Shown here piece after piece: positions 1 through 64,000 of a stretch of 64,000 nucleotides of DNA. Source of the DNA: Burkholderiaceae bacterium (lineage in GTDB: Bacteria > Pseudomonadota > Gammaproteobacteria > Burkholderiales > Burkholderiaceae_C); contig JAHCKM010000003.1 in assembly GCA_026125795.1 (NCBI GenBank), forward strand, positions 806,001 through 870,000, read 5' to 3'. The first letter of the stretch is position 1, and every line of letters starts with the position of its first letter. Both the position numbers and the translations under genes were made by a program. The notes under the pieces were generated by a model that was not told the DNA's origin, made no database searches, and saw nothing but the letters and a program-made list of their open reading frames with translations.

Positions 1-2
1 AG

Positions 3-284
3 CGCTATGCGTCGGGTGCGTGGTCGTTGTTCACCGGTGCGGCCGAGCTCGACCGGCTGCAGCGCTCGATCAGCCAGAGCCTGGCGGCCAAGGCCGGGCT
101 TCCGAGCTACATCCAGTTCCAGCGCGAGGCGGCGCGGACCACGGTGACCGAGTTCGTCACCAAATGGATGCTCGGGCACGAGCGCTACAAGACGGCCGGC
201 GACTACAAGGTGCGGGTGTTCTTCGCCGACGAGCCGATCGAGGCGCTTGGCTCGGCGCCGCCGCCGTTGGTCAAGGAACAGTAG
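3..284 (+). CDS. 3' end of an unidentified protein (cut by window edge)
   Basis: An open frame enters from the left edge and stops at TAG 282-284, giving the last 93 residues of a longer protein. It is hydrophilic, with helical stretches (LDRLQRSISQSLAAKAGL) and an end that reads KVRVFFADEPIE. The ending faintly recalls DUF4230-type proteins, but I cannot assign it. It converges on the efflux permease, whose stop codon lies 3 bp away. A TTG at 27 could act as a start but is more likely internal. Function unknown. Confidence 0.5.
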   Translation, partial: RYASGAWSLFTGAAELDRLQRSISQSLAAKAGLPSYIQFQREAARTTVTEFVTKWMLGHERYKTAGDYKVRVFFADEPIEALGSAPPPLVKEQ

Positions 285-287
285 ACG

Positions 288-1493
288 TCACTCGTGCCGC
301 AGCGCCTCAATGGGATCGAGCCGCGCCGCGCGCCGCGCCGGGAAGTAGCCGAACACCACGCCGATGCCGGCCGAGAACACGAAGGCCAGCAAGTTGATGG
401 CCGGGCTGAACAGGTAGGGCACTTGCATCACCTGCGCCAGCACCAGCGACATCGCCGTGGCCAGCACGATGCCGATCACACCGCCGAGCGCGGCCAGCAC
501 CACGGCCTCGATCAGGAACTGCAGCATCACCTCGTGCTCGAGCGCGCCGATCGCGAGCCGCACGCCGATCTCGCGCGTGCGCTCGGTGACGCTGACCAAC
601 ATGATGTTCATGATGCCGATGCCGCCCACCAGCAGGCTCACCGCGGCCACTGCGCCGAGCAGCGTGGTCATGATTTTCGTCGTACCCGACAGCGTGTCGG
701 CCACCTGCTTGGTGTCGAGCACGTTGAAGTTGTCGTCATCCGCGTCGGCCAGCTTGCGGCGCTCGCGCAGCAGCTGCGTGAGGCTGGCCTTGATGCGCTC
801 GGCGTCGCTGCCGTCTTCCATCGACACCAGCAGCGTGTTGACGCGCTGGTTGCCGAGCACGCGGCGCTGTACGGTGTGCAGCGGCAGCAGGACCACGTCG
901 TCCTGGTCGTTGCCCATCGCGCCCTGGCCCTTGGCGCCGAGCACGCCGATGATTTCGCAGGAGAACTGCTTCACCCGCAGCGCTTGTCCCACCGGAGAGC
1001 CGCTGGCAAAGAGCTCGCGACGCAGTGTCTCGCCGATCAGGCAGACCGCGGCGCCCGCGTTCAGCTCGTTGTCGCTGAACAAGCGGCCTTCGCGCACGGT
1101 CCAGTTGTTGGTGGTGAAGTAGTCGTTGGTGCTGCCGGTGAGGGTCGTGGTCCAGTTGCGGCCGTTGGCCACCACCGTGCCGCCGCTGCGCGCCTCGGGC
1201 GCCACCGCACGGATGCCACCGATCTGCGTGGCCACGGCCTGCGCATCGGCTTCCTTGAAGTACGGCGCGCCGCCGCTGCCCGGGCCCAGGCGCTGGCCGG
1301 GCCGCACCATCAACAGATTGGTGCCCAGGCTGGTGATCTGGTCCTGCACCGCGCGCGTGGCCCCGTTGCCGAGCGTGACCATGGTGATTACCGCGCTCAC
1401 GCCGATCACGATGCCGAGGATCGTCAGGAACGAGCGCAGCAGGTGGCGGCGGATCTCGCGCAGCGACAGCAGCAGCGTGTTCCACCACATCAT
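288..1493 (-). CDS. MacB/FtsX-type ABC transporter permease
   Basis: This 401-aa inner-membrane permease of the MacB_PCD-FtsX family begins MMWWNTLLLSLREIRRH, with a first transmembrane segment (FLTILGIVIGVSAVITMVTL). A periplasmic core domain spans about residues 50-270, and three transmembrane helices fill the FtsX domain near the C-terminus. The start at 1493 was chosen because its ATG overlaps the ATPase stop as ATGA; the frame stays open further upstream but without family similarity. It works with the separate ATPase, the MacA-like adaptor and the outer-membrane factor of this operon. In classical MacB the ATPase and permease are one chain; here they are two. The exported substrate is unknown. 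Confidence 0.9.
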   Translation of the reverse strand: MMWWNTLLLSLREIRRHLLRSFLTILGIVIGVSAVITMVTLGNGATRAVQDQITSLGTNLLMVRPGQRLGPGSGGAPYFKEADAQAVATQIGGIRAVAPEARSGGTVVANGRNWTTTLTGSTNDYFTTNNWTVREGRLFSDNELNAGAAVCLIGETLRRELFASGSPVGQALRVKQFSCEIIGVLGAKGQGAMGNDQDDVVLLPLHTVQRRVLGNQRVNTLLVSMEDGSDAERIKASLTQLLRERRKLADADDDNFNVLDTKQVADTLSGTTKIMTTLLGAVAAVSLLVGGIGIMNIMLVSVTERTREIGVRLAIGALEHEVMLQFLIEAVVLAALGGVIGIVLATAMSLVLAQVMQVPYLFSPAINLLAFVFSAGIGVVFGYFPARRAARLDPIEALRHE

Positions 1494-2269
1494 CGGACCT
1501 CGTCGGAGGCCACCAGCCCGTCGACAAACCGCACCACGCGGCGCGCATAGGCGGCCATGTCGGGCTCGTGCGTCACCATCAGCACGGTGATGTCGTGCTC
1601 CTCGTTGAGCTTGCGCAGCAGTTCCATGATCTCGAGGCCGCGCTGCGAATCGAGGTTGCCGGTGGGCTCGTCGGCCAGCAGCACCGCCGGCTCGCAGACG
1701 ATGGCGCGCGCGATCGCCACGCGTTGTTGCTGGCCACCGGACAGCTCGGCCGGCGTGTGGTGCTCCCAACCCGTCAGGCCCACCGACGCGAGCGCGCGCT
1801 GGGCCATCGCATGGCGCACCGAGGCCTTCTCGCCGCGGTACAGCAGCGGCAGCTCCACGTTCTCCTGCGCCGACGTGCGCGCCAGCAGGTTGAAGCCTTG
1901 GAACACGAAGCCGAACCAGCGCCGGCGCAGCCGCGCGCGCTGGTCGCGCGACAGCCGCTCCACCGAGACGCCGCGAAACTGGTATTGCCCTGCAGTGGGA
2001 GTGTCGAGACAACCGAGGATGTTCATCGCGGTGGACTTGCCCGAGCCGCTGGGCCCCATCACCGCCACGAACTCGCCGGCGCGGACGTCGAGGTCGATGC
2101 CGCGCAAGGCTTGGAAGCTCGCCGTGCCCGTGCCGTAGGTCTTGGTCACCCCGCGCAAGCGGATCAGCGGCTCGCCAACCGCTACCGTCGCACCGGCCGC
2201 GTGGTCGTGCGGCACCGGCGGCGCCACGCGGCCCGGCGGTGCGCGCATGATCGTGCCGGTGTCGCTCAC
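1490..2269 (-). CDS. ABC transporter ATP-binding protein, MacB/LolD type
   Basis: This 259-aa nucleotide-binding subunit has Walker A GPSGSGKST, ABC signature LSGGQQQR, Walker B VLLADEPTGNLD and the switch histidine in VTHEPDM. The sequence is typical of the MacB/LolD subfamily (LDVRAGEFVAVMGPSG). The GTG start at 2269 overlaps the adaptor stop (GTGA). An ATG seven codons downstream (2248) is an alternative start, and the family-conserved part only begins around residue 32. It energises the FtsX-like permease encoded directly downstream. Confidence 0.92.
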   Translation of the reverse strand: MSDTGTIMRAPPGRVAPPVPHDHAAGATVAVGEPLIRLRGVTKTYGTGTASFQALRGIDLDVRAGEFVAVMGPSGSGKSTAMNILGCLDTPTAGQYQFRGVSVERLSRDQRARLRRRWFGFVFQGFNLLARTSAQENVELPLLYRGEKASVRHAMAQRALASVGLTGWEHHTPAELSGGQQQRVAIARAIVCEPAVLLADEPTGNLDSQRGLEIMELLRKLNEEHDITVLMVTHEPDMAAYARRVVRFVDGLVASDEVR

Positions 2270-3591
2270 CTGGCGGCCCCGCTGCGTTGATCGGTGATCA
2301 CCTGCAAGCCGGCTTCCAGGCGATCACCGGTGACTTCGGTGACGCGGCCGTCGGTCAAGCCCGTGATCACCGGAATCGCCACCGGCTGTCCGTCGCGCAG
2401 CACCCAGACCTGGCGCAGGCCCGGCGCCTGCGCTGCCGCACCCGCCGCATTGCCGCTGCGCCGGCCGCCGAGCCCCGGCGCGCGTGGCATCAGGCTGCCG
2501 ACGATGCCGCTGCGCGCACCCGATGCGGGCGCTGCGGCGGTCGCGCCGCCGGGCGTGAAGCGCAGCGCCGTGTTCGGTACCAGCAGCACCTGCTGGCGCC
2601 GCGCCGCGGTGATGGTCGCCGTGGCGGTCATGCCGGGGCGCAGCGACAGATCCTGGTTGTCGACGTCGAGTTGCGCCTGGTAGGTGACCACGTTGTCGGT
2701 GGTGGTGGAGCCATAGGCCACGCGGTTCACCGTGGCCGGGTACTTGCGGTTCGGATAGGCGCTCACGGTGAACGTGGCCTGCTGGCCCACGGCCATCGAT
2801 CCGACATCGGCCTCGTCGACATTGACCAGCAGGCGCAGGCGGCGCAGGTCGTCGGCGATGGTGAACAGCGTGACGGCCTGCAGCGACGCGGCCACCGCGT
2901 TGCCCGGGTCGACCTGCCGCGTCAGCACCACGCCGTCGCCGGGCGCGCGGATCGATGCCTTGCGCAGGTTGGTCTCGTCGGTGGACAGCGCGGCGCGTGC
3001 GTTGTTGACGCCGGCGCGGGCGCTGTTCTCGTCAGCGCGTGCACGGTCGAGCGTGGCGCGCGCGGTGTCGAGCTCGGTCTGCGACGGCACTTTGCCGCCG
3101 GAGATGCGGTGTACCTCTTCCAGCCGCCCCAGGTTGCCCTGTGCTTCCTTGGTTGTGGCGACGGCCTGCGCCACGTTGGCTTGGGCGGCGGCCAGCGACG
3201 CGCGCGAGCGCACGATCTGGTCCTTGAGCTTGGCCGTGTCGAGCTGCACCAGCACCTGGCCTTTCTTGACGCTGTCGTTGATGTCGACGTACACCTCGGC
3301 GACCGTGCCCGACATCTCGCTGCCGATGTTGGTGGTGCGCGTCGGCTGCAGCGTGCCGTTGGCGGTGACCTGCATCTGCAGGTCGCCGCGCGTGACCGGC
3401 GCGGTGACGTAGCTCGTTTGTGCACGCGCCCCGCGCTGCGACCACCACAGCCCTGCGCCGGCCACGGCGGTGATCAGCAGCAGCGTGCCGATCCACAACG
3501 ACGGGCGGCGCCACCACGCGCGCTGGGGCGCGCCGATCAGTTCGTTGACGTCTGGCGCCGCTGCCGGACGAAGTTGGGTTTCGAGGCTCAT
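2266..3591 (-). CDS. MacA-like periplasmic adaptor (membrane fusion protein)
   Basis: This 441-aa HlyD/MacA-family adaptor has one N-terminal transmembrane helix at about residues 32-50 (LWIGTLLLITAVAGAGLWW). It is followed by a beta-barrel/lipoyl region (GSEMSGTVAEVYVDINDSVKKGQVLVQLD, read in parts), a long alpha-hairpin coiled coil at about 130-215, the second lipoyl half (RAPGDGVVLTRQVDPGNAV) and a membrane-proximal domain. An Ala/Gly-rich insertion lies near residues 350-385. It would bridge the inner-membrane MacB-type pair and the TolC-like channel. It overlaps the genes on both sides by 4 bp, suggesting translational coupling. Confidence 0.93.
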   Translation of the reverse strand: MSLETQLRPAAAPDVNELIGAPQRAWWRRPSLWIGTLLLITAVAGAGLWWSQRGARAQTSYVTAPVTRGDLQMQVTANGTLQPTRTTNIGSEMSGTVAEVYVDINDSVKKGQVLVQLDTAKLKDQIVRSRASLAAAQANVAQAVATTKEAQGNLGRLEEVHRISGGKVPSQTELDTARATLDRARADENSARAGVNNARAALSTDETNLRKASIRAPGDGVVLTRQVDPGNAVAASLQAVTLFTIADDLRRLRLLVNVDEADVGSMAVGQQATFTVSAYPNRKYPATVNRVAYGSTTTDNVVTYQAQLDVDNQDLSLRPGMTATATITAARRQQVLLVPNTALRFTPGGATAAAPASGARSGIVGSLMPRAPGLGGRRSGNAAGAAAQAPGLRQVWVLRDGQPVAIPVITGLTDGRVTEVTGDRLEAGLQVITDQRSGAAR

Positions 3592-5051
3592 GGTTGGTGG
3601 GCCGCCTGCAAGGCGGGCTCCTCAGGAATCCAGCCGCCGCCCAACGCCTTGACCAGGCGCACTTGCGCGGTGGCCACGTCGGTGCGCGCGGCGGCCAGGC
3701 TGTCTTGCGCGCTCAGCTGCGTGCGCTGGGTGTCGAGCACGGTCTGGAAGTCGATCAGGCCGCTGCCGTAGCGCTGGCGCGCGATCAGCGAGGCGTTGTC
3801 GGCGGCCTCGGCGGCACCCTGCAACATGTCGCGGCGCTCCTGCGCGCTCTTCAATCCGACCAGCGCGTCCTCCACGTCCTTCAACGCGGCCAGCACCGTG
3901 CCCTGGTAGACCGAGCCGGCGCCGGCGAGCGCCGCGTCGCGCGCGTCGACCTGCGCCTTCAGCGCGCCGCCGTTGAACAGCGGGATCGACACGCCGGCCA
4001 GCAGCGCGGCGGCACCGCTGCCCGACGCGCCGAGCGCACCGAGCGTTAGCGCGCTCAGCCCGATGTTGCCGCTCAACGTAAAGCTCGGATAACGCTGGGC
4101 GTCGGCCTGCGTGGCACGCGACGCCGCGGCGCGCACCTGGCTCTCGGCGCCGCGCACGTCGGGCCGCTGGCGCAGCGTGTCGGCCGGAATCGTCAGTGCG
4201 ATGCCAACGGGTGCGACCGGCGCTTCGCCGGTGATCGCCAGCTCGGGCAGCCGGCCCGGCGCGCGCGCCGTCAGTACGGCGATGCCGTGCGCGGCCTGCG
4301 CCAACGTGGTTTCGAGCAGGGGGATCTGGGCGCGCGTGCGCTCGACCTCGGCGCGCGCCTGCTCCACCTCCAGCGAGGTGCCCAGGCCGGCCTGCGTGCG
4401 CCAGCGTGCGATCTGGAGCGTCTCTTCCAGCAGCTTCAGGTTCTCGCGCGCCACGTCCAGGCGCACCCCGGTGCCGCGCCAGGTGAGGTACTGGGTCGCG
4501 ACCTCGGCCGCCACCGTGACCTGCACGTCGCCCAGCGATGCGGCACGCGTCAGCACGTCGGCCTGGGCTGCGTCGACGCCGGCGCGGTTGGCGCCGAACA
4601 GATCGGGTTCCCAGCTGGCGTCGAAGCCGGCCCGGAACAGACTGCCCGCCGGCAGGCCACCGCTCTTGCTGCGCTGGGCCGAGCCGCTGGCATCGAGCTG
4701 CGGCAACAGCGTGGCATGGCTGACCGTGACCAAGGCGCGCGCCTGGCGCAGGTTGGCGATGGCGGTGTGCACGTCGGTGTTGGCGCGCAGCGCGAGCTCC
4801 ACCAGCGCGCTGAGCTGCGGATCGTTGAATGCACGCCACCAGTCGCGCGTGGCGGCGCGCCCCTCGATGCCGTCGCGGCTCGAGGTCCAATCGGCCGGCA
4901 CGTCGACCGCGGGGGCTTCGCCCGAACGCTGCGGCACGAGGCCGGCACAGGCCGACAGCCACACGGTGGCGGCCACGGCAAGGCCCAACCCCCAGCTGCG
5001 TCGCAAAGACGGGGGCGGCACGGCGTCGCTCGGTGTGATGGCCAGTCGCAT
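3588..5051 (-). CDS. Outer-membrane efflux lipoprotein, NodT/TolC family
   Basis: This 487-aa protein is the first gene of the efflux operon. The N-terminus carries a basic stretch, a hydrophobic segment and a lipobox (VWLSACAGL), so it should be a lipid-anchored outer-membrane factor like OprM/NodT. Two repeats of the outer-membrane efflux family follow, with motifs such as SWEPDLFGANRAGVDAAQA and ISIPLFNGG (read as VSIPLFNGGAL). Its ATGA overlap with the adaptor gene indicates a single transcript. Tripartite pumps of this type export macrolides, siderophores or peptides; nothing here identifies the substrate. Confidence 0.93.
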   Translation of the reverse strand: MRLAITPSDAVPPPSLRRSWGLGLAVAATVWLSACAGLVPQRSGEAPAVDVPADWTSSRDGIEGRAATRDWWRAFNDPQLSALVELALRANTDVHTAIANLRQARALVTVSHATLLPQLDASGSAQRSKSGGLPAGSLFRAGFDASWEPDLFGANRAGVDAAQADVLTRAASLGDVQVTVAAEVATQYLTWRGTGVRLDVARENLKLLEETLQIARWRTQAGLGTSLEVEQARAEVERTRAQIPLLETTLAQAAHGIAVLTARAPGRLPELAITGEAPVAPVGIALTIPADTLRQRPDVRGAESQVRAAASRATQADAQRYPSFTLSGNIGLSALTLGALGASGSGAAALLAGVSIPLFNGGALKAQVDARDAALAGAGSVYQGTVLAALKDVEDALVGLKSAQERRDMLQGAAEAADNASLIARQRYGSGLIDFQTVLDTQRTQLSAQDSLAAARTDVATAQVRLVKALGGGWIPEEPALQAAHQP

Positions 5052-5168
5052 GGTGGGCAGGATCGGCGCATGCCGTTGCCTGCGTCGTTCCGCTCGGTAA
5101 AGCCGAGTAAAGCGCAGCGGCCGTGCCGCCGCTTGACATGCCGCAAGGCCGCGCGCGGCAGCGGCCGG
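5052..5168. other. 117-bp gap upstream of the efflux operon
   Basis: This should hold the promoter of the efflux operon on the minus strand, but I see no convincing -35/-10 pair. A short hairpin, CTCGG-TAAAG-CCGAG, sits near 5091-5105 and could be a leader element or the end of the preceding operon. Confidence 0.3.
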
Positions 5169-5855
5169 TCAACTCGCCAGGTCGCGCAGCTGCAGCACCG
5201 GCCAGCCGCGCTCGGCGGCGATCGCGGCCAGCCGCATGTCCGGGTTCACCGCCACCGGATGGCGCACCGCGGACAGCAGCGGCAGGTCATTGACCGAGTC
5301 GCTGTAGAAGGTGGAATCGCAGTCGCGCAGATCCATGCGCTGTCCTTGCAGCCACTCGTGCAGCCGCGCGACCTTGCCGTCGCGCATGTTGAGCGCGCCG
5401 GCGATGCGTCCGGTGAAGCGGCCGTCGGCGTCGACGTCGCACTCGGTGGCGATCAGGTGCGGCAGTCCGAGGTGCACCGCCGTCAACTCGGTGAGGAAGC
5501 GGTTGGTCGCAGTGGTCAGCACCACCAGCTCGCCGGCGTTGCGGTGGCGCTCGACCAGCTCGTGGGCCGCACGGCCGATGCGCGGCGCGACCACGGCATC
5601 GATGAACTCGCGGCGCAACGGCTCCCACTGTGCGGGCGTGCGCCCGGCCAGTGTGGAGACATAAAACTCGCAGAACGCGTGCGGGCTGACGGTCCCGGCC
5701 CGGTACTCGCGCTCCATGCGCGCGTTCTTCTCCTGGAACACCGATCGATCGATGGCGCCCTGCGCGAGCAGGAAGTCGCACCACAGCACGTCGGTGTCGC
5801 CGTCGAGCAGCGTGTGGTCGAGGTCGAACAGGGTCAGCGGCAGCGGTCGCGCCAT
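5169..5855 (-). CDS. HAD-IB family phosphatase
   Basis: This 228-aa haloacid-dehalogenase-superfamily hydrolase of the phosphoserine-phosphatase-like IB group has motif I FDLDHTLLDGD near residue 11 (nucleophile Asp and acid/base Asp), motif II VVLTTATNRF, and motif III/IV with DGKVARL followed by DSTFYSDSVNDLPLL. The ATG at 5855 fits the family N-terminus. It starts 17 bp after the aldehyde dehydrogenase stop and so may be the last gene of the phosphonate/gamma-glutamyl operon. Proteins of this subfamily are common in Burkholderiales outside that context, so the link may be only positional. It lacks the features of phosphonoacetaldehyde hydrolase PhnX. The substrate is unknown. Confidence 0.85.
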   Translation of the reverse strand: MARPLPLTLFDLDHTLLDGDTDVLWCDFLLAQGAIDRSVFQEKNARMEREYRAGTVSPHAFCEFYVSTLAGRTPAQWEPLRREFIDAVVAPRIGRAAHELVERHRNAGELVVLTTATNRFLTELTAVHLGLPHLIATECDVDADGRFTGRIAGALNMRDGKVARLHEWLQGQRMDLRDCDSTFYSDSVNDLPLLSAVRHPVAVNPDMRLAAIAAERGWPVLQLRDLAS

Positions 5856-5872
5856 GTCAGGCTGCCATGCCG

Positions 5873-7246
5873 TCACGGCGACCGCAGGTGCCAGGCCTTG
5901 GGGCGCGTGAAGGTCTGGATGCCATGGGTCGACAGCGTGAGGCCGATGCCCGAATCGCCATGGCCCGACCATGGCAGCCGCGGGCTCACGCGGTCGCAGC
6001 AGTTCCAGTACACGCTGCCGGCGTTGACGCGCGCCAGCAGCTCGCGCGCCTTGGCCTCGTCGCGGGTGTATACGCCGGCGGTGAGGCCGTAGCGCGTGTC
6101 GTTCATCAGAGCCACGGCCTCGTTGTCGCTGCCCACCTTCTGGATGCCGATGACCGGGCCGAAGCTTTCTTCGCGCATCAGCTCCATCGTGTGGTCGACG
6201 TCGGTGAACACCGTGGGTGCGTACCAGTTGCCCGGGCCCGGCAGGCGTCGGCCGCCCATGTGCAGCCTGGCGCCCTTGGCTTTGGCATCGGCCACCTGGG
6301 CGTCGAGCACCGCGAGCTGCGGCGCACGCGTGACCGCACCGATGTAGGTGTCGGCAGCCATCGGGTCGCCGACCTTGAAGCCCTGGACGGTGGCGACGAA
6401 GTGCTGCACGAAGGCATCGTGGATCGCCGCATGCACATAGATGCGCTCCACCGAGCAGCAGCTCTGGCCGGTGTTGTACATCGCGCCGTCGGCCAGGCTC
6501 TCGGCAGCGGCCTTGGGATCGGCGTCGGCACGGACGTAGGTGGGGTCCTTGCCGCCGAGCTCGAGCTGCAGCTTGACCAGCCGCGGGGCCAGCGCCTGCG
6601 CGATCTTCACGCCGGTGGCATGGCTGCCGGTGAAGAACAGGCCGTCGATGCGCTGGTTCAGCAACGCGCCGCCGATTTCGCCGCCGCCCACGAGCGGCTG
6701 CATCACGTGCTCGGGCACGCCGGCTTCGTGCAGCAGCCGCGTGATGTGCAAGCCGGACAGCGTCGCGAACTCCGACGGCTTGTACAACACCGCGTTGCCG
6801 GTGAGCAGCGCCGGCACGATGACGTTGCAGCCCACGAAGTACGGGTAGTTCCAGGCCGAGATGTTGGCCACCACGCCGAGCGGCACGTGGCCGATGCGCT
6901 CGCTCATGCCGACGTCGTCGAACACCGCTTCGTCGGCGATCGCACTTTCGGTCTGCGCGAGAAAAAAGTCGATGCGCGGCAGCAGGCCGTTGATCTCGTT
7001 GCGCGACTGGCTGATCGGCTTGCCGACTTCCTGCGTCAGCGTGGCGGCAAGCGTTTCGAGCTCGGCGACGAGGCCGGTGCGAAAGCGCTGGATCGCCGCC
7101 AGCCGCTCGCGCAGCGCGGTGGCCGCCCATGCGGGTTGCGCCGCGCGTGCCGCAGCGGCCTTGGCGGCCACCGATGCCGCATCGTCGGCCGGGCGTTCGT
7201 CGATCTGCTGGCCGGTGGCGGGGTTGTGAATCTTCAGCGTGGACAT
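5873..7246 (-). CDS. NAD(P)-dependent aldehyde dehydrogenase
   Basis: This 457-aa aldehyde dehydrogenase-superfamily enzyme has an ISAWNYP cofactor-pocket segment, the glutamate in LELGGKDP, and the catalytic cysteine in YNTGQSCCSVERI. The ATG at 7246 was chosen over an upstream frame extension because MSTLKIHNPATG matches the usual N-terminus. It lies 19 bp after a PuuD-type amidohydrolase gene. In a gamma-glutamylated amine or amino-alcohol route it would oxidise the gamma-glutamyl aldehyde to the carboxylate before the gamma-glutamyl group is removed. The specific substrate is inferred from context only. Confidence 0.9.
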   Translation of the reverse strand: MSTLKIHNPATGQQIDERPADDAASVAAKAAAARAAQPAWAATALRERLAAIQRFRTGLVAELETLAATLTQEVGKPISQSRNEINGLLPRIDFFLAQTESAIADEAVFDDVGMSERIGHVPLGVVANISAWNYPYFVGCNVIVPALLTGNAVLYKPSEFATLSGLHITRLLHEAGVPEHVMQPLVGGGEIGGALLNQRIDGLFFTGSHATGVKIAQALAPRLVKLQLELGGKDPTYVRADADPKAAAESLADGAMYNTGQSCCSVERIYVHAAIHDAFVQHFVATVQGFKVGDPMAADTYIGAVTRAPQLAVLDAQVADAKAKGARLHMGGRRLPGPGNWYAPTVFTDVDHTMELMREESFGPVIGIQKVGSDNEAVALMNDTRYGLTAGVYTRDEAKARELLARVNAGSVYWNCCDRVSPRLPWSGHGDSGIGLTLSTHGIQTFTRPKAWHLRSP

Positions 7247-7265
7247 GCTTGGAGGCGTCTCAAGT

Positions 7266-8075
7266 TCAGGCGTACTCGGCTCGGGTAGCGCGCGCCGCGC
7301 GCAAGAAGTCGCGCAGCAGCGGCGCGTCGTCAAACGTGTCGGGGTCGCCGGGGATGTGGAACTCCGGGTGCCATTGCACCGCCGCCACGTACGACGGGCC
7401 GGTGCGGCGCACGGCCTCGATCATGCCGTCGTCGGGGCAGCAGGCCTCGACGACGAAACCGGGCGCCAGGTCCTTGATCGCCTGGTGGTGGATCGAGTTG
7501 ACGATGCCGTTGCGCACGTCGGGATAGAGCTGCGCCAGCCTGGAGTGCGGCACCAGCTCGATGGCATGGAAGTGGCGCTCGAAGGTGGAGCCGTCGCGGT
7601 GCGCGCGCGACGTGGGGCGCTGCGTGGCGATGTCCTGCAGCAGCGTACCGCCGAACATCACGTTGAGCAGCTGCAGCCCGCGGCAGATGCCGAACACCGG
7701 CTTGCCGGCGCGCACGAACGCATCGATCAGCTCGATCTCGTAGCGGTCGCGCACGCGGTCGCCGGCCCAGTCGGGATGCAGCGGCGTTTCGCCGTAGGTC
7801 TCGGGCGCGACGTCGTTGCCGCCTTGCAGCACCAGGCCGTCGAGCGTGTGCGCGTAGTCGTCGAGGTCGAGATCGCTGCGCGTGACGATGCTGTCCTTGG
7901 TGACTGCGGGAATCATCACCGCCATGGCATGCCCCGACAGCACCCAGTGCGCCACGCTCTGCTCAAGGTAGTGCAGGTTCTTGGTCCAGATGCCGCTGAC
8001 GTTGATGCCGGCGCTGCCCGGCGTGTAGATGCGCGCCGAGACCCCGATCAGCAGGGGTCGTTCGCCCGAGCTCAT
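7266..8075 (-). CDS. Class-I glutamine amidotransferase-like gamma-glutamyl hydrolase (PuuD type), copy 1
   Basis: This 269-aa peptidase C26/PuuD-like enzyme has a nucleophile Cys in FGICRGLQLLN and the catalytic His-Glu pair in VQWHPEF. The family removes the gamma-glutamyl group from gamma-glutamyl-GABA or similar amides in the cytoplasm. The ATG at 8075 overlaps the stop of the second PuuD-like gene (ATGA). The two proteins are clearly paralogous, sharing blocks such as YIEQSVAHWV / YLEQSVAHWV, but have diverged, suggesting different gamma-glutamyl substrates or a heteromeric enzyme. Confidence 0.9.
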   Translation of the reverse strand: MSSGERPLLIGVSARIYTPGSAGINVSGIWTKNLHYLEQSVAHWVLSGHAMAVMIPAVTKDSIVTRSDLDLDDYAHTLDGLVLQGGNDVAPETYGETPLHPDWAGDRVRDRYEIELIDAFVRAGKPVFGICRGLQLLNVMFGGTLLQDIATQRPTSRAHRDGSTFERHFHAIELVPHSRLAQLYPDVRNGIVNSIHHQAIKDLAPGFVVEACCPDDGMIEAVRRTGPSYVAAVQWHPEFHIPGDPDTFDDAPLLRDFLRAARATRAEYA

Positions 8076-8860
8076 GCGCGCGCGGCGCGCGCTGCCCGCG
8101 CCGCGTCGAGAAAGTCAGCCAGGATCGGGCCGTCGTCAATCACGCCGTGCTCGAGCGGCTTGTGGAACTCCGGATGCCATTGCACCGCGGCCACGTAGCT
8201 CGGTCCGCGCCAGCGGATGGCCTCGATCAGCTCGTCGTCGGGACAGGTCGCCTCGACGGTGAAGTCTTTCGCCAGCCGGTTGATGCCCTGATGGTGCACG
8301 CTGTTCACCTGGAAGCGCGACGCGCCGGGGTACAGCTGCGCGAGCCGCGTGCCGGCAACGAGCTCCACCTGATGAAAGTGCTGGTCATAGAGCTCGGCCT
8401 GGCGGTGTGCCAGTGCCTGCGGCTTGAGCGTGCCGATGTCCTGCAGCAACGAGCCGCCGAACGCAACGTTGAGCACCTGCAGGCCGCGGCACACGCCGAA
8501 CACCGGCTTGCCCTCGGCCACGAACGCCCGCGCCAGCGCGGTCTCATACTCGTCGCGCACGCGGTCGCCGAGCCATTGCGGCTGCAGCGGCTCCTCGCCG
8601 TAGTGGCCGGGCCACATGTCGGAGCCGCCCATCAGCACAAGGCCGTCGAGCCAGGTGGCGTAGTCATCCAGCGACACCTTGCCGCGCGAGGTGTCGCCGA
8701 GCGGCGAGGGCACCATCACCGGCAGCGCCTCGCCATTTGAGGCGACCCAGTGCGCCACCGATTGTTCGATGTACTGCAGCGTCTTGCCGGTGAAGATCGG
8801 GCGTGCGGTGTCGGCATGGAAGAAACAAGCCGAGATCCCGATCTTCAAACGCTCTTTCAT
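8072..8860 (-). CDS. Class-I glutamine amidotransferase-like gamma-glutamyl hydrolase (PuuD type), copy 2
   Basis: This 262-aa paralogue of the next gene has the same catalytic elements: Cys in FGVCRGLQVLN and His/Glu in VQWHPEF. The ATG at 8860 (MKERLKIGISACFF) was chosen because the iron alcohol dehydrogenase stops only 4 bp earlier; the longer open frame upstream overlaps that gene. Tandem PuuD paralogues with 4-bp overlaps imply co-translation. It is expected to hydrolyse a gamma-glutamyl amide to glutamate and a free amino compound. Confidence 0.9.
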   Translation of the reverse strand: MKERLKIGISACFFHADTARPIFTGKTLQYIEQSVAHWVASNGEALPVMVPSPLGDTSRGKVSLDDYATWLDGLVLMGGSDMWPGHYGEEPLQPQWLGDRVRDEYETALARAFVAEGKPVFGVCRGLQVLNVAFGGSLLQDIGTLKPQALAHRQAELYDQHFHQVELVAGTRLAQLYPGASRFQVNSVHHQGINRLAKDFTVEATCPDDELIEAIRWRGPSYVAAVQWHPEFHKPLEHGVIDDGPILADFLDAARAARAARA

Positions 8861-8864
8861 ACGC

Positions 8865-10004
8865 TCACATTGCAGCGAGGAAGAACCGTTCGTAGTCTGC
8901 CTCGACTGTGGGGCGCGGGTTGGTCTGCGCGGTGAAATCCTTCGCGGCCAAGGGGACCAGCTGCGACAGGTGCGCGCGTGTGACGCCGTGCGCCGCCAGG
9001 CCGCCGGTGATGCCGATGCGGCTCTTGAGCGCACGCAGCCAGCGGATGAAGGCGGCGCCATCGGCATCGGGATGCACGTCGGCGGCATGGCACAGCTCGG
9101 CAAACTTCTCCGGCACGGCTTCGCGGTTCCAGTCGAGCACGGTGTCGATCATCAGCGCGTTGGCCAGGCCATGGTGCAGACCACACACCGCGCCGAGCGC
9201 GTGTGCGCACGCATGCACCGAGCCCAGGTCTTTCTGGAACGCGATGGCGCCCATCATCGAGCTCATCATCATGTCGCTGCGTGCGTCGAGGTTGCCCGGC
9301 TCGTGCACCGCGACAGCCAACGCGCGCGCGCCGATGCGCAGGCCCTCGAGCGCGATGCCGTCGCACAGCGGGTGGTAGGCCGGCGACAGGTAGCTCTCGA
9401 TGTTGTGCGTCAGCGCGTCCATGCCGGTGGCCGCGGTCACGCCGGGCGGCAGCGCGAGCGTCAGCTCGGGGTCGGCGAATACCGCCTTGGCCAGAAGCTT
9501 GGCGTCGAACACGGTACGCTTGTGGTGCGTGTCGTTCTCCGACACGACGGCAGAGCGACCGACCTCGGAGCCGGTGCCCGAGGTGGTGGGCAGCGCGACG
9601 AAGTGCGGCAGCTCGTGGACGATCGGCAGCACGTTCGGGTGGTCCCACACGTACTCCAGCACGTCGCCCGGGTGCGTGGCCATCAGGCCGACCACCTTGG
9701 CCACGTCGAGCGCCGCGCCGCCGCCGAAGCCGATGACGCAGTCGGCGCCGTGCGCCGTGAACGCCTTGCTGCCTTCCATCACCATGGCGCAGGTCGGGTT
9801 GCCGTGGATGCCGTCGAACACGGCCGTGTCCAGCTCACGCAGGTGCGACCTGAACTCGGCCAGCACGGGCAGCGCGGCGAGCGCACGGTCGGTCACGATC
9901 AACGGGCGCTTGAGGCCTTGCTCGAGCAAGTGCGGACCGACCCGCTTGCGTGCACCGGCGCCGAAGTGGATGGTGGTGGGGAAGGCGAACTTGGTGATGG
10001 TCAT
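8865..10004 (-). CDS. Iron-containing alcohol dehydrogenase
   Basis: This 379-aa group III (Fe-ADH) dehydrogenase has the NAD-binding GFGGGAALDVAK motif at about residue 95, the TTSGTGSEVG segment, and metal-ligand histidines in ACAHALGAVCGLHHGLANALM. It would oxidise a primary alcohol to an aldehyde, or the reverse. It lies between the glutamine-synthetase-like ligase and the PuuD pair and takes the position that the amine oxidase PuuB has in putrescine operons. That suggests the gamma-glutamylated substrate is an amino alcohol and not a diamine (inference). A repeat element directly abuts its start codon, and no Shine-Dalgarno sequence is evident. Confidence 0.92.
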   Translation of the reverse strand: MTITKFAFPTTIHFGAGARKRVGPHLLEQGLKRPLIVTDRALAALPVLAEFRSHLRELDTAVFDGIHGNPTCAMVMEGSKAFTAHGADCVIGFGGGAALDVAKVVGLMATHPGDVLEYVWDHPNVLPIVHELPHFVALPTTSGTGSEVGRSAVVSENDTHHKRTVFDAKLLAKAVFADPELTLALPPGVTAATGMDALTHNIESYLSPAYHPLCDGIALEGLRIGARALAVAVHEPGNLDARSDMMMSSMMGAIAFQKDLGSVHACAHALGAVCGLHHGLANALMIDTVLDWNREAVPEKFAELCHAADVHPDADGAAFIRWLRALKSRIGITGGLAAHGVTRAHLSQLVPLAAKDFTAQTNPRPTVEADYERFFLAAM

Positions 10005-10085
10005 GTCAGCGGCGCCCGGCCGCCCGAAGCCGCTGACGCGCCCCCTCGGGGGGCGGCGAGCGAAGCGAGCGTGGGGGCGTGTTCA
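10005..10085 (-). repeat. Dispersed GC-rich intergenic repeat, copy 1
   Basis: The gap between the ligase and alcohol dehydrogenase genes is filled by a structured element. It has an inverted repeat TCAGCGGC (10006-10013) / GCCGCTGA (10029-10036), then a C-run/G-run hairpin, then GCGAGCGAAGCGAGCGTGGGG. Related copies occur at 28449-28517, 40091-40159 and, inverted, 52775-52875. Its GCCGCTGAC end is fused to the ATG of the alcohol dehydrogenase gene. Confidence 0.75.
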
Positions 10086-11459
10086 CTAGATGATCTCGAA
10101 GTAGCGCTTCAGCTCCCAATCGGTCACCGCGTCCTGCCACTGCCGGTGCTCCCAGTGGCGCGTGGCGGCAAAGTGGTCGACAAAGGTGTCGCCGAACCAG
10201 TCGCGCGCGATGGCCGACTCCTTGAACGTGTGTGTGGTGCGCAGCAGCGAGCGCGGCGCGCGCGGGATGTTCTCGGCGCCCTGGTTGGTGCCGGTGATCG
10301 GCGGTGCGGTGAGCTTGAGACCTTTCTCAACGCCGTGCATGCCGGCCGCGACCACCGCGGCCATCGCGAGATAGGGGTTCACGTCGGCGCCGGGGCAGCG
10401 TGTTTCCAGCCGCGTGCTCTTGGGGCTGCCGGCGATCACGCGGAAGCTGGCGGTGCGGTTGTCCAACCCCCAGGTCGGTTTCACCGGCGCCCAGAAACCA
10501 TCGACCAGGCGCTTGTAGCTGTTGATGGTGGGCCAGAACATCGGCGCGAACTCCATCAGGCAGGCCACCTGGCCGGCAAGGTAGCTCTCGAACAGCTTGC
10601 TCATCGAGCGCTTGCTCTTGTCGTCGTAGAACAGGTTGCGCTTGCCGTCGGACAGGCTCTGGTGGATGTGACCCGAGCAGCCGGGGTACTTCTGGCTCCA
10701 CTTGGCCATGAAGCTCGGCATCACGCCGAAGCGCTTGCCGATCTCCTTGGCGCCGGTCTTGAACAGGATCGCGCGGTCGGCGGCTTCGAGCGCCTCGCTG
10801 AAGGTGATGGCGGCTTCGTAGACACCCGGGCCGGTCTCGGTGTGCAGGCCTTCGATCGGCACGCGGAACGCCGCCATCTCGTCCATCAACGCGTTGAAGA
10901 AGCCGCGGTTGTCGGCCATGCGCAGCAGCGAGTAGCCGAACATGCCGGGCGTGATCGTCTCAGGATTGAGGCCCTGCTTGGCGGCCCAGCTGTGCGGCGA
11001 CTCGGCAAAGTTGAACCACTCAAACTCCATGCCGGCCATCACGTCGAAGCCGAGCTTGCGGGCACGCTGCAGCACGCGCTTGAGCGTCTGGCGCGGGCAC
11101 ACGGGGAAGGGCGAGCCATCGGCGTTGACGAAATCGCCAAGGAAGAACGGCACTTGGTTGTCCCATGGCACGTGGCGCGCGGTGTCCAGATCCAGGCGCG
11201 CCAGCGCATCGGGAAAGCCGTGCTGCCAGCCGGTGACCTGCGTGTTGTCGTAGCACTGGTCTTGCGAGTCCCAGCCGAACACCACGTCGCAGAAGCCGAA
11301 GCCGCCCTTGGGATGCGGCTCGGCGGCGCCGAGGAACTTGTCGACGTGCAGGTACTTGCCGCGCAGGATGCCGTCGATGTCGCTGACGGCGACCTTGACC
11401 TTCTGCGCGCCGGACTTGCGCAGCGCGGCGAGGGCGGGATGTTCTTTTGCGGTGGCCAT
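10086..11459 (-). CDS. Glutamine-synthetase-family ligase (gamma-glutamylamide synthetase, PuuA type)
   Basis: This 457-aa protein has glutamine-synthetase fold motifs: an N-terminal VSDIDGILRGKYLHVDKF (beta-grasp), the metal-binding MEFEWFNF, the catalytic-domain GCSGHIHQSLSDG histidines, and the C-terminal NRTASFRVIAGSP arginine/glutamate region. The length and N-terminus suit the PuuA/GlnA-like branch better than nitrogen-assimilation GlnA. These enzymes join glutamate to an amine using ATP. It begins 14 bp after phnW in the same operon, which makes an amine related to aminoethylphosphonate, or ethanolamine, a plausible acceptor (inference). Housekeeping GlnA cannot be formally excluded from sequence alone but is unlikely here. 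Confidence 0.88.
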   Translation of the reverse strand: MATAKEHPALAALRKSGAQKVKVAVSDIDGILRGKYLHVDKFLGAAEPHPKGGFGFCDVVFGWDSQDQCYDNTQVTGWQHGFPDALARLDLDTARHVPWDNQVPFFLGDFVNADGSPFPVCPRQTLKRVLQRARKLGFDVMAGMEFEWFNFAESPHSWAAKQGLNPETITPGMFGYSLLRMADNRGFFNALMDEMAAFRVPIEGLHTETGPGVYEAAITFSEALEAADRAILFKTGAKEIGKRFGVMPSFMAKWSQKYPGCSGHIHQSLSDGKRNLFYDDKSKRSMSKLFESYLAGQVACLMEFAPMFWPTINSYKRLVDGFWAPVKPTWGLDNRTASFRVIAGSPKSTRLETRCPGADVNPYLAMAAVVAAGMHGVEKGLKLTAPPITGTNQGAENIPRAPRSLLRTTHTFKESAIARDWFGDTFVDHFAATRHWEHRQWQDAVTDWELKRYFEII

Positions 11460-11473
11460 GGCGGATTGTGCGT

Positions 11474-12592
11474 CTACAGCGCGGGTGCGCCGCTGGGGAT
11501 GCCCATCTCGCGCAGCGCGTCGCCGACGGCGTTGACGGCCTGCTGCATCTCGTTGCGTCCGATGGCGCCGATGCAGCCGACACGGAAGGTCTCGATCTGC
11601 GTCAGCTTGCCGGGGTAGAGGATGAAGCCGCGCTGCTTGGCCGCCTCGTAGAAGCGCTTGAAGTCATAGGCCGCGTGGCCCGGTGCATGGAAGGTCACGA
11701 TGATCGGGGCCTGGATCTGCGGCTTCAGAAAGGGCTTGAAGCCGAGCGCGCCCATGCCTTCGACCAGCGTGCTGCAGTTGTCGGCGTAGCGCCTCAAGCG
11801 TGCCGGTTGCCCGCCTTCTTCGACGAACTGCGCCACCGCTTCGGCCAGCGCCGCCACCACGTGCGTGGGCGGCGTGAAGCGCCACTGCCCGGTCTTTTCC
11901 ATGTAGAAGTGCTGGTCGTGCAGGTCCATCGCCAGGCTCTGGCTGTTGCCGGCGCAAGCGTCGAGCACCGCCCGGCGCAGGAAGACGAAGCCCATGCCCG
12001 GCACGCCTTCGAGGCACTTGCCGCTGGCGGCGACCAGCGCGTCGAAGCGGATGGTGCGCGCATCGATCGGCAACGCGCCGAAGCTCGACATCGCATCGAC
12101 GATCAGCCCTTTGCCGTGGCGCTCGCAGACCGCGGCCACCTCGGCCAGCGGGTTCTCGACGCCGGTGCCGGTTTCGCAGTGCACCAGCAGCACGTGCGTG
12201 ACCGAGGGATCGGCCCGGAGCCGCTTCTCGACGGCGTCGGCCGATACCGGCACATCCTCGGCAAACGGCACCACCGTGGCCTTGCGGCCCATCATCTGCG
12301 TGAGCTTGGCGGCGCGCTTGCAGTAGGCGCCGTTGTCGGGCACCAGCACGTGGCCGCTCCGCGGCACCAGCGTCGCGACCGCCGCCTCGACGCTGAACGT
12401 GCCGCTGCCTTGCAGCGGCACCAGCACGTGGGTGTCGCGCCCGTGCACCACGTCGAGCAGCCGGGTGCGTAGCCCCGCCGTGATGGCGTTGAAGTCCGCG
12501 TCCCACGAGCCCCAATCCTTCAGCATGGCGAGCTTGGTGCGCAGCGTGGTGGTCAGCGGCCCCGGTGTGAGCAGGATGCGGTCGCGGTCCAT
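11474..12592 (-). CDS. phnW: 2-aminoethylphosphonate--pyruvate transaminase
   Basis: This 372-aa class V PLP aminotransferase matches PhnW along its length. It opens [10 protein letters not shown] and continues with [19 protein letters not shown] and the PLP-contacting IVDAMSS (Asp about 166). The Schiff-base Lys is near residue 192 in [13 protein letters not shown]. PhnW moves the amino group of 2-aminoethylphosphonate to pyruvate, giving phosphonoacetaldehyde and alanine. It lies 20 bp downstream of the transporter permease gene. The downstream steps are supplied by PhnY and PhnA encoded on the other strand about 8 kb away. The upstream frame extension overlaps the permease gene and is not used. 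Confidence 0.93.
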
Positions 12593-12612
12593 CGTGGATC
12601 TCCGAAAGAGGT

Positions 12613-14328
12613 TCAACGCCCGCCGGCGCGCCAGGCTTGGGTGCGGCGGTCGATCCAGCGGCCCAGCAGCATGAACAACACCGTGGCCAGCGCCGACGCC
12701 GCCGCGATCAGCACCGCCATCGCGGCGGCCGGGCTCAGCTCGCCGGCCTCGTCCATGTTGAGGATGGCGATCGAGGCCAACCGGGTCTCGGGCGAGTAGA
12801 GGAAGACCACGGCCGAGATCGTGGTCATCGCATTGATGAAGAAGTAGCGTGCGATGTCCACCAGCGCCGGGGTGCAGATGGGCAGCGTGACGCGCCAGAA
12901 CGTGCGGAACCACGGCACCTTGAGCGACGCCGACACGGCCTCGAACTCGGCATCCAGCGCCTTTAGCGCGGTCACGGCGGTGAGGTGGCCGGTGGTGTAG
13001 AAGTGCACGATGGTGCACAGGGTCATCAGCAGCAGCGTGTGGTACAGCCCGTGCAGCGGATTGTCCGGCGCGTTGAAGAAGAAGATGTATCCGAGGCCCA
13101 GCACCAGACCGGGTATCGCCATCGGCAGGATGGCCAGCATGCGCAGCACGCCGCGCATGCCCTGGAACGCGCGCACTTTCTCCTGCAGGTAGGCGCCGAT
13201 GAAGACGAGCGCGGTGCCGATCGTCGCGCAGCCGGCGGCCATCTGCAGACTGTTGAGGAAGCCGGCGCCGACCTCGTTGTCGACCAGGCCGTAGGTGTAG
13301 TGCTTCAGGCTCGGCGTCAGGTTGTACGGCCAGAAGGTGGCGAACGACGCGAACACCGCCATGCCGAGCATGGCCAGCATCAGCAGCGCGATCAGGCTGC
13401 AATAGGCCGTCATCGCCAAGTCAAACCCGCGCGCAGGCCTGGGCGCGTAGGGCACCGCCCGCGCGGTCAGCATCGCGGTCTGCCGGCGCTGCACCGCGTG
13501 GTCGACGGCAAAGGTGAGCACGGCCGGCGCCAGCAGCAGGATGGCCACCACCGCGCCCTTGGCGAAGTCCTGCTGGCCGATCACGAGCTTGAACACGTCG
13601 GTGGCCAGCACGTTGAAGTTGCCGCCGATCACCTTGGGGATGCCGAAGTCGGTGATGACCAGCGTGAAGGTCACCAGCGCCGCCGAGATGAGCCCATAAC
13701 GCGCGCCCGGCAGCGTGATGGTGAAGAACTTGCGCGCCGCCGAGGTGCCGAGCGCGTCGGCCGCCTCGTACAGGCGCGCGTCGGCCAGCGTCAGCGCCGA
13801 CAGCAGGATCATCAGCGTGTGCGGAAAGGTTGCCAGGCACTCCGCCAGCACGATGCCCGGCGCGCCGTAGATCTGGTCGATGCCCAGCGCCTGCATTGCA
13901 CCCTTGAGCACGCCCTGGTTGCCGAACCAGTAGAGCAACGACAGCGCCGACAGCAACGACGGCGCCAGCAGCGGCACCAGCGCCACGCCGCGGAACAGCC
14001 CCTTGAGCGGCATGCACGAGCGCGTGAGGGCGTAGGCGAAGCCGAACGCCAGCGGCACGGTGATCGCGGTGACCGCGGCCGACACCCACAAGCTGTTCCA
14101 CAGGCTTTGCAGCAGCGCCGGCGTCTGCGCGTAGGCCACGAAGTTGGCCAGGCCGACGAATCGGCCGTCGCGGCCTTCGACCGCCTGGCGCAGGATGGCC
14201 AGCAGCGGCAGCGCCAGGAACACCACCAGCACGAGCACGATGGCGACGATGGCCGCCAGCGCGACGCGGTCGCTCCAATGCGAGCTCAGACGCAGCGGCG
14301 CAGACCCGGCGCGCAGCAACGCAGCCAT
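12613..14328 (-). CDS. Aminophosphonate-type ABC transporter, fused permease
   Basis: This 571-aa inner-membrane permease consists of two binding-protein-dependent permease halves, each with about six helices (FbpB/PhnU-PhnV-like arrangement). The second half begins near residue 310 after [20 protein letters not shown]-loop-like motifs occur in each half: [20 protein letters not shown] in the first and [20 protein letters not shown] in the second. It lies 2 bp from the ATPase gene and 20 bp from phnW, so the transported ligand is most likely 2-aminoethylphosphonate (context-based). Confidence 0.9.
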
Positions 14329-14330
14329 CT

Positions 14331-15383
14331 TTAGAACACGCGCAGGCGCTCTTGCAGCAGCCGCAGGCGCAGGCTGGAGCCCACCGACAGCGACTGCTCG
14401 GCCAGGTAGTTGAGCGACAGGTACACCGTGAGCCGATGCGGACCGAGCGCCTCCGACGCCACCTGCACGTGGCAGTAAGAGCCGAGGAAATCGATCTTCT
14501 CGATCACCGAGTCGAACACCAGCGGATCGGCGTCGGCGATCGGGCGCGCCAGCACGTCTTCAGGCCGCAGGTACACGCGCACCTCGCGGTCTTCACCGGC
14601 GGAATGCCAGCTCAGCGCGCCGGTGTGCAGCCGGCCCTGGCTCACGCGGCCGGGCAGCACGTTGACCTTGCCGACGAAGTCGGCCACGAACGGCGAGGCC
14701 GGCTCGCGGTACACCTCCAGCGGCGCGCCGATCTGCTCGATCGCGCCCTGGTTCATCACCACGATGCGGTCGGCCACGGACAGCGCCTCTTCCTGATCGT
14801 GCGTGACCATGATCGTGGTGACGCCGAGCTTGCGTTGCAGCGCACGGATCTCCTGGCGCAGCCGCACCCGCTCCAGCGCGTCGAGCGCCGACAGCGGCTC
14901 GTCGAGCAGCAGCAGGCCGGGCGAGGTGGCCAGCGCGCGCGCCAGCGCAATGCGCTGCTGCTGCCCGCCCGACAGTTGCGCGGGATACTTCTTCTCGCTG
15001 CCGGGCAGGCCCACCAGCTTGAGCAGCTCGGACACGCGCTGTGCGATCTGAGCGCGCGCCATCCGGCGATTGACCAGGCCGTAGGCGACGTTGTCGGACA
15101 CGCTGAGGTTGGGAAACAGCGCGTAGCTCTGGAAGACGATGCCGTAGTCGCGCTGCGCCGGCGGCAGGCGCGAGATGTCGCGGCCGTTCTGCCAGATCTC
15201 GCCGCGGCTCTGCGCCTCCAGGCCGGCGATGGCGCGCAGCAGCGTGGTCTTGCCGCAGCCCGACGGGCCGAGGAAACACATGAACTCGCCCTTGCGCACG
15301 TCGAGATCGACGTGGCGCAGGGCGACAAAGCTGCCGAAGGCCTTGTGGATGCCGCGAAGCTCGAGGGCGAGTTCGGTCGTCAT
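14331..15383 (-). CDS. Aminophosphonate-type ABC transporter, ATP-binding protein
   Basis: This 350-aa ATPase of the Fbp/Pot/Phn group has Walker A GPSGCGKTT, signature LSGGQQQR, Walker B LLLDEPLSALD and switch VTHDQEEAL, plus a C-terminal TOBE-like regulatory domain at about residues 270-350. The ATG at 15383 (MTTELALELRGIHKAFGSF) is preferred over an upstream frame extension that runs into the intercistronic hairpin. It energises the fused permease encoded 2 bp downstream. Confidence 0.92.
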   Translation of the reverse strand: MTTELALELRGIHKAFGSFVALRHVDLDVRKGEFMCFLGPSGCGKTTLLRAIAGLEAQSRGEIWQNGRDISRLPPAQRDYGIVFQSYALFPNLSVSDNVAYGLVNRRMARAQIAQRVSELLKLVGLPGSEKKYPAQLSGGQQQRIALARALATSPGLLLLDEPLSALDALERVRLRQEIRALQRKLGVTTIMVTHDQEEALSVADRIVVMNQGAIEQIGAPLEVYREPASPFVADFVGKVNVLPGRVSQGRLHTGALSWHSAGEDREVRVYLRPEDVLARPIADADPLVFDSVIEKIDFLGSYCHVQVASEALGPHRLTVYLSLNYLAEQSLSVGSSLRLRLLQERLRVF

Positions 15384-15402
15384 CACGAAGCCAGAACGCC
15401 GA

Positions 15403-15449
15403 GCTGACGCGCGAGGCGCCCGCGGCCGCGGCGCACCGCCGGCGTCAGC
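15403..15449 (-). promoter_or_regulatory. Intercistronic stem-loop after the binding-protein gene
   Basis: Inverted repeat GCTGACGC (15403-15410) / GCGTCAGC (15442-15449) encloses a second GC palindrome (CCGCGGCCGCGG). It spans the stop codon of the substrate-binding-protein gene and the short gap before the ATPase gene. Hairpins in this place often protect the abundant binding-protein mRNA from 3' decay. That role is inferred here. Confidence 0.5.
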
Positions 15450-16479
15450 GCTTCTCCGATTTGGCGTTGTAGCGCTTGTTCCATTCGGCAAGGATGCGCT
15501 CGCGGTTGCTCGCCGAGTAGTTGAAGTCCATCTTGATCAGCCGCGACTCGTAGTCGGCCGGGATGTTGGCCAGCTTGGGCGCGACACCGGGCTGCGCGGT
15601 GACGGCGAAGTTCTTGCCGTACAGGATCATCGCGTCCTTGCTGCTGGCCCAGTCGGCCAGCTTCTTGGCCGCCTCGAGCTTCTTGGTGCCCTTGTGGATC
15701 GCGAACGCCTCGAGGTCCCAGCCGAGCCCTTCCTTCGGGAACACCAGGTCGATCGGCGCCCCCTTGGACTTGTTGCTGTGGCCGCGGTACTCGAACGAGA
15801 TGCCGGCCACGTATTCACCGGCGGCCGCCATGTTGCAGGGCTTGGAGCCCGAGTGCGTGTACTGGCCGATGTTCTCGTGCAGCGCGTCCATGAACTTCCA
15901 GCCGCCGCCCTTGCCATTTTCGTCGCCCCACATCTGCAGCCATGCCACGACGTCGAAGTAGCCGGTTCCCGAGGAGGCCGGATTGGGCATCACCACCTGA
16001 CCCTTGTAGACCGGCTTGAGCAGATCCTTCCAGGTCTCGGGCTTGGGGATGTTGCGCTTCTGCGCCTCCACCGTGTTGAAGCACACCACGGCGCCGTAGA
16101 CGTCCATGCCCCACCACGCCGGCGGGTTCTTCTTGTCGCGGTAGATGCTCATGATGGCGTCGAGATTGATCGGCGCGTACGGCTCGAGCATGCCCTGCTG
16201 GTCGAACAGCGCCAGTCCCGACGCGGCCACGCCCCAGATCACGTCGGCCTGCGGGTTAGACTTCTCGGCCAGCAGCTTGGCAATCACCACGCCGGTGGAG
16301 TCGCGCACCCACTTGATCTCGATGTTCGGCTCGGCCTTGTTGAACCCCTCCTGGTAGGCCTTGAGCTGGTCGGTCTCGAGCGCGGTGTAGACCAGAAGCG
16401 TGGTCTTCTGGGCCTGAGCCGAAGTGACCAGCGACAGTGCCGCCCAGACGAGCAGGGGGGCGATGCCCGGGATGCGCAT
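15445..16479 (-). CDS. Aminophosphonate-type ABC transporter, periplasmic binding protein
   Basis: This 344-aa family-1/iron-type extracellular binding protein has a Sec signal peptide (MRIPGIAPLLVWAALSLVTSAQAQ, cleaved after AQA). The mature start TTLLVYTALETDQLKAY is typical of putative 2-aminoethylphosphonate binding proteins. The ATG at 16479 follows a strong ribosome-binding site (AGAGGAG, about 7 nt spacing). It is the first gene of the phosphonate operon, behind the promoter at 16596-16625. Iron(III)-binding proteins are related in sequence, so the ligand assignment relies on phnW being in the same operon. Confidence 0.88.
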   Translation of the reverse strand: MRIPGIAPLLVWAALSLVTSAQAQKTTLLVYTALETDQLKAYQEGFNKAEPNIEIKWVRDSTGVVIAKLLAEKSNPQADVIWGVAASGLALFDQQGMLEPYAPINLDAIMSIYRDKKNPPAWWGMDVYGAVVCFNTVEAQKRNIPKPETWKDLLKPVYKGQVVMPNPASSGTGYFDVVAWLQMWGDENGKGGGWKFMDALHENIGQYTHSGSKPCNMAAAGEYVAGISFEYRGHSNKSKGAPIDLVFPKEGLGWDLEAFAIHKGTKKLEAAKKLADWASSKDAMILYGKNFAVTAQPGVAPKLANIPADYESRLIKMDFNYSASNRERILAEWNKRYNAKSEKR

Positions 16480-16595
16480 GGTGGACTCCTCTTGGTGGAT
16501 GTGGCGCCGGTTGGCCGTCAAGCAGGTTACGGGCCCGAGCCGGCCACGCAACGCATGACAACCCTGTGTCGCGGCGGTTCGCTCCCCTTGGGCAG

Positions 16596-16625
16596 ACCCT
16601 AGCGCCGGCGCTTTTCGGCTGTCAA
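16596..16625 (-). promoter_or_regulatory. Candidate sigma-70 promoter of the phosphonate operon
   Basis: On the minus strand, TTGACA (16625-16620) is followed after 18 bp by TAGGGT (16601-16596). Transcription from here would give a leader of about 110 nt before the binding-protein gene. The shared operator motif lies just upstream of the -35 box. Confidence 0.5.
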
Positions 16626-16638
16626 CGGTATTTTGCCG

Positions 16639-16656
16639 ATTGTTGACAATGTGCAA
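16639..16656. promoter_or_regulatory. Candidate GntR operator, site 1
   Basis: ATTGTTGACAAT-G-TGCAA. The first 12 bp form an inverted repeat ATTGT-TG-ACAAT, the usual shape of FadR-subfamily operators. The same 18-bp pattern, with one base free, recurs at 19488-19505 in front of the GntR gene. It lies in the 333-bp gap between the divergent transporter operon and the Na/Pi transporter, which otherwise shows no gene. Confidence 0.65.
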
Positions 16657-16812
16657 TTCGCGGGCTCGAATCGCCAAACCGGTGCCGCCAGGCCTCGCCG
16701 CGGGGCGCGAGTGCGAAGCTGTTCGCGCGGGCCCTTGCGGCCCGCACGAGCGTTGCGCGCACAATGGCCCCTCGCGTCCGCCCAACGACCAAGGACAACG
16801 GCGGACGGCACC

Positions 16813-18513
16813 ATGCGGTGCGTGACTTTCGGATTCATGGTTCATCTGCTCAATCTGCTCGCTGCGGTGGCCCTTCTGGTATGGGGCACGCAGTTCGTGC
16901 GCACCGGCATCCTGCGCGTCTTCGGCGAGAACCTGCGCCACATCCTGGCGGTGGGCATGGCCACGCGCGGGCAGGCGTTGCTGGCCGGCTTGGGCGTGAC
17001 CAGCCTGATCCAGAGCAGCACCGCCACCTGCCTGATCGTCACGTCGTTCCTCGGCCGCTCGCTGGTCACGCTGTCGGCGGCGCTGGCGGTGATGCTGGGC
17101 GCCGACGTGGGCACCAGCCTGATGGCGGTGGTGTTCTCGTTCGACCTGTCGTGGCTGTCCCCGCTGCTGATCTTCGGCGGCGTGGTGGCCTTCATCTCGA
17201 GGGAGAAGACCACCGCCGGGCGTCTGGGACGCGTGGCAATCGGCCTGGGGCTGATGCTGCTGTCGCTGCAGTTGATCGTCGAGGCGACCAAGCCGCTAAC
17301 CGAGTCGCCGACGGTGCGCACGCTGCTGGCCGCGTTGCCCAGCGAAGTGGCGCTCGACATGCTGGTGGGTGCCGTGCTGACGGTGGCGTCGTACTCGAGC
17401 CTGGCGATGGTGCTGCTCACCGCGACGCTGGCGGTCTCGGGCATGGTGCCGATGACCGTCGCGCTCGGCCTGGTGCTCGGCGCCAACCTCGGCAGCGGCC
17501 TGCTGGCGGTGCTGCTCACCGCGCGCGGTCCGATGGCCGAGCGCCGGCTGGCGATCGGCAACCTGCTGTTCAAGGTGGTGGGCGCGATTGCCGTCATCCC
17601 GCTGCTGCCCTATGTGCACGTCTGGCTGCAGCACGCCGGCGGCGGTCTGCATCAGCAGGTGGTGCTGTTCCATCTGGGCTTCAACGTCGCGCTGGCGGTG
17701 GTGTTCATCGGCCTCACCGGCGCCGCGGCCCGGCTGCTGATCAAGCTGTTCAAGGAGCCGCCGCGTGGCGTGCACCAGCGGCCCCAGCACCTCGACCCGT
17801 CGGCGCTGGCCACGCCGAGCCTGGCCATCAGCTGCGCCGCGCGCGAGGCGCTGCACCAGGCCGACGTGGTGGAGACGATGCTGCGCGGCATCGTGCCGGT
17901 GCTGCGCAACAACGACCTCGTGCTGGCCGAGGAGTTGCGCAAGCTGGACGACACCGTCGACCAGCTCTACACCTCGATCAAGCTGTACCTCACGCAGATC
18001 TCGCGCGAGGCGCTCAACGAGCGCGAGAGCCGGCGCTGGACCGACGTGGTGTCGTTCACCATCAACATGGAGCAGATCGGCGACATCATCGAGCGGGTGC
18101 TGCAGGACATCGAGGACAAGAAGGTGCGGCCTAACCGGCGCCTGTCGGACGCCGGCATGGCCGAGGTGTGCCACCTGCATGAGCGGCTGCTCGCGAACCT
18201 GCGGCTGGCGATGAGCGTGTTCCTTGACGGCCACGTGCGAGATGCGCGCAAGCTGCTGGAAGAAAAGGCGCGCTTCCGCGACCTGCAGTACGAATACGCC
18301 GCCAGCCACATCGCGCGGCTGCAGGACAACACCACACAAAGCATCGAAACCAGCTCGCTGCACCTGGACCTCATCAGCGATCTCAAGCGCATCAACTCGC
18401 ACATCTGCTCGATCGCCTATCCGATCCTCGAGTCGGCCGGCGCGCTGACCGCCACGCGCATCCGGCCGTCGGTGCTCGCGCCGATGGATTCGGATCTGCA
18501 GAAGAGCGAATGA
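16813..18513 (+). CDS. Na/Pi cotransporter-family protein with PhoU-like C-terminus
   Basis: This 566-aa inner-membrane protein has two Na+/Pi-cotransporter repeats, each with the QSST-type signature (GVTSLIQSSTATCLIV near residue 70; ASYSSLAMVLLTATLA near 195), spread over about 8-9 helices. A cytoplasmic PhoU-like helical domain follows at about residues 340-560. The ATG at 16813 is used; a second ATG at 16837 (MVHLLNLLAAVALLVWGT) fits the family N-terminus equally well. Bacterial relatives such as YjbB are linked to phosphate export or balance. Next to PhnA, which releases phosphate, a role in disposing of excess phosphate is plausible (inference). Confidence 0.88.
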   Translation: MRCVTFGFMVHLLNLLAAVALLVWGTQFVRTGILRVFGENLRHILAVGMATRGQALLAGLGVTSLIQSSTATCLIVTSFLGRSLVTLSAALAVMLGADVGTSLMAVVFSFDLSWLSPLLIFGGVVAFISREKTTAGRLGRVAIGLGLMLLSLQLIVEATKPLTESPTVRTLLAALPSEVALDMLVGAVLTVASYSSLAMVLLTATLAVSGMVPMTVALGLVLGANLGSGLLAVLLTARGPMAERRLAIGNLLFKVVGAIAVIPLLPYVHVWLQHAGGGLHQQVVLFHLGFNVALAVVFIGLTGAAARLLIKLFKEPPRGVHQRPQHLDPSALATPSLAISCAAREALHQADVVETMLRGIVPVLRNNDLVLAEELRKLDDTVDQLYTSIKLYLTQISREALNERESRRWTDVVSFTINMEQIGDIIERVLQDIEDKKVRPNRRLSDAGMAEVCHLHERLLANLRLAMSVFLDGHVRDARKLLEEKARFRDLQYEYAASHIARLQDNTTQSIETSSLHLDLISDLKRINSHICSIAYPILESAGALTATRIRPSVLAPMDSDLQKSE

Positions 18514-18592
18514 GGCGGGCTCTTCGCGCCTCGGTGGCGACCGCCGGCCAAGGGCGACCAGAGGGATCCCCTGCACCGGGCAAGCGCCAGCG

Positions 18593-19465
18593 ATGACGCT
18601 CACCTGGCCCATCGTCCTCGCGGTGCTGTTCGGCGCGATCCTGCACGCCGGCTGGAACGCGCTGGTCAAATCCAGTGGCGACAAAGAGCTCGACACCGCA
18701 CTGGTGCACTTTCTTGGCAGCCTGGTTGCGCTGCCTCCGTTGCTGTTGGTGGGCCCGCCGCCGATCACGGCGATGCCATTCATCGCCGCATCGCTGGTCA
18801 TCCACATCGCTTACTACGTGACGCTGGCCGGCGCCTATAAGCACGGCGACCTCGGCCTCACCTATCCGATCATGCGCGGCAGCGCGCCGTTGCTGGTGGC
18901 GCTGGGCAGCTCCGTGGTGCTGGGCGAGTCGTTGTCGGTGCTGGCGTGGGTCGGTGTGCTCGGTGTGACCGCCGGCGTGGCGATGGTGGGCTTGTCGCAC
19001 CCAGGCGAGGCGCTGCACCATCGGCGCGCGCTATTGTTCGCGCTGTGCAATGCGCTGGTGATCGCGGCCTACACCTTCGTCGACGGCAAGGGCGTGCGCA
19101 TCACGGTGGCTCAAGGGGCGAGCGCGCTCAGCTACGTGCTGCTGCTGTTCGTGCTCGATGGGTTTCCGTATCCGGCGATGGTCGTGCTCACGCGCGATGC
19201 GGCCGGGCGGCGCGCGATCCTGCAGTACGCGAAGAAACGCTGGCCCCTGGCGGCGCTGGGCGGCACGGCGTCGATCGGCTCGTACGCCATTGCGCTGTGG
19301 GCGATGACGCGCGCGCCGGTGGCGGCCGTCTCGGCTTTGCGCGAGACCTCGGTGCTGTTTGCCACCTTGCTCGGTGCCTGGCTGCTGAAGGAGCGGCTCG
19401 GCGCGCAGCGCCTTGCCGGCGCCGGCGTGATCGTGGCGGGCGTGATGGCATTGCGCTTCGGATAG
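18593..19465 (+). CDS. DMT-superfamily (EamA) transporter
   Basis: This 290-aa protein has ten predicted transmembrane helices in two EamA halves. The first half contains the motif GDLGLTYPIMRGSAPLLVALGS; the second ends with RETSVLFATLLGAWLLKERLG. Both match drug/metabolite-transporter-family signatures. It sits between the Na/Pi transporter and the regulator of the phosphonate cluster, suggesting export or import of a related small metabolite. No substrate can be read from the sequence. Confidence 0.88.
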   Translation: MTLTWPIVLAVLFGAILHAGWNALVKSSGDKELDTALVHFLGSLVALPPLLLVGPPPITAMPFIAASLVIHIAYYVTLAGAYKHGDLGLTYPIMRGSAPLLVALGSSVVLGESLSVLAWVGVLGVTAGVAMVGLSHPGEALHHRRALLFALCNALVIAAYTFVDGKGVRITVAQGASALSYVLLLFVLDGFPYPAMVVLTRDAAGRRAILQYAKKRWPLAALGGTASIGSYAIALWAMTRAPVAAVSALRETSVLFATLLGAWLLKERLGAQRLAGAGVIVAGVMALRFG

Positions 19466-19487
19466 GGGACGCTCGCAGCGCAGGTAT

Positions 19488-19505
19488 ATTGTTGACAATC
19501 TGCAA
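19488..19505. promoter_or_regulatory. Candidate GntR operator, site 2 (autoregulatory)
   Basis: ATTGTTGACAAT-C-TGCAA matches site 1 at 16639 in every position except the free base. It overlaps the -35 box of the predicted regulator promoter, so binding would be expected to repress the regulator's own gene. Confidence 0.65.
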
Positions 19506-19520
19506 ACCGCCCCCTAGTCT
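19492..19520 (+). promoter_or_regulatory. Candidate promoter of the GntR regulator
   Basis: TTGACA (19492-19497), 17-bp spacer, TAGTCT (19515-19520). The expected transcription start falls at or next to the ATG at 19527, and no Shine-Dalgarno sequence precedes that ATG, so the mRNA may be leaderless. Confidence 0.45.
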
Positions 19521-19526
19521 TGCCCG

Positions 19527-20249
19527 ATGCCGCCGCAATCCGAGCTGAACAAACGTGCGCCCACCGCAGCGGCGATTGAACTGCTGCGCGAGAACTCGCT
19601 GGCCATGCTGGCGCAGCGCGAGCTCGAGCGGCGCATCACGTCGGGCGAGATCGCGGTGGGTGCCAAGCTCAACGAGGTGGACATCGCCAGCGCGCTGGGG
19701 GTGTCGCGTGGGCCGGTGCGCGAGGCGTTCCGCGCGCTCGACCAGGCCGGCCTGGTGCGCGTGGAGAAGAACCGCGGCGTGTTCGTGCGCCAGGTCTCGC
19801 TCGAGGAAGCCAACGAGATCTACGAGGTGCGCGCCGCGCTCGAGGGACTGATCGGCCGGCTGGCCGCGCAGCGCATCCAGCCCGACGAGCTCGACCAGTT
19901 GCGCGCCGTGGTCAAGAAGATGTTCGCGCTCGACAAATCGCGCAAGGGCGAGGCGTACTTCCTGCTCAACGTGGAGTTTCACGACATCTTGCTGCGCGCG
20001 GCGCGCAACGCCGCGCTGGCCACGCACTACCGGCGCCTGGTCAACGAGCTCGACCTGTACCGCCGCGAGACGCTGGTGCGCGGCAGCGAGAACATTCCGG
20101 TGTCCACGCGCGAGCACGAGGCCATCGTCAACGCGGTGGCCAAACGCGACGAGCGGCTGGCGGAGCGTTTGCTGGTCGAGCACGTGCTGCACAGCCGCGA
20201 GCGGCTGCACGGCGCGCTGGCCAAGCCGGCGCGCACGCGTGCCGCATAG
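19527..20249 (+). CDS. GntR-family transcriptional regulator (FadR/FCD subfamily)
   Basis: This 240-aa regulator has an N-terminal winged helix-turn-helix (ITSGEIAVGAKLNEVDIA, then LGVSRGPVREAFRALDQAGLV) at about residues 30-95. An all-helical FCD ligand-binding domain follows at about 100-225, including metal/ligand-type histidines (VEFHDILLRAA; REHEAIVNAV). It is encoded 24 bp before phnA and is the obvious candidate regulator of both phosphonate transcription units. An inducer such as 2-aminoethylphosphonate or a pathway intermediate is inferred. Confidence 0.92.
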   Translation: MPPQSELNKRAPTAAAIELLRENSLAMLAQRELERRITSGEIAVGAKLNEVDIASALGVSRGPVREAFRALDQAGLVRVEKNRGVFVRQVSLEEANEIYEVRAALEGLIGRLAAQRIQPDELDQLRAVVKKMFALDKSRKGEAYFLLNVEFHDILLRAARNAALATHYRRLVNELDLYRRETLVRGSENIPVSTREHEAIVNAVAKRDERLAERLLVEHVLHSRERLHGALAKPARTRAA

Positions 20250-20273
20250 CCGCGCACCACTCAGAGGCCGTTG

Positions 20274-21533
20274 ATGGAAAGCAAGCAACCGACCGTCGAG
20301 GTGAACGGCACCTCGTACCGCTGGCCGCGACGGCCGGTGGTGGTGGTGTGCATCGACGGCGGCGATCCGGCGTACCTGCGGCGTTTTCTCGACGAAGGGG
20401 CAGTGCCGCACATCGCGCGCTTCATCGCCCAGGGCTACGGGGCGGTGGCCGAAGGCTCGATGCCGTCGTTCACCTGCCCGAACAACATGTCGATCATCAC
20501 CGGCACGCCCACGTCGAGGCACGGCATCTCGGGCAACTTCTACCTCGACACGCGCACCTGGGAGCCGGTGGTGATGACCGGTCCCGAGCTGCTGCGCGGC
20601 GACACCATCCTGAAGCGTTTTGCCGATGCCGGCGCCCGGGTGATCTCGATCACCGCCAAGGACAAGCTGCGCAGGCAGCTCGGCAAGGGCCTGGACGTCA
20701 CCCAGGGGCACGTGTCGTTCTCGTCGGAGTTCGCCTCGCGCTGCACGCTGGCCGAAAACGGCATCGACAACGTGCTGCAGTTCGTCGGCATGCCGCAGCC
20801 CGACATGTACTCGATGGAACTGTCGCTGTTCGTGCTGGAGGCCGGCGTCAAGCTGCTGGCGCAGCGCCGGCCCGACCTGTTGTACCTGTCGCTCACCGAC
20901 TGGGTGCAGCACAAGTACGCGCCCGACGAAGCCGAAGCGCGGCGCTTCTACCAGTCGCTGGACGATGCCTTCGGCCGCCTGGCGGCGCTCGATGCCACCG
21001 TGGCAGTCACCGCCGACCACGGCATGAGCGACAAGAGCAACGCCGCCGGCGAACCCAACGTGATCTGGCTGCAGGACATCCTCGATGCGCGGTTCGGCGT
21101 TGGCGCGACGACCGTGATTTGCCCGATCACCGATGCCTTCGTCGGCCACCATGGCGCGCTCGGCGGCTTTGTGCGCGTGTGGAGCCGCGGCGCGGTCACG
21201 GCGCGCCAGATCGTCGAGCACATCGCCGGCCTCGAAGGCATCGAGATGGCGCTGACGCGCGAAGAAGCCTGCAAGCGGTTCGACCTGCCGGCCGATCGCG
21301 AGGGCGACGTGGCCGTGGTGGCGCGGCAGGACGTGTGCATCGGCAGCAGTGCGCGGGCGCATGACCTGTCGGGGCTCAAGGGCCACCGGCTGCGCACGCA
21401 CGGCGGCGTGTCGGAGACCCAGGTGCCGTTCATCCTGAACCGGCCGCTGACCGATGCGTACAAGATGAAGGCAGCGAGCGGAACCTTGAAGAGCTATCAG
21501 ATCTTCGATTTCGCGATCAACGGCACGCAGTGA
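20274..21533 (+). CDS. phnA: Phosphonoacetate hydrolase
   Basis: This 419-aa alkaline-phosphatase-superfamily enzyme matches PhnA, which splits phosphonoacetate into acetate and phosphate. Expected metal and nucleophile residues are present: Asp28 in VVCIDGGDP, Thr67 in PSFTCPNN, the Asp/His of LTDWVQHKY, TADHGMSD, and the late His in HRLRTHGG. The ATG at 20274 follows an AGAGG ribosome-binding site. Its stop overlaps the phnY start by GTGA, so the last two pathway steps are translationally coupled. Confidence 0.95.
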   Translation: MESKQPTVEVNGTSYRWPRRPVVVVCIDGGDPAYLRRFLDEGAVPHIARFIAQGYGAVAEGSMPSFTCPNNMSIITGTPTSRHGISGNFYLDTRTWEPVVMTGPELLRGDTILKRFADAGARVISITAKDKLRRQLGKGLDVTQGHVSFSSEFASRCTLAENGIDNVLQFVGMPQPDMYSMELSLFVLEAGVKLLAQRRPDLLYLSLTDWVQHKYAPDEAEARRFYQSLDDAFGRLAALDATVAVTADHGMSDKSNAAGEPNVIWLQDILDARFGVGATTVICPITDAFVGHHGALGGFVRVWSRGAVTARQIVEHIAGLEGIEMALTREEACKRFDLPADREGDVAVVARQDVCIGSSARAHDLSGLKGHRLRTHGGVSETQVPFILNRPLTDAYKMKAASGTLKSYQIFDFAINGTQ

Positions 21534-22972
21534 GCAAACGAGTCGTCAGCGAGGTCCGCCACGAGGCCATGCGCATCGCCGGCGAGCGCGTGCGCACCGA
21601 TCGCGTGATCGAGGTGCGCTACCCCTACACCGGCGAGTTGGTGGCCACGGTGCCCAGGGCCGGCGTGGAGGACGTGCGGCGCGCTGTGGGCGCGGCGCGC
21701 GACTACAAGCCCACGCTCACGCGCCACGAGCGCTTTCGCATCCTCAACAAAGCGGGCGAGCTGATCGCGCAGCGCAAGGAAATCATCGCGCGCCAGATCA
21801 CGCTCGAATCGGGTCTGTGCATCAAGGACACGCTGTACGAGGTGGGCCGTGCCAGCGACGTGCTGCTGTTCTCGGCGCAGCAGGCGTTGGTCGACGACGG
21901 CCAGAGTTTCTCGTGCGACCTCACGCACCATGGCAAGCAGCGCCGCGTGCACACCACGCGCGAGCCGCTGCTGGGCGTGATCGCGGCGATCACGCCGTTC
22001 AACCATCCGCTGAACCAGGTGATCCACAAGGTGGCGCCGGCGGTGGCGACCAACAACCGCATGGTGCTCAAGCCCACCGAAAAGACGCCACTGGCCGCGC
22101 TGCTGCTGGCCGACGTGCTGTACGAGGCCGGCCTGCCGCCGCCGATGCTGTCGGTGGTGACCGGCGACCCGGCCGAGATCGCCGACGAGATGCTGACGCA
22201 TCCCGACGTCGACCTGGTCACCTTCACCGGCGGCGTGGCGATCGGCAAGCACATCGCGGCCAGGGCGGTCTACAAGCGCCAGGTGCTCGAGCTCGGCGGC
22301 AACGATCCGCTGATCGTGATGGACGATGCCGACGTCACCAAGGCGGCCGAGCTGGCGGCCAGCGGTTCGTACAAGAACAGCGGCCAGCGCTGCACGGCGG
22401 TGAAGCGCATCTTCGTGCACGAGCGTCTCGCGGGCGACTTCACCGAGGCGCTGCTGGAGAAGACGCGCGCCTGGACCTTTGGCGATCCGCTCGATCCGGG
22501 CGTCGACATGGGCACGGTGATCGACGAGCGCGCCGCGCGGCTGTTCGAGCGCCGCGTCAACGATGCCGTGGCGCAGGGCGCCCGGCTGCTGCACGGCAAC
22601 CGCCGCGACGGCGCGCTGTACTCGCCGACGCTGATCGACCGCGTGCACGGCGAGATGGAGGTCGTGCGCGAAGAGACCTTCGGTCCGGTGTCGCCGGTGA
22701 TGACGTTCAAGGACGTCGACGACGCGATCCGGCAGGTGAACGGCACGGCCTACGGCTTGTCGTCGGGCGTGTGCACCAACCGGCTCGACGACATCATGCG
22801 TTTCGTGCGCGAGCTGCACGTCGGCTCGGTCAACGTGTGGGAGGTGCCGGGCTACCGGCTCGAGCTGACGCCGTTCGGCGGCATCAAGGACTCGGGTCTG
22901 GGCTACAAAGAGGGTGTGCAGGAGGCGTGCAAGAGCTTCACCCACGTGAAGACGTATTCGCTGCCGTGGTGA
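21530..22972 (+). CDS. phnY: Phosphonoacetaldehyde dehydrogenase
   Basis: This 480-aa aldehyde dehydrogenase has IAAITPFNHPLNQV, the general-base Glu in LELGGNDP, and the nucleophile Cys in NSGQRCTAVKR. The family and the direct coupling to phnA identify it as PhnY, oxidising phosphonoacetaldehyde to phosphonoacetate with NAD+. The GTG at 21530 overlaps the phnA stop codon. It ends 8 bp before the convergent cupin gene. Confidence 0.93.
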   Translation: MSKRVVSEVRHEAMRIAGERVRTDRVIEVRYPYTGELVATVPRAGVEDVRRAVGAARDYKPTLTRHERFRILNKAGELIAQRKEIIARQITLESGLCIKDTLYEVGRASDVLLFSAQQALVDDGQSFSCDLTHHGKQRRVHTTREPLLGVIAAITPFNHPLNQVIHKVAPAVATNNRMVLKPTEKTPLAALLLADVLYEAGLPPPMLSVVTGDPAEIADEMLTHPDVDLVTFTGGVAIGKHIAARAVYKRQVLELGGNDPLIVMDDADVTKAAELAASGSYKNSGQRCTAVKRIFVHERLAGDFTEALLEKTRAWTFGDPLDPGVDMGTVIDERAARLFERRVNDAVAQGARLLHGNRRDGALYSPTLIDRVHGEMEVVREETFGPVSPVMTFKDVDDAIRQVNGTAYGLSSGVCTNRLDDIMRFVRELHVGSVNVWEVPGYRLELTPFGGIKDSGLGYKEGVQEACKSFTHVKTYSLPW

Positions 22973-22980
22973 CACTGACC

Positions 22981-23379
22981 TCAGGGTCGGTAGGGCACGA
23001 CCTTGTCCTGTTCGGCCGGATCGTTGCGCGCAATGATCGCGCGCGCCGGCTCGGTGGCGCTCAGGTTGATTGCCTCATGCGGCACGCCCGGCGGCACGAA
23101 CAGGAAGTCGCCCGCTTCGCTGACCATCGATTGGGTGAGACCCTCGCCGTAGCGCGTCTCGACGCGGCCTTGCAGCACATAGATGCCGGTCTCGTAGCCG
23201 ACGTGGATGTGCGGTTCGGCGCGCGCGCCCGGTGGAATCACCACCAGGTGCATCGACAGACCGGTGGCTTGCACCGTGCTGCCCGATACGCCGATGAAGT
23301 AGGGCAGGCGCTGCAAGGTGTCGACCGCGCGGTCGGGGCGGATCGCTCGTACGGTGTAGTCGGCGGCCGGTGTGTCCAT
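22981..23379 (-). CDS. Small cupin-domain protein
   Basis: This 132-aa single-domain cupin has metal-binding motif 1 EPHIHVGYETGIYVLQG (His, His, Glu) and motif 2 DFLFVPPGVPHEAINL (His). The ATG at 23379 has a GGAG ribosome-binding site 6-7 nt upstream; the longer open frame overlaps the divergent FAD protein gene. Small cupins of this sort act as isomerases, dioxygenases or sensors. Its place between phnY and an N-demethylating-type FAD enzyme is suggestive but no function can be given. Confidence 0.8.
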   Translation of the reverse strand: MDTPAADYTVRAIRPDRAVDTLQRLPYFIGVSGSTVQATGLSMHLVVIPPGARAEPHIHVGYETGIYVLQGRVETRYGEGLTQSMVSEAGDFLFVPPGVPHEAINLSATEPARAIIARNDPAEQDKVVPYRP

Positions 23380-23429
23380 GCAATCTCCATCGTCAGGAGC
23401 GGTGCACGATTCTATGGAGCCGTGCGCCG

Positions 23430-25859
23430 ATGAACCTGCCAACTCACGCCCGCGTGGTCATCGTCGGCGGCGGCATCGCCGGCTGCTCCACCGCCTACCA
23501 CCTGGCCAAGCTCGGCATCACCGACGTCTTGCTGCTCGAGCAGGGCAAGCTGACCAGTGGCACTACGTGGCACGCTGCCGGGCTGGTGGGGCAGATGCGG
23601 CCCAACCGCAACATGACCGCGATGAGCAAGTACGGCATCGAGTTGTACTCGACGCTGGAGCAGGAGACCGGTCTGGCCACCGGCTGGAAAGCCTGCGGCA
23701 GCGTCAACGTTGCAGCCACGCCCGAGCGCTGGCTGGTGCTGAAGAAACAAGCCGCGCTGGCGCGCAGCTTCGGCGTCGAGGTGCAACTGATCACCCCCGC
23801 CGAGGCCGGCGATCTGTACCCGGTGATGCGCACCGACGACCTGCACGGCGCGTTGTGGATCCCCGGCGACGGCAAGGCCAATCCGGCCGATCTGTGCATG
23901 AGTCTGGCCAAGGGCGCGCGCAACCGCGGCGTGCGCATGATCGAAGAGATCGAGGTCACCGGCGTCGTGACCGAGCGGGCCGGCGGCGCCGAGCGGGTGG
24001 CCGGCGTGCGCACGGCGCAGGGCGATGTGCGTTGCGAGGTCGTGGTCAATTGCGCCGGGCAGTGGGCGCGGCAGTTCGGTGCGATCTCGGGTGTGAACGT
24101 GCCGTTGTACTCCGCCGAGCACTTCTACATCGTGACCGGCAGGATCGACGGCGTGCATCCCATGCTGCCGGTGATGCGCGACCCCGACGGCTTCATCTAC
24201 TACAAGGAGGAGGTCGGCGGCCTGCTGATGGGCGGATTCGAGCCCGAGTCCAAGCCGTGGGCCGTGGACCCGATCCCCAGCACGTTCCAGTTCCAGTTGC
24301 TCGACGAGGATTGGGACCAGTTCGAGATCCTGATGACCCACGCGATCCACCGCACGCCGTGCCTGGAAAGCGCCGAGGTCAAGATGCTGCTCAACGGGCC
24401 GGAGAGCTTCACCCCAGACGGCAACTTCATCCTCGGCGAGGCGCCCGGGTTGCGCCGCTACTACGTGTGCGCCGGGTTCAACTCCGCCGGCATTGCCAAC
24501 TCCGGCGGCGCCGGCCGGCTGATTGCCGAGTGGATCGCCGGCGACGCGGCGCCGCGCGACCTGTGGGACGTGGACCTGCGGCGCTTCGGCACGTTCACGG
24601 CCAACCGCAGGGCACTGGCCGAGCGCACGGCAGAGACGCTGGGGTTGCACTACGCGATGCGCTGGCCGCGCCAGGAACTGCAGACTGCACGGCCGCTGCG
24701 CACGTCGCCGCTGTACGACCTGCTCGACGCAAAAGGGGCCGAGTGGGGCAGCAAGAACGGCTGGGAGCGCGCGAACTACTTCAGGCCGGCGGGCCGGCCC
24801 CGGCCCGAACCGGGGTTGGGCACACCGGGCTGGCTGCCCTGGCTGCAGGCTGAACAGCGCGCCACGCGCGAGGCCGTGGCGTTGTACGACCAGACGTCGT
24901 TCGGCAAGCTGCTGGTGCAGGGTCGCGATTCGCTGGTGCTGCTGCAGCGGCTGTGCGCCAACGATGTCGACGTGCCGGTGGGGCGTCTGGTCTACAGCGC
25001 GATGCTGAACGCTCGTGGCGGCTTCGAGAGCGATCTCACGGTGATGCGCCTCGGCGTCGAGCGCTTCCAGCTCGTCACCGGCTCGGCGCAGCCGCAGCGC
25101 GACCTTGATTGGATCACCCGCCACATTCAACCCGGCGAGCACGTGACGACCACCGACATCAGCGCGATGACGGCGGTGCTGTCGCTGATGGGCCCGAATG
25201 CGCACGAGCTGATGCGCCGCGTCAGCCCCGACGACGTGTCGCCGCAGGGACTGAAGTTCTCGCACACGCGCGAAATCGATCTGGGATTGGCCCGCGTGCG
25301 CGCTGCGCGCATGAGTTACGTGGGTGGTCCGGGTTACGAGCTCTACGTGCCGGTCGAGATGGCGCGCCACGTGTACCTGGCGCTGCACGAGGCCGGGTCC
25401 GATCTCGGCCTGACCGATGCGGGCTACTACGCGATCGACGCGCTGCGCATCGAGGCCGGCCGCCGCGCCTGGGGTGCCGAGCTCGGGACCGACGAAACAC
25501 CGTGGGAGGCGGGCCTGGCGTTTGCGGTGAGGCTCGACAAGTCCGCGCCGTTCATCGGCCGCGAGGCCTTGAGCGCGTCGCGCGACGTGCCACTGCGCAA
25601 GAAGCTGCTCGGCTTTGTGCTCGACGATCCGGCCGCCTGGGTGTGGGGCGGCGAGTCGGTGCGGATCGACGGCGAGTCGGTCGGCGAGCTGAGTTCGGCC
25701 GGCTGGGGCCATGCCGCCGGCCGCTGCGTCGCACTCGGTTATGTGCGCGGCGCCGCCGCGCGTCAGGTGCACACGGGTACGCCGGTGCAGATCGATCTAT
25801 GGGGCGAGCCGGTGCCGGCCAGGGCGTGGGACGACTTCATCGCACGCAGCGCACGCTGA
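23430..25859 (+). CDS. FAD-dependent oxidoreductase fused to GcvT domain (dimethylglycine/sarcosine dehydrogenase-like)
   Basis: This 809-aa two-domain protein begins with an N-terminal FAD oxidoreductase of the DAO type (VVIVGGGIAGCSTAYHL), with the family's covalent-flavin motif TTWHAAGL. After about residue 430 comes a folate-binding GcvT/aminomethyltransferase domain (YDQTSFGKLLVQG; VGGPGYELYVP). Enzymes of this build oxidise N-methyl groups of dimethylglycine or sarcosine, pass the one-carbon unit to tetrahydrofolate, and in well-studied cases send electrons to electron-transfer flavoprotein. ETF-ubiquinone oxidoreductase is encoded 9.4 kb downstream. The ATG at 23430 is preferred. The substrate could be an N-methylated amino acid or N-methylated aminophosphonate; this is open. 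Confidence 0.88.
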   Translation: MNLPTHARVVIVGGGIAGCSTAYHLAKLGITDVLLLEQGKLTSGTTWHAAGLVGQMRPNRNMTAMSKYGIELYSTLEQETGLATGWKACGSVNVAATPERWLVLKKQAALARSFGVEVQLITPAEAGDLYPVMRTDDLHGALWIPGDGKANPADLCMSLAKGARNRGVRMIEEIEVTGVVTERAGGAERVAGVRTAQGDVRCEVVVNCAGQWARQFGAISGVNVPLYSAEHFYIVTGRIDGVHPMLPVMRDPDGFIYYKEEVGGLLMGGFEPESKPWAVDPIPSTFQFQLLDEDWDQFEILMTHAIHRTPCLESAEVKMLLNGPESFTPDGNFILGEAPGLRRYYVCAGFNSAGIANSGGAGRLIAEWIAGDAAPRDLWDVDLRRFGTFTANRRALAERTAETLGLHYAMRWPRQELQTARPLRTSPLYDLLDAKGAEWGSKNGWERANYFRPAGRPRPEPGLGTPGWLPWLQAEQRATREAVALYDQTSFGKLLVQGRDSLVLLQRLCANDVDVPVGRLVYSAMLNARGGFESDLTVMRLGVERFQLVTGSAQPQRDLDWITRHIQPGEHVTTTDISAMTAVLSLMGPNAHELMRRVSPDDVSPQGLKFSHTREIDLGLARVRAARMSYVGGPGYELYVPVEMARHVYLALHEAGSDLGLTDAGYYAIDALRIEAGRRAWGAELGTDETPWEAGLAFAVRLDKSAPFIGREALSASRDVPLRKKLLGFVLDDPAAWVWGGESVRIDGESVGELSSAGWGHAAGRCVALGYVRGAAARQVHTGTPVQIDLWGEPVPARAWDDFIARSAR

Positions 25860-25869
25860 AACGGACGGC

Positions 25870-26367
25870 TCAGTTGCCTGCGCGGCAGTTCAGCGGCAGG
25901 TACTTGGCGTCGACCTCGGTGCGGTTGTTGCCCTTGGCGCTCATCTTGTCCGGCGTCGCGGCATGGCCGCACACCCACGCCACCGGCACCATCGGTGCAC
26001 TGTCCACCACCGCGGGCCGGAACGTCAGCGTCTTGCCCTTGATGGCGCCGTTGACCTGGTTGCCGAACACCACGTGCAACGCACCGCCCTCGACGGTGAT
26101 CGACTGCACGTAGTTGCCGACAAGCTTGTCGCTGTCCGGCAGGCCTGCCTCGGCATTGTCGGCCGGCAGCTTCTGCGTGGCCGTCCACTTGCTGCTGACG
26201 GCGGTCTTGCCGACGTTGATCACGCTCGACGAATCGACGATCTGCTGCCGCACCATCGGCCCCTGAAAGCTGGGCAATGCCAGCGTCGCCAGGATCGCGA
26301 GCACGGCCACTGCGACGAGCAGTTCGACCAGTGTGAAGCCGCGGGCGGGTTTGCGCACGGTCGCCAT
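25870..26367 (-). CDS. Type IV pilin-like protein (PilA type)
   Basis: This 165-aa prepilin has the class III signal RGFTLVELLVAVAVLAILA, with cleavage expected between Gly10 and Phe11 and Glu at mature position 5. The C-terminus contains a two-cysteine loop (WVCGHA ... LPLNCRAGN), typical of the disulphide-bounded D-region of major pilins. The ATG at 26367 gives the usual short leader peptide. No other pilus gene is nearby, so it is an orphan that would need an assembly system elsewhere. Confidence 0.88.
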   Translation of the reverse strand: MATVRKPARGFTLVELLVAVAVLAILATLALPSFQGPMVRQQIVDSSSVINVGKTAVSSKWTATQKLPADNAEAGLPDSDKLVGNYVQSITVEGGALHVVFGNQVNGAIKGKTLTFRPAVVDSAPMVPVAWVCGHAATPDKMSAKGNNRTEVDAKYLPLNCRAGN

Positions 26368-26456
26368 ATTGCGACAGCCAAGTGCCTGTGGCGCCGCCAG
26401 GCCCTTTGTCGAACGTGCGGCTGCTGCGCAGTCCTGCACGTCGCAACAACGGTCGA

Positions 26457-26756
26457 TCAGACGTAGCGAAAGATCAGCAGCGCCAGGATCACCGAGGCGA
26501 TCGTCGCACCCCACACCGGCGCCGGGATCAGCGCCAGCCACAGCAGGTGCAGGTAGCCGGACGACAGCAGCGAGATGAACAGGCGATCGCCCCGTGTGGT
26601 GGTCAGTCCCAGGATGCCGCGGCGCGGCGCGCCGCCCGGGCTACGCCACTCCCAGACGGCCATGATCACCAGCAGCAGCGCGATCACGCCGAAGAACGCG
26701 GCGGTCTGCCAGGTCCAGGCCATCCAGCCGAGTCCGCTTTGAACGGTCGGTTGCAT
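26457..26756 (-). CDS. DUF2160 small membrane protein of the glycerol ABC transporter
   Basis: This 99-aa protein has about three hydrophobic helices (TAAFFGVIALLLVIMAVW; LFISLLSSGYLHLLWLALI; GATIASVILALLIFRYV). It is the last gene of the glycerol transporter operon, 12 bp after glpQ. This gene type regularly accompanies glpSTPQV operons (called glpU in rhizobia). Its biochemical role is not established; a stabilising or accessory membrane subunit is a reasonable guess. Confidence 0.85.
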   Translation of the reverse strand: MQPTVQSGLGWMAWTWQTAAFFGVIALLLVIMAVWEWRSPGGAPRRGILGLTTTRGDRLFISLLSSGYLHLLWLALIPAPVWGATIASVILALLIFRYV

Positions 26757-26768
26757 CGCCGCCGTCCT

Positions 26769-27569
<801 letters not shown>

Positions 27570-27576
27570 GGCGCGT

Positions 27577-28446
27577 TCAAGCCTCGTCGTCCTTGGTCAT
27601 CACCGTATAGAACAGCCACGACAACAACAGAATGATCAGGAAGTAGATCAGCGACATCGCCGCCGCCGGTCCGAGATCGAACTGGCCGAGTGCGATCTTC
27701 ACCAGGTCGATCGACAGCACGGTGGTCGCATTGCCAGGCCCGCCGCCGGTCAGCACCACGGCCTCCGTGTAGATCATGAAGCTGTCCATGAACCGCAGCA
27801 GCACCGCGATCAGCAGCACGTGCTTGAGCTTGGGCAACTGGATGTGGCGGAAGATGGCCCACCTGCTGGCGCCGTCGATGCGCGCGGCCTGGTAGTAGGC
27901 GTCGGGGATCGCCGACAGGCCGGCAAACGTGAGCAGCACCACCAGCGAGGTCCAGTGCCACACGTCCATGGCCACGAGCGTGATCCACGCGGCCACCGGC
28001 TGGCGCGTGTAGTTGAACTCCAGCCCGATGCGGTTGAGGCTCCAGCCCATCAGGCCGATGTCGGGCAGCGCGAAGATGTTCCACATCGCGCCCACCACGT
28101 TGTACGGGATCAGCAGCGGCATCGCCATCAGCACCAGGCAGATCGACACGCCGATGCCTTTGCGCGGCATCGCCAGCGCGATCGCCACGCCGAGCGGTAT
28201 CTCGATGGCCAGCACGATTGCCGTGAACAGCATCTGCCGCTGCAGCGCCTCGCGAAAGCGTGAAGAGGTCATCACCTGCTCGAACCAGCGCACGCCTTCG
28301 AAGAAGAACTCGTTGTTGCCGAAGGTCTCCTGCACCGAGTAGTTGACCACCGCCATCAGCGGGATCACGGCGTTGAAGGCGACCAGCAGCACCACCGGCA
28401 GCACCAGCCACCAGGCTTTTTGGTTTTGGGTCTTGGTGGTTGCCAT
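27577..28446 (-). CDS. glpP: Glycerol ABC transporter permease GlpP
   Basis: This 289-aa MalF-like permease with six helices begins with WWLVLPVVLLVAFNAVIPLM and carries the cytoplasmic EAA loop DAYYQAARIDGASRWAIFRHI. It pairs with GlpQ to form the membrane channel. A dispersed repeat copy of about 70 bp separates it from the upstream glpT gene, an unusually large gap in an otherwise tight operon. Confidence 0.9.
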   Translation of the reverse strand: MATTKTQNQKAWWLVLPVVLLVAFNAVIPLMAVVNYSVQETFGNNEFFFEGVRWFEQVMTSSRFREALQRQMLFTAIVLAIEIPLGVAIALAMPRKGIGVSICLVLMAMPLLIPYNVVGAMWNIFALPDIGLMGWSLNRIGLEFNYTRQPVAAWITLVAMDVWHWTSLVVLLTFAGLSAIPDAYYQAARIDGASRWAIFRHIQLPKLKHVLLIAVLLRFMDSFMIYTEAVVLTGGGPGNATTVLSIDLVKIALGQFDLGPAAAMSLIYFLIILLLSWLFYTVMTKDDEA

Positions 28447-28448
28447 CA

Positions 28449-28517
28449 GTCGACGCCGGGCCGCCCCAAGGCGAGTGAGCCCCCGCGGGGGGCAGCGAAC
28501 GAAGTGAGCGTGGGGGT
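28449..28517 (-). repeat. Dispersed GC-rich intergenic repeat, copy 2
   Basis: The element reads GCCGGGCCGCCCCAAGGCGA, a CCCCCGCGGGGGG hairpin, then GCAGCGAACGAAGTGAGCGT and a G-run. It lies inside the glp operon between glpT and glpP and shares its core with the copies at 10005, 40091 and 52775. It could tune expression of the two halves of the operon by forming RNA hairpins. Confidence 0.7.
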
Positions 28518-28524
28518 CAACATC

Positions 28525-29601
28525 TCAGTCGACGATCCAACCGTCGGCGTAGAGCTGCGTGCGCGCCGGCTCGAACGACACGTGGCCACGCTCCAGCGGC
28601 ACAGTCTGCCCTTCGGCGATCAGCGCCTTGATGATGTGCTCGCCCGAGCGCGCGTCGACGATGCGAAAGCGGCCGATGTCGCTGACGCGCTCCACCTGCA
28701 CCGGCAACCCGCTGTCGGCAAAACGCACGAACTCCGGCCGCACGCCGATCTCCGTCTTCTTGCCCAACGCACCCGCCGCGCCGCTGCAGGCAACCGGCAC
28801 CGTGTGTCCGTCGTAGCGCGCGACACCGGCGGCATCCACCTCGCACGGCAGCACGTTCATGCCCGGCGAGCCGATGAAGTGGCCCACAAAGGTGTGGCGC
28901 GGCCGCTCGAACAGCTCCACCGGCGTGCCGGCCTGCACGACCTGGCCGTCGATCATCACCACCACCTGGTCGGCGAAAGTCAGCGCTTCGGTCTGATCGT
29001 GGGTCACGTAGATCATCGTCAGGCCCACGCGCTGGTGCAGCTCCTTGAGCTTGCTGCGCAGGCGCCACTTCAGGTGCGGATCAATCACGGTGAGCGGCTC
29101 GTCGAACAGAATGGCGGCCACGTCGGAGCGCACCAGCCCGCGGCCGAGCGAGATCTTTTGCTTGCCGTCGGCGGTGAGGCCGGAGGCCCGATGCATCAAC
29201 GTGGGCTCGAGGTCGAGCATCGCGGCGATTTCGCGCACGCGGCGCTCCACGTCGGCGGCCGGAACGCCGCGGTTGCGCAGCGGGAACGCCAGGTTGTCGA
29301 ACACCGTCATCGTGTCGTACACCACCGGGAACTGGAACACCTGCGCGATGTTGCGTTCCCCCGGCTCGAGCCGGCTGACGTCGCGCTCGCCAAACAGGAT
29401 GCGGCCGCGCGTGGGCGTGAGCAGGCCGGAGATCAGATTGAGCAGCGTGGTCTTGCCGCAGCCCGACGGGCCCAGCAGCGCATAGGCGCCGCCGTCGCGC
29501 CACTTCAGATCGATGCCGCGCAGCGCCCAGTCGGCATCCACCGCGTCGCGCGGAGCAGCGCGGTAGCTGTGGCGCAGCTGTTCGAGGTGGATGGCGGCCA
29601 T
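28525..29601 (-). CDS. glpT: Glycerol ABC transporter ATP-binding protein GlpT
   Basis: This 358-aa ATPase has intact Walker A GPSGCGKTT, Walker B ILFDEPLTVID and switch histidine VTHDQTEAL, followed by a C-terminal TOBE/MalK-like regulatory domain. Where the LSGGQ signature is expected it reads LTADGKQKISLGRG, so the signature is degenerate. The partner GlpS has the opposite pattern, implying a heterodimer with one competent ATP site. The gene lies 9 bp downstream of glpS. Confidence 0.9.
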   Translation of the reverse strand: MAAIHLEQLRHSYRAAPRDAVDADWALRGIDLKWRDGGAYALLGPSGCGKTTLLNLISGLLTPTRGRILFGERDVSRLEPGERNIAQVFQFPVVYDTMTVFDNLAFPLRNRGVPAADVERRVREIAAMLDLEPTLMHRASGLTADGKQKISLGRGLVRSDVAAILFDEPLTVIDPHLKWRLRSKLKELHQRVGLTMIYVTHDQTEALTFADQVVVMIDGQVVQAGTPVELFERPRHTFVGHFIGSPGMNVLPCEVDAAGVARYDGHTVPVACSGAAGALGKKTEIGVRPEFVRFADSGLPVQVERVSDIGRFRIVDARSGEHIIKALIAEGQTVPLERGHVSFEPARTQLYADGWIVD

Positions 29602-29610
29602 GTGGAGCGC

Positions 29611-30669
29611 CTATGCCGCCAGACGGCGCCCGTTGCCGTCGAAGTACAGGCAGTGATCGACGTCGAGCGCAAACGTCGCAGGCTCGCCCACCGTGTGGCT
29701 GCGCACGCCGTGCGCCAGCGACACCCAGGTGCCGCCGGCCAGCCCGAAGTGGATCACGCTCTCCGAGCCGGAGATCTCGCTGATCAGCACCGGGCCGCTC
29801 ACCGGCACGCCGCGGCCGCCAGAAGGACGCACGTGGTGCGGGCGCAGCGCAACCGTGATCGCGCCGTCGGGCAGCGATTGCAGCGGCGCCGGCGCCGGCC
29901 AGTGCACGGAATCCAGCTCGATCTGCGGGCCGCGTTTGGTGGCGGCGGCCACGTTGATCGGCGGATCGGAAAACACGCGGGCACTCGTCAGGTCGGCGGG
30001 CTCGCGGTACACGCCGATCGCCGGGCCGAACTGCGTGACGCGGCCTTCGTGCAGCGTGGCCACGTGGCCACCCAGCAGCAGCGCCTCGCTCGGCTCGGTG
30101 GTGGCATAGACCACGGTGCAGCCCCGGTCGGCGAACAGTCGCGGCAACTCGTCGCGCAAGGCCTCGCGCAGCTTGTAGTCCAGGTTGGCGAGCGGTTCGT
30201 CGAGCAGCACGAGGTCGGCATCCTTGACCAGCGCGCGCGCCAGTGCCGTGCGTTGCTGCTGACCACCGGACAACTCCGCCGGCTTGCGCTCCAGCAGCGG
30301 GGTGAGCTTCAGCAACTCGGCAATGCGCCCGACGCGCGACTTGATGTCGGCCGCCGACGCGCGTGTCACGCGCAGCGGCGATGCGATGTTCTCGAACACC
30401 GAGAGATTGGGGTAATTGATGAACTGCTGGTACACCATCGACACGCGACGCCGCTGCACCGGCGTGGCCGTGACATTGCGCCCGCCGAACCACACTTCGC
30501 CCGCGCTGGGCTTGACCAGCCCGGCCATCAGCCGCAGCAGCGTGGTCTTGCCGGCAAGGGTCTCGCCGAGCAGCGTGTTGAAGCCCCGCTCGGCCAGCGT
30601 GAGGCGGGTGGGATGGATGTGGACGTCGGCGCCGACGCGAAGCGATACGTCCTTCAGTTCGAGTGTCAC
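29611..30669 (-). CDS. glpS: Glycerol ABC transporter ATP-binding protein GlpS
   Basis: This 352-aa ATPase has Walker A GETLAGKTT, canonical signature LSGGQQQRTALARAL and Walker B VLLDEPLANLD, but its switch region reads YATTEPSEALLL, lacking the usual histidine. The GTG at 30669 (VTLELKDVSLRVGADVHIHP) is chosen. The open frame runs to 30762 but that stretch is a long hairpin and does not resemble the family. With GlpT it should form an asymmetric ATPase pair. Confidence 0.85.
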   Translation of the reverse strand: MTLELKDVSLRVGADVHIHPTRLTLAERGFNTLLGETLAGKTTLLRLMAGLVKPSAGEVWFGGRNVTATPVQRRRVSMVYQQFINYPNLSVFENIASPLRVTRASAADIKSRVGRIAELLKLTPLLERKPAELSGGQQQRTALARALVKDADLVLLDEPLANLDYKLREALRDELPRLFADRGCTVVYATTEPSEALLLGGHVATLHEGRVTQFGPAIGVYREPADLTSARVFSDPPINVAAATKRGPQIELDSVHWPAPAPLQSLPDGAITVALRPHHVRPSGGRGVPVSGPVLISEISGSESVIHFGLAGGTWVSLAHGVRSHTVGEPATFALDVDHCLYFDGNGRRLAA

Positions 30670-30715
30670 GTCGTCGGCCGCAAGGGGCGCCGCGAAAGAG
30701 GGCGCCGTGGCGATC

Positions 30716-30763
30716 GGTGCCCTGGGCAGGCGCGCTTGCAGTCCGCGCGCCCGCCCAGGCACC
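30716..30763 (-). promoter_or_regulatory. Large intercistronic stem-loop between glpV and glpS
   Basis: The arms are 30716-30735 and 30745-30763, almost fully complementary (about 19 bp, one mismatch, one bulge) around a 9-nt loop. There is no U-tract, so it is not a classic terminator. Placed right after the binding-protein gene, it probably stabilises glpV mRNA or causes partial attenuation, giving more binding protein than transporter core. Confidence 0.6.
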
Positions 30764-30792
30764 AGGGGAGGAGGCTTATGGTCGTTGTGTGC

Positions 30793-32610
<1,818 letters not shown>

Positions 32611-32662
32611 CAATAGCTCCTCATTGGTTGTATCCCCTGCGGGCCAGTGCCACCGCGCGGCG

Positions 32663-32697
32663 ATCCTAAGTTCGAAACAAAACGAATGTCAATCGAA
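32663..32697 (-). promoter_or_regulatory. glpV promoter with overlapping GlpR-type repeats
   Basis: On the minus strand, TTGACA (32692-32687), an 18-bp spacer and TAGGAT (32668-32663) form a good sigma-70 promoter. Three TTCG units (complement of CGAA at 32673, 32683 and 32694) fall 10 and 11 bp apart across the spacer and -35 box. TTCG half-sites are typical of DeoR/GlpR operators, so this should be a GlpR-repressed promoter. Confidence 0.65.
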
Positions 32698-32708
32698 GAT
32701 TCACCGAG

Positions 32709-34265
32709 TCAAATCGCGCTCAAACGAACAGCTGTGCCCGTTGCAGGCGTGCGCTGGGCGAACCAGCGCTCCACCGCCGCGCGTTGGCTGTCACTCAGGT
32801 GCAAGCCCAGCTTGCTTCGACGCCACAACACATCGTCGGCGCAGCGTGCCCACTCGTGCTCGCACAGGTACTGCAGCTCCGCTTCGTACAGCCCCGGCGC
32901 CACCTCCTCACCGAGGTGGCCGGCTCGCAACAGCAACTCCACCAGCGATCCGTAGCTGCGCGACCAGCGCCGGACCAGAGCGCGCGGCAACTCCGGATGG
33001 CGCGCGGCAAGCGCGTTTTCGAAACGTGCGATGTCGTGGTCGGGGCGGTGCGTGATCTCGATCCAGCGCGACAGGTCGCCGCCGGGCAATGGCGTCTGGG
33101 CGGTCCACGCCAGCGATTTCACGCCCAGTCGCTCGCACAGCATCTGTGCGGCCTGCTCGGCGAGCTTGCGGAAGGTGGTGATCTTGCCGCCCCACACCGA
33201 CAGCAGCGGCGCCGCGCCCTCGTGCATCTGCAGCAGGTAGTCGCGAGTCACCGCCGAAGGATCGCCCGAGTCGTCATCGAGCAGCGGGCGCACGCCGGAG
33301 TAGGTCCAGCGCACCGCGTCCGAAGTGACCGGCGCGGCGAAATAGCGGCTCGCCTGCTCGCACAGATAGGCGATCTCCTGCGCGTCGGCGTGTGCGTCGC
33401 CGGGATCTCCTTCGATCTCGACGTCTGTGGTGCCGATCAGCGTGAACTCGCCCTCGTAGGGAATGGCGAAGATGATGCGGCCGTCGGCGTTCTGGAAGAT
33501 GTACGCGTGCTCGTGCTCGAACATCCTGGGCACGACGATGTGGCTGCCTTTGACCAGGCGCAGCGCCTTGTGCAAAGGCCGCTGGAGCTGCTGCTGCAGG
33601 AACGATGCCGCCCACGGTCCGGCGGCATTGACCAGAGCGCGTGCCGACACGCTGTACAGCGCGCCGTCGTCGCGCTTGAGCTCGACGCGCCAGCGCCCGT
33701 CTTCCCAGCGCGCTCGCTCGCAGCGGCAGCGCGTGAGCACGTGGGCGCCGTGCTGGCGCGCCTGCATCGCGCACAGCACCACCAGGCGCGCATCGTCGAC
33801 CCAGCCGTCGGAGTACTCGAAGCCGCGGCGGAACTGCGGCTTCAGCGGCTTGCCCGCGGGATGGCGCGTCAGGTCGATGGCGTGCGAGGCGGGCAGCCAT
33901 TCGCGTCGCGCCAGGTGGTCGTACAGAAACAGCCCGGCGCGGATCATCCACACCGGCCGCATCGAAGGATCGTGCGGCATCACGAAGCGCAGCGGCCGCA
34001 TGATGTGCGGCGCGCTCTGCAAGAGCCGCTCGCGCTCGGCCAACGCCTTGCGCACCAGCGAGAACTCGTAGTGCTCGAGGTAGCGCAGGCCGCCGTGGAT
34101 CAGCTTGGTCGATGACGCCGAGGTGTGCGATGCCAGGTCATGCTGCTCGGCCAGCAGCACCGACAGCGCCCGGCCGGCCAGGTCGCGCGCCACTCCCGTG
34201 CCGTTGATGCCTCCGCCCACCACCAACACATCGACTTCGTGCGGGACCTGCACCTCGCCTCGCAT
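32709..34265 (-). CDS. glpD: Aerobic glycerol-3-phosphate dehydrogenase
   Basis: This 518-aa FAD enzyme of the GlpD family starts with a dinucleotide-binding motif (VLVVGGGINGTGVARDLAGR), then SSTKLIHGGLRYLEHYEF. It ends with the C-terminal GlpA/GlpD cap (RRSKLGLHLSD). It oxidises glycerol-3-phosphate to dihydroxyacetone phosphate at the membrane, feeding quinone. The ATG at 34265 was chosen; a longer frame crosses the operator repeats. It is divergent from glpR, with its own promoter and terminates just before the glpV promoter. Confidence 0.95.
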   Translation of the reverse strand: MRGEVQVPHEVDVLVVGGGINGTGVARDLAGRALSVLLAEQHDLASHTSASSTKLIHGGLRYLEHYEFSLVRKALAERERLLQSAPHIMRPLRFVMPHDPSMRPVWMIRAGLFLYDHLARREWLPASHAIDLTRHPAGKPLKPQFRRGFEYSDGWVDDARLVVLCAMQARQHGAHVLTRCRCERARWEDGRWRVELKRDDGALYSVSARALVNAAGPWAASFLQQQLQRPLHKALRLVKGSHIVVPRMFEHEHAYIFQNADGRIIFAIPYEGEFTLIGTTDVEIEGDPGDAHADAQEIAYLCEQASRYFAAPVTSDAVRWTYSGVRPLLDDDSGDPSAVTRDYLLQMHEGAAPLLSVWGGKITTFRKLAEQAAQMLCERLGVKSLAWTAQTPLPGGDLSRWIEITHRPDHDIARFENALAARHPELPRALVRRWSRSYGSLVELLLRAGHLGEEVAPGLYEAELQYLCEHEWARCADDVLWRRSKLGLHLSDSQRAAVERWFAQRTPATGTAVRLSAI

Positions 34266-34268
34266 GCT

Positions 34269-34320
34269 TTCGTTTTGATTCGATTGGGTTCGTTTTAACG
34301 GAAACTGCGCGCTTCGACAA
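34269..34320 (-). promoter_or_regulatory. glpD promoter and GlpR-type operator
   Basis: Minus-strand -35 TTGTCG (34320-34315), 17-bp spacer, -10 TAAAAC (34297-34292). On the plus strand, TTCGTTTT (34269), TTCGATT (34279) and TTCGTTTT (34289) repeat exactly every 10 bp, covering the -10 box and transcription start. This is the same arrangement as at the glpV promoter and lies next to glpR itself. Confidence 0.65.
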
Positions 34321-34372
34321 GCGGACAAGTCTCAGCACGCGAAGCGGCCGGCATCGCCTACGCTCGGCGCCG

Positions 34373-35176
34373 ATGCCTCGCATCAAGAGCCCCCGCAGCC
34401 ACGCTCGCGCTTTCACGCCCAATCCGCGACAAAGCGAACTGCTGGCCGCGGTGCGCGCCCAAGGCGCGTTGACGGTGGAGGCCATGGCCGAGCGCTTCGG
34501 CGTCACGCTGCAGACGGTGCGGCGCGATGTCGGCCTGCTGGCCGACGCCGGCCTGCTGGCCCGCTACCACGGCGGCGCACGCGTGCCGAGCTCGACCACC
34601 GAGAACATCGGCTACACGCAGCGCCAGCATCTGAACGAGCAGGCCAAGCGGCAGATCGCGCGCGCGGTGGCTCGGGCCGTGCCCAACGGCAGCTCGATGA
34701 TCATCAACATCGGCACCACCACCGAGGCGGTGGCGCGCGAGCTGCTGCATCACAAGGGGCTGCGCATCATCACCAACAACCTCAACGTGGCGGCGATCCT
34801 GAGCGACAACCCTGAGTGCGAGGTGATCGTCGCCGGCGGGCTGGTGCGCTCGCGCGACCGCGGCATCATCGGTGAGGCCACGGTGGAGTTCATCCGCCAG
34901 TTCCGCGTCGACATCGGGCTGATCGGCATCTCGGGCATCGAGGCCGACGGCAGCCTGCGCGATTTCGACTACCGCGAGGTCAAGGTGGCGCGCACGATCA
35001 TCGAGCAGTCGCGCCAGGTGTGGCTGGCCGCCGACCACAGCAAGTTCAACCGGCCCGCGATGGTGGAGCTGGCGCACCTGAACCAGATCGACACGCTGAT
35101 CACCGACCGCGCGCCGCCGGAGGCGTTCACGCCGCTGCTGGCGGAAGCGAACGTGCAGTGCGTGGTCGCGGAATAG
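34373..35176 (+). CDS. glpR: DeoR-family glycerol-3-phosphate regulon repressor
   Basis: This 267-aa repressor has an N-terminal DeoR helix-turn-helix (LTVEAMAERFGVTLQTVRRDV) at about residues 30-60 and a DeoR-C sugar-phosphate sensor domain (INIGTTTEAVARELL; GISGIEADGSLRDFDYREVKVARTI in pieces). It is divergent from glpD and shares a 107-bp intergenic region containing the TTCG operator. It presumably represses glpD and the glpV operon and is released by glycerol-3-phosphate, as in the characterised family members. Confidence 0.92.
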   Translation: MPRIKSPRSHARAFTPNPRQSELLAAVRAQGALTVEAMAERFGVTLQTVRRDVGLLADAGLLARYHGGARVPSSTTENIGYTQRQHLNEQAKRQIARAVARAVPNGSSMIINIGTTTEAVARELLHHKGLRIITNNLNVAAILSDNPECEVIVAGGLVRSRDRGIIGEATVEFIRQFRVDIGLIGISGIEADGSLRDFDYREVKVARTIIEQSRQVWLAADHSKFNRPAMVELAHLNQIDTLITDRAPPEAFTPLLAEANVQCVVAE

Positions 35177-35293
35177 GCCCACCCCCGAAGCGGACTAGCA
35201 GCCGCTTCCCCCGAAGGGGCACAACACCAGCGGACCGGCAGAGCGGGATCCGCGGTGTTCGCTTGGATTCTCTTGGCTACCTGACGCTCTTTG
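35177..35293. other. 117-bp gap between convergent glpR and ETF-QO genes
   Basis: It contains a G/C-rich inverted stretch (CCCCCGAAGCGG ... CCGCTTCCCCCGAAGGGG) that looks like a degenerate relative of the dispersed repeats and could act as a bidirectional stop. No gene is evident. Confidence 0.3.
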
Positions 35294-36976
35294 CTACATG
35301 CCAACGTAGTTGGGTCCGCCGCCGCCCTCCGGCGTGACCCAGACGATGTTCTGCCTGGGGTCCTTGATGTCGCAGGTCTTGCAGTGCACGCAGTTCTGCG
35401 CGTTGATCTGCAGGCGCTGGCCGCCACCTTCAGCCGCCACGAACTCGTACACGCCGGCCGGGCAGTAGCGACTCTCCGGGCCGGCGTAGGTCGCGAGGTT
35501 GACGTTCACCGGCACCGACGCGTCCTTCAGCGTCAAATGCGCGGGCTGGTTCTCCTCGTGGTTGGTGTTGCTGATGAACACCGACGCCAGACGGTCGAAG
35601 GTGAGCTTGCCGTCGGGCTTGGGGTACTCGATCTTCTCGCACTGCGCCGCGGGCTTCAGGCACTCGTGGTCGGCTTTGGTGTTGTGCAAGGTCCATGGCG
35701 GGCTGTGGACGCCGAGCTTGGGCAGCAGCCAGTGTTCGATGCCGGTCATCAACTGGCCGATCAGCTTGCCGCGCTTGAACCACGCCTTGAAGTTGCGCGA
35801 CTGCTGCAGCTCCTGGTGCAGCCAGCTCGCCTCGAACGCCTGCGGATACGCGCTCAGCTCGTCGAGCGAACGTCCTGCGGCAAGCGCATCATGCAGCGCC
35901 TGCGCACACAGCATGCCGCTCTTGATCGCGGCATGGCTGCCTTTGATGCGCGCGGCGTTCAGATAGCCGGCGTCGCAGCCGACCAGCGCACCGCCGGGAA
36001 ACACCGTCTTGGGCAGGGCCTGCGGCGTGCCGTTGTTGATCGCGCGGGCGCCGTAGCCAAGGCGTTTGCCGCCTTCGATGTGCGCGCGGATCGCCGGGTG
36101 GGTCTTCCAGCGCTGCGATTCTTCGAAAGGATTGAGATACGGATTGGCGTAGTCCAGACCGATCACGAAGCCCAGCGTCACCTTGTTATCGGCCAGGTGG
36201 TACAGGAAGCCGCCGCCGAACGCGTCGGTCATCGGCCAGCCGGCGGTGTGCACCACCAGGCCGGGCCTGGCTTTTTCGGGCGGCACCTCCCACAGCTCCT
36301 TGATGCCGATCGCGAAGCTCTGTGGATCCTTGCCCGCGTTGAGCTGGTACCTGGCGAGCAACTGGCGTCCCAGATGCCCGCGTGCGCCTTCGGCGAACAC
36401 GGTGTACTTGCCGTGCAACTCCATGCCGAGTTGAAAGCCCTCGTGCGGCTCGCCGTCCTTGCCGATGCCTACGTTGCCGGTGGCCACGCCCTTGACGCGG
36501 CCCTGTTCGTCGTACAACACCTCGGCCGCGGCAAAGCCGGGGAAGATCTCGACGCCCAGGGTTTCGGCCTGTTGCGCCAGCCACTTCACGACGTCCTCCA
36601 GCGAGATCACGTAGCAGCCGTCGTTGTGCAGATTGCGCGGCACCAGCCAGTCGGGCGTGCGCGTCGCACCGGTCTCTGAAAGGAACAGCACGTCGTCGCT
36701 GGTCACCGGCTGCTGCAGCGGCGCACCGAGCGACTTCCAGTCGGGGAACAGCTCGTCGATCGCGCGCGGATCCATCACCGCACCCGACAGGATGTGCGAT
36801 CCGGGCTCTGAGCCTTTCTCGAGCACCACCACCGACACCTCGCGCTGCGCTTTTGCGGCGAGCTGCTTCAGGTGGATTGCGGTGGCCAGGCCGGCCGGAC
36901 CCGCGCCGACGACCACGACGTCGTATTCCATCGTCTCGCGCGGCCCGTGTTGCTGAAGGATTTCTTGTGGTGTCAT
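35294..36976 (-). CDS. Electron-transfer flavoprotein-ubiquinone oxidoreductase
   Basis: This 560-aa ETF-QO has the N-terminal FAD motif DVVVVGAGPAGLATAIHLKQL, the membrane/ubiquinone-binding region in the middle, and a C-terminal 4Fe-4S cluster site (CPAG ... NCVHCKTCDIKDP). It transfers electrons from reduced ETF to ubiquinone. Electrons could come from acyl-CoA dehydrogenases or from a dimethylglycine/sarcosine-type dehydrogenase such as the one encoded at 23430. etfA/etfB are not in the window. The full-length start at 36976 matches close homologues in this group. Confidence 0.95.
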   Translation of the reverse strand: MTPQEILQQHGPRETMEYDVVVVGAGPAGLATAIHLKQLAAKAQREVSVVVLEKGSEPGSHILSGAVMDPRAIDELFPDWKSLGAPLQQPVTSDDVLFLSETGATRTPDWLVPRNLHNDGCYVISLEDVVKWLAQQAETLGVEIFPGFAAAEVLYDEQGRVKGVATGNVGIGKDGEPHEGFQLGMELHGKYTVFAEGARGHLGRQLLARYQLNAGKDPQSFAIGIKELWEVPPEKARPGLVVHTAGWPMTDAFGGGFLYHLADNKVTLGFVIGLDYANPYLNPFEESQRWKTHPAIRAHIEGGKRLGYGARAINNGTPQALPKTVFPGGALVGCDAGYLNAARIKGSHAAIKSGMLCAQALHDALAAGRSLDELSAYPQAFEASWLHQELQQSRNFKAWFKRGKLIGQLMTGIEHWLLPKLGVHSPPWTLHNTKADHECLKPAAQCEKIEYPKPDGKLTFDRLASVFISNTNHEENQPAHLTLKDASVPVNVNLATYAGPESRYCPAGVYEFVAAEGGGQRLQINAQNCVHCKTCDIKDPRQNIVWVTPEGGGGPNYVGM

Positions 36977-37061
36977 GGCCGCTCCAATGGACGCCGAACG
37001 TGTCCGCCGACGCGCGGCGATTTTAAGAGGGCGATCGTTCGGAGCGTGTTGCGCGCGTGCT

Positions 37062-37075
37062 ATCGTCGCGACGAT
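37062..37075. promoter_or_regulatory. 14-bp perfect palindrome upstream of the SDR gene
   Basis: ATCGTCGCGACGAT lies in the 140-bp gap between the divergent ETF-QO and SDR genes, 41 bp before the SDR start and overlapping a possible -10 (TATCGT). It may be an operator. No regulator gene is adjacent. Confidence 0.35.
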
Positions 37076-37116
37076 TGGAGCGGCGTGTCAGTCGGCGCCG
37101 TGGCGAGGAGTCGCGT

Positions 37117-37899
37117 GTGAGCTACAGCATCGATCTATCGGGTCGCGTCGCCCTGGTGACCGGCGCGTCCAGCGGTCTGGGCGCGCAGTTCGCTCGCACG
37201 CTCAGCAAGGCGGGCGCCGCGGTGGTGCTGGCAGCCAGGCGCGTCGAGCGGCTCAAGACGCTGCGCGCCGAACTCGAGTCGCAGGGTGGTGACGCCCACG
37301 TGGTGGCGCTCGACGTCACCGATCACGTGGGCATCCGGGCCGCGGTGGCGCACGCCGAGACCGAGGTCGGCGCGATCGACATCCTGGTCAACAACGCCGG
37401 CGTCGGCGGCACGCAGCACCTCACCGAGGTGACGCCGGACGACTACGACTACATCATGAACACCAACACGCGCGGGGCGTTCTTTGTTGCGCAGGAGGTG
37501 GCCAAGCGCATGATCGCGCGCGCCAAGGGCACGGCGCCCGGCACCTACACCGGCGGGCGCATCGTCAATGTGGCGTCGGTGGCCGGGCTGCGCGTCGGCA
37601 GCCGCATCGGCGTGTACTGCATGAGCAAGGCCGCGCTGGTGCACATGACGCGCTCGATGGCGCTCGAGTGGGGCCGTTTCGGCATCAACGTCAACGCGCT
37701 GTGCCCGGGATACATCGACACCGAAATCAATCACCACCAGTGGCAGACCGAAGGCGGGCAAAAACTGATCGCATCGCTGCCGCGCAAGCGCGTCGGCGAG
37801 CCGAAGGATCTGGACAGCGCGCTGATGATGCTGTGCGCCAACGAGAGCCACTTCATCAACGGCGCCGTGCTCGCCGCCGACGACGGCTACGGCGTCTGA
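37117..37899 (+). CDS. Short-chain dehydrogenase/reductase
   Basis: This 260-aa classical SDR has cofactor motif TGASSGLGAQ near residue 15, NNAGVGG, the catalytic serine in IVNVASVAG, and YxxxK in VYCMSKAAL; PGYIDTEI follows. The GTG at 37117 is preceded by GAGGAG with 6-nt spacing and fits the family start (SYSIDLSGRVALVTG). It is probably an NAD(P)-dependent 3-oxoacyl or hydroxyacyl reductase-like enzyme. Substrate unknown. Confidence 0.9.
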   Translation: MSYSIDLSGRVALVTGASSGLGAQFARTLSKAGAAVVLAARRVERLKTLRAELESQGGDAHVVALDVTDHVGIRAAVAHAETEVGAIDILVNNAGVGGTQHLTEVTPDDYDYIMNTNTRGAFFVAQEVAKRMIARAKGTAPGTYTGGRIVNVASVAGLRVGSRIGVYCMSKAALVHMTRSMALEWGRFGINVNALCPGYIDTEINHHQWQTEGGQKLIASLPRKRVGEPKDLDSALMMLCANESHFINGAVLAADDGYGV

Positions 37900-37903
37900 T
37901 CCG

Positions 37904-38581
37904 TTGACCGTGCGACGCGAACTGACCGCGCTGGAGGCCCGCGTGCTCGGCGTGCTGGTCGAGAAGCAGGCCACGGTGCCGGACACTTATCCGTTGTCGC
38001 TCAACGCACTGGTGGCCGGCTGCAACCAGAAGAGCGCGCGCGACCCGGTGATGAACGTCGGCGATGCCGACGTGCTGCAGGCACTCGATGCGTTGCGCGG
38101 CGAGAGCCTGGTGATCGAGTCGAGCGGCTCGCGCGTGTCTCGCTACGAGCACAACCTGCCGCGTGGGTGGGCGTTGCCGGGCGCCTCGGTGGCCTTGTTG
38201 GCCGTGCTGGTGCTGCGCGGCCCGCAGACGGCGGCCGAACTGCGCGCCAACTGCGAGCGGCTGCACCGCTTTGCCGACATCTCGGCCGTGGAGGGGTTTC
38301 TCGACGAGCTGCAGAACAAGTCGCCGTCTTGGGTGCGCCGGCTCCCGCGTGCGCCGGGCGCGCGCGAGGCGCGTTGGACGCACCTGCTGTGCGGCGAGCC
38401 GCCGGCCGACCTGCAGGCGGGTGTGCCGGCCAGCGTGCCCGACAGCGCCTTGGTCTCGGCCGCGGGTGAGCTGGCCGCGATCAAGGCCGAGCAGGCGCGG
38501 CTGCTGGCGCAGATCGAGGAGTTGCGCGCCACCGTGGCACGGCTGGGCGCCTCGCTCAACGACCCATCAAAAGGCAGCTGA
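37904..38581 (+). CDS. YceH family (DUF480) protein
   Basis: This 225-aa YceH-like protein has two winged-helix repeats (LTALEARVLGVLVEKQATVPDTYPLSLNAL in parts; the second after about residue 85) and a C-terminal coiled coil (AAGELAAIKAEQARLLAQIEEL). The start is TTG 37904 or GTG 37910; neither has a strong ribosome-binding site, and it follows the SDR stop by only 4 bp, suggesting coupling. It is widespread in proteobacteria; its function is not established. Confidence 0.88.
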   Translation: MTVRRELTALEARVLGVLVEKQATVPDTYPLSLNALVAGCNQKSARDPVMNVGDADVLQALDALRGESLVIESSGSRVSRYEHNLPRGWALPGASVALLAVLVLRGPQTAAELRANCERLHRFADISAVEGFLDELQNKSPSWVRRLPRAPGAREARWTHLLCGEPPADLQAGVPASVPDSALVSAAGELAAIKAEQARLLAQIEELRATVARLGASLNDPSKGS

Positions 38582-39001
38582 ATGAGGTTCGAGGCGCCGA
38601 TCCACAAGAAGCTCGTCTACGAATCGGTCATCCCCATCCGCTGGGGCGACATGGATGCGATGGGGCACATCAACAACACGGTGTACTTCCGCTACATGGA
38701 GACCTCGCGCATCGACTGGTGCCGCAGCATCGGCTGCATGCCCGAGCAGAGCAAGCAAGGCCCGGTGATCGTCAACGCGTACTGCAGCTTCATCCAGCAG
38801 TTGCGCTATCCCGGCAATGTGCTGACCAAGCACTACGTCACCACCGTCGGCCGCACCAGCTTCGACACCTACATCACGATGGAGCGCGACGACGACCCCG
38901 GCACCGTCTGGGCCGAAGGCGGCGCACGCATGGTATGGATCGATTTCGCGACCAACCAGTCGCTGCCGCTGCCGCAGTGGCTGCGCGAGCAGATCGTTTG
39001 A
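38582..39001 (+). CDS. Acyl-CoA thioesterase, 4-hydroxybenzoyl-CoA thioesterase-like
   Basis: This 139-aa hotdog-fold protein has the catalytic-loop motif WGDMDAMGHINNTVYFRYME, with the Asp characteristic of the 4HBT/YbgC group. The ATG immediately follows the yceH stop codon, so the three genes SDR-yceH-thioesterase form an operon. It should hydrolyse small or aromatic acyl-CoAs. Substrate unknown. Confidence 0.9.
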   Translation: MRFEAPIHKKLVYESVIPIRWGDMDAMGHINNTVYFRYMETSRIDWCRSIGCMPEQSKQGPVIVNAYCSFIQQLRYPGNVLTKHYVTTVGRTSFDTYITMERDDDPGTVWAEGGARMVWIDFATNQSLPLPQWLREQIV

Positions 39002-39007
39002 GGCGCC

Positions 39008-39580
39008 TCACGCCGCCAGCAGCTTGTTCACCAGCTCGGGCGTCGTTGCCGCACCCACCTTGCGCATCAGCCGCGTGCGGTAGACGTCGACGGTGCGCGG
39101 GCTGATCGCGAGCCTCTTGCCGATCAGCTTGCTCGTCAGCCCCTCGATCAGCAGCGCGGCGATCTCGCGCTCGCGCGGCGTGAGATCGAGCTTGAGCTTG
39201 CGGCGCGACGACAGGTCCTCGAAGGCCCAGATGCCGGCCTCGTGCGGTTCTTTGGGATTCAATGCGCGGCCCGAGACGTGGCACCAGAACAGCTCGCCGG
39301 CGCGTGCACCGGCCATGCGCTTCATCACCCGATCGTCGGCATACCAACCCTGCGCGTCGAGGCTGGCCACGATGCGCTCGCCGGTGCGCTCGAACTCCTC
39401 GTGCGTCGGATAGAGCACCTCGAACGAGCGGCCGATCAATTGCGCGCGCGCCGCGCCGAACATCTCGAGCACGCGCTCGTTGCAGTCGATGATCTGGCGC
39501 TGGCGCGACAACACCAGGCCGATCGGCGCCAGCTCGAACGCGGTGCGGTAGTCGAACGACGGGATCGACCGCGCGCTCAT
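39008..39580 (-). CDS. PAS-domain LuxR-type transcriptional regulator
   Basis: This 190-aa regulator has an N-terminal PAS domain (FELAPIGLVLSRQRQIIDCN ... IGRSFEVLYPTHEEF) and a C-terminal LuxR/FixJ helix-turn-helix (LTPREREIAALLIEGL ... SPRTVDVYRTRLMRKV). No receiver domain is present, so it senses a small ligand or redox state by itself. The ATG at 39580 was chosen over an extension that overlaps the upstream thioesterase gene. The gene lies 13 bp downstream of that gene and is likely co-transcribed. Confidence 0.88.
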   Translation of the reverse strand: MSARSIPSFDYRTAFELAPIGLVLSRQRQIIDCNERVLEMFGAARAQLIGRSFEVLYPTHEEFERTGERIVASLDAQGWYADDRVMKRMAGARAGELFWCHVSGRALNPKEPHEAGIWAFEDLSSRRKLKLDLTPREREIAALLIEGLTSKLIGKRLAISPRTVDVYRTRLMRKVGAATTPELVNKLLAA

Positions 39581-39593
39581 GGCGGCACGACGC

Positions 39594-40034
39594 TCAGAGC
39601 AACGCGTAGGTCGTGGTGGCGTGCGCCGCCAGCGTGCCGCGCGGATCGGCCACCTCGATCTCGCCGAACACCAGGTTCTTGCCTTTGCGCAGCACGCGGG
39701 CGGTGACACGGGCGTGGCCGGCGTCACCGCCGATCGGACGCAGGAAGCTGGTCTGCAGTTGCACCGTGGTCATCGGCTTGAAGCCGCCGAGCGCGCTGCT
39801 CACGGCGAGCACCATCGCGGTGTCGGCCGCGGCCATCATCGTCTGGCCGCACAACACGCCGCCGCCGTGCACGTGCGGCGGCGTGATCGGCAGTGAAAGC
39901 ACCACCTCGCCCGGTGTGGCGCTATCGACCCGCAGCGCGAGCTCGCGCACCCACGGTGCAAAGGTGTCGCCTTGCAGCAGCGCCTGCAGCGCGGGTAGGT
40001 CGACGGCAACGGTGTCAGCGGTGGGAGCGGCCAT
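39594..40034 (-). CDS. PaaI-family thioesterase
   Basis: This 146-aa hotdog thioesterase contains HVHGGGVLCGQTMMAAADTAM, the PaaI-type catalytic segment with Gly-rich turn and Asp. It starts at ATG 40034, only about 7 nt from a TAGAAT -10-like box on the same strand, so its mRNA may have almost no leader. A 20-bp palindrome lies just upstream. It is divergent from the CoA-transferase genes. Confidence 0.88.
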   Translation of the reverse strand: MAAPTADTVAVDLPALQALLQGDTFAPWVRELALRVDSATPGEVVLSLPITPPHVHGGGVLCGQTMMAAADTAMVLAVSSALGGFKPMTTVQLQTSFLRPIGGDAGHARVTARVLRKGKNLVFGEIEVADPRGTLAAHATTTYALL

Positions 40035-40054
40035 TAGGCGATTCTACGTAGCGT

Positions 40055-40074
40055 CTACCTAATGCATTAGGTAG
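40055..40074. promoter_or_regulatory. 20-bp perfect palindromic operator candidate
   Basis: CTACCTAATGCATTAGGTAG is a perfect 20-bp inverted repeat, flanked by AGCGT (40050-40054) and its complement ACGCT (40076-40080). It is strikingly AT-rich for this genome and overlaps the promoter region of the PaaI thioesterase gene (TAGAAT on the minus strand, 40046-40041). It looks like a dimeric repressor site of TetR/MarR type; the regulator is unknown. Confidence 0.6.
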
Positions 40075-40090
40075 TACGCTCCCTGACCAG

Positions 40091-40159
40091 TCGCCGCCGG
40101 GCCGCCCCAAGGCGACGACGTCCCCTCAGGGGGGCCGACGCCGCAGGCGGCTTGGGGGC
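40091..40159 (+). repeat. Dispersed GC-rich intergenic repeat, copy 3 (diverged)
   Basis: GCCGCCGGGCCGCCCCAAGG, then a CCCCTCAGGGGGG hairpin, then CCGACGCCGCAGGCGGCTTG with a G-run. It shares the first half with the copy at 28449 but the second half is a variant. It lies in the leader of the CoA-transferase operon. Confidence 0.6.
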
Positions 40160-40178
40160 AAGACAGGAGACAACCCGC

Positions 40179-40880
40179 ATGAACAAGGTCTACCCGAGCG
40201 CCGCCGCGGCGCTCGACGGCATCGTGCGCGACGGGCAGCTGATCGCCGTGGGCGGTTTCGGCCTGTGCGGCATCCCCGAGGCGCTGATCGAGGCGCTGAA
40301 GGACTCGGGCGTGAAGAACCTCACCGCGATCTCCAACAACGCCGGCGTCGACGGCTTCGGCCTCGGCAAGCTGCTGGCGACGCGGCAGATCAAGAAGATG
40401 ATCTCGAGCTATGTCGGCGAGAACAAGGAGTTCGAGCGCCAGTACCTCGCGGGCGAGCTCGAGCTGGAGTTCACGCCGCAAGGCACGCTGGCCGAGAAGC
40501 TGCGCGCGGGCGGCGCCGGCATCCCGGCGTTCTTCACGCGCACCGGTGTCGGCACCATCGTGGCCGAGGGCAAGGAGACGCGCGAGTTCGACGGCCACAC
40601 CTACGTGATGGAGCGTTCCTTGCTGCCGGAGGTGTCGCTGGTCAAGGCGTACATCGCCGACAAGAGCGGCAACCTGCAGTTCCGCCGCACCGCACGCAAC
40701 TTCAATCCCAATGTGGCAATGGCCGGCAAGACCACCGTCGTGGAGGTGGAGAAGATCGTCGAGACCGGGGCGCTCGATCCCGATCAGGTCCACCTGCCGG
40801 GCATCTTCGTGCACCGCATCGTGCTGAACGCCAAGCCCGAGAAGCGCATCGAGCAACGCACCGTGCGCGCCAAGGCGTAA
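40179..40880 (+). CDS. 3-oxoacid (succinyl-CoA type) CoA-transferase subunit A
   Basis: This 233-aa CoA-transferase alpha subunit contains [18 protein letters not shown] and the family pattern around [14 protein letters not shown]. The ATG at 40179 follows an AGGAGA ribosome-binding site. It works as a heteromer with the next gene product, moving CoA from succinyl-CoA to acetoacetate or a related 3-oxoacid. Substrate specificity cannot be read. Confidence 0.93.
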
Positions 40881-40893
40881 GAGGAGACAGACA

Positions 40894-41532
40894 ATGCCAT
40901 GGACCCGCGATGAAATGGCGGCCCGCGCCGCCAAGGAGCTGCAGGACGGCTTCTACGTCAACCTCGGCATCGGGCTGCCGACGTTGGTGGCCAACCATGT
41001 GCCCAAGGGCATGGAAGTGTGGCTGCAAAGCGAGAATGGCCTGCTCGGCATCGGCCCGTTCCCGACCGAGGACGAGATCGATGCCGACCTCATCAACGCC
41101 GGCAAGCAGACCGTGACCACGCTGCCCGGCTCGAGCATCTTCAGCAGCGCCGACAGCTTCGGCATGATCCGCGGCGGCAAGATCAACCTTGCGATCCTCG
41201 GCGCCATGCAGGTCAGCGAGCAGGGCGACCTCGCCAACTGGATGATCCCGGGCAAGATGGTCAAGGGCATGGGCGGCGCGATGGACCTGGTGGCCGGCGT
41301 CGGCCGCGTCATCGTGCTGATGGAGCACGTGGCCACCAAGAAGGACGGCAGCACCGATCTGAAGATCCTGCCCAAGTGCACGCTGCCGCTCACCGGCGTG
41401 GGCGTGGTCAACCGCATCATCACCGACCTCGCGGTGCTCGACGTGACCGAGCGCGGTCTCAAGGTGGTGGAGATGGCCCCGGGCGTCACGCGCCAGGAGC
41501 TGCAGGCCAAGACGGGTGTGACGCTGCAGTAG
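40894..41532 (+). CDS. 3-oxoacid CoA-transferase subunit B
   Basis: This 212-aa beta subunit has the catalytic glutamate in [13 protein letters not shown] and [20 protein letters not shown] (read in parts). It is 13 bp downstream of subunit A with its own AGGAGA-type site. Together they form the functional CoA-transferase for ketone-body or 3-oxoacid use. Confidence 0.93.
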
Positions 41533-41548
41533 ACGGCAGACCGCATCG

Positions 41549-43408
41549 ATGGGCGGGCCGCTGCGCGCGCGGGTGTGGTTATGCGCTACGGGGCGCGCGC
41601 AGTTGCGGTTGTGCGCGGCGCTGCGCACGCGCGTCGTCGCCGGCGCGGCCGCGCTGCTGCTGGCCGCGTGTGCGCTGGCGCCGCGCGATGCGTGGTGGGC
41701 CGACAGCGCGCCCGTCGATGCGTCGGCGCGCATCGATGGCACCGGCCGCACGGCGCAGCGTTTTGCCGTGGCGGCGGCCAACCCGCTGGCCACCGAGGCG
41801 GGCTACCGCGCACTCGGAGCCGGCGGCTCGGCAGTCGATGCCGCTATCGCGGTGCAGATGGTGCTCACGCTGGTGGAGCCTCAATCCAGCGGCATCGGCG
41901 GCGGTGCGTTCCTGCTGCATTGGGACGGCCAGCGCATCGACGCCTTCGATGGCCGCGAGACCGCGCCGGCGGCGGCCGATGAGAAGCTCTTCCTGCAGGC
42001 CGACGGCAAGCCGATGCCGTTTGCCGAAGCGGTGGTCGGCGGCCGTGCTGTCGGCGTGCCCGGCGCGGTGCGCATGCTCGAACTCGCGCACCGGCGCCAC
42101 GGCAAACTGCCGTGGGCCCAATTGTTCGAGCCGGCAATCCGTCTGGCGGAGCAGGGATTCCCGGTCAGCCCCCGGCTGCACGCGCAGCTGCAGGCGGAAC
42201 AGGCATTGCGCCGCCAGGCCCATGCGGCGGCCTATTTCTACGGCGCCGATGGCCAGGCCTGGCCGGTGGGCCATCGCCTGAAGAACCCGGCGCTCGCGGC
42301 CGTGCTGCGCGCGACCGCCGAGCAAGGAAGCGCCGCGTTGCACACCGGGCCGATCGCGCGCGACATCGTGCGGCGCGTGCAAGCGTTCCCAGGCAATCCC
42401 GGGCGCTTGACCGAAGACGATCTGGCGCACTACGAGCCGGTGCTGCGCAGCGCGTTGTGCGACGACTGGCTTGCGCGGTACCGCGTGTGCGGATTCCCGC
42501 CGCCATCATCGGGCCATCTCGCGGTGATGCAGATCCTCAAGCTGCTGCAGTTCGCGCCGCCGAGCGCACCGCCGCTCGTCGACGGCCTGCCGAGCGAAGA
42601 CGTGGTGCACCGCTACAGCGAAGCCGCTCGTCTGGCGTTTGCCGACCGCGCGATGTACGTCGGCGATCCCGCGTTCGTGGCACCCCCGGCGGGCACGTGG
42701 CGCAGCCTGCTGGCCGACGACTACCTGCGCCAGCGCGCCGCGCTGATCGGCGCGCGCAGCATGCAGCAGGCCCAGCCCGGTGCGCCGACGGCTGCCTCGG
42801 CGCAGGGGTCGCAGCTGGAGCAGCCCGAGCACGGCACGAGCCATGTGTCGATCGTCGACGCGCAAGGTCGCGTGGTCGCGATGACCACCACCATCGAGGC
42901 GGTGTGGGGCTCGCGCATCCTGGCCGATGGCGGCACCGGGCTGCCCGGCGGCTTCCTGCTCAACAACGAGCTGACCGACTTCTCGTTTGCGCCGGTGGAC
43001 GCCGCCGGCCGTCCGATCGCCAACCGCGTGCAGCCGGGCAAGCGGCCGCGTTCGAGCATGAGCCCGACGCTGGTGTTTAACCGCGGCAGCGGGGCAGTCG
43101 TGCTGAGCGCCGGTTCGCCAGGCGGTGCGGCGATCATCCACTACACGGCCAAGACCTTGATCGGCACGCTCGACTGGGGCCTCGATCCGCAAGCCGCGAT
43201 CGCGCTGCCCAATTTCGGCAGCTTCAACGGTCCCACGCTGCTCGAGCGCGGCCGTTTTGCGCCTGCACTGGTTGATGCCCTGCGTGCCAGAGGCCACACG
43301 GTGCAGGAGATCGATCTCACCAGCGGGCTGCAGGCGCTGCACCGCACGGCACAGGGCTGGCGCGGCGGCGCCGACCGACGGCGCGAAGGCGTGGTGCTGG
43401 GCGACTGA
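41549..43408 (+). CDS. Gamma-glutamyltransferase (lipoprotein form)
   Basis: This 619-aa GGT-family proenzyme has an N-terminal hydrophobic segment ending in a lipobox-like AALLLAACAL, so it may be membrane-anchored in the periplasm. The autoprocessing Thr is expected in EHGTSHVSIVD near residue 430, dividing large and small subunits, and the Gly-Gly-Ala substrate pocket appears as SAGSPGGAAIIHY. It cleaves gamma-glutamyl bonds of glutathione-like compounds. It is 16 bp after the CoA-transferase genes. The exact start codon is uncertain. Confidence 0.88.
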   Translation: MGGPLRARVWLCATGRAQLRLCAALRTRVVAGAAALLLAACALAPRDAWWADSAPVDASARIDGTGRTAQRFAVAAANPLATEAGYRALGAGGSAVDAAIAVQMVLTLVEPQSSGIGGGAFLLHWDGQRIDAFDGRETAPAAADEKLFLQADGKPMPFAEAVVGGRAVGVPGAVRMLELAHRRHGKLPWAQLFEPAIRLAEQGFPVSPRLHAQLQAEQALRRQAHAAAYFYGADGQAWPVGHRLKNPALAAVLRATAEQGSAALHTGPIARDIVRRVQAFPGNPGRLTEDDLAHYEPVLRSALCDDWLARYRVCGFPPPSSGHLAVMQILKLLQFAPPSAPPLVDGLPSEDVVHRYSEAARLAFADRAMYVGDPAFVAPPAGTWRSLLADDYLRQRAALIGARSMQQAQPGAPTAASAQGSQLEQPEHGTSHVSIVDAQGRVVAMTTTIEAVWGSRILADGGTGLPGGFLLNNELTDFSFAPVDAAGRPIANRVQPGKRPRSSMSPTLVFNRGSGAVVLSAGSPGGAAIIHYTAKTLIGTLDWGLDPQAAIALPNFGSFNGPTLLERGRFAPALVDALRARGHTVQEIDLTSGLQALHRTAQGWRGGADRRREGVVLGD

Positions 43409-43517
43409 AGCTGACCGCCTTGCGCGCGCCCATTCGGCGTGGGCTCACCCCCAGGCCCACGGGGTTGCCGCCGATCGTCCGGCGCCCGACGATGCGTGAA
43501 CCCGATCACACGCTCCC

Positions 43518-43685
43518 ATGTCGTTACCCGAGCCCCCACAAACACCCCCGTCGTCGCACAGCCTGCAAGGACTGACGCGAGAAGAAAAGATGGCGCTGTT
43601 GCACGAGGAGTTGGTCAAGCTGAATGCGCAGCTCGAATACCTGCGCCTGATGCTCAAGCTGCGGCCGCGCAAGCCGCGGCTCTGA
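43518..43685 (+). CDS. Small (55-aa) coiled-coil protein, unknown function
   Basis: The open frame MSLPEPPQTPPSSHS, then LQGLTREEKMALLHEELVK and LNAQLEYLRLMLKLRPRKPR, stops at 43683. A Pro/Ser-rich head precedes an amphipathic leucine-heptad helix (about residues 20-47) and a strongly basic tail. Codon use fits the neighbouring genes. It lies alone between the gamma-glutamyltransferase and the convergent pyrD. Function unknown; it could be a DNA/RNA-binding or scaffolding peptide. Confidence 0.6.
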   Translation: MSLPEPPQTPPSSHSLQGLTREEKMALLHEELVKLNAQLEYLRLMLKLRPRKPRL

Positions 43686-43695
43686 ACCCTGCGCT

Positions 43696-44736
43696 TCAGC
43701 CCGACTTGAGCGCGGCGGCGCACTCGCGCACGAGCGCTGGCCCCCGATAGATCAGCCCGGTGTAGATCTGCACCAGGTCGGCGCCGGCGGCGCGTTTGGC
43801 GCGGGCATCGTCGCCGCTCAGCACGCCACCCACTCCGATGATCGGCATCTCGGCTCCGAGCGCGGCGCGCAACGCGCTGACCACGCGGTTGCTTGCCTCG
43901 AGCAGCGGCGCACCCGACAGACCGCCGGCCTCTTCGGCGTGCGGCAGCCCGCGCACCGCGTCGCGCGCCACGGTCGTGTTGGTGGCGATCACGCCGTCGA
44001 TGCCGTGGCGCTTCAGCGCGGCCGCGATCACCCGGATCTGCGCATCGTCAAGGTCGGGGGCGATCTTCACGAACATCGGCACGCTGCGGCCATGCTCGCG
44101 CGCCAGCGCGTCGCGCCGGTGCACCAGCGGCGACAGCAGCGCATCGAGCGCGGCATCGTTCTGCAGGCTGCGCAAGTCCTTGGTGTTGGGGCTCGAGATG
44201 TTGACCGTCACATAGTCGGCGTGCGGGAACACGCCCTCGAGCCCGAGCAGGTAGTCCTCGAGCGCCCGTTCGATCGGTGTGGCCGCGTTCTTGCCGATGT
44301 TCAAGCCGAGCACGCCGCCGCCGCTGCGAAAGCTGCGCGAGCGTCGCACGTGGTCGATGAAGGCTTGCAAGCCGTCGTTGTTGAAGCCCAGCCGGTTGAT
44401 CAACGCATGCGCCGAGCGCAAGCGGAACAACCGTGGTTTCGGATTGCCCGGCTGCGCCAGCGGAGTGACCGTACCGACTTCGACGAAGCCGAACCCCATC
44501 GCGCCGAGGCCATCGATGCAGCGGCCGTTCTTGTCGAGCCCCGCGGCAAGGCCGATGCGGTTGGGAAAGCGAAGGCCGGCCAGACTGACCGGGTCTTGCA
44601 CGCGCGGCTGCCACCACAGGCACTGCATCGGCGTGCCTTGCAGCCGGGCAATCGCATCAAGGGTCAACTCGTGCGCGCGCTCCGCATCGAGGCCGAACAG
44701 GAAAGGGCGGGTCAGCGCATAGGGCACGAGCGACAT
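43696..44736 (-). CDS. pyrD: Dihydroorotate dehydrogenase (quinone)
   Basis: This 346-aa class 2 DHODH has an N-terminal membrane-association helix ([19 protein letters not shown]), then [15 protein letters not shown], the catalytic serine segment [12 protein letters not shown], and the FMN phosphate-binding [11 protein letters not shown]. It oxidises dihydroorotate with ubiquinone in pyrimidine synthesis. The ATG at 44736 was chosen. It is divergent from rpiA with 37 bp between start codons. Confidence 0.95.
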
Positions 44737-44773
44737 AATTGGGGCGACATTGTCTCGCACGGGCACGCCAGCC

Positions 44774-45436
44774 ATGACCCAGGAAGAACTGAAGGCCCTC
44801 GTCGGCCGCGCCGCGTTGGAGCACGTGGTGCCCGGCGCCGTGATCGGCGTGGGCACCGGCTCGACGGTGAACCACTTCATCGACGCGCTGGCGACGATCA
44901 AGGCGCAGATCGCCGGCGCCGTGTCCAGCTCGGACAGGAGCACCGAGCGCCTGCGCGCGCACGGCATCCGGGTGCTTGACGCCGGCGAAATCGAGCGCAT
45001 TCCGGTTTATGTCGATGGCGCCGACGAGATCGATCCGCGCGGACACATGATCAAGGGCGGTGGAGCCGCGCTGACGCGCGAGAAAATCGTGGCCGATCTG
45101 GCCGAGCGCTTCGTCTGCATCGCCGACGAGTCCAAGCGCGTCGACGTGCTGGGGCGCTTTCCGCTGCCGGTGGAGGTGATTCCGATGGCGCTGCCGCAGG
45201 TCGCACGCCGCTTTGCCGCGATGTATGGCGGGCAGCCGCAGGTGCGCGACGGCGTGCGCACCGACAACGGGCATCCGATTCTCGACGTGCACGGCCTGCG
45301 CATCGCCGATCCGCTGGCGATGGAGACCGAGGTCAATCAATGGCCGGGGGTCGTGACGGTGGGCATCTTCGCGCGCCACAAGGCGAGCCTGTGCCTGCTG
45401 GGCACCCGCAGCGGCGTGCAGACGCTGCGTTATTGA
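44774..45436 (+). CDS. rpiA: Ribose-5-phosphate isomerase A
   Basis: This 220-aa RpiA has [35 protein letters not shown] (catalytic Asp/Glu/Lys region) and [12 protein letters not shown]. It interconverts ribose-5-phosphate and ribulose-5-phosphate. A CATAAT box at 44734-44739 could serve as its -10. The last 24 bp of the gene, encoding GVQTLRY-stop, belong to a 30-bp tandem repeat that continues twice past the stop codon. Confidence 0.95.
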
Positions 45437-45500
45437 TTGCCCGGCGTGCAGACGCTGTGTTATTGACCGCACGGCGTGCGGACGCTGCGCTATTGATCCG
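45411..45500 (+). repeat. Three tandem 30-bp repeats at the rpiA/mnmC junction
   Basis: Units start at 45411, 45441 and 45471 and share CGGCGTGC-GACGCTG-TATTGA with few changes. The first unit is the 3' end of rpiA including its TGA; the third provides the mnmC stop codon on the other strand (CTA at 45490-45492). The repeats therefore bridge two convergent genes. Confidence 0.85.
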
Positions 45501-47415
45501 CGCCGCCCGTGCGCCCAGCGCGCGCCGCGAAGCGTGCCGCGTCGACCGCATCGAGCAAACCGCTGCCGATCGGCAGCGGCGTGCCGGTGATCATCGCAGC
45601 GAGCACTTCGCCGGCCAGCGCCGCCTGCGTCAAGCCGCGCGATCCGAGCGCGGCCAACAGATGCAGGCCCGGCACACGGGCGATGAAACGCGCCTGGTCC
45701 TGCCGCGCCTGCGCCGTGCGCTCGGGCGCAGGCAACGGCACGCCGCCAAGCAGCGGCAGTCGGTCGCGCGTGTGCACGCGCCAGGCCACACGGCCGCCGA
45801 GTGAAGCCATTGCCGGCCGCCATGGGCGGCCGCTCAGCCGCTGCAACGCATCGAGGTTGCGGCGGTGGTCGGCTTCGCGCAGCGTGGGGTCGGGGTCGTC
45901 CAGGTCGCTGGTGGCGCCGCACAACAGGCCATCGTCGAGCGCGATCGCGTAGCCGTCGCCGGCGACCGGCAACGCCGGACGCCATTCGGCCGCTTCCGGC
46001 GGCAGCCACGTCACCTGGCCACGGCTGCGCAGCAGCGGCCAGCCGCCTGGCGACAGCAGCGGCCCGACGCCATCGGCATTGGCCAGCACCAGCGTGGCGG
46101 CCGAGGCGACGACGCGGCCGTCGTCATCGAAGCAGTGCCATTCGCCATCGCTGCGCGTTATGCGTGCGGCGCGCTGCCCCAGGCAAAGCGCGATCAGCGG
46201 ATGGTCGAGCCAGTGCCGCACCAGGCTGCGCGGGTCGATCCAGCCGCCAGCGGCGTAACACCAGGCCGCGCCGTTCACCAGACAGCCGGCGCGCATGCCG
46301 GCCTCGTCACCCGACAGCGCTTGCACGTAGTCATCCGGCAAGGCCTGTGTGTCGATCAGGCCTTGCATCGCAGCGAGATCGAGCGCGCGCTCGACGCGCA
46401 GCAAGCCGTCGAGCCGGCCGCGAACCGCGCCGCGGGCCAGCCGCGTCGAGAGCACCGCGTGCGCGCGCAGCGCACCGGCGCGAAACCAGCGTGTGTGGGG
46501 CGAATCGTCGGCATGCACCACACCGTGCAGCAGGCCCGCCGGTTGGCCGGAGCCGCCCTGGGCCGGCGCGCTTTGCGCATCGATCACTCGGCTCGGCACG
46601 CCCAGCGCGGCCAGGGCGTGCGCCGCTGCCGCACCCGCCAATCCGGCACCGACGATGGCCACCGCGCCGCTGGTGCCGCCGTAGCGTCTCCCGGCCGGCG
46701 GTTGCGGGCGATGCCGTGGTGCGTGGCGTCCGGTCAGCATCTCGCGTTTGTTGTCGAAGCCCGGCTGGCGCTGCCACTCGAAGTTGGCGCCGGCGAGTGC
46801 CTCACGCACGATGCGTGCGGTGCTCCAGGTGGCGATGGTCGCGCCGGGCGCTGCGAGACGGCCAAGCCGCTTGAGCACGCGCGGTTCCCACATCGCCGGA
46901 TTCTTGGCCGGTGCGAAGCCGTCCAGGTAGAACGCATCCACCTGCGCCATCCATTGCGGCAGCCAGGTGGCGACATCGCCGAACGCCAGCAGCAGGTGCA
47001 CGCGGCTGTGGGCGAAGTCGCGGCGGTGCAGGTCGGGCGTCAGCGGGGGCCACGCAGCCAGCAGATCGCGCGACAGCTCCGGCTCGCTGCCGTTGGCGTG
47101 TGCGCGGCGCAAATCGGAAGGCCGAGGCGGATGCCTTTCAACCGACAGGAACCACAGATGCGTGCAGCGCCGTGGATCGTCGCGCCACGCGGACCAGGTG
47201 GCGAGGAAATTGTGGCCGAGACCGAATCCGGTCTCGAGGACGACGAAGTGATCGCGCCCGGCCCAGCGCTGCGGCAGGCCATTGCCAGCCAGGAACACAT
47301 GGCGCGCCTGTCCGAATGCGCCGGCGCGCGCGTGGTACACGTCGTCGAACGCGATCGCGCGTGGAGCCGCGGCATCGCTGAAGTCGATGCGCGCCGGCTC
47401 GAGCGGCGACGTCAT
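45490..47415 (-). CDS. mnmC: Bifunctional tRNA (mnm5s2U34) methyltransferase / FAD oxidoreductase MnmC
   Basis: This 641-aa two-domain enzyme has an N-terminal SAM-dependent methyltransferase (DDVYHARAGAFGQARHVFL; VLETGFGLGHNF; VDAFYLDGFAPAKNPAMW) and a C-terminal FAD-dependent oxidase (AIVGAGLAGAAAAHAL). The C-domain removes carboxymethyl from cmnm5U34 and the N-domain methylates nm5U34 in tRNA wobble positions. The ATG at 47415 overlaps the upstream DUF3445 stop (ATGA). Confidence 0.92.
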   Translation of the reverse strand: MTSPLEPARIDFSDAAAPRAIAFDDVYHARAGAFGQARHVFLAGNGLPQRWAGRDHFVVLETGFGLGHNFLATWSAWRDDPRRCTHLWFLSVERHPPRPSDLRRAHANGSEPELSRDLLAAWPPLTPDLHRRDFAHSRVHLLLAFGDVATWLPQWMAQVDAFYLDGFAPAKNPAMWEPRVLKRLGRLAAPGATIATWSTARIVREALAGANFEWQRQPGFDNKREMLTGRHAPRHRPQPPAGRRYGGTSGAVAIVGAGLAGAAAAHALAALGVPSRVIDAQSAPAQGGSGQPAGLLHGVVHADDSPHTRWFRAGALRAHAVLSTRLARGAVRGRLDGLLRVERALDLAAMQGLIDTQALPDDYVQALSGDEAGMRAGCLVNGAAWCYAAGGWIDPRSLVRHWLDHPLIALCLGQRAARITRSDGEWHCFDDDGRVVASAATLVLANADGVGPLLSPGGWPLLRSRGQVTWLPPEAAEWRPALPVAGDGYAIALDDGLLCGATSDLDDPDPTLREADHRRNLDALQRLSGRPWRPAMASLGGRVAWRVHTRDRLPLLGGVPLPAPERTAQARQDQARFIARVPGLHLLAALGSRGLTQAALAGEVLAAMITGTPLPIGSGLLDAVDAARFAARAGRTGGADQ

Positions 47416-48368
47416 CCGCCGTGCCCCGACAACCAGTGCAGCAAACGCTCGCGCGTGGCGCTCAAGCCTTGGTACTGGAGCGCCGCATCGCTCATCGATG
47501 CCAGCGCATCGTGCACGCGCCGCTTGCGCTCGCGGTCCTGCAGCGCGACGTCGAGCCGCTTCACTTGGACATGGATCGTGCACACCGCCTGCGATTGATG
47601 CTCGAGCGGAATGAATGTCTGGTGTTCGGTCCGCCACCAAGCTTGTGCCGCCAACGCATCGCCCTGGAGGTGGGCCGGCCAGGGGGACGGATCCACCCGA
47701 TCCGGGTGAGCATGCAGCCGCGGGTGGCGCGTGATGGTCCAGCCAAAGCGTTCCCAACGGTGGCCGCCGGTGACCAGCCCGGACAGATGCGGCGCCGTAC
47801 CGGTGATCGGCCTTTCAGCCAGCGGCGCTTGGAGCTCGGCAAACGGCCGCCCCACCGTGTGCTCGGGCGCCCAATGCGACGGCAGGGCAACCGCCAACCA
47901 AGGAAGCGTCTCGTCGGTCAAGTCGAGGATCGCAAAGTCTTCGGCGAAGGCCAAGGACAACAACACCGCGGGCCGCCATGCGTCGGGCAGCGCGTGCAGG
48001 CAATCGCCGGCCTCGGGCCAGGGTGTACGTGGCGGGTCGAGCTCGATCAGGCGGCCGTCGCGTTGCACGGCCCAGCCGAGGATCGGTGCGTGCCACATCG
48101 TGCCGTCGACAACGAAGGCCTGCGGCTGTTCGGCTGCCGCATGGGACGCCAGCGCATCCAGCGCCGGGCAAGCATCGAAGCCGTCACGCGCCCGCAGCGC
48201 CTGCCAGGGGTAGGCCTGGAACACCGCCAGCTTCTCGCGCAAGTGCACGGCCGTGCCGCGCTCGGGCGCGATGTTGGGCGTGAGTTGCGTGGTGCCCGGA
48301 GCGATGCGCCGCAGCCCGGCTTCCATGCGAAAGGGCGCCGTGACCGCGGCATCAAAATCGAACGGCAT
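47412..48368 (-). CDS. DUF3445 (heme-dependent oxidative N-demethylase-like) protein
   Basis: This 318-aa protein has the family-typical blocks LPSHWAPEHTVGRPFAELQAP, WERFGWTITRHPRLHAHP and TEHQTFIPLEHQSQAV. Members of this family resemble the alpha subunit of a heme-dependent N-demethylase. The ATG at 48368 is preferred; another at 48380 is possible. Its 4-bp overlap with mnmC is notable: a demethylase-like gene coupled to a tRNA-modifying oxidase. The actual substrate is not known. Confidence 0.85.
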   Translation of the reverse strand: MPFDFDAAVTAPFRMEAGLRRIAPGTTQLTPNIAPERGTAVHLREKLAVFQAYPWQALRARDGFDACPALDALASHAAAEQPQAFVVDGTMWHAPILGWAVQRDGRLIELDPPRTPWPEAGDCLHALPDAWRPAVLLSLAFAEDFAILDLTDETLPWLAVALPSHWAPEHTVGRPFAELQAPLAERPITGTAPHLSGLVTGGHRWERFGWTITRHPRLHAHPDRVDPSPWPAHLQGDALAAQAWWRTEHQTFIPLEHQSQAVCTIHVQVKRLDVALQDRERKRRVHDALASMSDAALQYQGLSATRERLLHWLSGHGG

Positions 48369-48465
48369 GGCGCCGATCATGCCCCCATCGCGCAGCAACG
48401 GCCCAGCGGGCCGTCGCGGTGAAGGCTCATGTCGCGCAGCGACGTGACGCCGCAGCCAAAACAAA

Positions 48466-48484
48466 GCCGGCCCCAAGGGCCGGC
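48466..48484 (-). terminator. Rho-independent terminator of efp
   Basis: GCCGGCCC (48466-48473), loop CAA, GGGCCGGC (48477-48484), followed on the minus strand by TTTGTTTT. It lies downstream of efp and 98 bp before the DUF3445 start. Between it and efp, a second perfect inverted repeat (GAGCCCCCTCC / GGAGGGGGCTC, 48502-48524) forms another strong hairpin without a U-tract. Confidence 0.75.
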
Positions 48485-48571
48485 CAACGTTCATCTAGCT
48501 GGAGCCCCCTCCCGGAGGGGGCTCGGGGGAGCCAAACACTCGGTGCGAAGCACGAGCCGCGAAGGGGTCGT

Positions 48572-49126
48572 TCAGACCCGTTTGCGGTACTCGTGCGTCC
48601 GCGTGTCGATCTCCACCTTGTCGCCATCCTCGACGAACAGCGGCACCGAGATCTCGAAGCCGGTGCCAGCCAGGCGCGCCGGCTTCATCACCTTGCCCGA
48701 GGTGTCGCCCTTGACGGCGGGCTCGGTGTGGATCACGCGCTGCACGGTGGTGGGCAACTCCACCGAGATGGCCTTGCCTTCGTAGAACACCACCTCGACG
48801 GGCATGTTGTCCTCCAGGTACTGGATCGCGTCGCCCATGTTGTCGGCCTCGACCTCGAACTGGTTGTACTCGGAGTCCATGAAGACATACATCGGATCGG
48901 CGAAGTAGGAGTACGTGCACTCCTTCTTCTCGAGCACGATCGGGTCCATCTTGTCGTCGGCCTTGAACACCACCTCGGCGCCGCCGCCGTTGAGCAGGTT
49001 CTTCATCTTCATGCGCACGGTGGCGGCGTTGCGGCCCCCCCGGCTGTATTCGGTCTTGAGCACGACCATCGGGTCCTTGCCCTGCATGATCACGTTGCCG
49101 GCGCGGATTTCCTGAGCGAGTTTCAT
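48572..49126 (-). CDS. efp: Elongation factor P
   Basis: This 184-aa EF-P has three beta-barrel domains. The modification-loop residue is Arg32 (SRGGRN), the form glycosylated with rhamnose by EarP, which is encoded directly upstream. It relieves ribosome stalling at polyproline stretches. The ATG at 49126 ([12 protein letters not shown]) was chosen; the extension upstream is not part of the family. Confidence 0.97.
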
Positions 49127-49195
49127 GGCACACCTTGAAGGTTGTCGTTCCGCGGAGGCCTTGAAAAGCATGGCCCACCGGGAAAGCCCGCCATT

Positions 49196-50260
49196 CTACC
49201 GTTTGCTCGCCACGAAGCCGAGCAGCCGGCTGCCCAGATCGGGCTGGGCGGCCAGATGGTCGCGCCAGCCGTGCACCGCGTCGCGCCAGCCCTCGAGAGC
49301 CGGCAGCGCGGGCGGCGCAGCGCCCACGCCGTTCCACCATTGAAACCAGGCGTCGATGCCGGCCGGCGGCGCGGCCGGCGAATCGGCCCGCCAGCGCGCG
49401 AGAAACGCCAGCAGCTTGCGCAGGTGCGCGCCGTCGTGCTGCGGGTAGAGCTGCCAGACGAAAGGCGCGCCGGCCCACAGTGCGCGCACCAGGGAGTCCT
49501 CGCCGCGCACCACGCTCAGGTCGCTGCTCCACAGCAGCCGGTCGAAATCGACCTGCGTGAGCCACGGCAGCAGCTGCGCGCGCAGAGCGCCGGATTGCAT
49601 GGCAGGACCGAGCGCCGCCTGCACCTCGGCCTGTGCCGGACCCTGCGGCACCAGCAGCAGCGTCGGCTCGGCGCCGAGGGCCGACAGCCAAGCGCCCAAG
49701 CCCGGCTGCGCGTAGCTGAACAGCACGCTCACGCGCTCGTGCGCGCCGCGCACCACGTGCGCTGCCCGCAGCCATGCATCGCGATCGAATGCCGCGCGCG
49801 CACGCAGCAAGCCCGGCTCGCGCAGCAGTCCGCCGGTGGCGGCCGTGAACCCGGGGTAATAGAACCATTTGGTGAGGCCGCGTCCTGGGCCTTGCCACTG
49901 CGGCGACGGCAAGGCATGCGAACGCTGCGCGTGCGGCTCGGCACTGAGGTACTCGAGGTTGATCCAGCGCGGCGGCGGGATGGTCTTGGCCATCTGCTCC
50001 ACATAACGCTCGGGCGGATTGCAGCCGAAGGCCTCGATCACGACCTCGGCGCCTTCGAAGTCGAGCGCGTCGCTCCATGCGATCACGTCGACGCCGGGGG
50101 TGCCGCGCGGCGCGATCCGGTGCAGCGGGCTGGCGTCGTCGATCACCAGCTGCACGGTCTCGCCGCGGCCGGCGAGATCGGCCGCCAGCCGCCAGCACAC
50201 GCCCGCGTCACCCAGGTTGTCGATCACGCGGCAGAAGAGGGTCCAACGCACGGACCGCAT
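49196..50260 (-). CDS. earP: EF-P arginine rhamnosyltransferase EarP
   Basis: This 354-aa GT-B glycosyltransferase begins [24 protein letters not shown] and contains [16 protein letters not shown] and the nucleotide-sugar-binding [25 protein letters not shown] (pieces). It adds rhamnose from dTDP-rhamnose to Arg32 of EF-P. It is 69 bp upstream of efp on the same strand, so they probably form an operon. It is divergent from uvrC, with 32 bp between starts. Confidence 0.95.
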
Positions 50261-50292
50261 TGTCGGGCTGGGTCCGGATAATTGCTGGTGCC

Positions 50293-52227
50293 ATGGGCAC
50301 CGAAGACACGACAGCCGAATCCGGGCGCGAGCAGTTGCTGGCCGAGGTTGCGGCGTTGCCGTCGCTGCCGGGCGTGTACCGCTTCTTCGACGCCGCCGAC
50401 GGCGTGCTCTACGTGGGCAAGGCGCGCAACCTGAAGAAGCGCGTGTCGAGCTACTTCCACAAGGACCACAGCGACGCACGCATCGGCGTGATGGTGGGAC
50501 GCATCCGACGCCTGCAGACCACCGTGGTGCGCAACGAGGCCGAAGCGCTGCTGCTGGAAAACAATCTGATCAAGGCGCTGGCGCCGAAGTTCAACATCCT
50601 GTTCCGCGATGACAAGAGCTATCCGTACCTCCGCCTCGTGACGCATGCCTTCCCGCGCATGGCGTACTACCGCGGCAGTGTGGATCGGCGGCACAAGTAC
50701 TTTGGACCGTACCCGGGCGCCTGGGCGGTCAAGGAGACGATCCAGCTGCTGCAGAAGGTGTTTCGCCTGCGCACATGCGAAGACACGGTGTTCGCGCACC
50801 GCTCGCGGCCGTGCCTGCTGTACCAGATCCACCGCTGCTCGGGCCCATGCGTGGGGCTGATCGAGCGGGCCGACTACGCCCGCGACGTGGCCGACGCCGA
50901 GCGTTTCCTGCTCGGCGAGGCCGACGCGGTGGTGCAGAACCTGCAGTCGCGCATGATGGCGCTGTCCAACGCGCTGGAGTTCGAGCGCGCCGCCGCGGTG
51001 CGCGATCAGATCCACGCGCTGTCGCGCGTGCTGCACCAGCAGGCAATGGACGAGAGCAGCCTGTCGGCGCGTGATCGCGACGTGGACATCCTGGCCGTCA
51101 AGGTGCAGGGCGGCCGCGCATGCGTCAACCTGGCGATGGTGCGCGGCGGACGCCACCTGGGCGACCGCGCGTACTTTCCGAGCCAGGGCGCCGACAGCGG
51201 GCTGGCCGACGACAGCGCCGACGACGATGAAGGCGACGGCGCGCCGCGCAGCGGCGAGCAGCGCGTGCTCGAGGCCTTCATCGCGCAGCACTACCTGTCG
51301 AGTCCGCCGCCGCCCTCGCTGGTGACCAGCCATGCGGTCGACCCACGGCTGCTCGAGGCGCTGGGCGAGCAGTGCAAGGTGCGCCTGCACGCGCAGCACC
51401 AGCCGCGCGAGCAGCGCCGCATCTGGCTCGAGATGGCCGTCAAGGGTTGCGAGATCGCGCTGGCGCGCCTGCTGGCCGAAGAAGGTTCGCAGCGCGAACG
51501 CACGCGCGCGCTGGTCGACGCGCTCGATCTGCCGGTGGACGACCTCGACACCTTTCGCATCGAGTGTTTCGACGTCAGCCACACGGCCGGCGAGGCCACG
51601 CAGGCATCGTGCGTGGTGTTCCAGAACCACGCTATGCGCACGTCGGACTACCGCCGCTTCAACGTCGAGGGTGTGACCCCGGGTGACGACTACGCGGCGA
51701 TGCGCCAGGTGCTGATGCGCCGGTACATCAAGCTCGCCGAGCTGGCCAACAGCGCCGAGGGCCCGACGGTGCAGGTGCGTTTGCCGGATCTGGTGCTGGT
51801 CGACGGCGGGCGTGGCCAGGTGGCGGTGGCGCGCGAGGTCTTCGAGGAGCTCGGGTTGGACCTGTCGTTGATCGTGGGCGTCGAGAAGGGTGAGAGCCGC
51901 AAGGTGGGGCTGGAGGAACTGGTGTTCGCCGACGGACGACCGAAGCTGCAGTTGCCGCACGATTCGGCCGCGCTGATGCTGGTGGCGCAGATCCGCGACG
52001 AGGCGCACCGCTTTGCGATCACCGGCATGCGCGCGCGCCGTGCAAAGGTGCGCACCGGCGGCAGTCGGCTGGAGGACATCGCCGGCGTCGGGCCGAAGAA
52101 ACGGGCCAGACTGCTACAGCGGTTCGGCGGTGTGCGCGGCGTGACCGCGGCGAGCGTCGAGGATCTGGCCAGCGTCGACGGCATATCACGAGAGTTGGCC
52201 GAGGAGATCTATCGTGTCCTGCATTGA
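50293..52227 (+). CDS. uvrC: Excinuclease ABC subunit C
   Basis: This 644-aa UvrC begins with a GIY-YIG nuclease domain ([27 protein letters not shown] in parts), then a cysteine region ([13 protein letters not shown]), a UvrBC/UVR motif ([14 protein letters not shown]) and a C-terminal RNase H-like endonuclease ([20 protein letters not shown]). Helix-hairpin-helix repeats close it ([13 protein letters not shown]). It makes both incisions in nucleotide excision repair. A GATAAT box at 50277-50282 lies close to the ATG, so its leader would be very short. Confidence 0.96.
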
Positions 52228-52711
52228 ATCCAGAGCCCGCCTCACGCGCCGGGTGTTCGCCGCGGCCTGTGTGGCCGGTGTGGTCGGCTGTGCGGTCCCG
52301 CCACCGGCTCCCCCGCCGGCCCCGGCACCACGTCCGGGTGCAACCGCGCCGTCGAGCGCACGGCCCGCGCCCGCGGTGACGTCCAACGCCCGCACCTGGG
52401 ACGAGTACCGCGTGCAGGCGGCGCGCCGCATCGTCGCTTCAAACCCGACCATCGCGCACACCGGCACGGTGCAGCAACCGTCACTGGCGATACCGGTGCT
52501 CGATGTCGAGCTCAACAGCGACGGCAGCGTGCGCAGCATCAGTGTGATGCGCGAACCCTCGCAGGCCAAGGACACCACGCGCATCGCGATCGACGCGGTG
52601 CGCCGCGCCGGGCCGTTCGGCGACGTCTCGCGGCTGCCCAAACCGTGGCGCTTCAGCGAGGCATTCTTGTTCAACGACGATCGTCGTTTCAAGCCGCGAT
52701 CGCTCGACTGA
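52214..52711 (+). CDS. Predicted lipoprotein with TonB-like C-terminal domain
   Basis: The 165-aa frame starts at GTG 52214 and overlaps the end of uvrC by 14 bp. A signal segment ([12 protein letters not shown]) ends in a lipobox, then a proline-rich linker ([14 protein letters not shown]) and a C-terminal domain at about residues 90-160 ([22 protein letters not shown]) reminiscent of TonB-C domains. Probably anchored in the outer membrane facing the periplasm. Function unknown. Confidence 0.75.
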
Positions 52712-52774
52712 TCGCCGGTGGCCACGCCTGAAGTCCGTGGCGCCGCACGGACCGGGCACAATGCGGCGAATGAT

Positions 52775-52875
52775 GTCCCCACGCTCGCTTCGCTCGCTGC
52801 CCCAAGGGCTCCCCAGGGGACCCTTGTCGGCTGCTGGGGCACGTCAGCGGCTTCGGGCCGCCGGCCGCCGCTGAC
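52775..52875 (-). repeat. Dispersed GC-rich intergenic repeat, copy 4 (inverted)
   Basis: Read on the minus strand it matches copy 1 at both ends: GTCAGCGGC ... GAAGCCGCTGACG at one end and GGCAGCGAGCGAAGCGAGCG at the other, with a longer middle. Its GCCGCTGAC end joins directly to the ATG of pgsA, exactly as copy 1 joins the alcohol dehydrogenase start. Confidence 0.75.
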
Positions 52876-53442
52876 ATGTTCCTGACGCTGCCCACGCTGC
52901 TGACCTGGGCCCGCATCGCCGCGATTCCGCTGATCGCCGGCGTGTTCCATCTCCCGTTCGACGAAGCCACGCGCAACATCGTGGCGACGTCGATGTTCAT
53001 CGTCTTTGCACTGACCGACTGGCTCGACGGCTGGCTGGCGCGGCGCCTGAACCAGGTGTCGTCGTTCGGCGCCTTTCTCGACCCGGTGGCCGACAAGTTC
53101 CTGGTCTGCGCGTCGCTGCTGATCCTGGTGTGGCTGCACCGCGTGGACACGCTGGTGGCGCTGGTGATCATCGGCCGCGAGATCGCCATTTCGGCGCTGC
53201 GCGAATGGATGGCGCAGATCGGCGCCTCGCGCAGCGTGGCCGTGCACATGGTGGGCAAGGTCAAGACGGTGACGCAGATGGTGGCGATTCCGTTCTTGCT
53301 CTATGACGGCACGTTGTTCCGTCTGATCGATACGCGGACCTGGGGCACGGTGCTCATCTACGTTGCCGCGGTGCTGACCATCTGGTCGATGGTGTACTAC
53401 CTGCGCAAGGCGCTGCCAGAGATCCGAGCTCGCGCGCGATGA
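52876..53442 (+). CDS. pgsA: CDP-diacylglycerol--glycerol-3-phosphate 3-phosphatidyltransferase
   Basis: This 188-aa CDP-alcohol phosphatidyltransferase has the signature DWLDGWLARRLN ... GAFLDPVADK (DG-x2-AR-x8-G-x3-D-x3-D type) and about five transmembrane helices. It makes phosphatidylglycerol phosphate from CDP-diacylglycerol and glycerol-3-phosphate. The start ATG is fused to a repeat element and no ribosome-binding site is visible. Confidence 0.93.
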   Translation: MFLTLPTLLTWARIAAIPLIAGVFHLPFDEATRNIVATSMFIVFALTDWLDGWLARRLNQVSSFGAFLDPVADKFLVCASLLILVWLHRVDTLVALVIIGREIAISALREWMAQIGASRSVAVHMVGKVKTVTQMVAIPFLLYDGTLFRLIDTRTWGTVLIYVAAVLTIWSMVYYLRKALPEIRARAR

Positions 53443-53482
53443 GCGCGCCACCAGCCGGGGCGCGATGAGCGTGCCACCAGCC
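53435..53482 (+). repeat. Direct repeat covering the pgsA stop codon
   Basis: CGCGATGAGCG-GCCACCAGCC occurs at 53435-53456 and again at 53461-53482 (period 26, one base different). The first copy contains the pgsA TGA. It resembles, on a smaller scale, the tandem duplication of the rpiA end. Confidence 0.75.
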
Positions 53483-53490
53483 TGCCCACA

Positions 53491-54378
53491 ATGACCACGG
53501 CGTCGCCCCGCGGCGCGAGCTTGTGGCTGCGCTCCATGCCCGCCCTGTTCGTGCTGATCTGGAGCACCGGCTTCGTCGTCGCGCGCCTGGGCATGCCGCA
53601 TGCCCCGCCGATGGGCTTTCTGTCGTGGCGCTTCGCGTTGTCGATCGTTGCATTCGGCGCGTGGATTGCGTGGGCGCGCGGCGTGCAATGGCCACGCGGA
53701 CGCGCGCAATGGCTTCACCTCGCCGTATTGGGCACGCTGCAGCATGCCGGCTACCTGGGCGGGGTTTGGGCCGCGGTGAAGCTTGGCATGCCGGCCGGCC
53801 TGACGGCGCTGATCGTCTGTTTGCAGCCGGTGCTCACCGCGACATGGCTGTCATGGCGCGGCACGCAGCACCGAGTGTCGGCGCGCCAGTGGATGGGGCT
53901 GTGGCTGGGCCTCGGCGGCTTGACGCTGGTACTGTGGCACCGCATGCAAGGCGGCACGCTCGGCACCGGCTCGTTGCTGCTCGCCCTCGGCGCCTTGATG
54001 TCGATCACCGTGGGCACGCTGTACCAGAAACGTTTTGTTGAGCCTGTCGACGTCCGGTCGGCCAATCTGGTGCAGCTGGCCGCCGCCTTGCTCGTCACGC
54101 TGCCGTTGACGCTGCTCGAACACGAGACCGTGGATTGGAACGCCCAGCTGTGGTCCGCCATGGCGTGGTCGGTGCTGGTGCTGACGCTCGGCGGCAGCTC
54201 GTTGCTGTACCTGCTGATCCAGCGCGGTGCCGCCACCGAGGTGACGAGCCTGCTGTATCTCGTGCCGCCGTGCACCGCGCTGATGGCATGGGTCGGCTTC
54301 GGTGAGGTCATCACACCGAGCATGTGGCTCGGCATGGCGCTGTGCGCCACTGCAGTGTTTCTCGTGCGGCGCGGGTAG
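53491..54378 (+). CDS. DMT-superfamily (EamA) transporter
   Basis: This 295-aa protein has ten predicted transmembrane helices. The first EamA half starts with SMPALFVLIWSTGFVVARLGM; the second ends with LLYLVPPCTALMAWVGFGEVITP. It is not closely similar to the other DMT protein in the window. Substrate unknown. The start ATG at 53491 lies 48 bp after pgsA, inside a small gap filled by the direct repeat. Confidence 0.88.
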   Translation: MTTASPRGASLWLRSMPALFVLIWSTGFVVARLGMPHAPPMGFLSWRFALSIVAFGAWIAWARGVQWPRGRAQWLHLAVLGTLQHAGYLGGVWAAVKLGMPAGLTALIVCLQPVLTATWLSWRGTQHRVSARQWMGLWLGLGGLTLVLWHRMQGGTLGTGSLLLALGALMSITVGTLYQKRFVEPVDVRSANLVQLAAALLVTLPLTLLEHETVDWNAQLWSAMAWSVLVLTLGGSSLLYLLIQRGAATEVTSLLYLVPPCTALMAWVGFGEVITPSMWLGMALCATAVFLVRRG

Positions 54379-54469
54379 GCGCGCATCACCTGCTTGTCAA
54401 GCGGGGTGACACCATGCGCGAACGAGTGGGCCTGAAGATGAATCGGCCTAGAATTTCCGGCAGCCGCGC
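54379..54469. other. Gap upstream of the HU gene promoter
   Basis: The first 40 bp can fold as CGCGCAT (54380-54386) / ATGCGCG (54414-54420) with an inner GCTTG-T-CAAGC stem, perhaps the transcript end of the DMT gene although no U-tract follows. Near 54443 the string GGCCTAGAATT-CGGC resembles one upstream of ppiD (about 54973). Confidence 0.3.
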
Positions 54470-54498
54470 TTGACACCCATTGGGCCCGTCGCTGTAAT
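54470..54498 (+). promoter_or_regulatory. Strong sigma-70 promoter of the HU gene
   Basis: TTGACA (54470-54475), a 17-bp spacer and TGTAAT (54493-54498), near consensus. It gives a leader of about 62 nt before the GTG start at 54568. Confidence 0.75.
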
Positions 54499-54567
54499 CA
54501 GCGTCCGCGCGTCGCCCGCCCAACCAAACCAAATCTTCGAGACAACTCTTCGAGAGGGGGTCCCTTC

Positions 54568-54840
54568 GTGAACAAGTCCGAGCTGATCGAACACATCGCC
54601 AAGCAGGCCGACATCTCCAAGGCCGCCGCCACGCGCGCGTTGGAAGCGTTGATCGGCGGCGTCAAGTCGACGCTGAAGAAGAGCGGCAATGTGTCGATCG
54701 TCGGCTTCGGCACCTTCGCGGTGAGCAAGCGTGCAGCGCGCAGCGGTCGCAACCCGCGCACCGGCGCGGCGATCAAGATCAAGGCGGCCAAGGTGCCGAA
54801 GTTCCGTCCGGGCAAGGCGTTGAAGGACGCTGTCAACTGA
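54568..54840 (+). CDS. HU-family DNA-binding protein
   Basis: This 90-aa histone-like protein starts [20 protein letters not shown] and contains the DNA-binding arm [20 protein letters not shown]. It is an abundant nucleoid protein that bends DNA as a dimer. The GTG start follows GAGAGGGGG. The near-consensus promoter upstream agrees with high expression. Confidence 0.95.
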
Positions 54841-54869
54841 TCGGCGTGTCGGTTGCACCTGGCCAAAGC

Positions 54870-54945
54870 GGGTGCTTAGCTCAGTTGGTAGAGCGGCGCC
54901 CTTACAAGGCGTAGGTCGGCGGTTCGAGCCCGTCAGCACCCACCA
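54870..54945 (+). tRNA. tRNA-Val (anticodon UAC)
   Basis: The 76-nt cloverleaf has acceptor stem GGGTGCT / AGCACCC, D-loop AGCTCAGTTGGTAGAGC, anticodon loop CTTACAA (anticodon TAC), T-arm GGCGGTTCGAGCCCGTC, and an encoded CCA end (54943-54945). It lies between the HU gene and ppiD. Confidence 0.96.
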
Positions 54946-55102
54946 CCCGATGAAAATGGCCGCCCGCGAGAAGGCCTAGAATTCGCGGCGCCGGCAACGC
55001 GTGAATCCGCGCAGCGTGCGCGCTGCGAGCGAGGGAGGCGAACGGCGGTTCGCCTTTTTTGTTTGCCGCCTCACGACAGCCACCACCCCACACGGGACCG
55101 CC

Positions 55103-57010
55103 ATGCTCGAATTCGTCCGCACCCACACCAGAATCCTGCAGTTCGTGCTGGTGTTGCTGATCTTTCCGTCGTTCGTGTTCTTCGGCATCCAGGGCTACTC
55201 GGGCTTCGGCGACTCGTCCACCTCCACGGTGGCCAAGGTCGATGGCAAGGCGATCACCAAGGCCGAATGGGACCAGGCGCACCAGCGCCAGGTGGAGCGT
55301 CTGCGCCGTCAATTGCCCAACGTCGATGTGAAGCTGTTCGACAACCCGGCCATGCGCCGCGAGACGCTCGACACGCTCGTCAATGAGCGCCTGCTGCTGG
55401 CGGCGACACACCGCCAGAACCTGACGGTGGGCGACGAGCGGCTCAAGCGCATCTTCCTCGAAGATCCGCAGTTCGCCGGCCTGCGCAATCCCGACGGCAC
55501 GCTGAACCAGGCCATCGTGCAGGCGCAGGGCATGAGCAGCGAGATGTTCGTGGAGCAGTTGCGCCAGGAACTGGGCATGCAGCAGGTGCTGCGCGGCGTC
55601 TCGCAATCGGGCGTGGCGCCCGGCGCCGTGGCCAGCGTCGCGCTCGACGCGCTGCTGCAGCGTCGTTCGCTGTCATTCCAGCGTTTCGACGCGAAGAACT
55701 ACTCCGCACGGATCACGCCCACCGATGCCGAGCTCGAGGCCTACCACAAGGCGCACGAGTCCGAATTCAGCGCACCCGAGCAGGCCACCATCGAGTACGT
55801 GGTGCTCGACCTCGACACGCTGAAGAAGAGCATCACCATCAGCGACAAGGAGCTGCTGGACTACTACGAGCAGAACAAGGCGCGCTACACCGTGGCTGAA
55901 GAGCGCCGTGCGCGGCACATCCTCATCGCGGCCGACAAGGATGCCAAGGACGATGTGAAGAAGAAGGCCAAGGCCCGGGCCGAAGCGCTGCTGGAGCAGG
56001 TGCGCAAGGCGCCGGCGTCCTTCGCCGACGTCGCGAAGAAGCACTCCGAGGATACGGGCTCGGCGCCGCAGGGCGGCGATCTCGATTGGTCGGGCCGCGG
56101 CGGCATGGCCTCCAAGGCGCTCGAGGATGCGGTGTTCGCACTCAAGCCGGGCGAGATCGGGCCGCTGGTCGAGTCGGAGTTCGGCTTCCACGTGGTCAAG
56201 CTCGAAGGCACCCGCGGCGGCCAGATCAAGCCGTTCGAAGCGGTGAGGGCCGAGATCAGCGAGGAGATCGCGAAGCAGAAGGCCAGCAAGGAGTGGGGCG
56301 AGAAGGCCGAAGCGTTCACCAATACCGTCTACGAGCAGCCCGACAGCCTGCAGCCGGTGATCGACAAGCTCAAGGTCGTCAAGCGCAGCGCCACCGTGCT
56401 GCGTCGTCCGGCGCCGGGATCCGCCGGCCCGCTGGCTTCGGCCAAGCTGCTGGACGCGGTGTTCGTCAACGACAACGTGCGCAACGGCAAGAACAACACC
56501 GAGGCCATCGAGGTCGGTCCCAACCAGCTCGCGTCGGCACGCGTCACGCAGTACCAGGCGGCACGCACGCTGCCGCTGGCCGATGTGCGCGACCGCGTGC
56601 GCGAACGCGTCATCGCCACCCGCGCCGCCGAGCTGGCGCGCAAGGACGGCGAAGCCAAGCTGGCTCAGTTGAAAGCCGCGCCCGCTGGCGAGTTGCCCGA
56701 GAAGGCCACGGTGTCGCGCCAGGAGCGGGGAAACGTGCCCTCGCAGCTGATCGACGCCGCCTTGCGCGCCGACGCCGACAAGCTGCCCGCGGTGTTGGGT
56801 GTCGACCTTGGCGATCAGGGCTATGCGGTGGCGCGTGTCGACGCGGTGCTGTCGCGCCAAGCGGTCGATGATGCGCCGCTGCGCCAACAGTATGCGCAGG
56901 CCTGGTCGGCGGCCGAGACGCGCGCTTACCTCGAGGCGTTGAAGCTGCGCTACAAGGCCGAGGTGCGTGCTGAAGCGGTCGCCGCTGCGGCTTCGGAGCC
57001 GGCGCGCTGA
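55103..57010 (+). CDS. ppiD: Peptidyl-prolyl cis-trans isomerase PpiD (SurA-N/parvulin)
   Basis: This 635-aa periplasmic folding factor is anchored by one N-terminal helix (ILQFVLVLLIFPSFVFFGI). It has a SurA-like N-terminal chaperone domain and a central parvulin domain at about residues 265-365 (RARHILIAADKDA; FADVAKKHSEDTGSAPQGGDL; LVESEFGFHVVKLEG), plus a second, degenerate C-terminal domain. The ATG at 55103 fits the membrane anchor; the frame further upstream overlaps no gene but lacks similarity. Confidence 0.95.
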   Translation: MLEFVRTHTRILQFVLVLLIFPSFVFFGIQGYSGFGDSSTSTVAKVDGKAITKAEWDQAHQRQVERLRRQLPNVDVKLFDNPAMRRETLDTLVNERLLLAATHRQNLTVGDERLKRIFLEDPQFAGLRNPDGTLNQAIVQAQGMSSEMFVEQLRQELGMQQVLRGVSQSGVAPGAVASVALDALLQRRSLSFQRFDAKNYSARITPTDAELEAYHKAHESEFSAPEQATIEYVVLDLDTLKKSITISDKELLDYYEQNKARYTVAEERRARHILIAADKDAKDDVKKKAKARAEALLEQVRKAPASFADVAKKHSEDTGSAPQGGDLDWSGRGGMASKALEDAVFALKPGEIGPLVESEFGFHVVKLEGTRGGQIKPFEAVRAEISEEIAKQKASKEWGEKAEAFTNTVYEQPDSLQPVIDKLKVVKRSATVLRRPAPGSAGPLASAKLLDAVFVNDNVRNGKNNTEAIEVGPNQLASARVTQYQAARTLPLADVRDRVRERVIATRAAELARKDGEAKLAQLKAAPAGELPEKATVSRQERGNVPSQLIDAALRADADKLPAVLGVDLGDQGYAVARVDAVLSRQAVDDAPLRQQYAQAWSAAETRAYLEALKLRYKAEVRAEAVAAAASEPAR

Positions 57011-57032
57011 CGCGCGGGCGATGCAAGGGGGT

Positions 57033-57109
57033 TGGGGTGGCTGATGGGACTCGAACCCACGACAACCAGAATCACAATCTGGGACTCTACCAACTGAGCT
57101 ACAGCCACC
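57033..57109 (-). tRNA. tRNA-His (anticodon GUG)
   Basis: On the minus strand, GGTGGCTGTAGCTCAGTTGG begins with the extra 5' G typical of tRNA-His. The anticodon stem-loop CCAGATTGTGATTCTGG carries anticodon GTG, and the T-arm GTGGGTTCGAGTCCCAT leads to an encoded CCA end. It is convergent with ppiD. Confidence 0.96.
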
Positions 57110-57181
57110 ACCGAGGGCCGTGATTATAGCGGCGCCCCTCTTGAAGGTCGGCTCTGGTCGAAGCGCGCGCGAGGCAGGAGC

Positions 57182-58489
57182 ATGAGCGGCACGTCGGGCT
57201 TTCTTGCGCGCTGCGTGGCGCTGGTCGGGAACGTGGCCATCGCCTGGCGCCGTTTGCACGGCACGGTGCGCGAGCAGGCGGTCGGGGCCACGCCGAACAT
57301 CCCGGCAGCACGATCGCAAGGCGCATTGCCGACGCTGAAGATGCCCAGTGCGCGCGGTTGGGCGCACGGCCAGACACCACAGGCTGCACCCGGCCTGCGC
57401 GTGAATGCCTTCGCCACCGGTCTGAAGCATCCGCGCTGGATGCTCGTGCTGCCCAATGGCGACGTGACGGTGGCCGAGGCGCTCACCGTGCCGGGGCCGC
57501 CGCGTTCGGTGTTCAGCCACGCCATGGTGGCGACCATGAAGCGCGCCGCGGCGGCCGGAGTGAGCCCGAACCGCATCACGCTGCTGCGCGATGCCGACGG
57601 CGATGGTGTGGCCGAGACGCATGAAACGTTCCTCGAGCACCTGAACCAGCCCTTCGGCATGGCGCTGCTGGGCGACACGTTCTACGTGGGCAACACCGAC
57701 GGTGTGGTCGCGTTTCCCTATCGCGACGGTGCCACCCGCGTCGGCGCCGCCGGGCGCGTGCTGACCGCTTTCAAGCCTGGCGGTCACTGGACGCGCAGCC
57801 TGCTGCCGAGCCTCGACGGCCGCAAGCTTTACGTGGGGGTGGGGTCGCTCAGCAACATCGGCGAGCTCGGCCTCGAACTCGAGCGGGACCGGGCCTGCAT
57901 CCACGAAATCGATCTGTCCGGCGGCAGCCGCCGCATCTTCGCGTCAGGTCTGCGCAATCCTGTGGGTCTGGCCTGGGAGCCCAACACCGGGGTGCTGTGG
58001 ACAGTGGTCAACGAGCGCGACGGCCTCGGCGACGAGACGCCGCCCGACTACCTGACCTCCGTGCGCGAGGGCGGCTTCTACGGCTGGCCGTTCTGCTACT
58101 GGGGCCGCACGCTGGATGAGCGCGTGCCTCAGGATGCGGCGCTGGTGTCCCGTGCGATCACGCCTGACTATGCCCTCGGTGGACACACGGCATCGCTCGG
58201 CCTGTGCTGGATGCCCGCCGGGACGCTGCCTGGGTTCCCGGAGGGCATGGTCATCGGCCAGCACGGATCGTGGAACCGCAGCACGCTCAGCGGCTACAAG
58301 GTCGTTTTCGTGCCGTTCGCCGACGGGCGGCCGAGCGCCGCGCCGCGCGACATCCTGAGCGGCTTCCTCGCGCCTGACGAGCGCGAATCCTACGGTCGGC
58401 CGGTGGGCGTGACGATCGGTCCCGATCGCAAGTCGCTGCTGGTGGCCGACGACGTGGGCGACGCGATCTGGCGCGTGTGCGCCGCCTGA
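57182..58489 (+). CDS. Sorbosone-dehydrogenase-like (PQQ-type beta-propeller) protein
   Basis: This 435-aa six-bladed propeller of the GDH/L-sorbosone dehydrogenase group contains LRVNAFATGLKHPRWMLVLP, GDVTVAEAL, FASGLRNPVGLAWEP, REGGFYGWPFCYWG and QHGSWNRSTLSGYKVVFVPF. These enzymes use PQQ in the periplasm to oxidise sugars or related aldehydes. Only a weak hydrophobic N-terminus (CVALVGNVAIAW) is present as an export signal. The real substrate is unknown; no PQQ synthesis gene is in the window. Confidence 0.85.
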   Translation: MSGTSGFLARCVALVGNVAIAWRRLHGTVREQAVGATPNIPAARSQGALPTLKMPSARGWAHGQTPQAAPGLRVNAFATGLKHPRWMLVLPNGDVTVAEALTVPGPPRSVFSHAMVATMKRAAAAGVSPNRITLLRDADGDGVAETHETFLEHLNQPFGMALLGDTFYVGNTDGVVAFPYRDGATRVGAAGRVLTAFKPGGHWTRSLLPSLDGRKLYVGVGSLSNIGELGLELERDRACIHEIDLSGGSRRIFASGLRNPVGLAWEPNTGVLWTVVNERDGLGDETPPDYLTSVREGGFYGWPFCYWGRTLDERVPQDAALVSRAITPDYALGGHTASLGLCWMPAGTLPGFPEGMVIGQHGSWNRSTLSGYKVVFVPFADGRPSAAPRDILSGFLAPDERESYGRPVGVTIGPDRKSLLVADDVGDAIWRVCAA

Positions 58490-58579
58490 GGGCATCGGGT
58501 CCGACGCGGGCGGCGGGCCCGCGCTGGAACAGTCAAGTGAGGGGTTGGAGCGGGCGCCGGGCCGGCATAAAGTCGCACT

Positions 58580-58658
58580 CGTTAGCTCCTCTCTCCTAAG
58601 GGCGATCTGCGGAAGAGCGGCAGATCGGTGGGCCCGCCTCGGCGGGCCCTTCTTTTTT
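58580..58658 (+). ncRNA. Candidate small RNA with anti-Shine-Dalgarno stretch
   Basis: A possible promoter (TTGGAG 58545-58550, 17 bp, TAAAGT 58568-58573) points to a start near 58580. The transcript would have an unpaired CTCCTCTCTCCT (58586-58597), a perfect 8-bp hairpin CGATCTGC / GCAGATCG (58603-58627), and a terminator hairpin with a U-run. The layout resembles the betaproteobacterial toxic small RNA family with an anti-SD motif; identity needs a covariance search. Confidence 0.65.
58630..58658 (+). terminator. Rho-independent terminator of the candidate small RNA
   Basis: GGGCCCGCC (58630-58638), loop TC, GGCGGGCCC (58641-58649), then TTCTTTTTT. A strong plus-strand terminator that ends the small RNA and any readthrough from the sorbosone-dehydrogenase-like gene. 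Confidence 0.85.
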
Positions 58659-58689
58659 CGCAGCGGCCGGCCTGGCACGAGAGAACGAA

Positions 58690-58716
58690 AAAGCGGCCCG
58701 CGCAGCGGGCCGCTTT
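58690..58716 (-). terminator. Terminator of the BON lipoprotein gene
   Basis: AAAGCGGCCCGC (58690-58701), loop GCA, GCGGGCCGCTTT (58705-58716). Read on the minus strand it ends in a T-run (TTTTTCG), placed 22 bp after the BON gene stop. The A/T flanks on both sides could make it work in both directions. Confidence 0.8.
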
Positions 58717-58737
58717 GCGGTGTGTCGATGCCGTCGA

Positions 58738-59046
58738 TCAGGCTTGCACGACGATGTCGTTCTTGACGTCGGTCACGCCGTTGACGCTGCGCGCCAGGCG
58801 TTCGGCCGTCATCTTCTCGTCCAGTGACTTGGCGAAGCCCGAGAGCTGGACGGTGCCCTTCAGCGTTTCGACCTGGATGGCCATCGCGCTGACGCGCTTG
58901 TCCTGGGCGAACTTGGCCTTCACGCGCGACGTGATCGTGGTGTCGTCGACGTACGACCCCACCGACTGTTGATCACGCATCACGGTGCAGCCGGCACCGG
59001 TGAGCAGAGCCACGGCCGTGATCGCGGCGGTGAGAATGGTCTTCAT
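58738..59046 (-). CDS. BON-domain lipoprotein (102 aa)
   Basis: A signal segment ending in a lipobox (LLTGAGC) is followed by one BON domain (TTITSRVKAKFAQDKRVSAM ... LSGFAKSLDEKMTAERLARS). BON lipoproteins of the OsmY/DolP kind bind phospholipids and help envelope stability under stress. It is the second of two BON genes in tandem, 45 bp after the first. Confidence 0.92.
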   Translation of the reverse strand: MKTILTAAITAVALLTGAGCTVMRDQQSVGSYVDDTTITSRVKAKFAQDKRVSAMAIQVETLKGTVQLSGFAKSLDEKMTAERLARSVNGVTDVKNDIVVQA

Positions 59047-59091
59047 GTGCGGTTCCTCGTGGGTGTGTTTGTGATCGGTGAAGGTGCTGGA

Positions 59092-59550
59092 TCAGCCCTT
59101 GCCGACCACCAGTTGGTTGTCGACGCTCTTGACACCGTCCACGGCGCTGGCCAGCGTGGTGGCGCGCTCGCGGGCCGCGGCATCGGGCGCGGTGCCGCGC
59201 AGCGACACCCGGCCGCCCACGGTGTCGACGTCGATGCGCAGCGCACTCAAGGTCTTGTCCTGCGCCAGTTTGGCGTTCACCGCGGTCGTGATGGCCGCGT
59301 CCTTGACCTTGTCCGAAACGTCGTTGGTGGCACGCTCGGCGCCCTGGCCGATGTTGCCGGCCGCGCTCCGGGCCTCCTGCTGGACCTCGTTGGCTTTGCG
59401 TTCGGTCTTGGTGACCGCCTGGTCAACACGTTCGCCAGCCGTGCGATCTTCGGCGGGACGGTCGCAGGCGGCCAGCGCAGCGACGGCCAACGCGGCGGTC
59501 ACCGCCGCGATCGGACGCAGCCGCAGGCGCCTGGTGTTGGTCTCTTGCAT
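59092..59550 (-). CDS. BON-domain lipoprotein (152 aa)
   Basis: Lipobox VAALAAC near residue 28, a charged helical linker (QAVTKTERKANEVQQEARSA) and one C-terminal BON domain (AAITTAVNAKLAQDKTLSAL ... LRGTAPDAAARERATTLAS). It is longer than its neighbour because of the helical linker, which may span part of the periplasm. A role in outer-membrane stress is inferred from the family. Confidence 0.9.
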   Translation of the reverse strand: MQETNTRRLRLRPIAAVTAALAVAALAACDRPAEDRTAGERVDQAVTKTERKANEVQQEARSAAGNIGQGAERATNDVSDKVKDAAITTAVNAKLAQDKTLSALRIDVDTVGGRVSLRGTAPDAAARERATTLASAVDGVKSVDNQLVVGKG

Positions 59551-59661
59551 GTGTGCTCCTTGTCAATACCGCCACGACAGCGGATGCTGCAACGATAGGA
59601 ACGCGCCCGACGCGCCGCGATCAGCGTGGCACGCTTCGTGCTGTCGGACGTATCCGACGCC

Positions 59662-61059
59662 TCACGCAACGCCGTGCGCGTTTGCGGGGGCGTTCTCGGC
59701 GGGCAGCGCAATCTGCGGCAGCTGCGCTTCGATCGTCGTGCCTTTGCCCGGCTGCGACGAGAGGTCGAGCCGGCCGCCGTGCGAAGCGACGCGAAAGCGC
59801 ATGCCGGCCAGGCCGCGCGCGCGCATGGGCACGCCGCCCGTGTCGAAGCCCGCGCCGTCGTCGCGCACGCTCAAACGCGCCACCGTGCCGTCGTTGCGCA
59901 GCCGCACGTGCACCTGACGCGCCTTGGCGTACTTGGAAACGTTGGTCAGCGCCTCCTGCACGACGCGGTAGGCCGTGAGTTGCACGTCGTGGGCCAACGA
60001 CACTTCGTCGATGTCGGTGTCCACCTTGACCTCGGTGCGACGCGCGAACTCGCCGCACAGCACTTCGAGCGCCGCCGTCAGACCCAGGTTGGACAGCGTC
60101 GACGGGCGCAGGTCTTCGATGATGCGCCGCTTCAGCGCGATGCCGGCATCGAGCGACTGCACCAGATGCCCGATGCGTTCGCTGATCTCGGGCGGCGCGC
60201 CCTTGAGCCGCGACTTGACACGCGCCACGTCGAGCTTGGCTGCGGTGAGCAGGCCGCCGAGCTCGTCGTGCAGTTCGCGCGCGAGACGGCTGCGCTCGTC
60301 TTCGCGCACGGTTTGCAGATGACGCGCCAGCTCGGTGAGCTCGACCGTGCGGCTTTCCACCTCGGTTTCCAGCCGGTCGCGCTGTCGCTGCAGCTCGGCG
60401 CGCTGCTCTTCACGCGCGGCATCGAGCCGCTTGCTCTGCTTGAGCATCCAGGCCAGCGACAACAGGCTCGCCAGCACCAATGCCGCGATGCCCACCCGGT
60501 TGAGCAGCAGCGTGTTGATCAGGTCTCGGCGCGCACCGGCCATCTTGACTTCTTCCAGCGCCGCAGTGGCCGCCACGAGCTTGTCGAGCGCGCGCATGTG
60601 GTCCAGCCCGATGCCCGTCTTGACCACCTCGAGGGCCCCCGAGACGTTGCTGCCCTCGAACAACTCGACGGTGGTCTTCAGCTCCGAGGCCTTGCGCCGC
60701 GTCAGGTCCTCGATCTCGCGCAGGTTGTCCTGCGCGTCGGGGTCGTCGGCGAACAACGCGCGCAGCCGGGCGAGCTGTGCCTCCAACTGCAGGTTGGCCT
60801 GCTCGTAGGGCTCCTTGTATTCGGGTTGGCCGGTCAGCATGTAACCGCGCTGCCCGGCTTCCGCAGCTTGCAGCAAAAGCTGCAAACGGCGCACCTCGCT
60901 GCGCTGCGTCTGGATCTCGTCGCCCAGAGCCATGCCATCGCGGGCGCGCTGGTAGGTCACTTCGTTGACCGTGAGGAACGCCACCGCCACCGCCACGACC
61001 AGCGGCGCCATCCAGGCGCGGCGCCGGGCGATCAGTTCCAAGGACCGTGTGAGCATCAT
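59662..61059 (-). CDS. CHASE3 sensor histidine kinase (NarX/UhpB type)
   Basis: This 465-aa kinase has a first transmembrane helix (WMAPLVVAVAVAFLTVNEVTY), a periplasmic CHASE3 domain at about residues 40-175, and a second helix (GIAALVLASLLSLAWML). A HisKA_3 dimerisation helix follows with the phospho-acceptor in RELHDELGGLL, then a HATPase domain (YRVVQEALTNVSKYAKA; VRDDGAGF). It probably signals to the NarL-type regulator encoded divergently 54 bp away. Confidence 0.92.
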   Translation of the reverse strand: MMLTRSLELIARRRAWMAPLVVAVAVAFLTVNEVTYQRARDGMALGDEIQTQRSEVRRLQLLLQAAEAGQRGYMLTGQPEYKEPYEQANLQLEAQLARLRALFADDPDAQDNLREIEDLTRRKASELKTTVELFEGSNVSGALEVVKTGIGLDHMRALDKLVAATAALEEVKMAGARRDLINTLLLNRVGIAALVLASLLSLAWMLKQSKRLDAAREEQRAELQRQRDRLETEVESRTVELTELARHLQTVREDERSRLARELHDELGGLLTAAKLDVARVKSRLKGAPPEISERIGHLVQSLDAGIALKRRIIEDLRPSTLSNLGLTAALEVLCGEFARRTEVKVDTDIDEVSLAHDVQLTAYRVVQEALTNVSKYAKARQVHVRLRNDGTVARLSVRDDGAGFDTGGVPMRARGLAGMRFRVASHGGRLDLSSQPGKGTTIEAQLPQIALPAENAPANAHGVA

Positions 61060-61113
61060 GATGGGTTGCCCTTTTTGCGTCGGGCACGGCTTTCGCTTGT
61101 TGCGACGCTAGCC

Positions 61114-61746
61114 ATGATCAGAATTGGAATCGTCGACGATCACGCCGTCGTGCGTGCCGGGCTCAAGCAATTTCTCGGCGAGCAGGTTGACCTGCGCGTC
61201 ACCGGCGAGGCTGCGGACGGTGCCGGCGCGCTGCAACTGGCCCGCGGCGGCGAGCTCGACGTGTTGGTGATGGACCTGGCGATGCCCGATCAGAGCGGCG
61301 TCGACGCCCTGGCCGCCATCAAGGCGCGTTTCCCGGAGCTGCCGGTGCTGATTCTCAGCGGTTACCCGGAGACCCACTATGCCACCACGCTGTTGAAGCA
61401 GGGTGCCAGCGGCTATCTCAACAAGGAGTGCGATCCGATGGAGATTGCCGAGGCCATCCGCACCGTGGCGCGCGGCCGGCGCTACATCACGCCGGCGGTG
61501 GCGGAGATGCTGGCCGATCAGGTCACCGGCGACTCCGATCGGCCCCCGCACGAGGCGCTGTCGGAACGCGAGCTGCAGGTGTTCCTGCACCTCGCCCAGG
61601 GACAGACCGTGGGGCAGCTGGCCGATTCGATGTGCCTGAGCGTCAAGACGGTCAGCACCTACCGCACGCGGGTGCTGGAGAAGCTCAAGCTCAAGACCAA
61701 CAGCGACCTGACGTACTACGCCTTGAAGAACGGCCTGATCCAGTAG
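61114..61746 (+). CDS. NarL/FixJ-family response regulator
   Basis: This 210-aa protein has a receiver domain (IGIVDDHAVVRAGLKQFL; phospho-Asp in VLVMDLAMPDQSG; conserved Lys in GYLNKECDP) and a C-terminal LuxR helix-turn-helix (LSERELQVFLHLAQGQT ... SVKTVSTYRTRVLEKLKL). Only the last third of a long open frame is used; the ATG at 61114 is the natural start. Likely partner of the adjacent CHASE3 kinase. Confidence 0.93.
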   Translation: MIRIGIVDDHAVVRAGLKQFLGEQVDLRVTGEAADGAGALQLARGGELDVLVMDLAMPDQSGVDALAAIKARFPELPVLILSGYPETHYATTLLKQGASGYLNKECDPMEIAEAIRTVARGRRYITPAVAEMLADQVTGDSDRPPHEALSERELQVFLHLAQGQTVGQLADSMCLSVKTVSTYRTRVLEKLKLKTNSDLTYYALKNGLIQ

Positions 61747-61767
61747 GCTGAAGAGCCCGTCCGCGGC

Positions 61768-62181
61768 TCACGACGCGGCGGGCCGGTCAAAACGGCTGCC
61801 GTTGTGCGTGTCGGCCAGTGCCATGCAGTGTTCAACCAGCGCATCGATCTCGCCCGATTTGTCGAACACGCGGCTGGCGCCGAGGGCCAGGGCATGGCGG
61901 CGGATCTCGTCGGTGGCGTAGTTTGTCAGCACGACCCGTTCCGTGCGGTGTCCGTCGCGCTGCAGCGCGCGCAACACGTTCAGGCCGGTGCCGCGGCGCA
62001 GGAAGATGTCGACGATGGCGATATCGCACGCGTGCTGCGGGTCTGCCAGCCACTGCAGCGCTCCGGCCTCGTCTTCGGCGGTACCGACCACCGTCAGCGG
62101 CACCATCTCTTCGAGTGCGGCGACCAAGTTGTCGCGGATCACCGCGCTGTCCTCGACGATGAATGCCTTCAACGAACCCAT
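61768..62181 (-). CDS. Stand-alone receiver-domain response regulator
   Basis: This 137-aa CheY-like protein has acidic pocket residues in FIVEDSAVIRDNL, phospho-Asp in IAIVDIFLRRGTG, and the conserved Lys in RVFDKSGE. There is no output domain. It converges with the NarL-type regulator (21 bp between stops). It may act as a phosphate relay or sink between the two kinases in this cluster. Confidence 0.88.
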   Translation of the reverse strand: MGSLKAFIVEDSAVIRDNLVAALEEMVPLTVVGTAEDEAGALQWLADPQHACDIAIVDIFLRRGTGLNVLRALQRDGHRTERVVLTNYATDEIRRHALALGASRVFDKSGEIDALVEHCMALADTHNGSRFDRPAAS

Positions 62182-62270
62182 GCCATGCTCGTGCGGGAGG
62201 GAGTGCTGCGGACGGTTCCCGAGTGTGCATCAGTGGCCCGGCTCGCGGCGTCGGGAGTTGACCGCCGCGA

Positions 62271-62290
62271 GCGTAGGACAGTTCCTACGC
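62271..62290. promoter_or_regulatory. Inverted repeat GCGTAGGA-CAGT-TCCTACGC
   Basis: A perfect 8-bp inverted repeat with a 4-bp spacer lies 90 bp upstream of the receiver-protein gene and 9 bp after the DUF1328 stop codon. It could be an operator for the receiver gene or a small hairpin. A half-site GTAGGA recurs at 62575-62580. Confidence 0.4.
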
Positions 62291-62298
62291 CGCCGGAC

Positions 62299-62466
62299 TC
62301 ACGGCCGCTTGCGCAGCAAGTTCACCACGAAGCTGCCGATGGCGAGCACGATGAACACGAAGAACAGGATCTGGGCGATGCCCGCAGCACCCGAAGCGAT
62401 GCCAGTGAAGCCCAGCAGCGCCGCGACCAGCGCGATGATGAAAAACACGACAGCGTAGTACAGCAT
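62299..62466 (-). CDS. DUF1328 small membrane protein (YtjA-like)
   Basis: This 55-aa peptide has two hydrophobic helices ([37 protein letters not shown]) and a basic tail (LLRKRP). The ATG at 62466 follows GAGGAG. Members of this family are usually induced by envelope or osmotic stress and often sit near BON and CsbD genes, as here. Molecular role unknown. Confidence 0.9.
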
Positions 62467-62598
62467 GCTTGCTCCTCGATCAAAGATGGATGACACGCAA
62501 AGGCTAGGGCGGCCCCACGTGGCCTGCAGTGGGCTGACGTGCCGACGCGAGGTCGGCCGGATGCGAAGCGCGCTGTAGGACGCGGGCCGGACGTCAAC

Positions 62599-64000
62599 TC
62601 AGGGCCGTTCGCCGAGCTCCGGCACGCGTATCTCGCAGGTGACGCCGCGCGGACTGTTCTCGCGCCAGCGCACCTCGCCGCCCAGCAGCTTCACGCGCTT
62701 GCGGATGCCGCCGAGGCCCAGACCGTGCGCCCAGTCCTCGGGTTTGCGGCCGGCGCCGTCATCACTCACGAGCAGCGTGAAGCGGCCGCGCTCGAAACGG
62801 CCCGACACGTCGACGCACCCCGCTTCGGCGTGCACGATCACGTTGTTGATGAGCTCGCGCAGCATGCGAGTCAGCGCCGACCACTGCACCACCGTGAGGT
62901 TGACGTCGCGGTCGAAGTCGAACGACCAGTCCAGCTCGCAGTGCGCCGCTTCCAGCCGCTGCGTGATGTCGGCCTTCCACTCCGCACTCGCATGCGACAG
63001 CAGGTGCGACGAAGCGGCCAACCCGCGTGTCAGCGTCTTCAGGTCCTGCAACGTGTGGCGGACGTAGTCTTCCATCTCCGGGCTCTGCGCCTTGTACATC
63101 AGCGTCAGCAGGCGCGCGCCGATGTCGTCGTGCAGGTCCTGTGCGATGCGCGCGCGCTCCTCGTTGCGCCCTTGCTCCACCGCGCGGTCGAACGCCACGG
63201 CCCGCACGAGCTGCTCCAGCACACGATCGGTCAGGCGCGCGTCGTCGCGCGTGAACATGCGCCGGCCGCGACGCGCGAAGCGCAGCACCAGCGAGCCGCG
63301 CGGCTGGTTCTCTTCGGGCACGCCCGGCACGCGTGGCAACGGCACCACCATCGTCGAGCCATCACCGACCACACGCGCGCCGCCAGCGCTGCGCGAGGTG
63401 TGCGACAACTCGAGCGGCTCGAACAACTCGCGCATCAGCCGCGCGAAGTGCTCGGTGCTGTCGCCGCCGGCGGTCTCGATCTCGCGTGCGATGCGGTACA
63501 GGCTCTCGAACATGCGTTCGGTGGTCAGCATGTTGCTGCCCATCAGCAGGTTGAGCATCCATTGGCGCGCGCCTGCATAGAGACCGAGCGCGAGAAAGAG
63601 CGCCAGCGTGTGCGACGTGAACTGCCCCAACGCGAACACCGCGACGAACAGCAGGTCGAGCGAGGTGGCCACCGCGCTGATGCCGGCCAGCAGCGTGAAC
63701 TCGCGCATCACCTGCTGCGAACGCGACAGGAACGGCACCAGCATCAGTGCCGAGGCCTGGAACACGTACCAGATCAGCGCACCGGGCCCGGCGGCGAATT
63801 GCTGCACTTCAGGATTGGGTTGCGACAGGGCGATCGCCGCCGTGAGCAGCAGCAGGATCGCGAGCACGGCCAGGCCGAGGCGGCGCATCACGATGACCAT
63901 CGGATGCGGCTCGAGGCGATACGACCAGGTGAGCACGACGTAGCCGGCGGCGAAATAGCCCAGGTGCATCGTCTGCACCCACCACCACAGCCGCGGGATC
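62599..64000 (-). CDS. Membrane sensor histidine kinase, N-terminus beyond the window
   Basis: The frame stays open to the right edge (reading IPRLWWWVQTMHLGYF), so the start lies outside. At least 467 residues are visible: five or more N-terminal transmembrane helices, a coiled linker, a HisKA_3-type phospho-acceptor region (RIAQDLHDDIGARLLTL), and a HATPase domain (LRELINNVIVHAEAG; LVSDDGAG; GLGLGGIRKRV). It probably pairs with the receiver protein or the NarL-type regulator in this cluster. Confidence 0.88.
   Translation of the reverse strand, partial: IPRLWWWVQTMHLGYFAAGYVVLTWSYRLEPHPMVIVMRRLGLAVLAILLLLTAAIALSQPNPEVQQFAAGPGALIWYVFQASALMLVPFLSRSQQVMREFTLLAGISAVATSLDLLFVAVFALGQFTSHTLALFLALGLYAGARQWMLNLLMGSNMLTTERMFESLYRIAREIETAGGDSTEHFARLMRELFEPLELSHTSRSAGGARVVGDGSTMVVPLPRVPGVPEENQPRGSLVLRFARRGRRMFTRDDARLTDRVLEQLVRAVAFDRAVEQGRNEERARIAQDLHDDIGARLLTLMYKAQSPEMEDYVRHTLQDLKTLTRGLAASSHLLSHASAEWKADITQRLEAAHCELDWSFDFDRDVNLTVVQWSALTRMLRELINNVIVHAEAGCVDVSGRFERGRFTLLVSDDGAGRKPEDWAHGLGLGGIRKRVKLLGGEVRWRENSPRGVTCEIRVPELGERP

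Follow-up and report, generated by a model that had tools for sequence, protein, structure and literature searches.

A candidate operon for joint use of 2-aminoethylphosphonate and phosphoethanolamine in a Burkholderiaceae bacterium

Genes for the uptake and transamination of 2-aminoethylphosphonate (AEP) and genes of a gamma-glutamylation cassette stand in a single run in the DNA analysed here, a window of 64,000 nucleotides from a Burkholderiaceae bacterium. What would such a run serve, and which compound could join its two parts? By examining gene order, family profile scores and catalytic residues—assisted by a survey of related loci—we somewhat favour the hypothesis that it is a joint AEP and phosphoethanolamine operon, with a shared transporter, a HAD phosphatase and an ethanolamine cassette.

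Under this hypothesis the operon would serve two isosteric lipid head groups, both imported by one ABC transporter, PhnS2T2U2. AEP would be converted by PhnW to phosphonoacetaldehyde, which the divergently encoded PhnY and PhnA would turn into acetate and phosphate, while phosphoethanolamine would be cleaved in the cytosol by the HAD-IB phosphatase to ethanolamine and phosphate. The ligase would then couple ethanolamine to glutamate, the iron-containing alcohol dehydrogenase (ADH) and the aldehyde dehydrogenase (ALDH) would oxidise the masked alcohol to gamma-glutamylglycine, and the two PuuD-type hydrolases would set free glycine and glutamate.

Gene order, gene families and a candidate operator

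The gene calls give ten genes on the minus strand, from position 16479 down to 5172, in the order phnS-phnT-phnUV-phnW-ligase-Fe-ADH-PuuD1-PuuD2-ALDH-HAD, with four further genes of interest on the plus strand (low ends of minus-strand genes are given without the stop codon; model cut-offs are in parentheses):

16619..16649, minus strand: candidate operator, the palindrome TTGTCAAC-N-GTTGACA(G); a TTGACA hexamer overlaps it, and phnS follows after about 140-170 bp
15448..16479, minus strand: PhnS2, periplasmic binding protein of AEP type; TIGR03261 484 bits (393)
14334..15383, minus strand: PhnT2, ABC ATPase; TIGR03265 497 bits (458)
12616..14328, minus strand: PhnU2, fused two-domain permease; TIGR03262 805 bits (593)
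11477..12592, minus strand: PhnW, 2-aminoethylphosphonate:pyruvate aminotransferase; NF010006 573 bits (296), TIGR02326 493 bits (401)
10089..11459, minus strand: glutamine-synthetase-like ligase, read as a gamma-glutamylethanolamide synthetase; PF00120 306 bits
8868..10004, minus strand: iron-containing alcohol dehydrogenase, read as a gamma-glutamylethanolamide dehydrogenase; PF00465, PF25137
8075..8860, minus strand: PuuD-type hydrolase 1, read as a gamma-glutamylglycine amidohydrolase; PF07722 184 bits; FGVCRG and QWHPEF motifs
7269..8075, minus strand: PuuD-type hydrolase 2; PF07722 184 bits; the same FGVCRG and QWHPEF motifs
5876..7246, minus strand: aldehyde dehydrogenase, read as a gamma-glutamylaminoacetaldehyde dehydrogenase; PF00171 424 bits
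5172..5855, minus strand: HAD-IB phosphatase, proposed phosphoethanolamine phosphatase; TIGR01490 141 bits (98), PF12710 127 bits (27)
16837..18510, plus strand: Na/Pi cotransporter-like protein, possible phosphate carrier; TIGR00704 254 bits (210), TIGR01013 268 bits, under 306
19527..20246, plus strand: PhnR-type GntR regulator; TIGR03338 259 bits, just under the cut-off of 271.5
20274..21530, plus strand: PhnA, phosphonoacetate hydrolase; TIGR02335 540 bits (408)
21533..22969, plus strand: PhnY, phosphonoacetaldehyde dehydrogenase; TIGR03250 845 bits (636)

A preliminary description of this DNA was correct except that it missed the tenth gene, the HAD-IB phosphatase, which lies within the stretch it covered, 17 bp behind the ALDH gene. 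The order and gaps that it gave agree with the gene calls when stop codons are counted (PhnW-ligase 14, ligase-ADH 81, ADH-PuuD1 4, PuuD1-PuuD2 -4 and PuuD2-ALDH 19 bp), and its gene families, from ligase to ALDH and for the phn genes, are upheld by the family profile scores. PhnS2, PhnT2, PhnU2, PhnW, PhnA and PhnY all exceed the curated cut-offs, as expected of the PhnSTU-PhnWAY AEP pathway; the Pfam matches of ligase, ADH, both PuuDs and ALDH are all above the gathering score.

Even with up to 3 mismatches allowed, the candidate operator matches nowhere else in the genome of 6.57 Mb. With at most one mismatch per half it precedes the operon in 16 of the 22 loci that combine phnSTU with the cassette and have enough upstream DNA; it was found neither in the 40 phn regions retrieved from outside the set of cassette loci nor in 20 mononucleotide-shuffled windows. 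In a separate scan, nothing resembling a promoter was detected, and terminator-like sites were fewer than the shuffle mean.

The gamma-glutamyl cassette and its probable substrate

The flap glutamate of glutamine synthetase, Glu327, is missing from the ligase, as expected of a gamma-glutamyl ethanolamine pathway: when the ligase is aligned with the glutamine synthetase of the same genome, the position of this Glu is occupied by Trp323, which is invariant in 15 of 15 sequences. This position is held by Phe in GlnA4 and by Trp in PauA7, according to excerpts of PMC6529630. ADH, ALDH and gamma-glutamyl hydrolase are present in the same operon, again as in that pathway, and in both PuuD-type hydrolases the FGVCRG and QWHPEF motifs presumably provide the Cys and the His, respectively. 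A second PuuD copy is also found at one other locus (L074), with one or none at most others. The preliminary description was right that an alcohol dehydrogenase takes the place of PuuB, there being no PuuB-type gene among the ten.

Relatives were compared at 95 unique loci whose ligase has at least 55% identity, a capped sample from the best 80 of 588 relatives plus 399 genomes drawn from a larger order. An ethanolamine permease like the TIGR00908 proteins of L036 and L098 lies directly before the ligase at 11 of these loci; among four of them that were scored, that of L036 scores 628 bits, and those of L098, L115 and L124 score 360-372, just under the cut-off of 382. At the two loci tested, the divergent AraC regulator matches EutR better than any other family, with 133 and 149 bits against a cut-off of 319. 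Since the cassette has this permease, and at those two loci a regulator resembling EutR, as neighbours in other genomes, ethanolamine, oxidised to glycine, is favoured over propanolamine as the cassette substrate, and of the two options in the preliminary description the former may be kept and the latter moves back. The assignment to ethanolamine is well supported by this genomic context. In the present genome no TIGR00908 protein exceeds the cut-off (the best scores 53 bits), and no EutB was found.

Two other readings of the ligase were considered and dismissed. That it is a spare ammonia-dependent glutamine synthetase, as its PF00120 domain would allow, can be set aside almost entirely: it reaches only 211 bits on GlnA (TIGR00653, cut-off 429) and 198 on type III (TIGR03105, cut-off 470), its flap Glu is replaced by the invariant Trp, and a stronger glutamine synthetase gene with the flap Glu, at 462 bits, lies elsewhere in the genome. 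Very improbable too is glutamylation of AEP itself or another aminophosphonate, with the cassette as a second AEP route; the shared operon speaks for it, against which AEP lacks an alcohol group that the ADH could oxidise, the ADH scores 153 bits against a cut-off of 424 on the model of the phosphonate-linked Fe-ADH (PsrA/Phn_Fe-ADH, TIGR03405), and the permease-bearing cassettes at 11 of the 95 loci are without phn.

A phosphatase that accompanies transporter and cassette

At 25 of the 95 loci phnSTU precedes the ligase, and at another 7 only phnW was seen; an order that recurs this often is not a chance neighbourhood, and the counter-case named in the preliminary description, a cassette that never occurs with phn genes in other genomes, is thereby refuted. 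The HAD gene is present at all 22 judgeable loci combining phnSTU with the cassette. By contrast, it is absent from all 31 judged cassettes that lack phn, and from all 39 phn operons to which no cassette is joined. Fisher's test overstates this link, since in phylogeny-corrected pairs HAD tracks phn in 5.0 of 6 independent comparisons, with none opposite and one without difference (p = 0.0625). One genome scored as lacking HAD (G241, L052/L172) has phnW-HAD about 19 kb downstream. Searches for the TIGR00908-like permease, one of them at E <= 1e-60, found it in none of 6 genomes with a HAD operon. Permease or HAD is nonetheless no strict rule: of 20 genomes checked, 7 carry the ligase, lack the permease and show no HAD at the fetched loci. 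Genes lying between phnW and ligase (L101) and between ligase and ADH (L090) have no Pfam match.

We know of no phosphate ester in either the AEP route or the ethanolamine route, so the phosphatase needs another substrate. Its residues D11, D13, T115, T117, K161, D186, N189 and D190 are invariant in a 9-row alignment, the predicted model has a pLDDT of 94.5, and a fold search places it in the HAD-IB/phosphoserine-phosphatase fold; the top match, 3fvv, is uncharacterised. It is a second paralogue that keeps the catalytic residues and has conserved positions of its own relative to the paralogues; 28 operon copies fall in one clade, starred in the tree. Against the histidinol phosphatase model NF052360 it scores 236 bits, below the cut-off of 280, and the genome's other copy, at 277, is also just under. 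No named phosphoethanolamine phosphatase appears among its sequence matches or the 50 fold matches shown. Phosphoethanolamine is nevertheless the substrate that its distribution suggests: the phosphatase would tie transporter and cassette together, with intact phosphoethanolamine entering through the AEP transporter. The solved PhnS2 relatives AfuA (4r72) and P5PA (6wce) bind phosphate monoesters, and the Ser-Gly-Thr with which AfuA holds phosphate is conserved in PhnS2, whose sequence lacks the sugar-binding His-Asp of AfuA; PhnS2 may accordingly bind phosphoethanolamine besides AEP. AepX, a different protein, is described as highly specific for AEP in excerpts of PMC8316502. Whether the operon is a dedicated system for intact phosphoethanolamine, with an AEP-type transporter, a specialised cytosolic HAD-IB phosphatase, glutamyl-masked oxidation to glycine and one operator shared with the C-P route, we regard as evenly balanced.

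Two alternatives bear on this step. The cassette might degrade free ethanolamine from elsewhere (the cell's own lipid turnover, diffusion or periplasmic dephosphorylation); its common promoter with the AEP genes would then reflect that both act on lipid head groups, with the phosphatase a hitch-hiking duplicate of histidinol phosphatase. The 31 judged loci with ligase and ALDH and without HAD fit this, as do the homology to histidinol phosphatase and the contribution of PhoX to extracellular head-group cleavage in Phaeobacter (excerpts of PMC10132767); we consider it unlikely, though with a real chance of being right, because some phn-plus-cassette operons should then have lost the hitch-hiker (0 of 22 judged), or some phn-only operons should contain it (0 of 39), and the HAD keeps its catalytic residues and has conserved positions of its own. 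Less probable still, transporter and phosphatase could handle another phosphorylated amine, such as phospho-propanolamine or N-methyl-phosphoethanolamine, with the ligase taking the matching amino alcohol. Such ligases can have broad substrate ranges, and at 23430-25856 there is a gene for an FAD-GcvT oxidoreductase resembling sarcosine/dimethylglycine dehydrogenases, whereas ethanolamine is indicated by the permease and regulator found with the cassette in other genomes.

Relation to known systems

What is new is the coupling of the cassette to phnSTU/PhnW and the HAD phosphatase. The preliminary description took the combined route to be undescribed, which holds for the coupling; the gamma-glutamyl ethanolamine cassette itself is already described in the excerpts of PMC10132767 and PMC6529630. 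Our literature search found no publication joining phosphonate or phnW with ethanolamine gamma-glutamylation, and no link of phnW and phosphoethanolamine in an operon in the excerpts consulted; for phosphoethanolamine, the matches listed mention a phosphatase and neither uptake nor a transporter.

One of the closest systems is the ethanolamine gamma-glutamylation operon of Phaeobacter sp., which, in the excerpts consulted, likewise leads from ethanolamine to glycine, with a ligase, an alcohol dehydrogenase, an ALDH and a gamma-glutamylglycine amidohydrolase. It differs in that ethanolamine enters through a TRAP transporter, with extracellular dephosphorylation as the main proposed route, and its operon legend names neither a phn gene nor a HAD; its locus tags run ligase-ALDH-ADH, as in the group at 44-50% identity (L054-L069), whereas here the order is ligase-ADH-PuuD-ALDH. 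In the Streptomyces coelicolor GlnA4 pathway (SCO1610-1615), according to excerpts of PMC6529630, gamma-glutamylethanolamide synthetase activity was shown in vitro for GlnA4, the flap Glu is also lost, and a dehydrogenase, ALDH and amidohydrolase are proposed alongside; the dehydrogenase is short-chain instead of Fe-ADH, and the cluster legend names no phosphonate genes. Transporter, PhnW, PhnA and PhnY are shared with the PhnSTUV/PhnWAY pathway, to which the ethanolamine cassette and HAD-IB phosphatase are here added; the add-ons named for AEP in excerpts of PMC8154272, PMC10590968 and PMC12366243 are PbfA-D and PbfF.

PMC10132767, as excerpted, leaves open whether lipid head groups also enter cells whole before breakdown, and the operon provides concrete genes, some in named isolates such as Ramlibacter sp. 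WS9 (L090), Polaromonas sp. OV174 (L101) and Aquabacterium terrae S2 (L077), for this question. If our hypothesis is correct, both head groups would supply P, N and C without any periplasmic phosphatase, and a single regulon would link C-P with C-O-P recycling. Surveys of phosphonate use that count phnS2T2U2 as an "AEP transporter" would then be picking up, in part, the use of ordinary phospholipid head groups.

With the Puu putrescine pathway the operon shares the ligase and PuuD folds and lacks the PuuB oxidase; that pathway was rejected on its models (PuuA 156 of 650 bits, PuuC 232 of 850, PuuD 96 and 87 of 266). The sister route PhnWX also has a HAD protein, PhnX, but it belongs to a different kind. 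The Ipu isopropylamine-alaninol pathway, with IpuC, is an amino-alcohol variant that oxidises alcohol to acid under gamma-glutamyl protection and acts on another amine; IpuC from the plasmids of Paenarthrobacter aurescens TC1 has only 37-39% identity to the ligase.

Operon, ligase family and loci compared

The window's genome (6.57 Mb, estimated completeness 98.9%) carries ten co-directional genes on the minus strand, from phnS2 (16479) to a HAD-IB phosphatase gene, HAD (5172). The five intergenic gaps of the preliminary description (14, 81, 4, -4 and 19 bp) agree exactly with the gene calls, and the genes it named are present, but it left out HAD, the last gene of the operon, 17 bp behind the aldehyde dehydrogenase gene (ALDH). 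By profile scores, PhnS2, PhnT2, PhnU2 and PhnW on the minus strand pass curated cut-offs; on the plus strand PhnA and PhnY lie above theirs and a PhnR-type regulator slightly below. Relatives that share the operon and have genus-named records are mostly Comamonadaceae and Sphaerotilaceae, which points to a probable source within Burkholderiales.

The ligase belongs to the glutamine synthetase (GS) family, though it does not pass the GlnA, type III GS or PuuA models. Aligned to the genome's stronger GS gene, it has Trp323 in place of the flap Glu, a residue shared by all 15 aligned relatives, and keeps Asp (D71) at the D50 position. Excerpts of PMC6529630 give the flap Glu as E327 in Salmonella enzyme numbering, with Phe there in GlnA4 and Trp in PauA7, and GlnA4 models that likewise keep Asp at the D50 position (D81/D69). 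A third GS-family gene of this genome lies at G000:C2:504437-505480 (L003).

A ligase match (E <= 1e-60) occurs in 43 of 399 sampled genomes of the order, the window's included. Regions were fetched from 40 of the other 42 (G393 and G188 were left out) and joined by the best 80 of at least 588 relatives from a scan of titled records, giving 121 loci with the window and 115 after removal of six duplicates. Counts refer to the 95 of these 115 with ligase identity of at least 55%; outside them are 20 loci (L054-L073, 32-50%), none with phn genes upstream and none with a HAD match. The preliminary description had proposed a search for phnW beside the cassette (ligase to ALDH), and phn genes recur there: phnS and/or phnUV lie 5' of the ligase in 25 of the 95 loci and phnW only in 7, with an ethanolamine-permease-like gene in 11, something else in 40, and the upstream side cut off in 12.

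Two further features were observed in the window. The ligase and alcohol dehydrogenase (ADH) genes are 81 bp apart, and this spacer (10005-10085) contains a GC-rich hairpin-like stretch, CCGCCCCCCGAGGGGGCG, which is absent from the terminator-scan list and resembles repeat elements of high-GC betaproteobacteria. Behind phnA-phnY (23430-25856, plus strand) lies a fusion of an FAD oxidoreductase with a GcvT-like domain (DAO + GCV_T; sarcosine/dimethylglycine dehydrogenase type), with relatives near phn genes in L041, L143 and L160; its substrates are possibly N-methylated head groups.

Ethanolamine as the probable cassette substrate

Judged from gene content, ethanolamine is the best-supported candidate substrate of the cassette, because permease genes and EutR-like regulators accompany the cassette elsewhere. 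Against the ethanolamine permease model TIGR00908 (cut-off 382), the permease of L036 scores 628 bits and those of L098, L115 and L124 score 360-372; in both permease loci tested, the best family of a divergent AraC regulator is EutR, below cut-off. This reading agrees with the pathways in excerpts of PMC10132767 (Phaeobacter) and PMC6529630 (S. coelicolor), the former including an ethanolamine gamma-glutamylase, two dehydrogenases and a gamma-glutamylglycine amidohydrolase raised on phosphorylethanolamine. Searches of the window's genome found no EutB and no permease above the TIGR00908 cut-off.

Cassettes vary in content. In a second lineage (L054-L069), whose ligases show 44-50% identity, ALDH precedes ADH (ligase-ALDH-ADH), and L054, L055, L058 and L064 also have an ethanolamine-permease-like gene close by. 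In L099, L103, L104, L110 and L117, cassettes that lack phnSTU, a gene related to the phn_DUF6 EamA transporter of the window diverges from the ligase and may therefore serve ethanolamine rather than phosphonate use. A GNAT acetyltransferase gene separates ligase and ADH in some cassettes (L099, 11370-11873; L090, 12772-13287). Both tandem PuuD-type hydrolases of the window (8075-8860 and 7269-8075) have catalytic motifs; two clear copies recur only in L074, the matches in L092 (starts 388 bases apart) look like pieces of a single gene, and L034, L080, L083 and L091 have no match.

Distribution and descent of the HAD phosphatase

Loci were judged for HAD if it was present or if an ALDH match had at least 900 bases beyond it. 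HAD lies on the same strand in all 22 judged loci of the 95 that join phnSTU to the cassette (3 cut), in none of eight with a permease (3 cut), in none of 23 with other genes upstream (17 cut), in one of three with phnW only (4 cut; the positive, L100, ends just upstream of phnW), and in four of seven with the upstream side cut off (5 not judged). In L143 it stands between phnW and ligase. For phn operons outside the counted cassettes, the 399 genomes gave 49 phn permease matches (at least 50% identity), 5 of them cassette operons; of the remaining 44 operons 40 were fetched, and HAD was absent from 39. The one positive, L172 (genome G241), has cassette, phnUV, phnW and HAD all on one strand; the view of that cassette in L052 was scored as lacking HAD, since the phnW-HAD pair is some 19 kb further downstream. 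In L161 and L165 a phn cluster converges with a cassette, and there is no HAD.

The Fisher value for the HAD-phn association (2e-15) takes no account of descent. In a tree built from the 56 ligases for which the state of both traits is known, there are 10 changes of the phnSTU label and 9 of the HAD label. In six independent pairs differing in phn (starred branches), HAD differed in the same direction in 5.0 on average, in the opposite direction in 0 and not at all in 1 (p = 0.0625). The link is thus repeated, short of formal significance. A HAD match (E <= 1e-25) occurs at least once in 105 of 120 genomes, mostly singly. In the HAD tree a single starred clade holds the 28 cassette-linked copies and excludes 29 paralogues located elsewhere, which we assumed to be housekeeping; the HAD of L051, near a cassette on the opposite strand, groups with the paralogues. 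Nine positions differ between the groups, each conserved within both by thresholds set in this analysis, and in the alignments operon copies retain the HAD catalytic residues.

Proposed phosphoethanolamine import and joint regulation

To our knowledge, phosphate esters are absent from both the 2-aminoethylphosphonate (AEP) route and the ethanolamine route, and therefore a phosphatase tied to the joint presence of the AEP transporter and the cassette should act on an ester brought in from outside. Phosphoethanolamine differs from AEP only by one inserted oxygen. We hypothesize that it is this ester, from which HAD would release ethanolamine.

The solved relatives of the binding protein PhnS2 at E <= 1e-30 are 4r72, 8x1a and 6wce. 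AfuA (4r72) binds hexose and heptose phosphates (excerpts of PMC4546632), P5PA (6wce) binds pyridoxal phosphate (excerpts of PMC8427247), and 8x1a is titled an 'iron' binding protein. In the alignment, with positions counted by hand, PhnS2 keeps the phosphate-holding Ser-Gly-Thr of AfuA and has Tyr-Arg for its sugar-binding His205-Asp206, so that the protein would fit phosphoethanolamine as a ligand.

An ethanolamine permease was found in none of six HAD-operon genomes (the window's by the TIGR00908 cut-off, others at E <= 1e-60) and in 8 of 20 genomes checked (E <= 1e-60): all four of one permease-type genus, above cut-off, and, slightly below it, all three of another genus and G016. Seven others of the 20 (G240, G152, G022, G250, G317, G396 and G387) have the ligase but no permease and, at the fetched loci, no HAD, and therefore other entry routes exist. 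L125 (11456-13882) and L129 (11347-12903), without phn upstream, carry a family-5 (oligopeptide-type) solute-binding protein gene between ligase and ADH, a possible third way of substrate entry.

The preliminary description did not recognise the combined route as a described one. Both the cassette and the AEP route have been reported before, but the literature searched, seen in part, yielded no union of the two, no such HAD and no bacterial phosphoethanolamine importer; intact head-group transport is stated as still to be determined in the excerpts of PMC10132767. What would be new is one predicted, testable function, added to a known cassette and a known AEP route.

Upstream of the operon, a sequence match marks one further feature:

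16619-16649: putative operator, TTGTCAAC-N-GTTGACA, 140-170 bp before phnS

It occurs once in the window's genome at up to 3 mismatches. Across loci, with no more than 1 mismatch allowed in each half, it is found before 16 of the 22 phnSTU-cassette operons for which sufficient 5' sequence is available, before 2 of 6 phnW-cassette operons and before 2 of 47 ligase-first loci (L111 and L113, near a PhnR-like gene); it was found in none of 11 permease loci, 40 fetched phn regions or 20 shuffled windows. The operator is a mark of joint operons, not of phn genes in general, which supports a single predicted regulon for the AEP and cassette halves.
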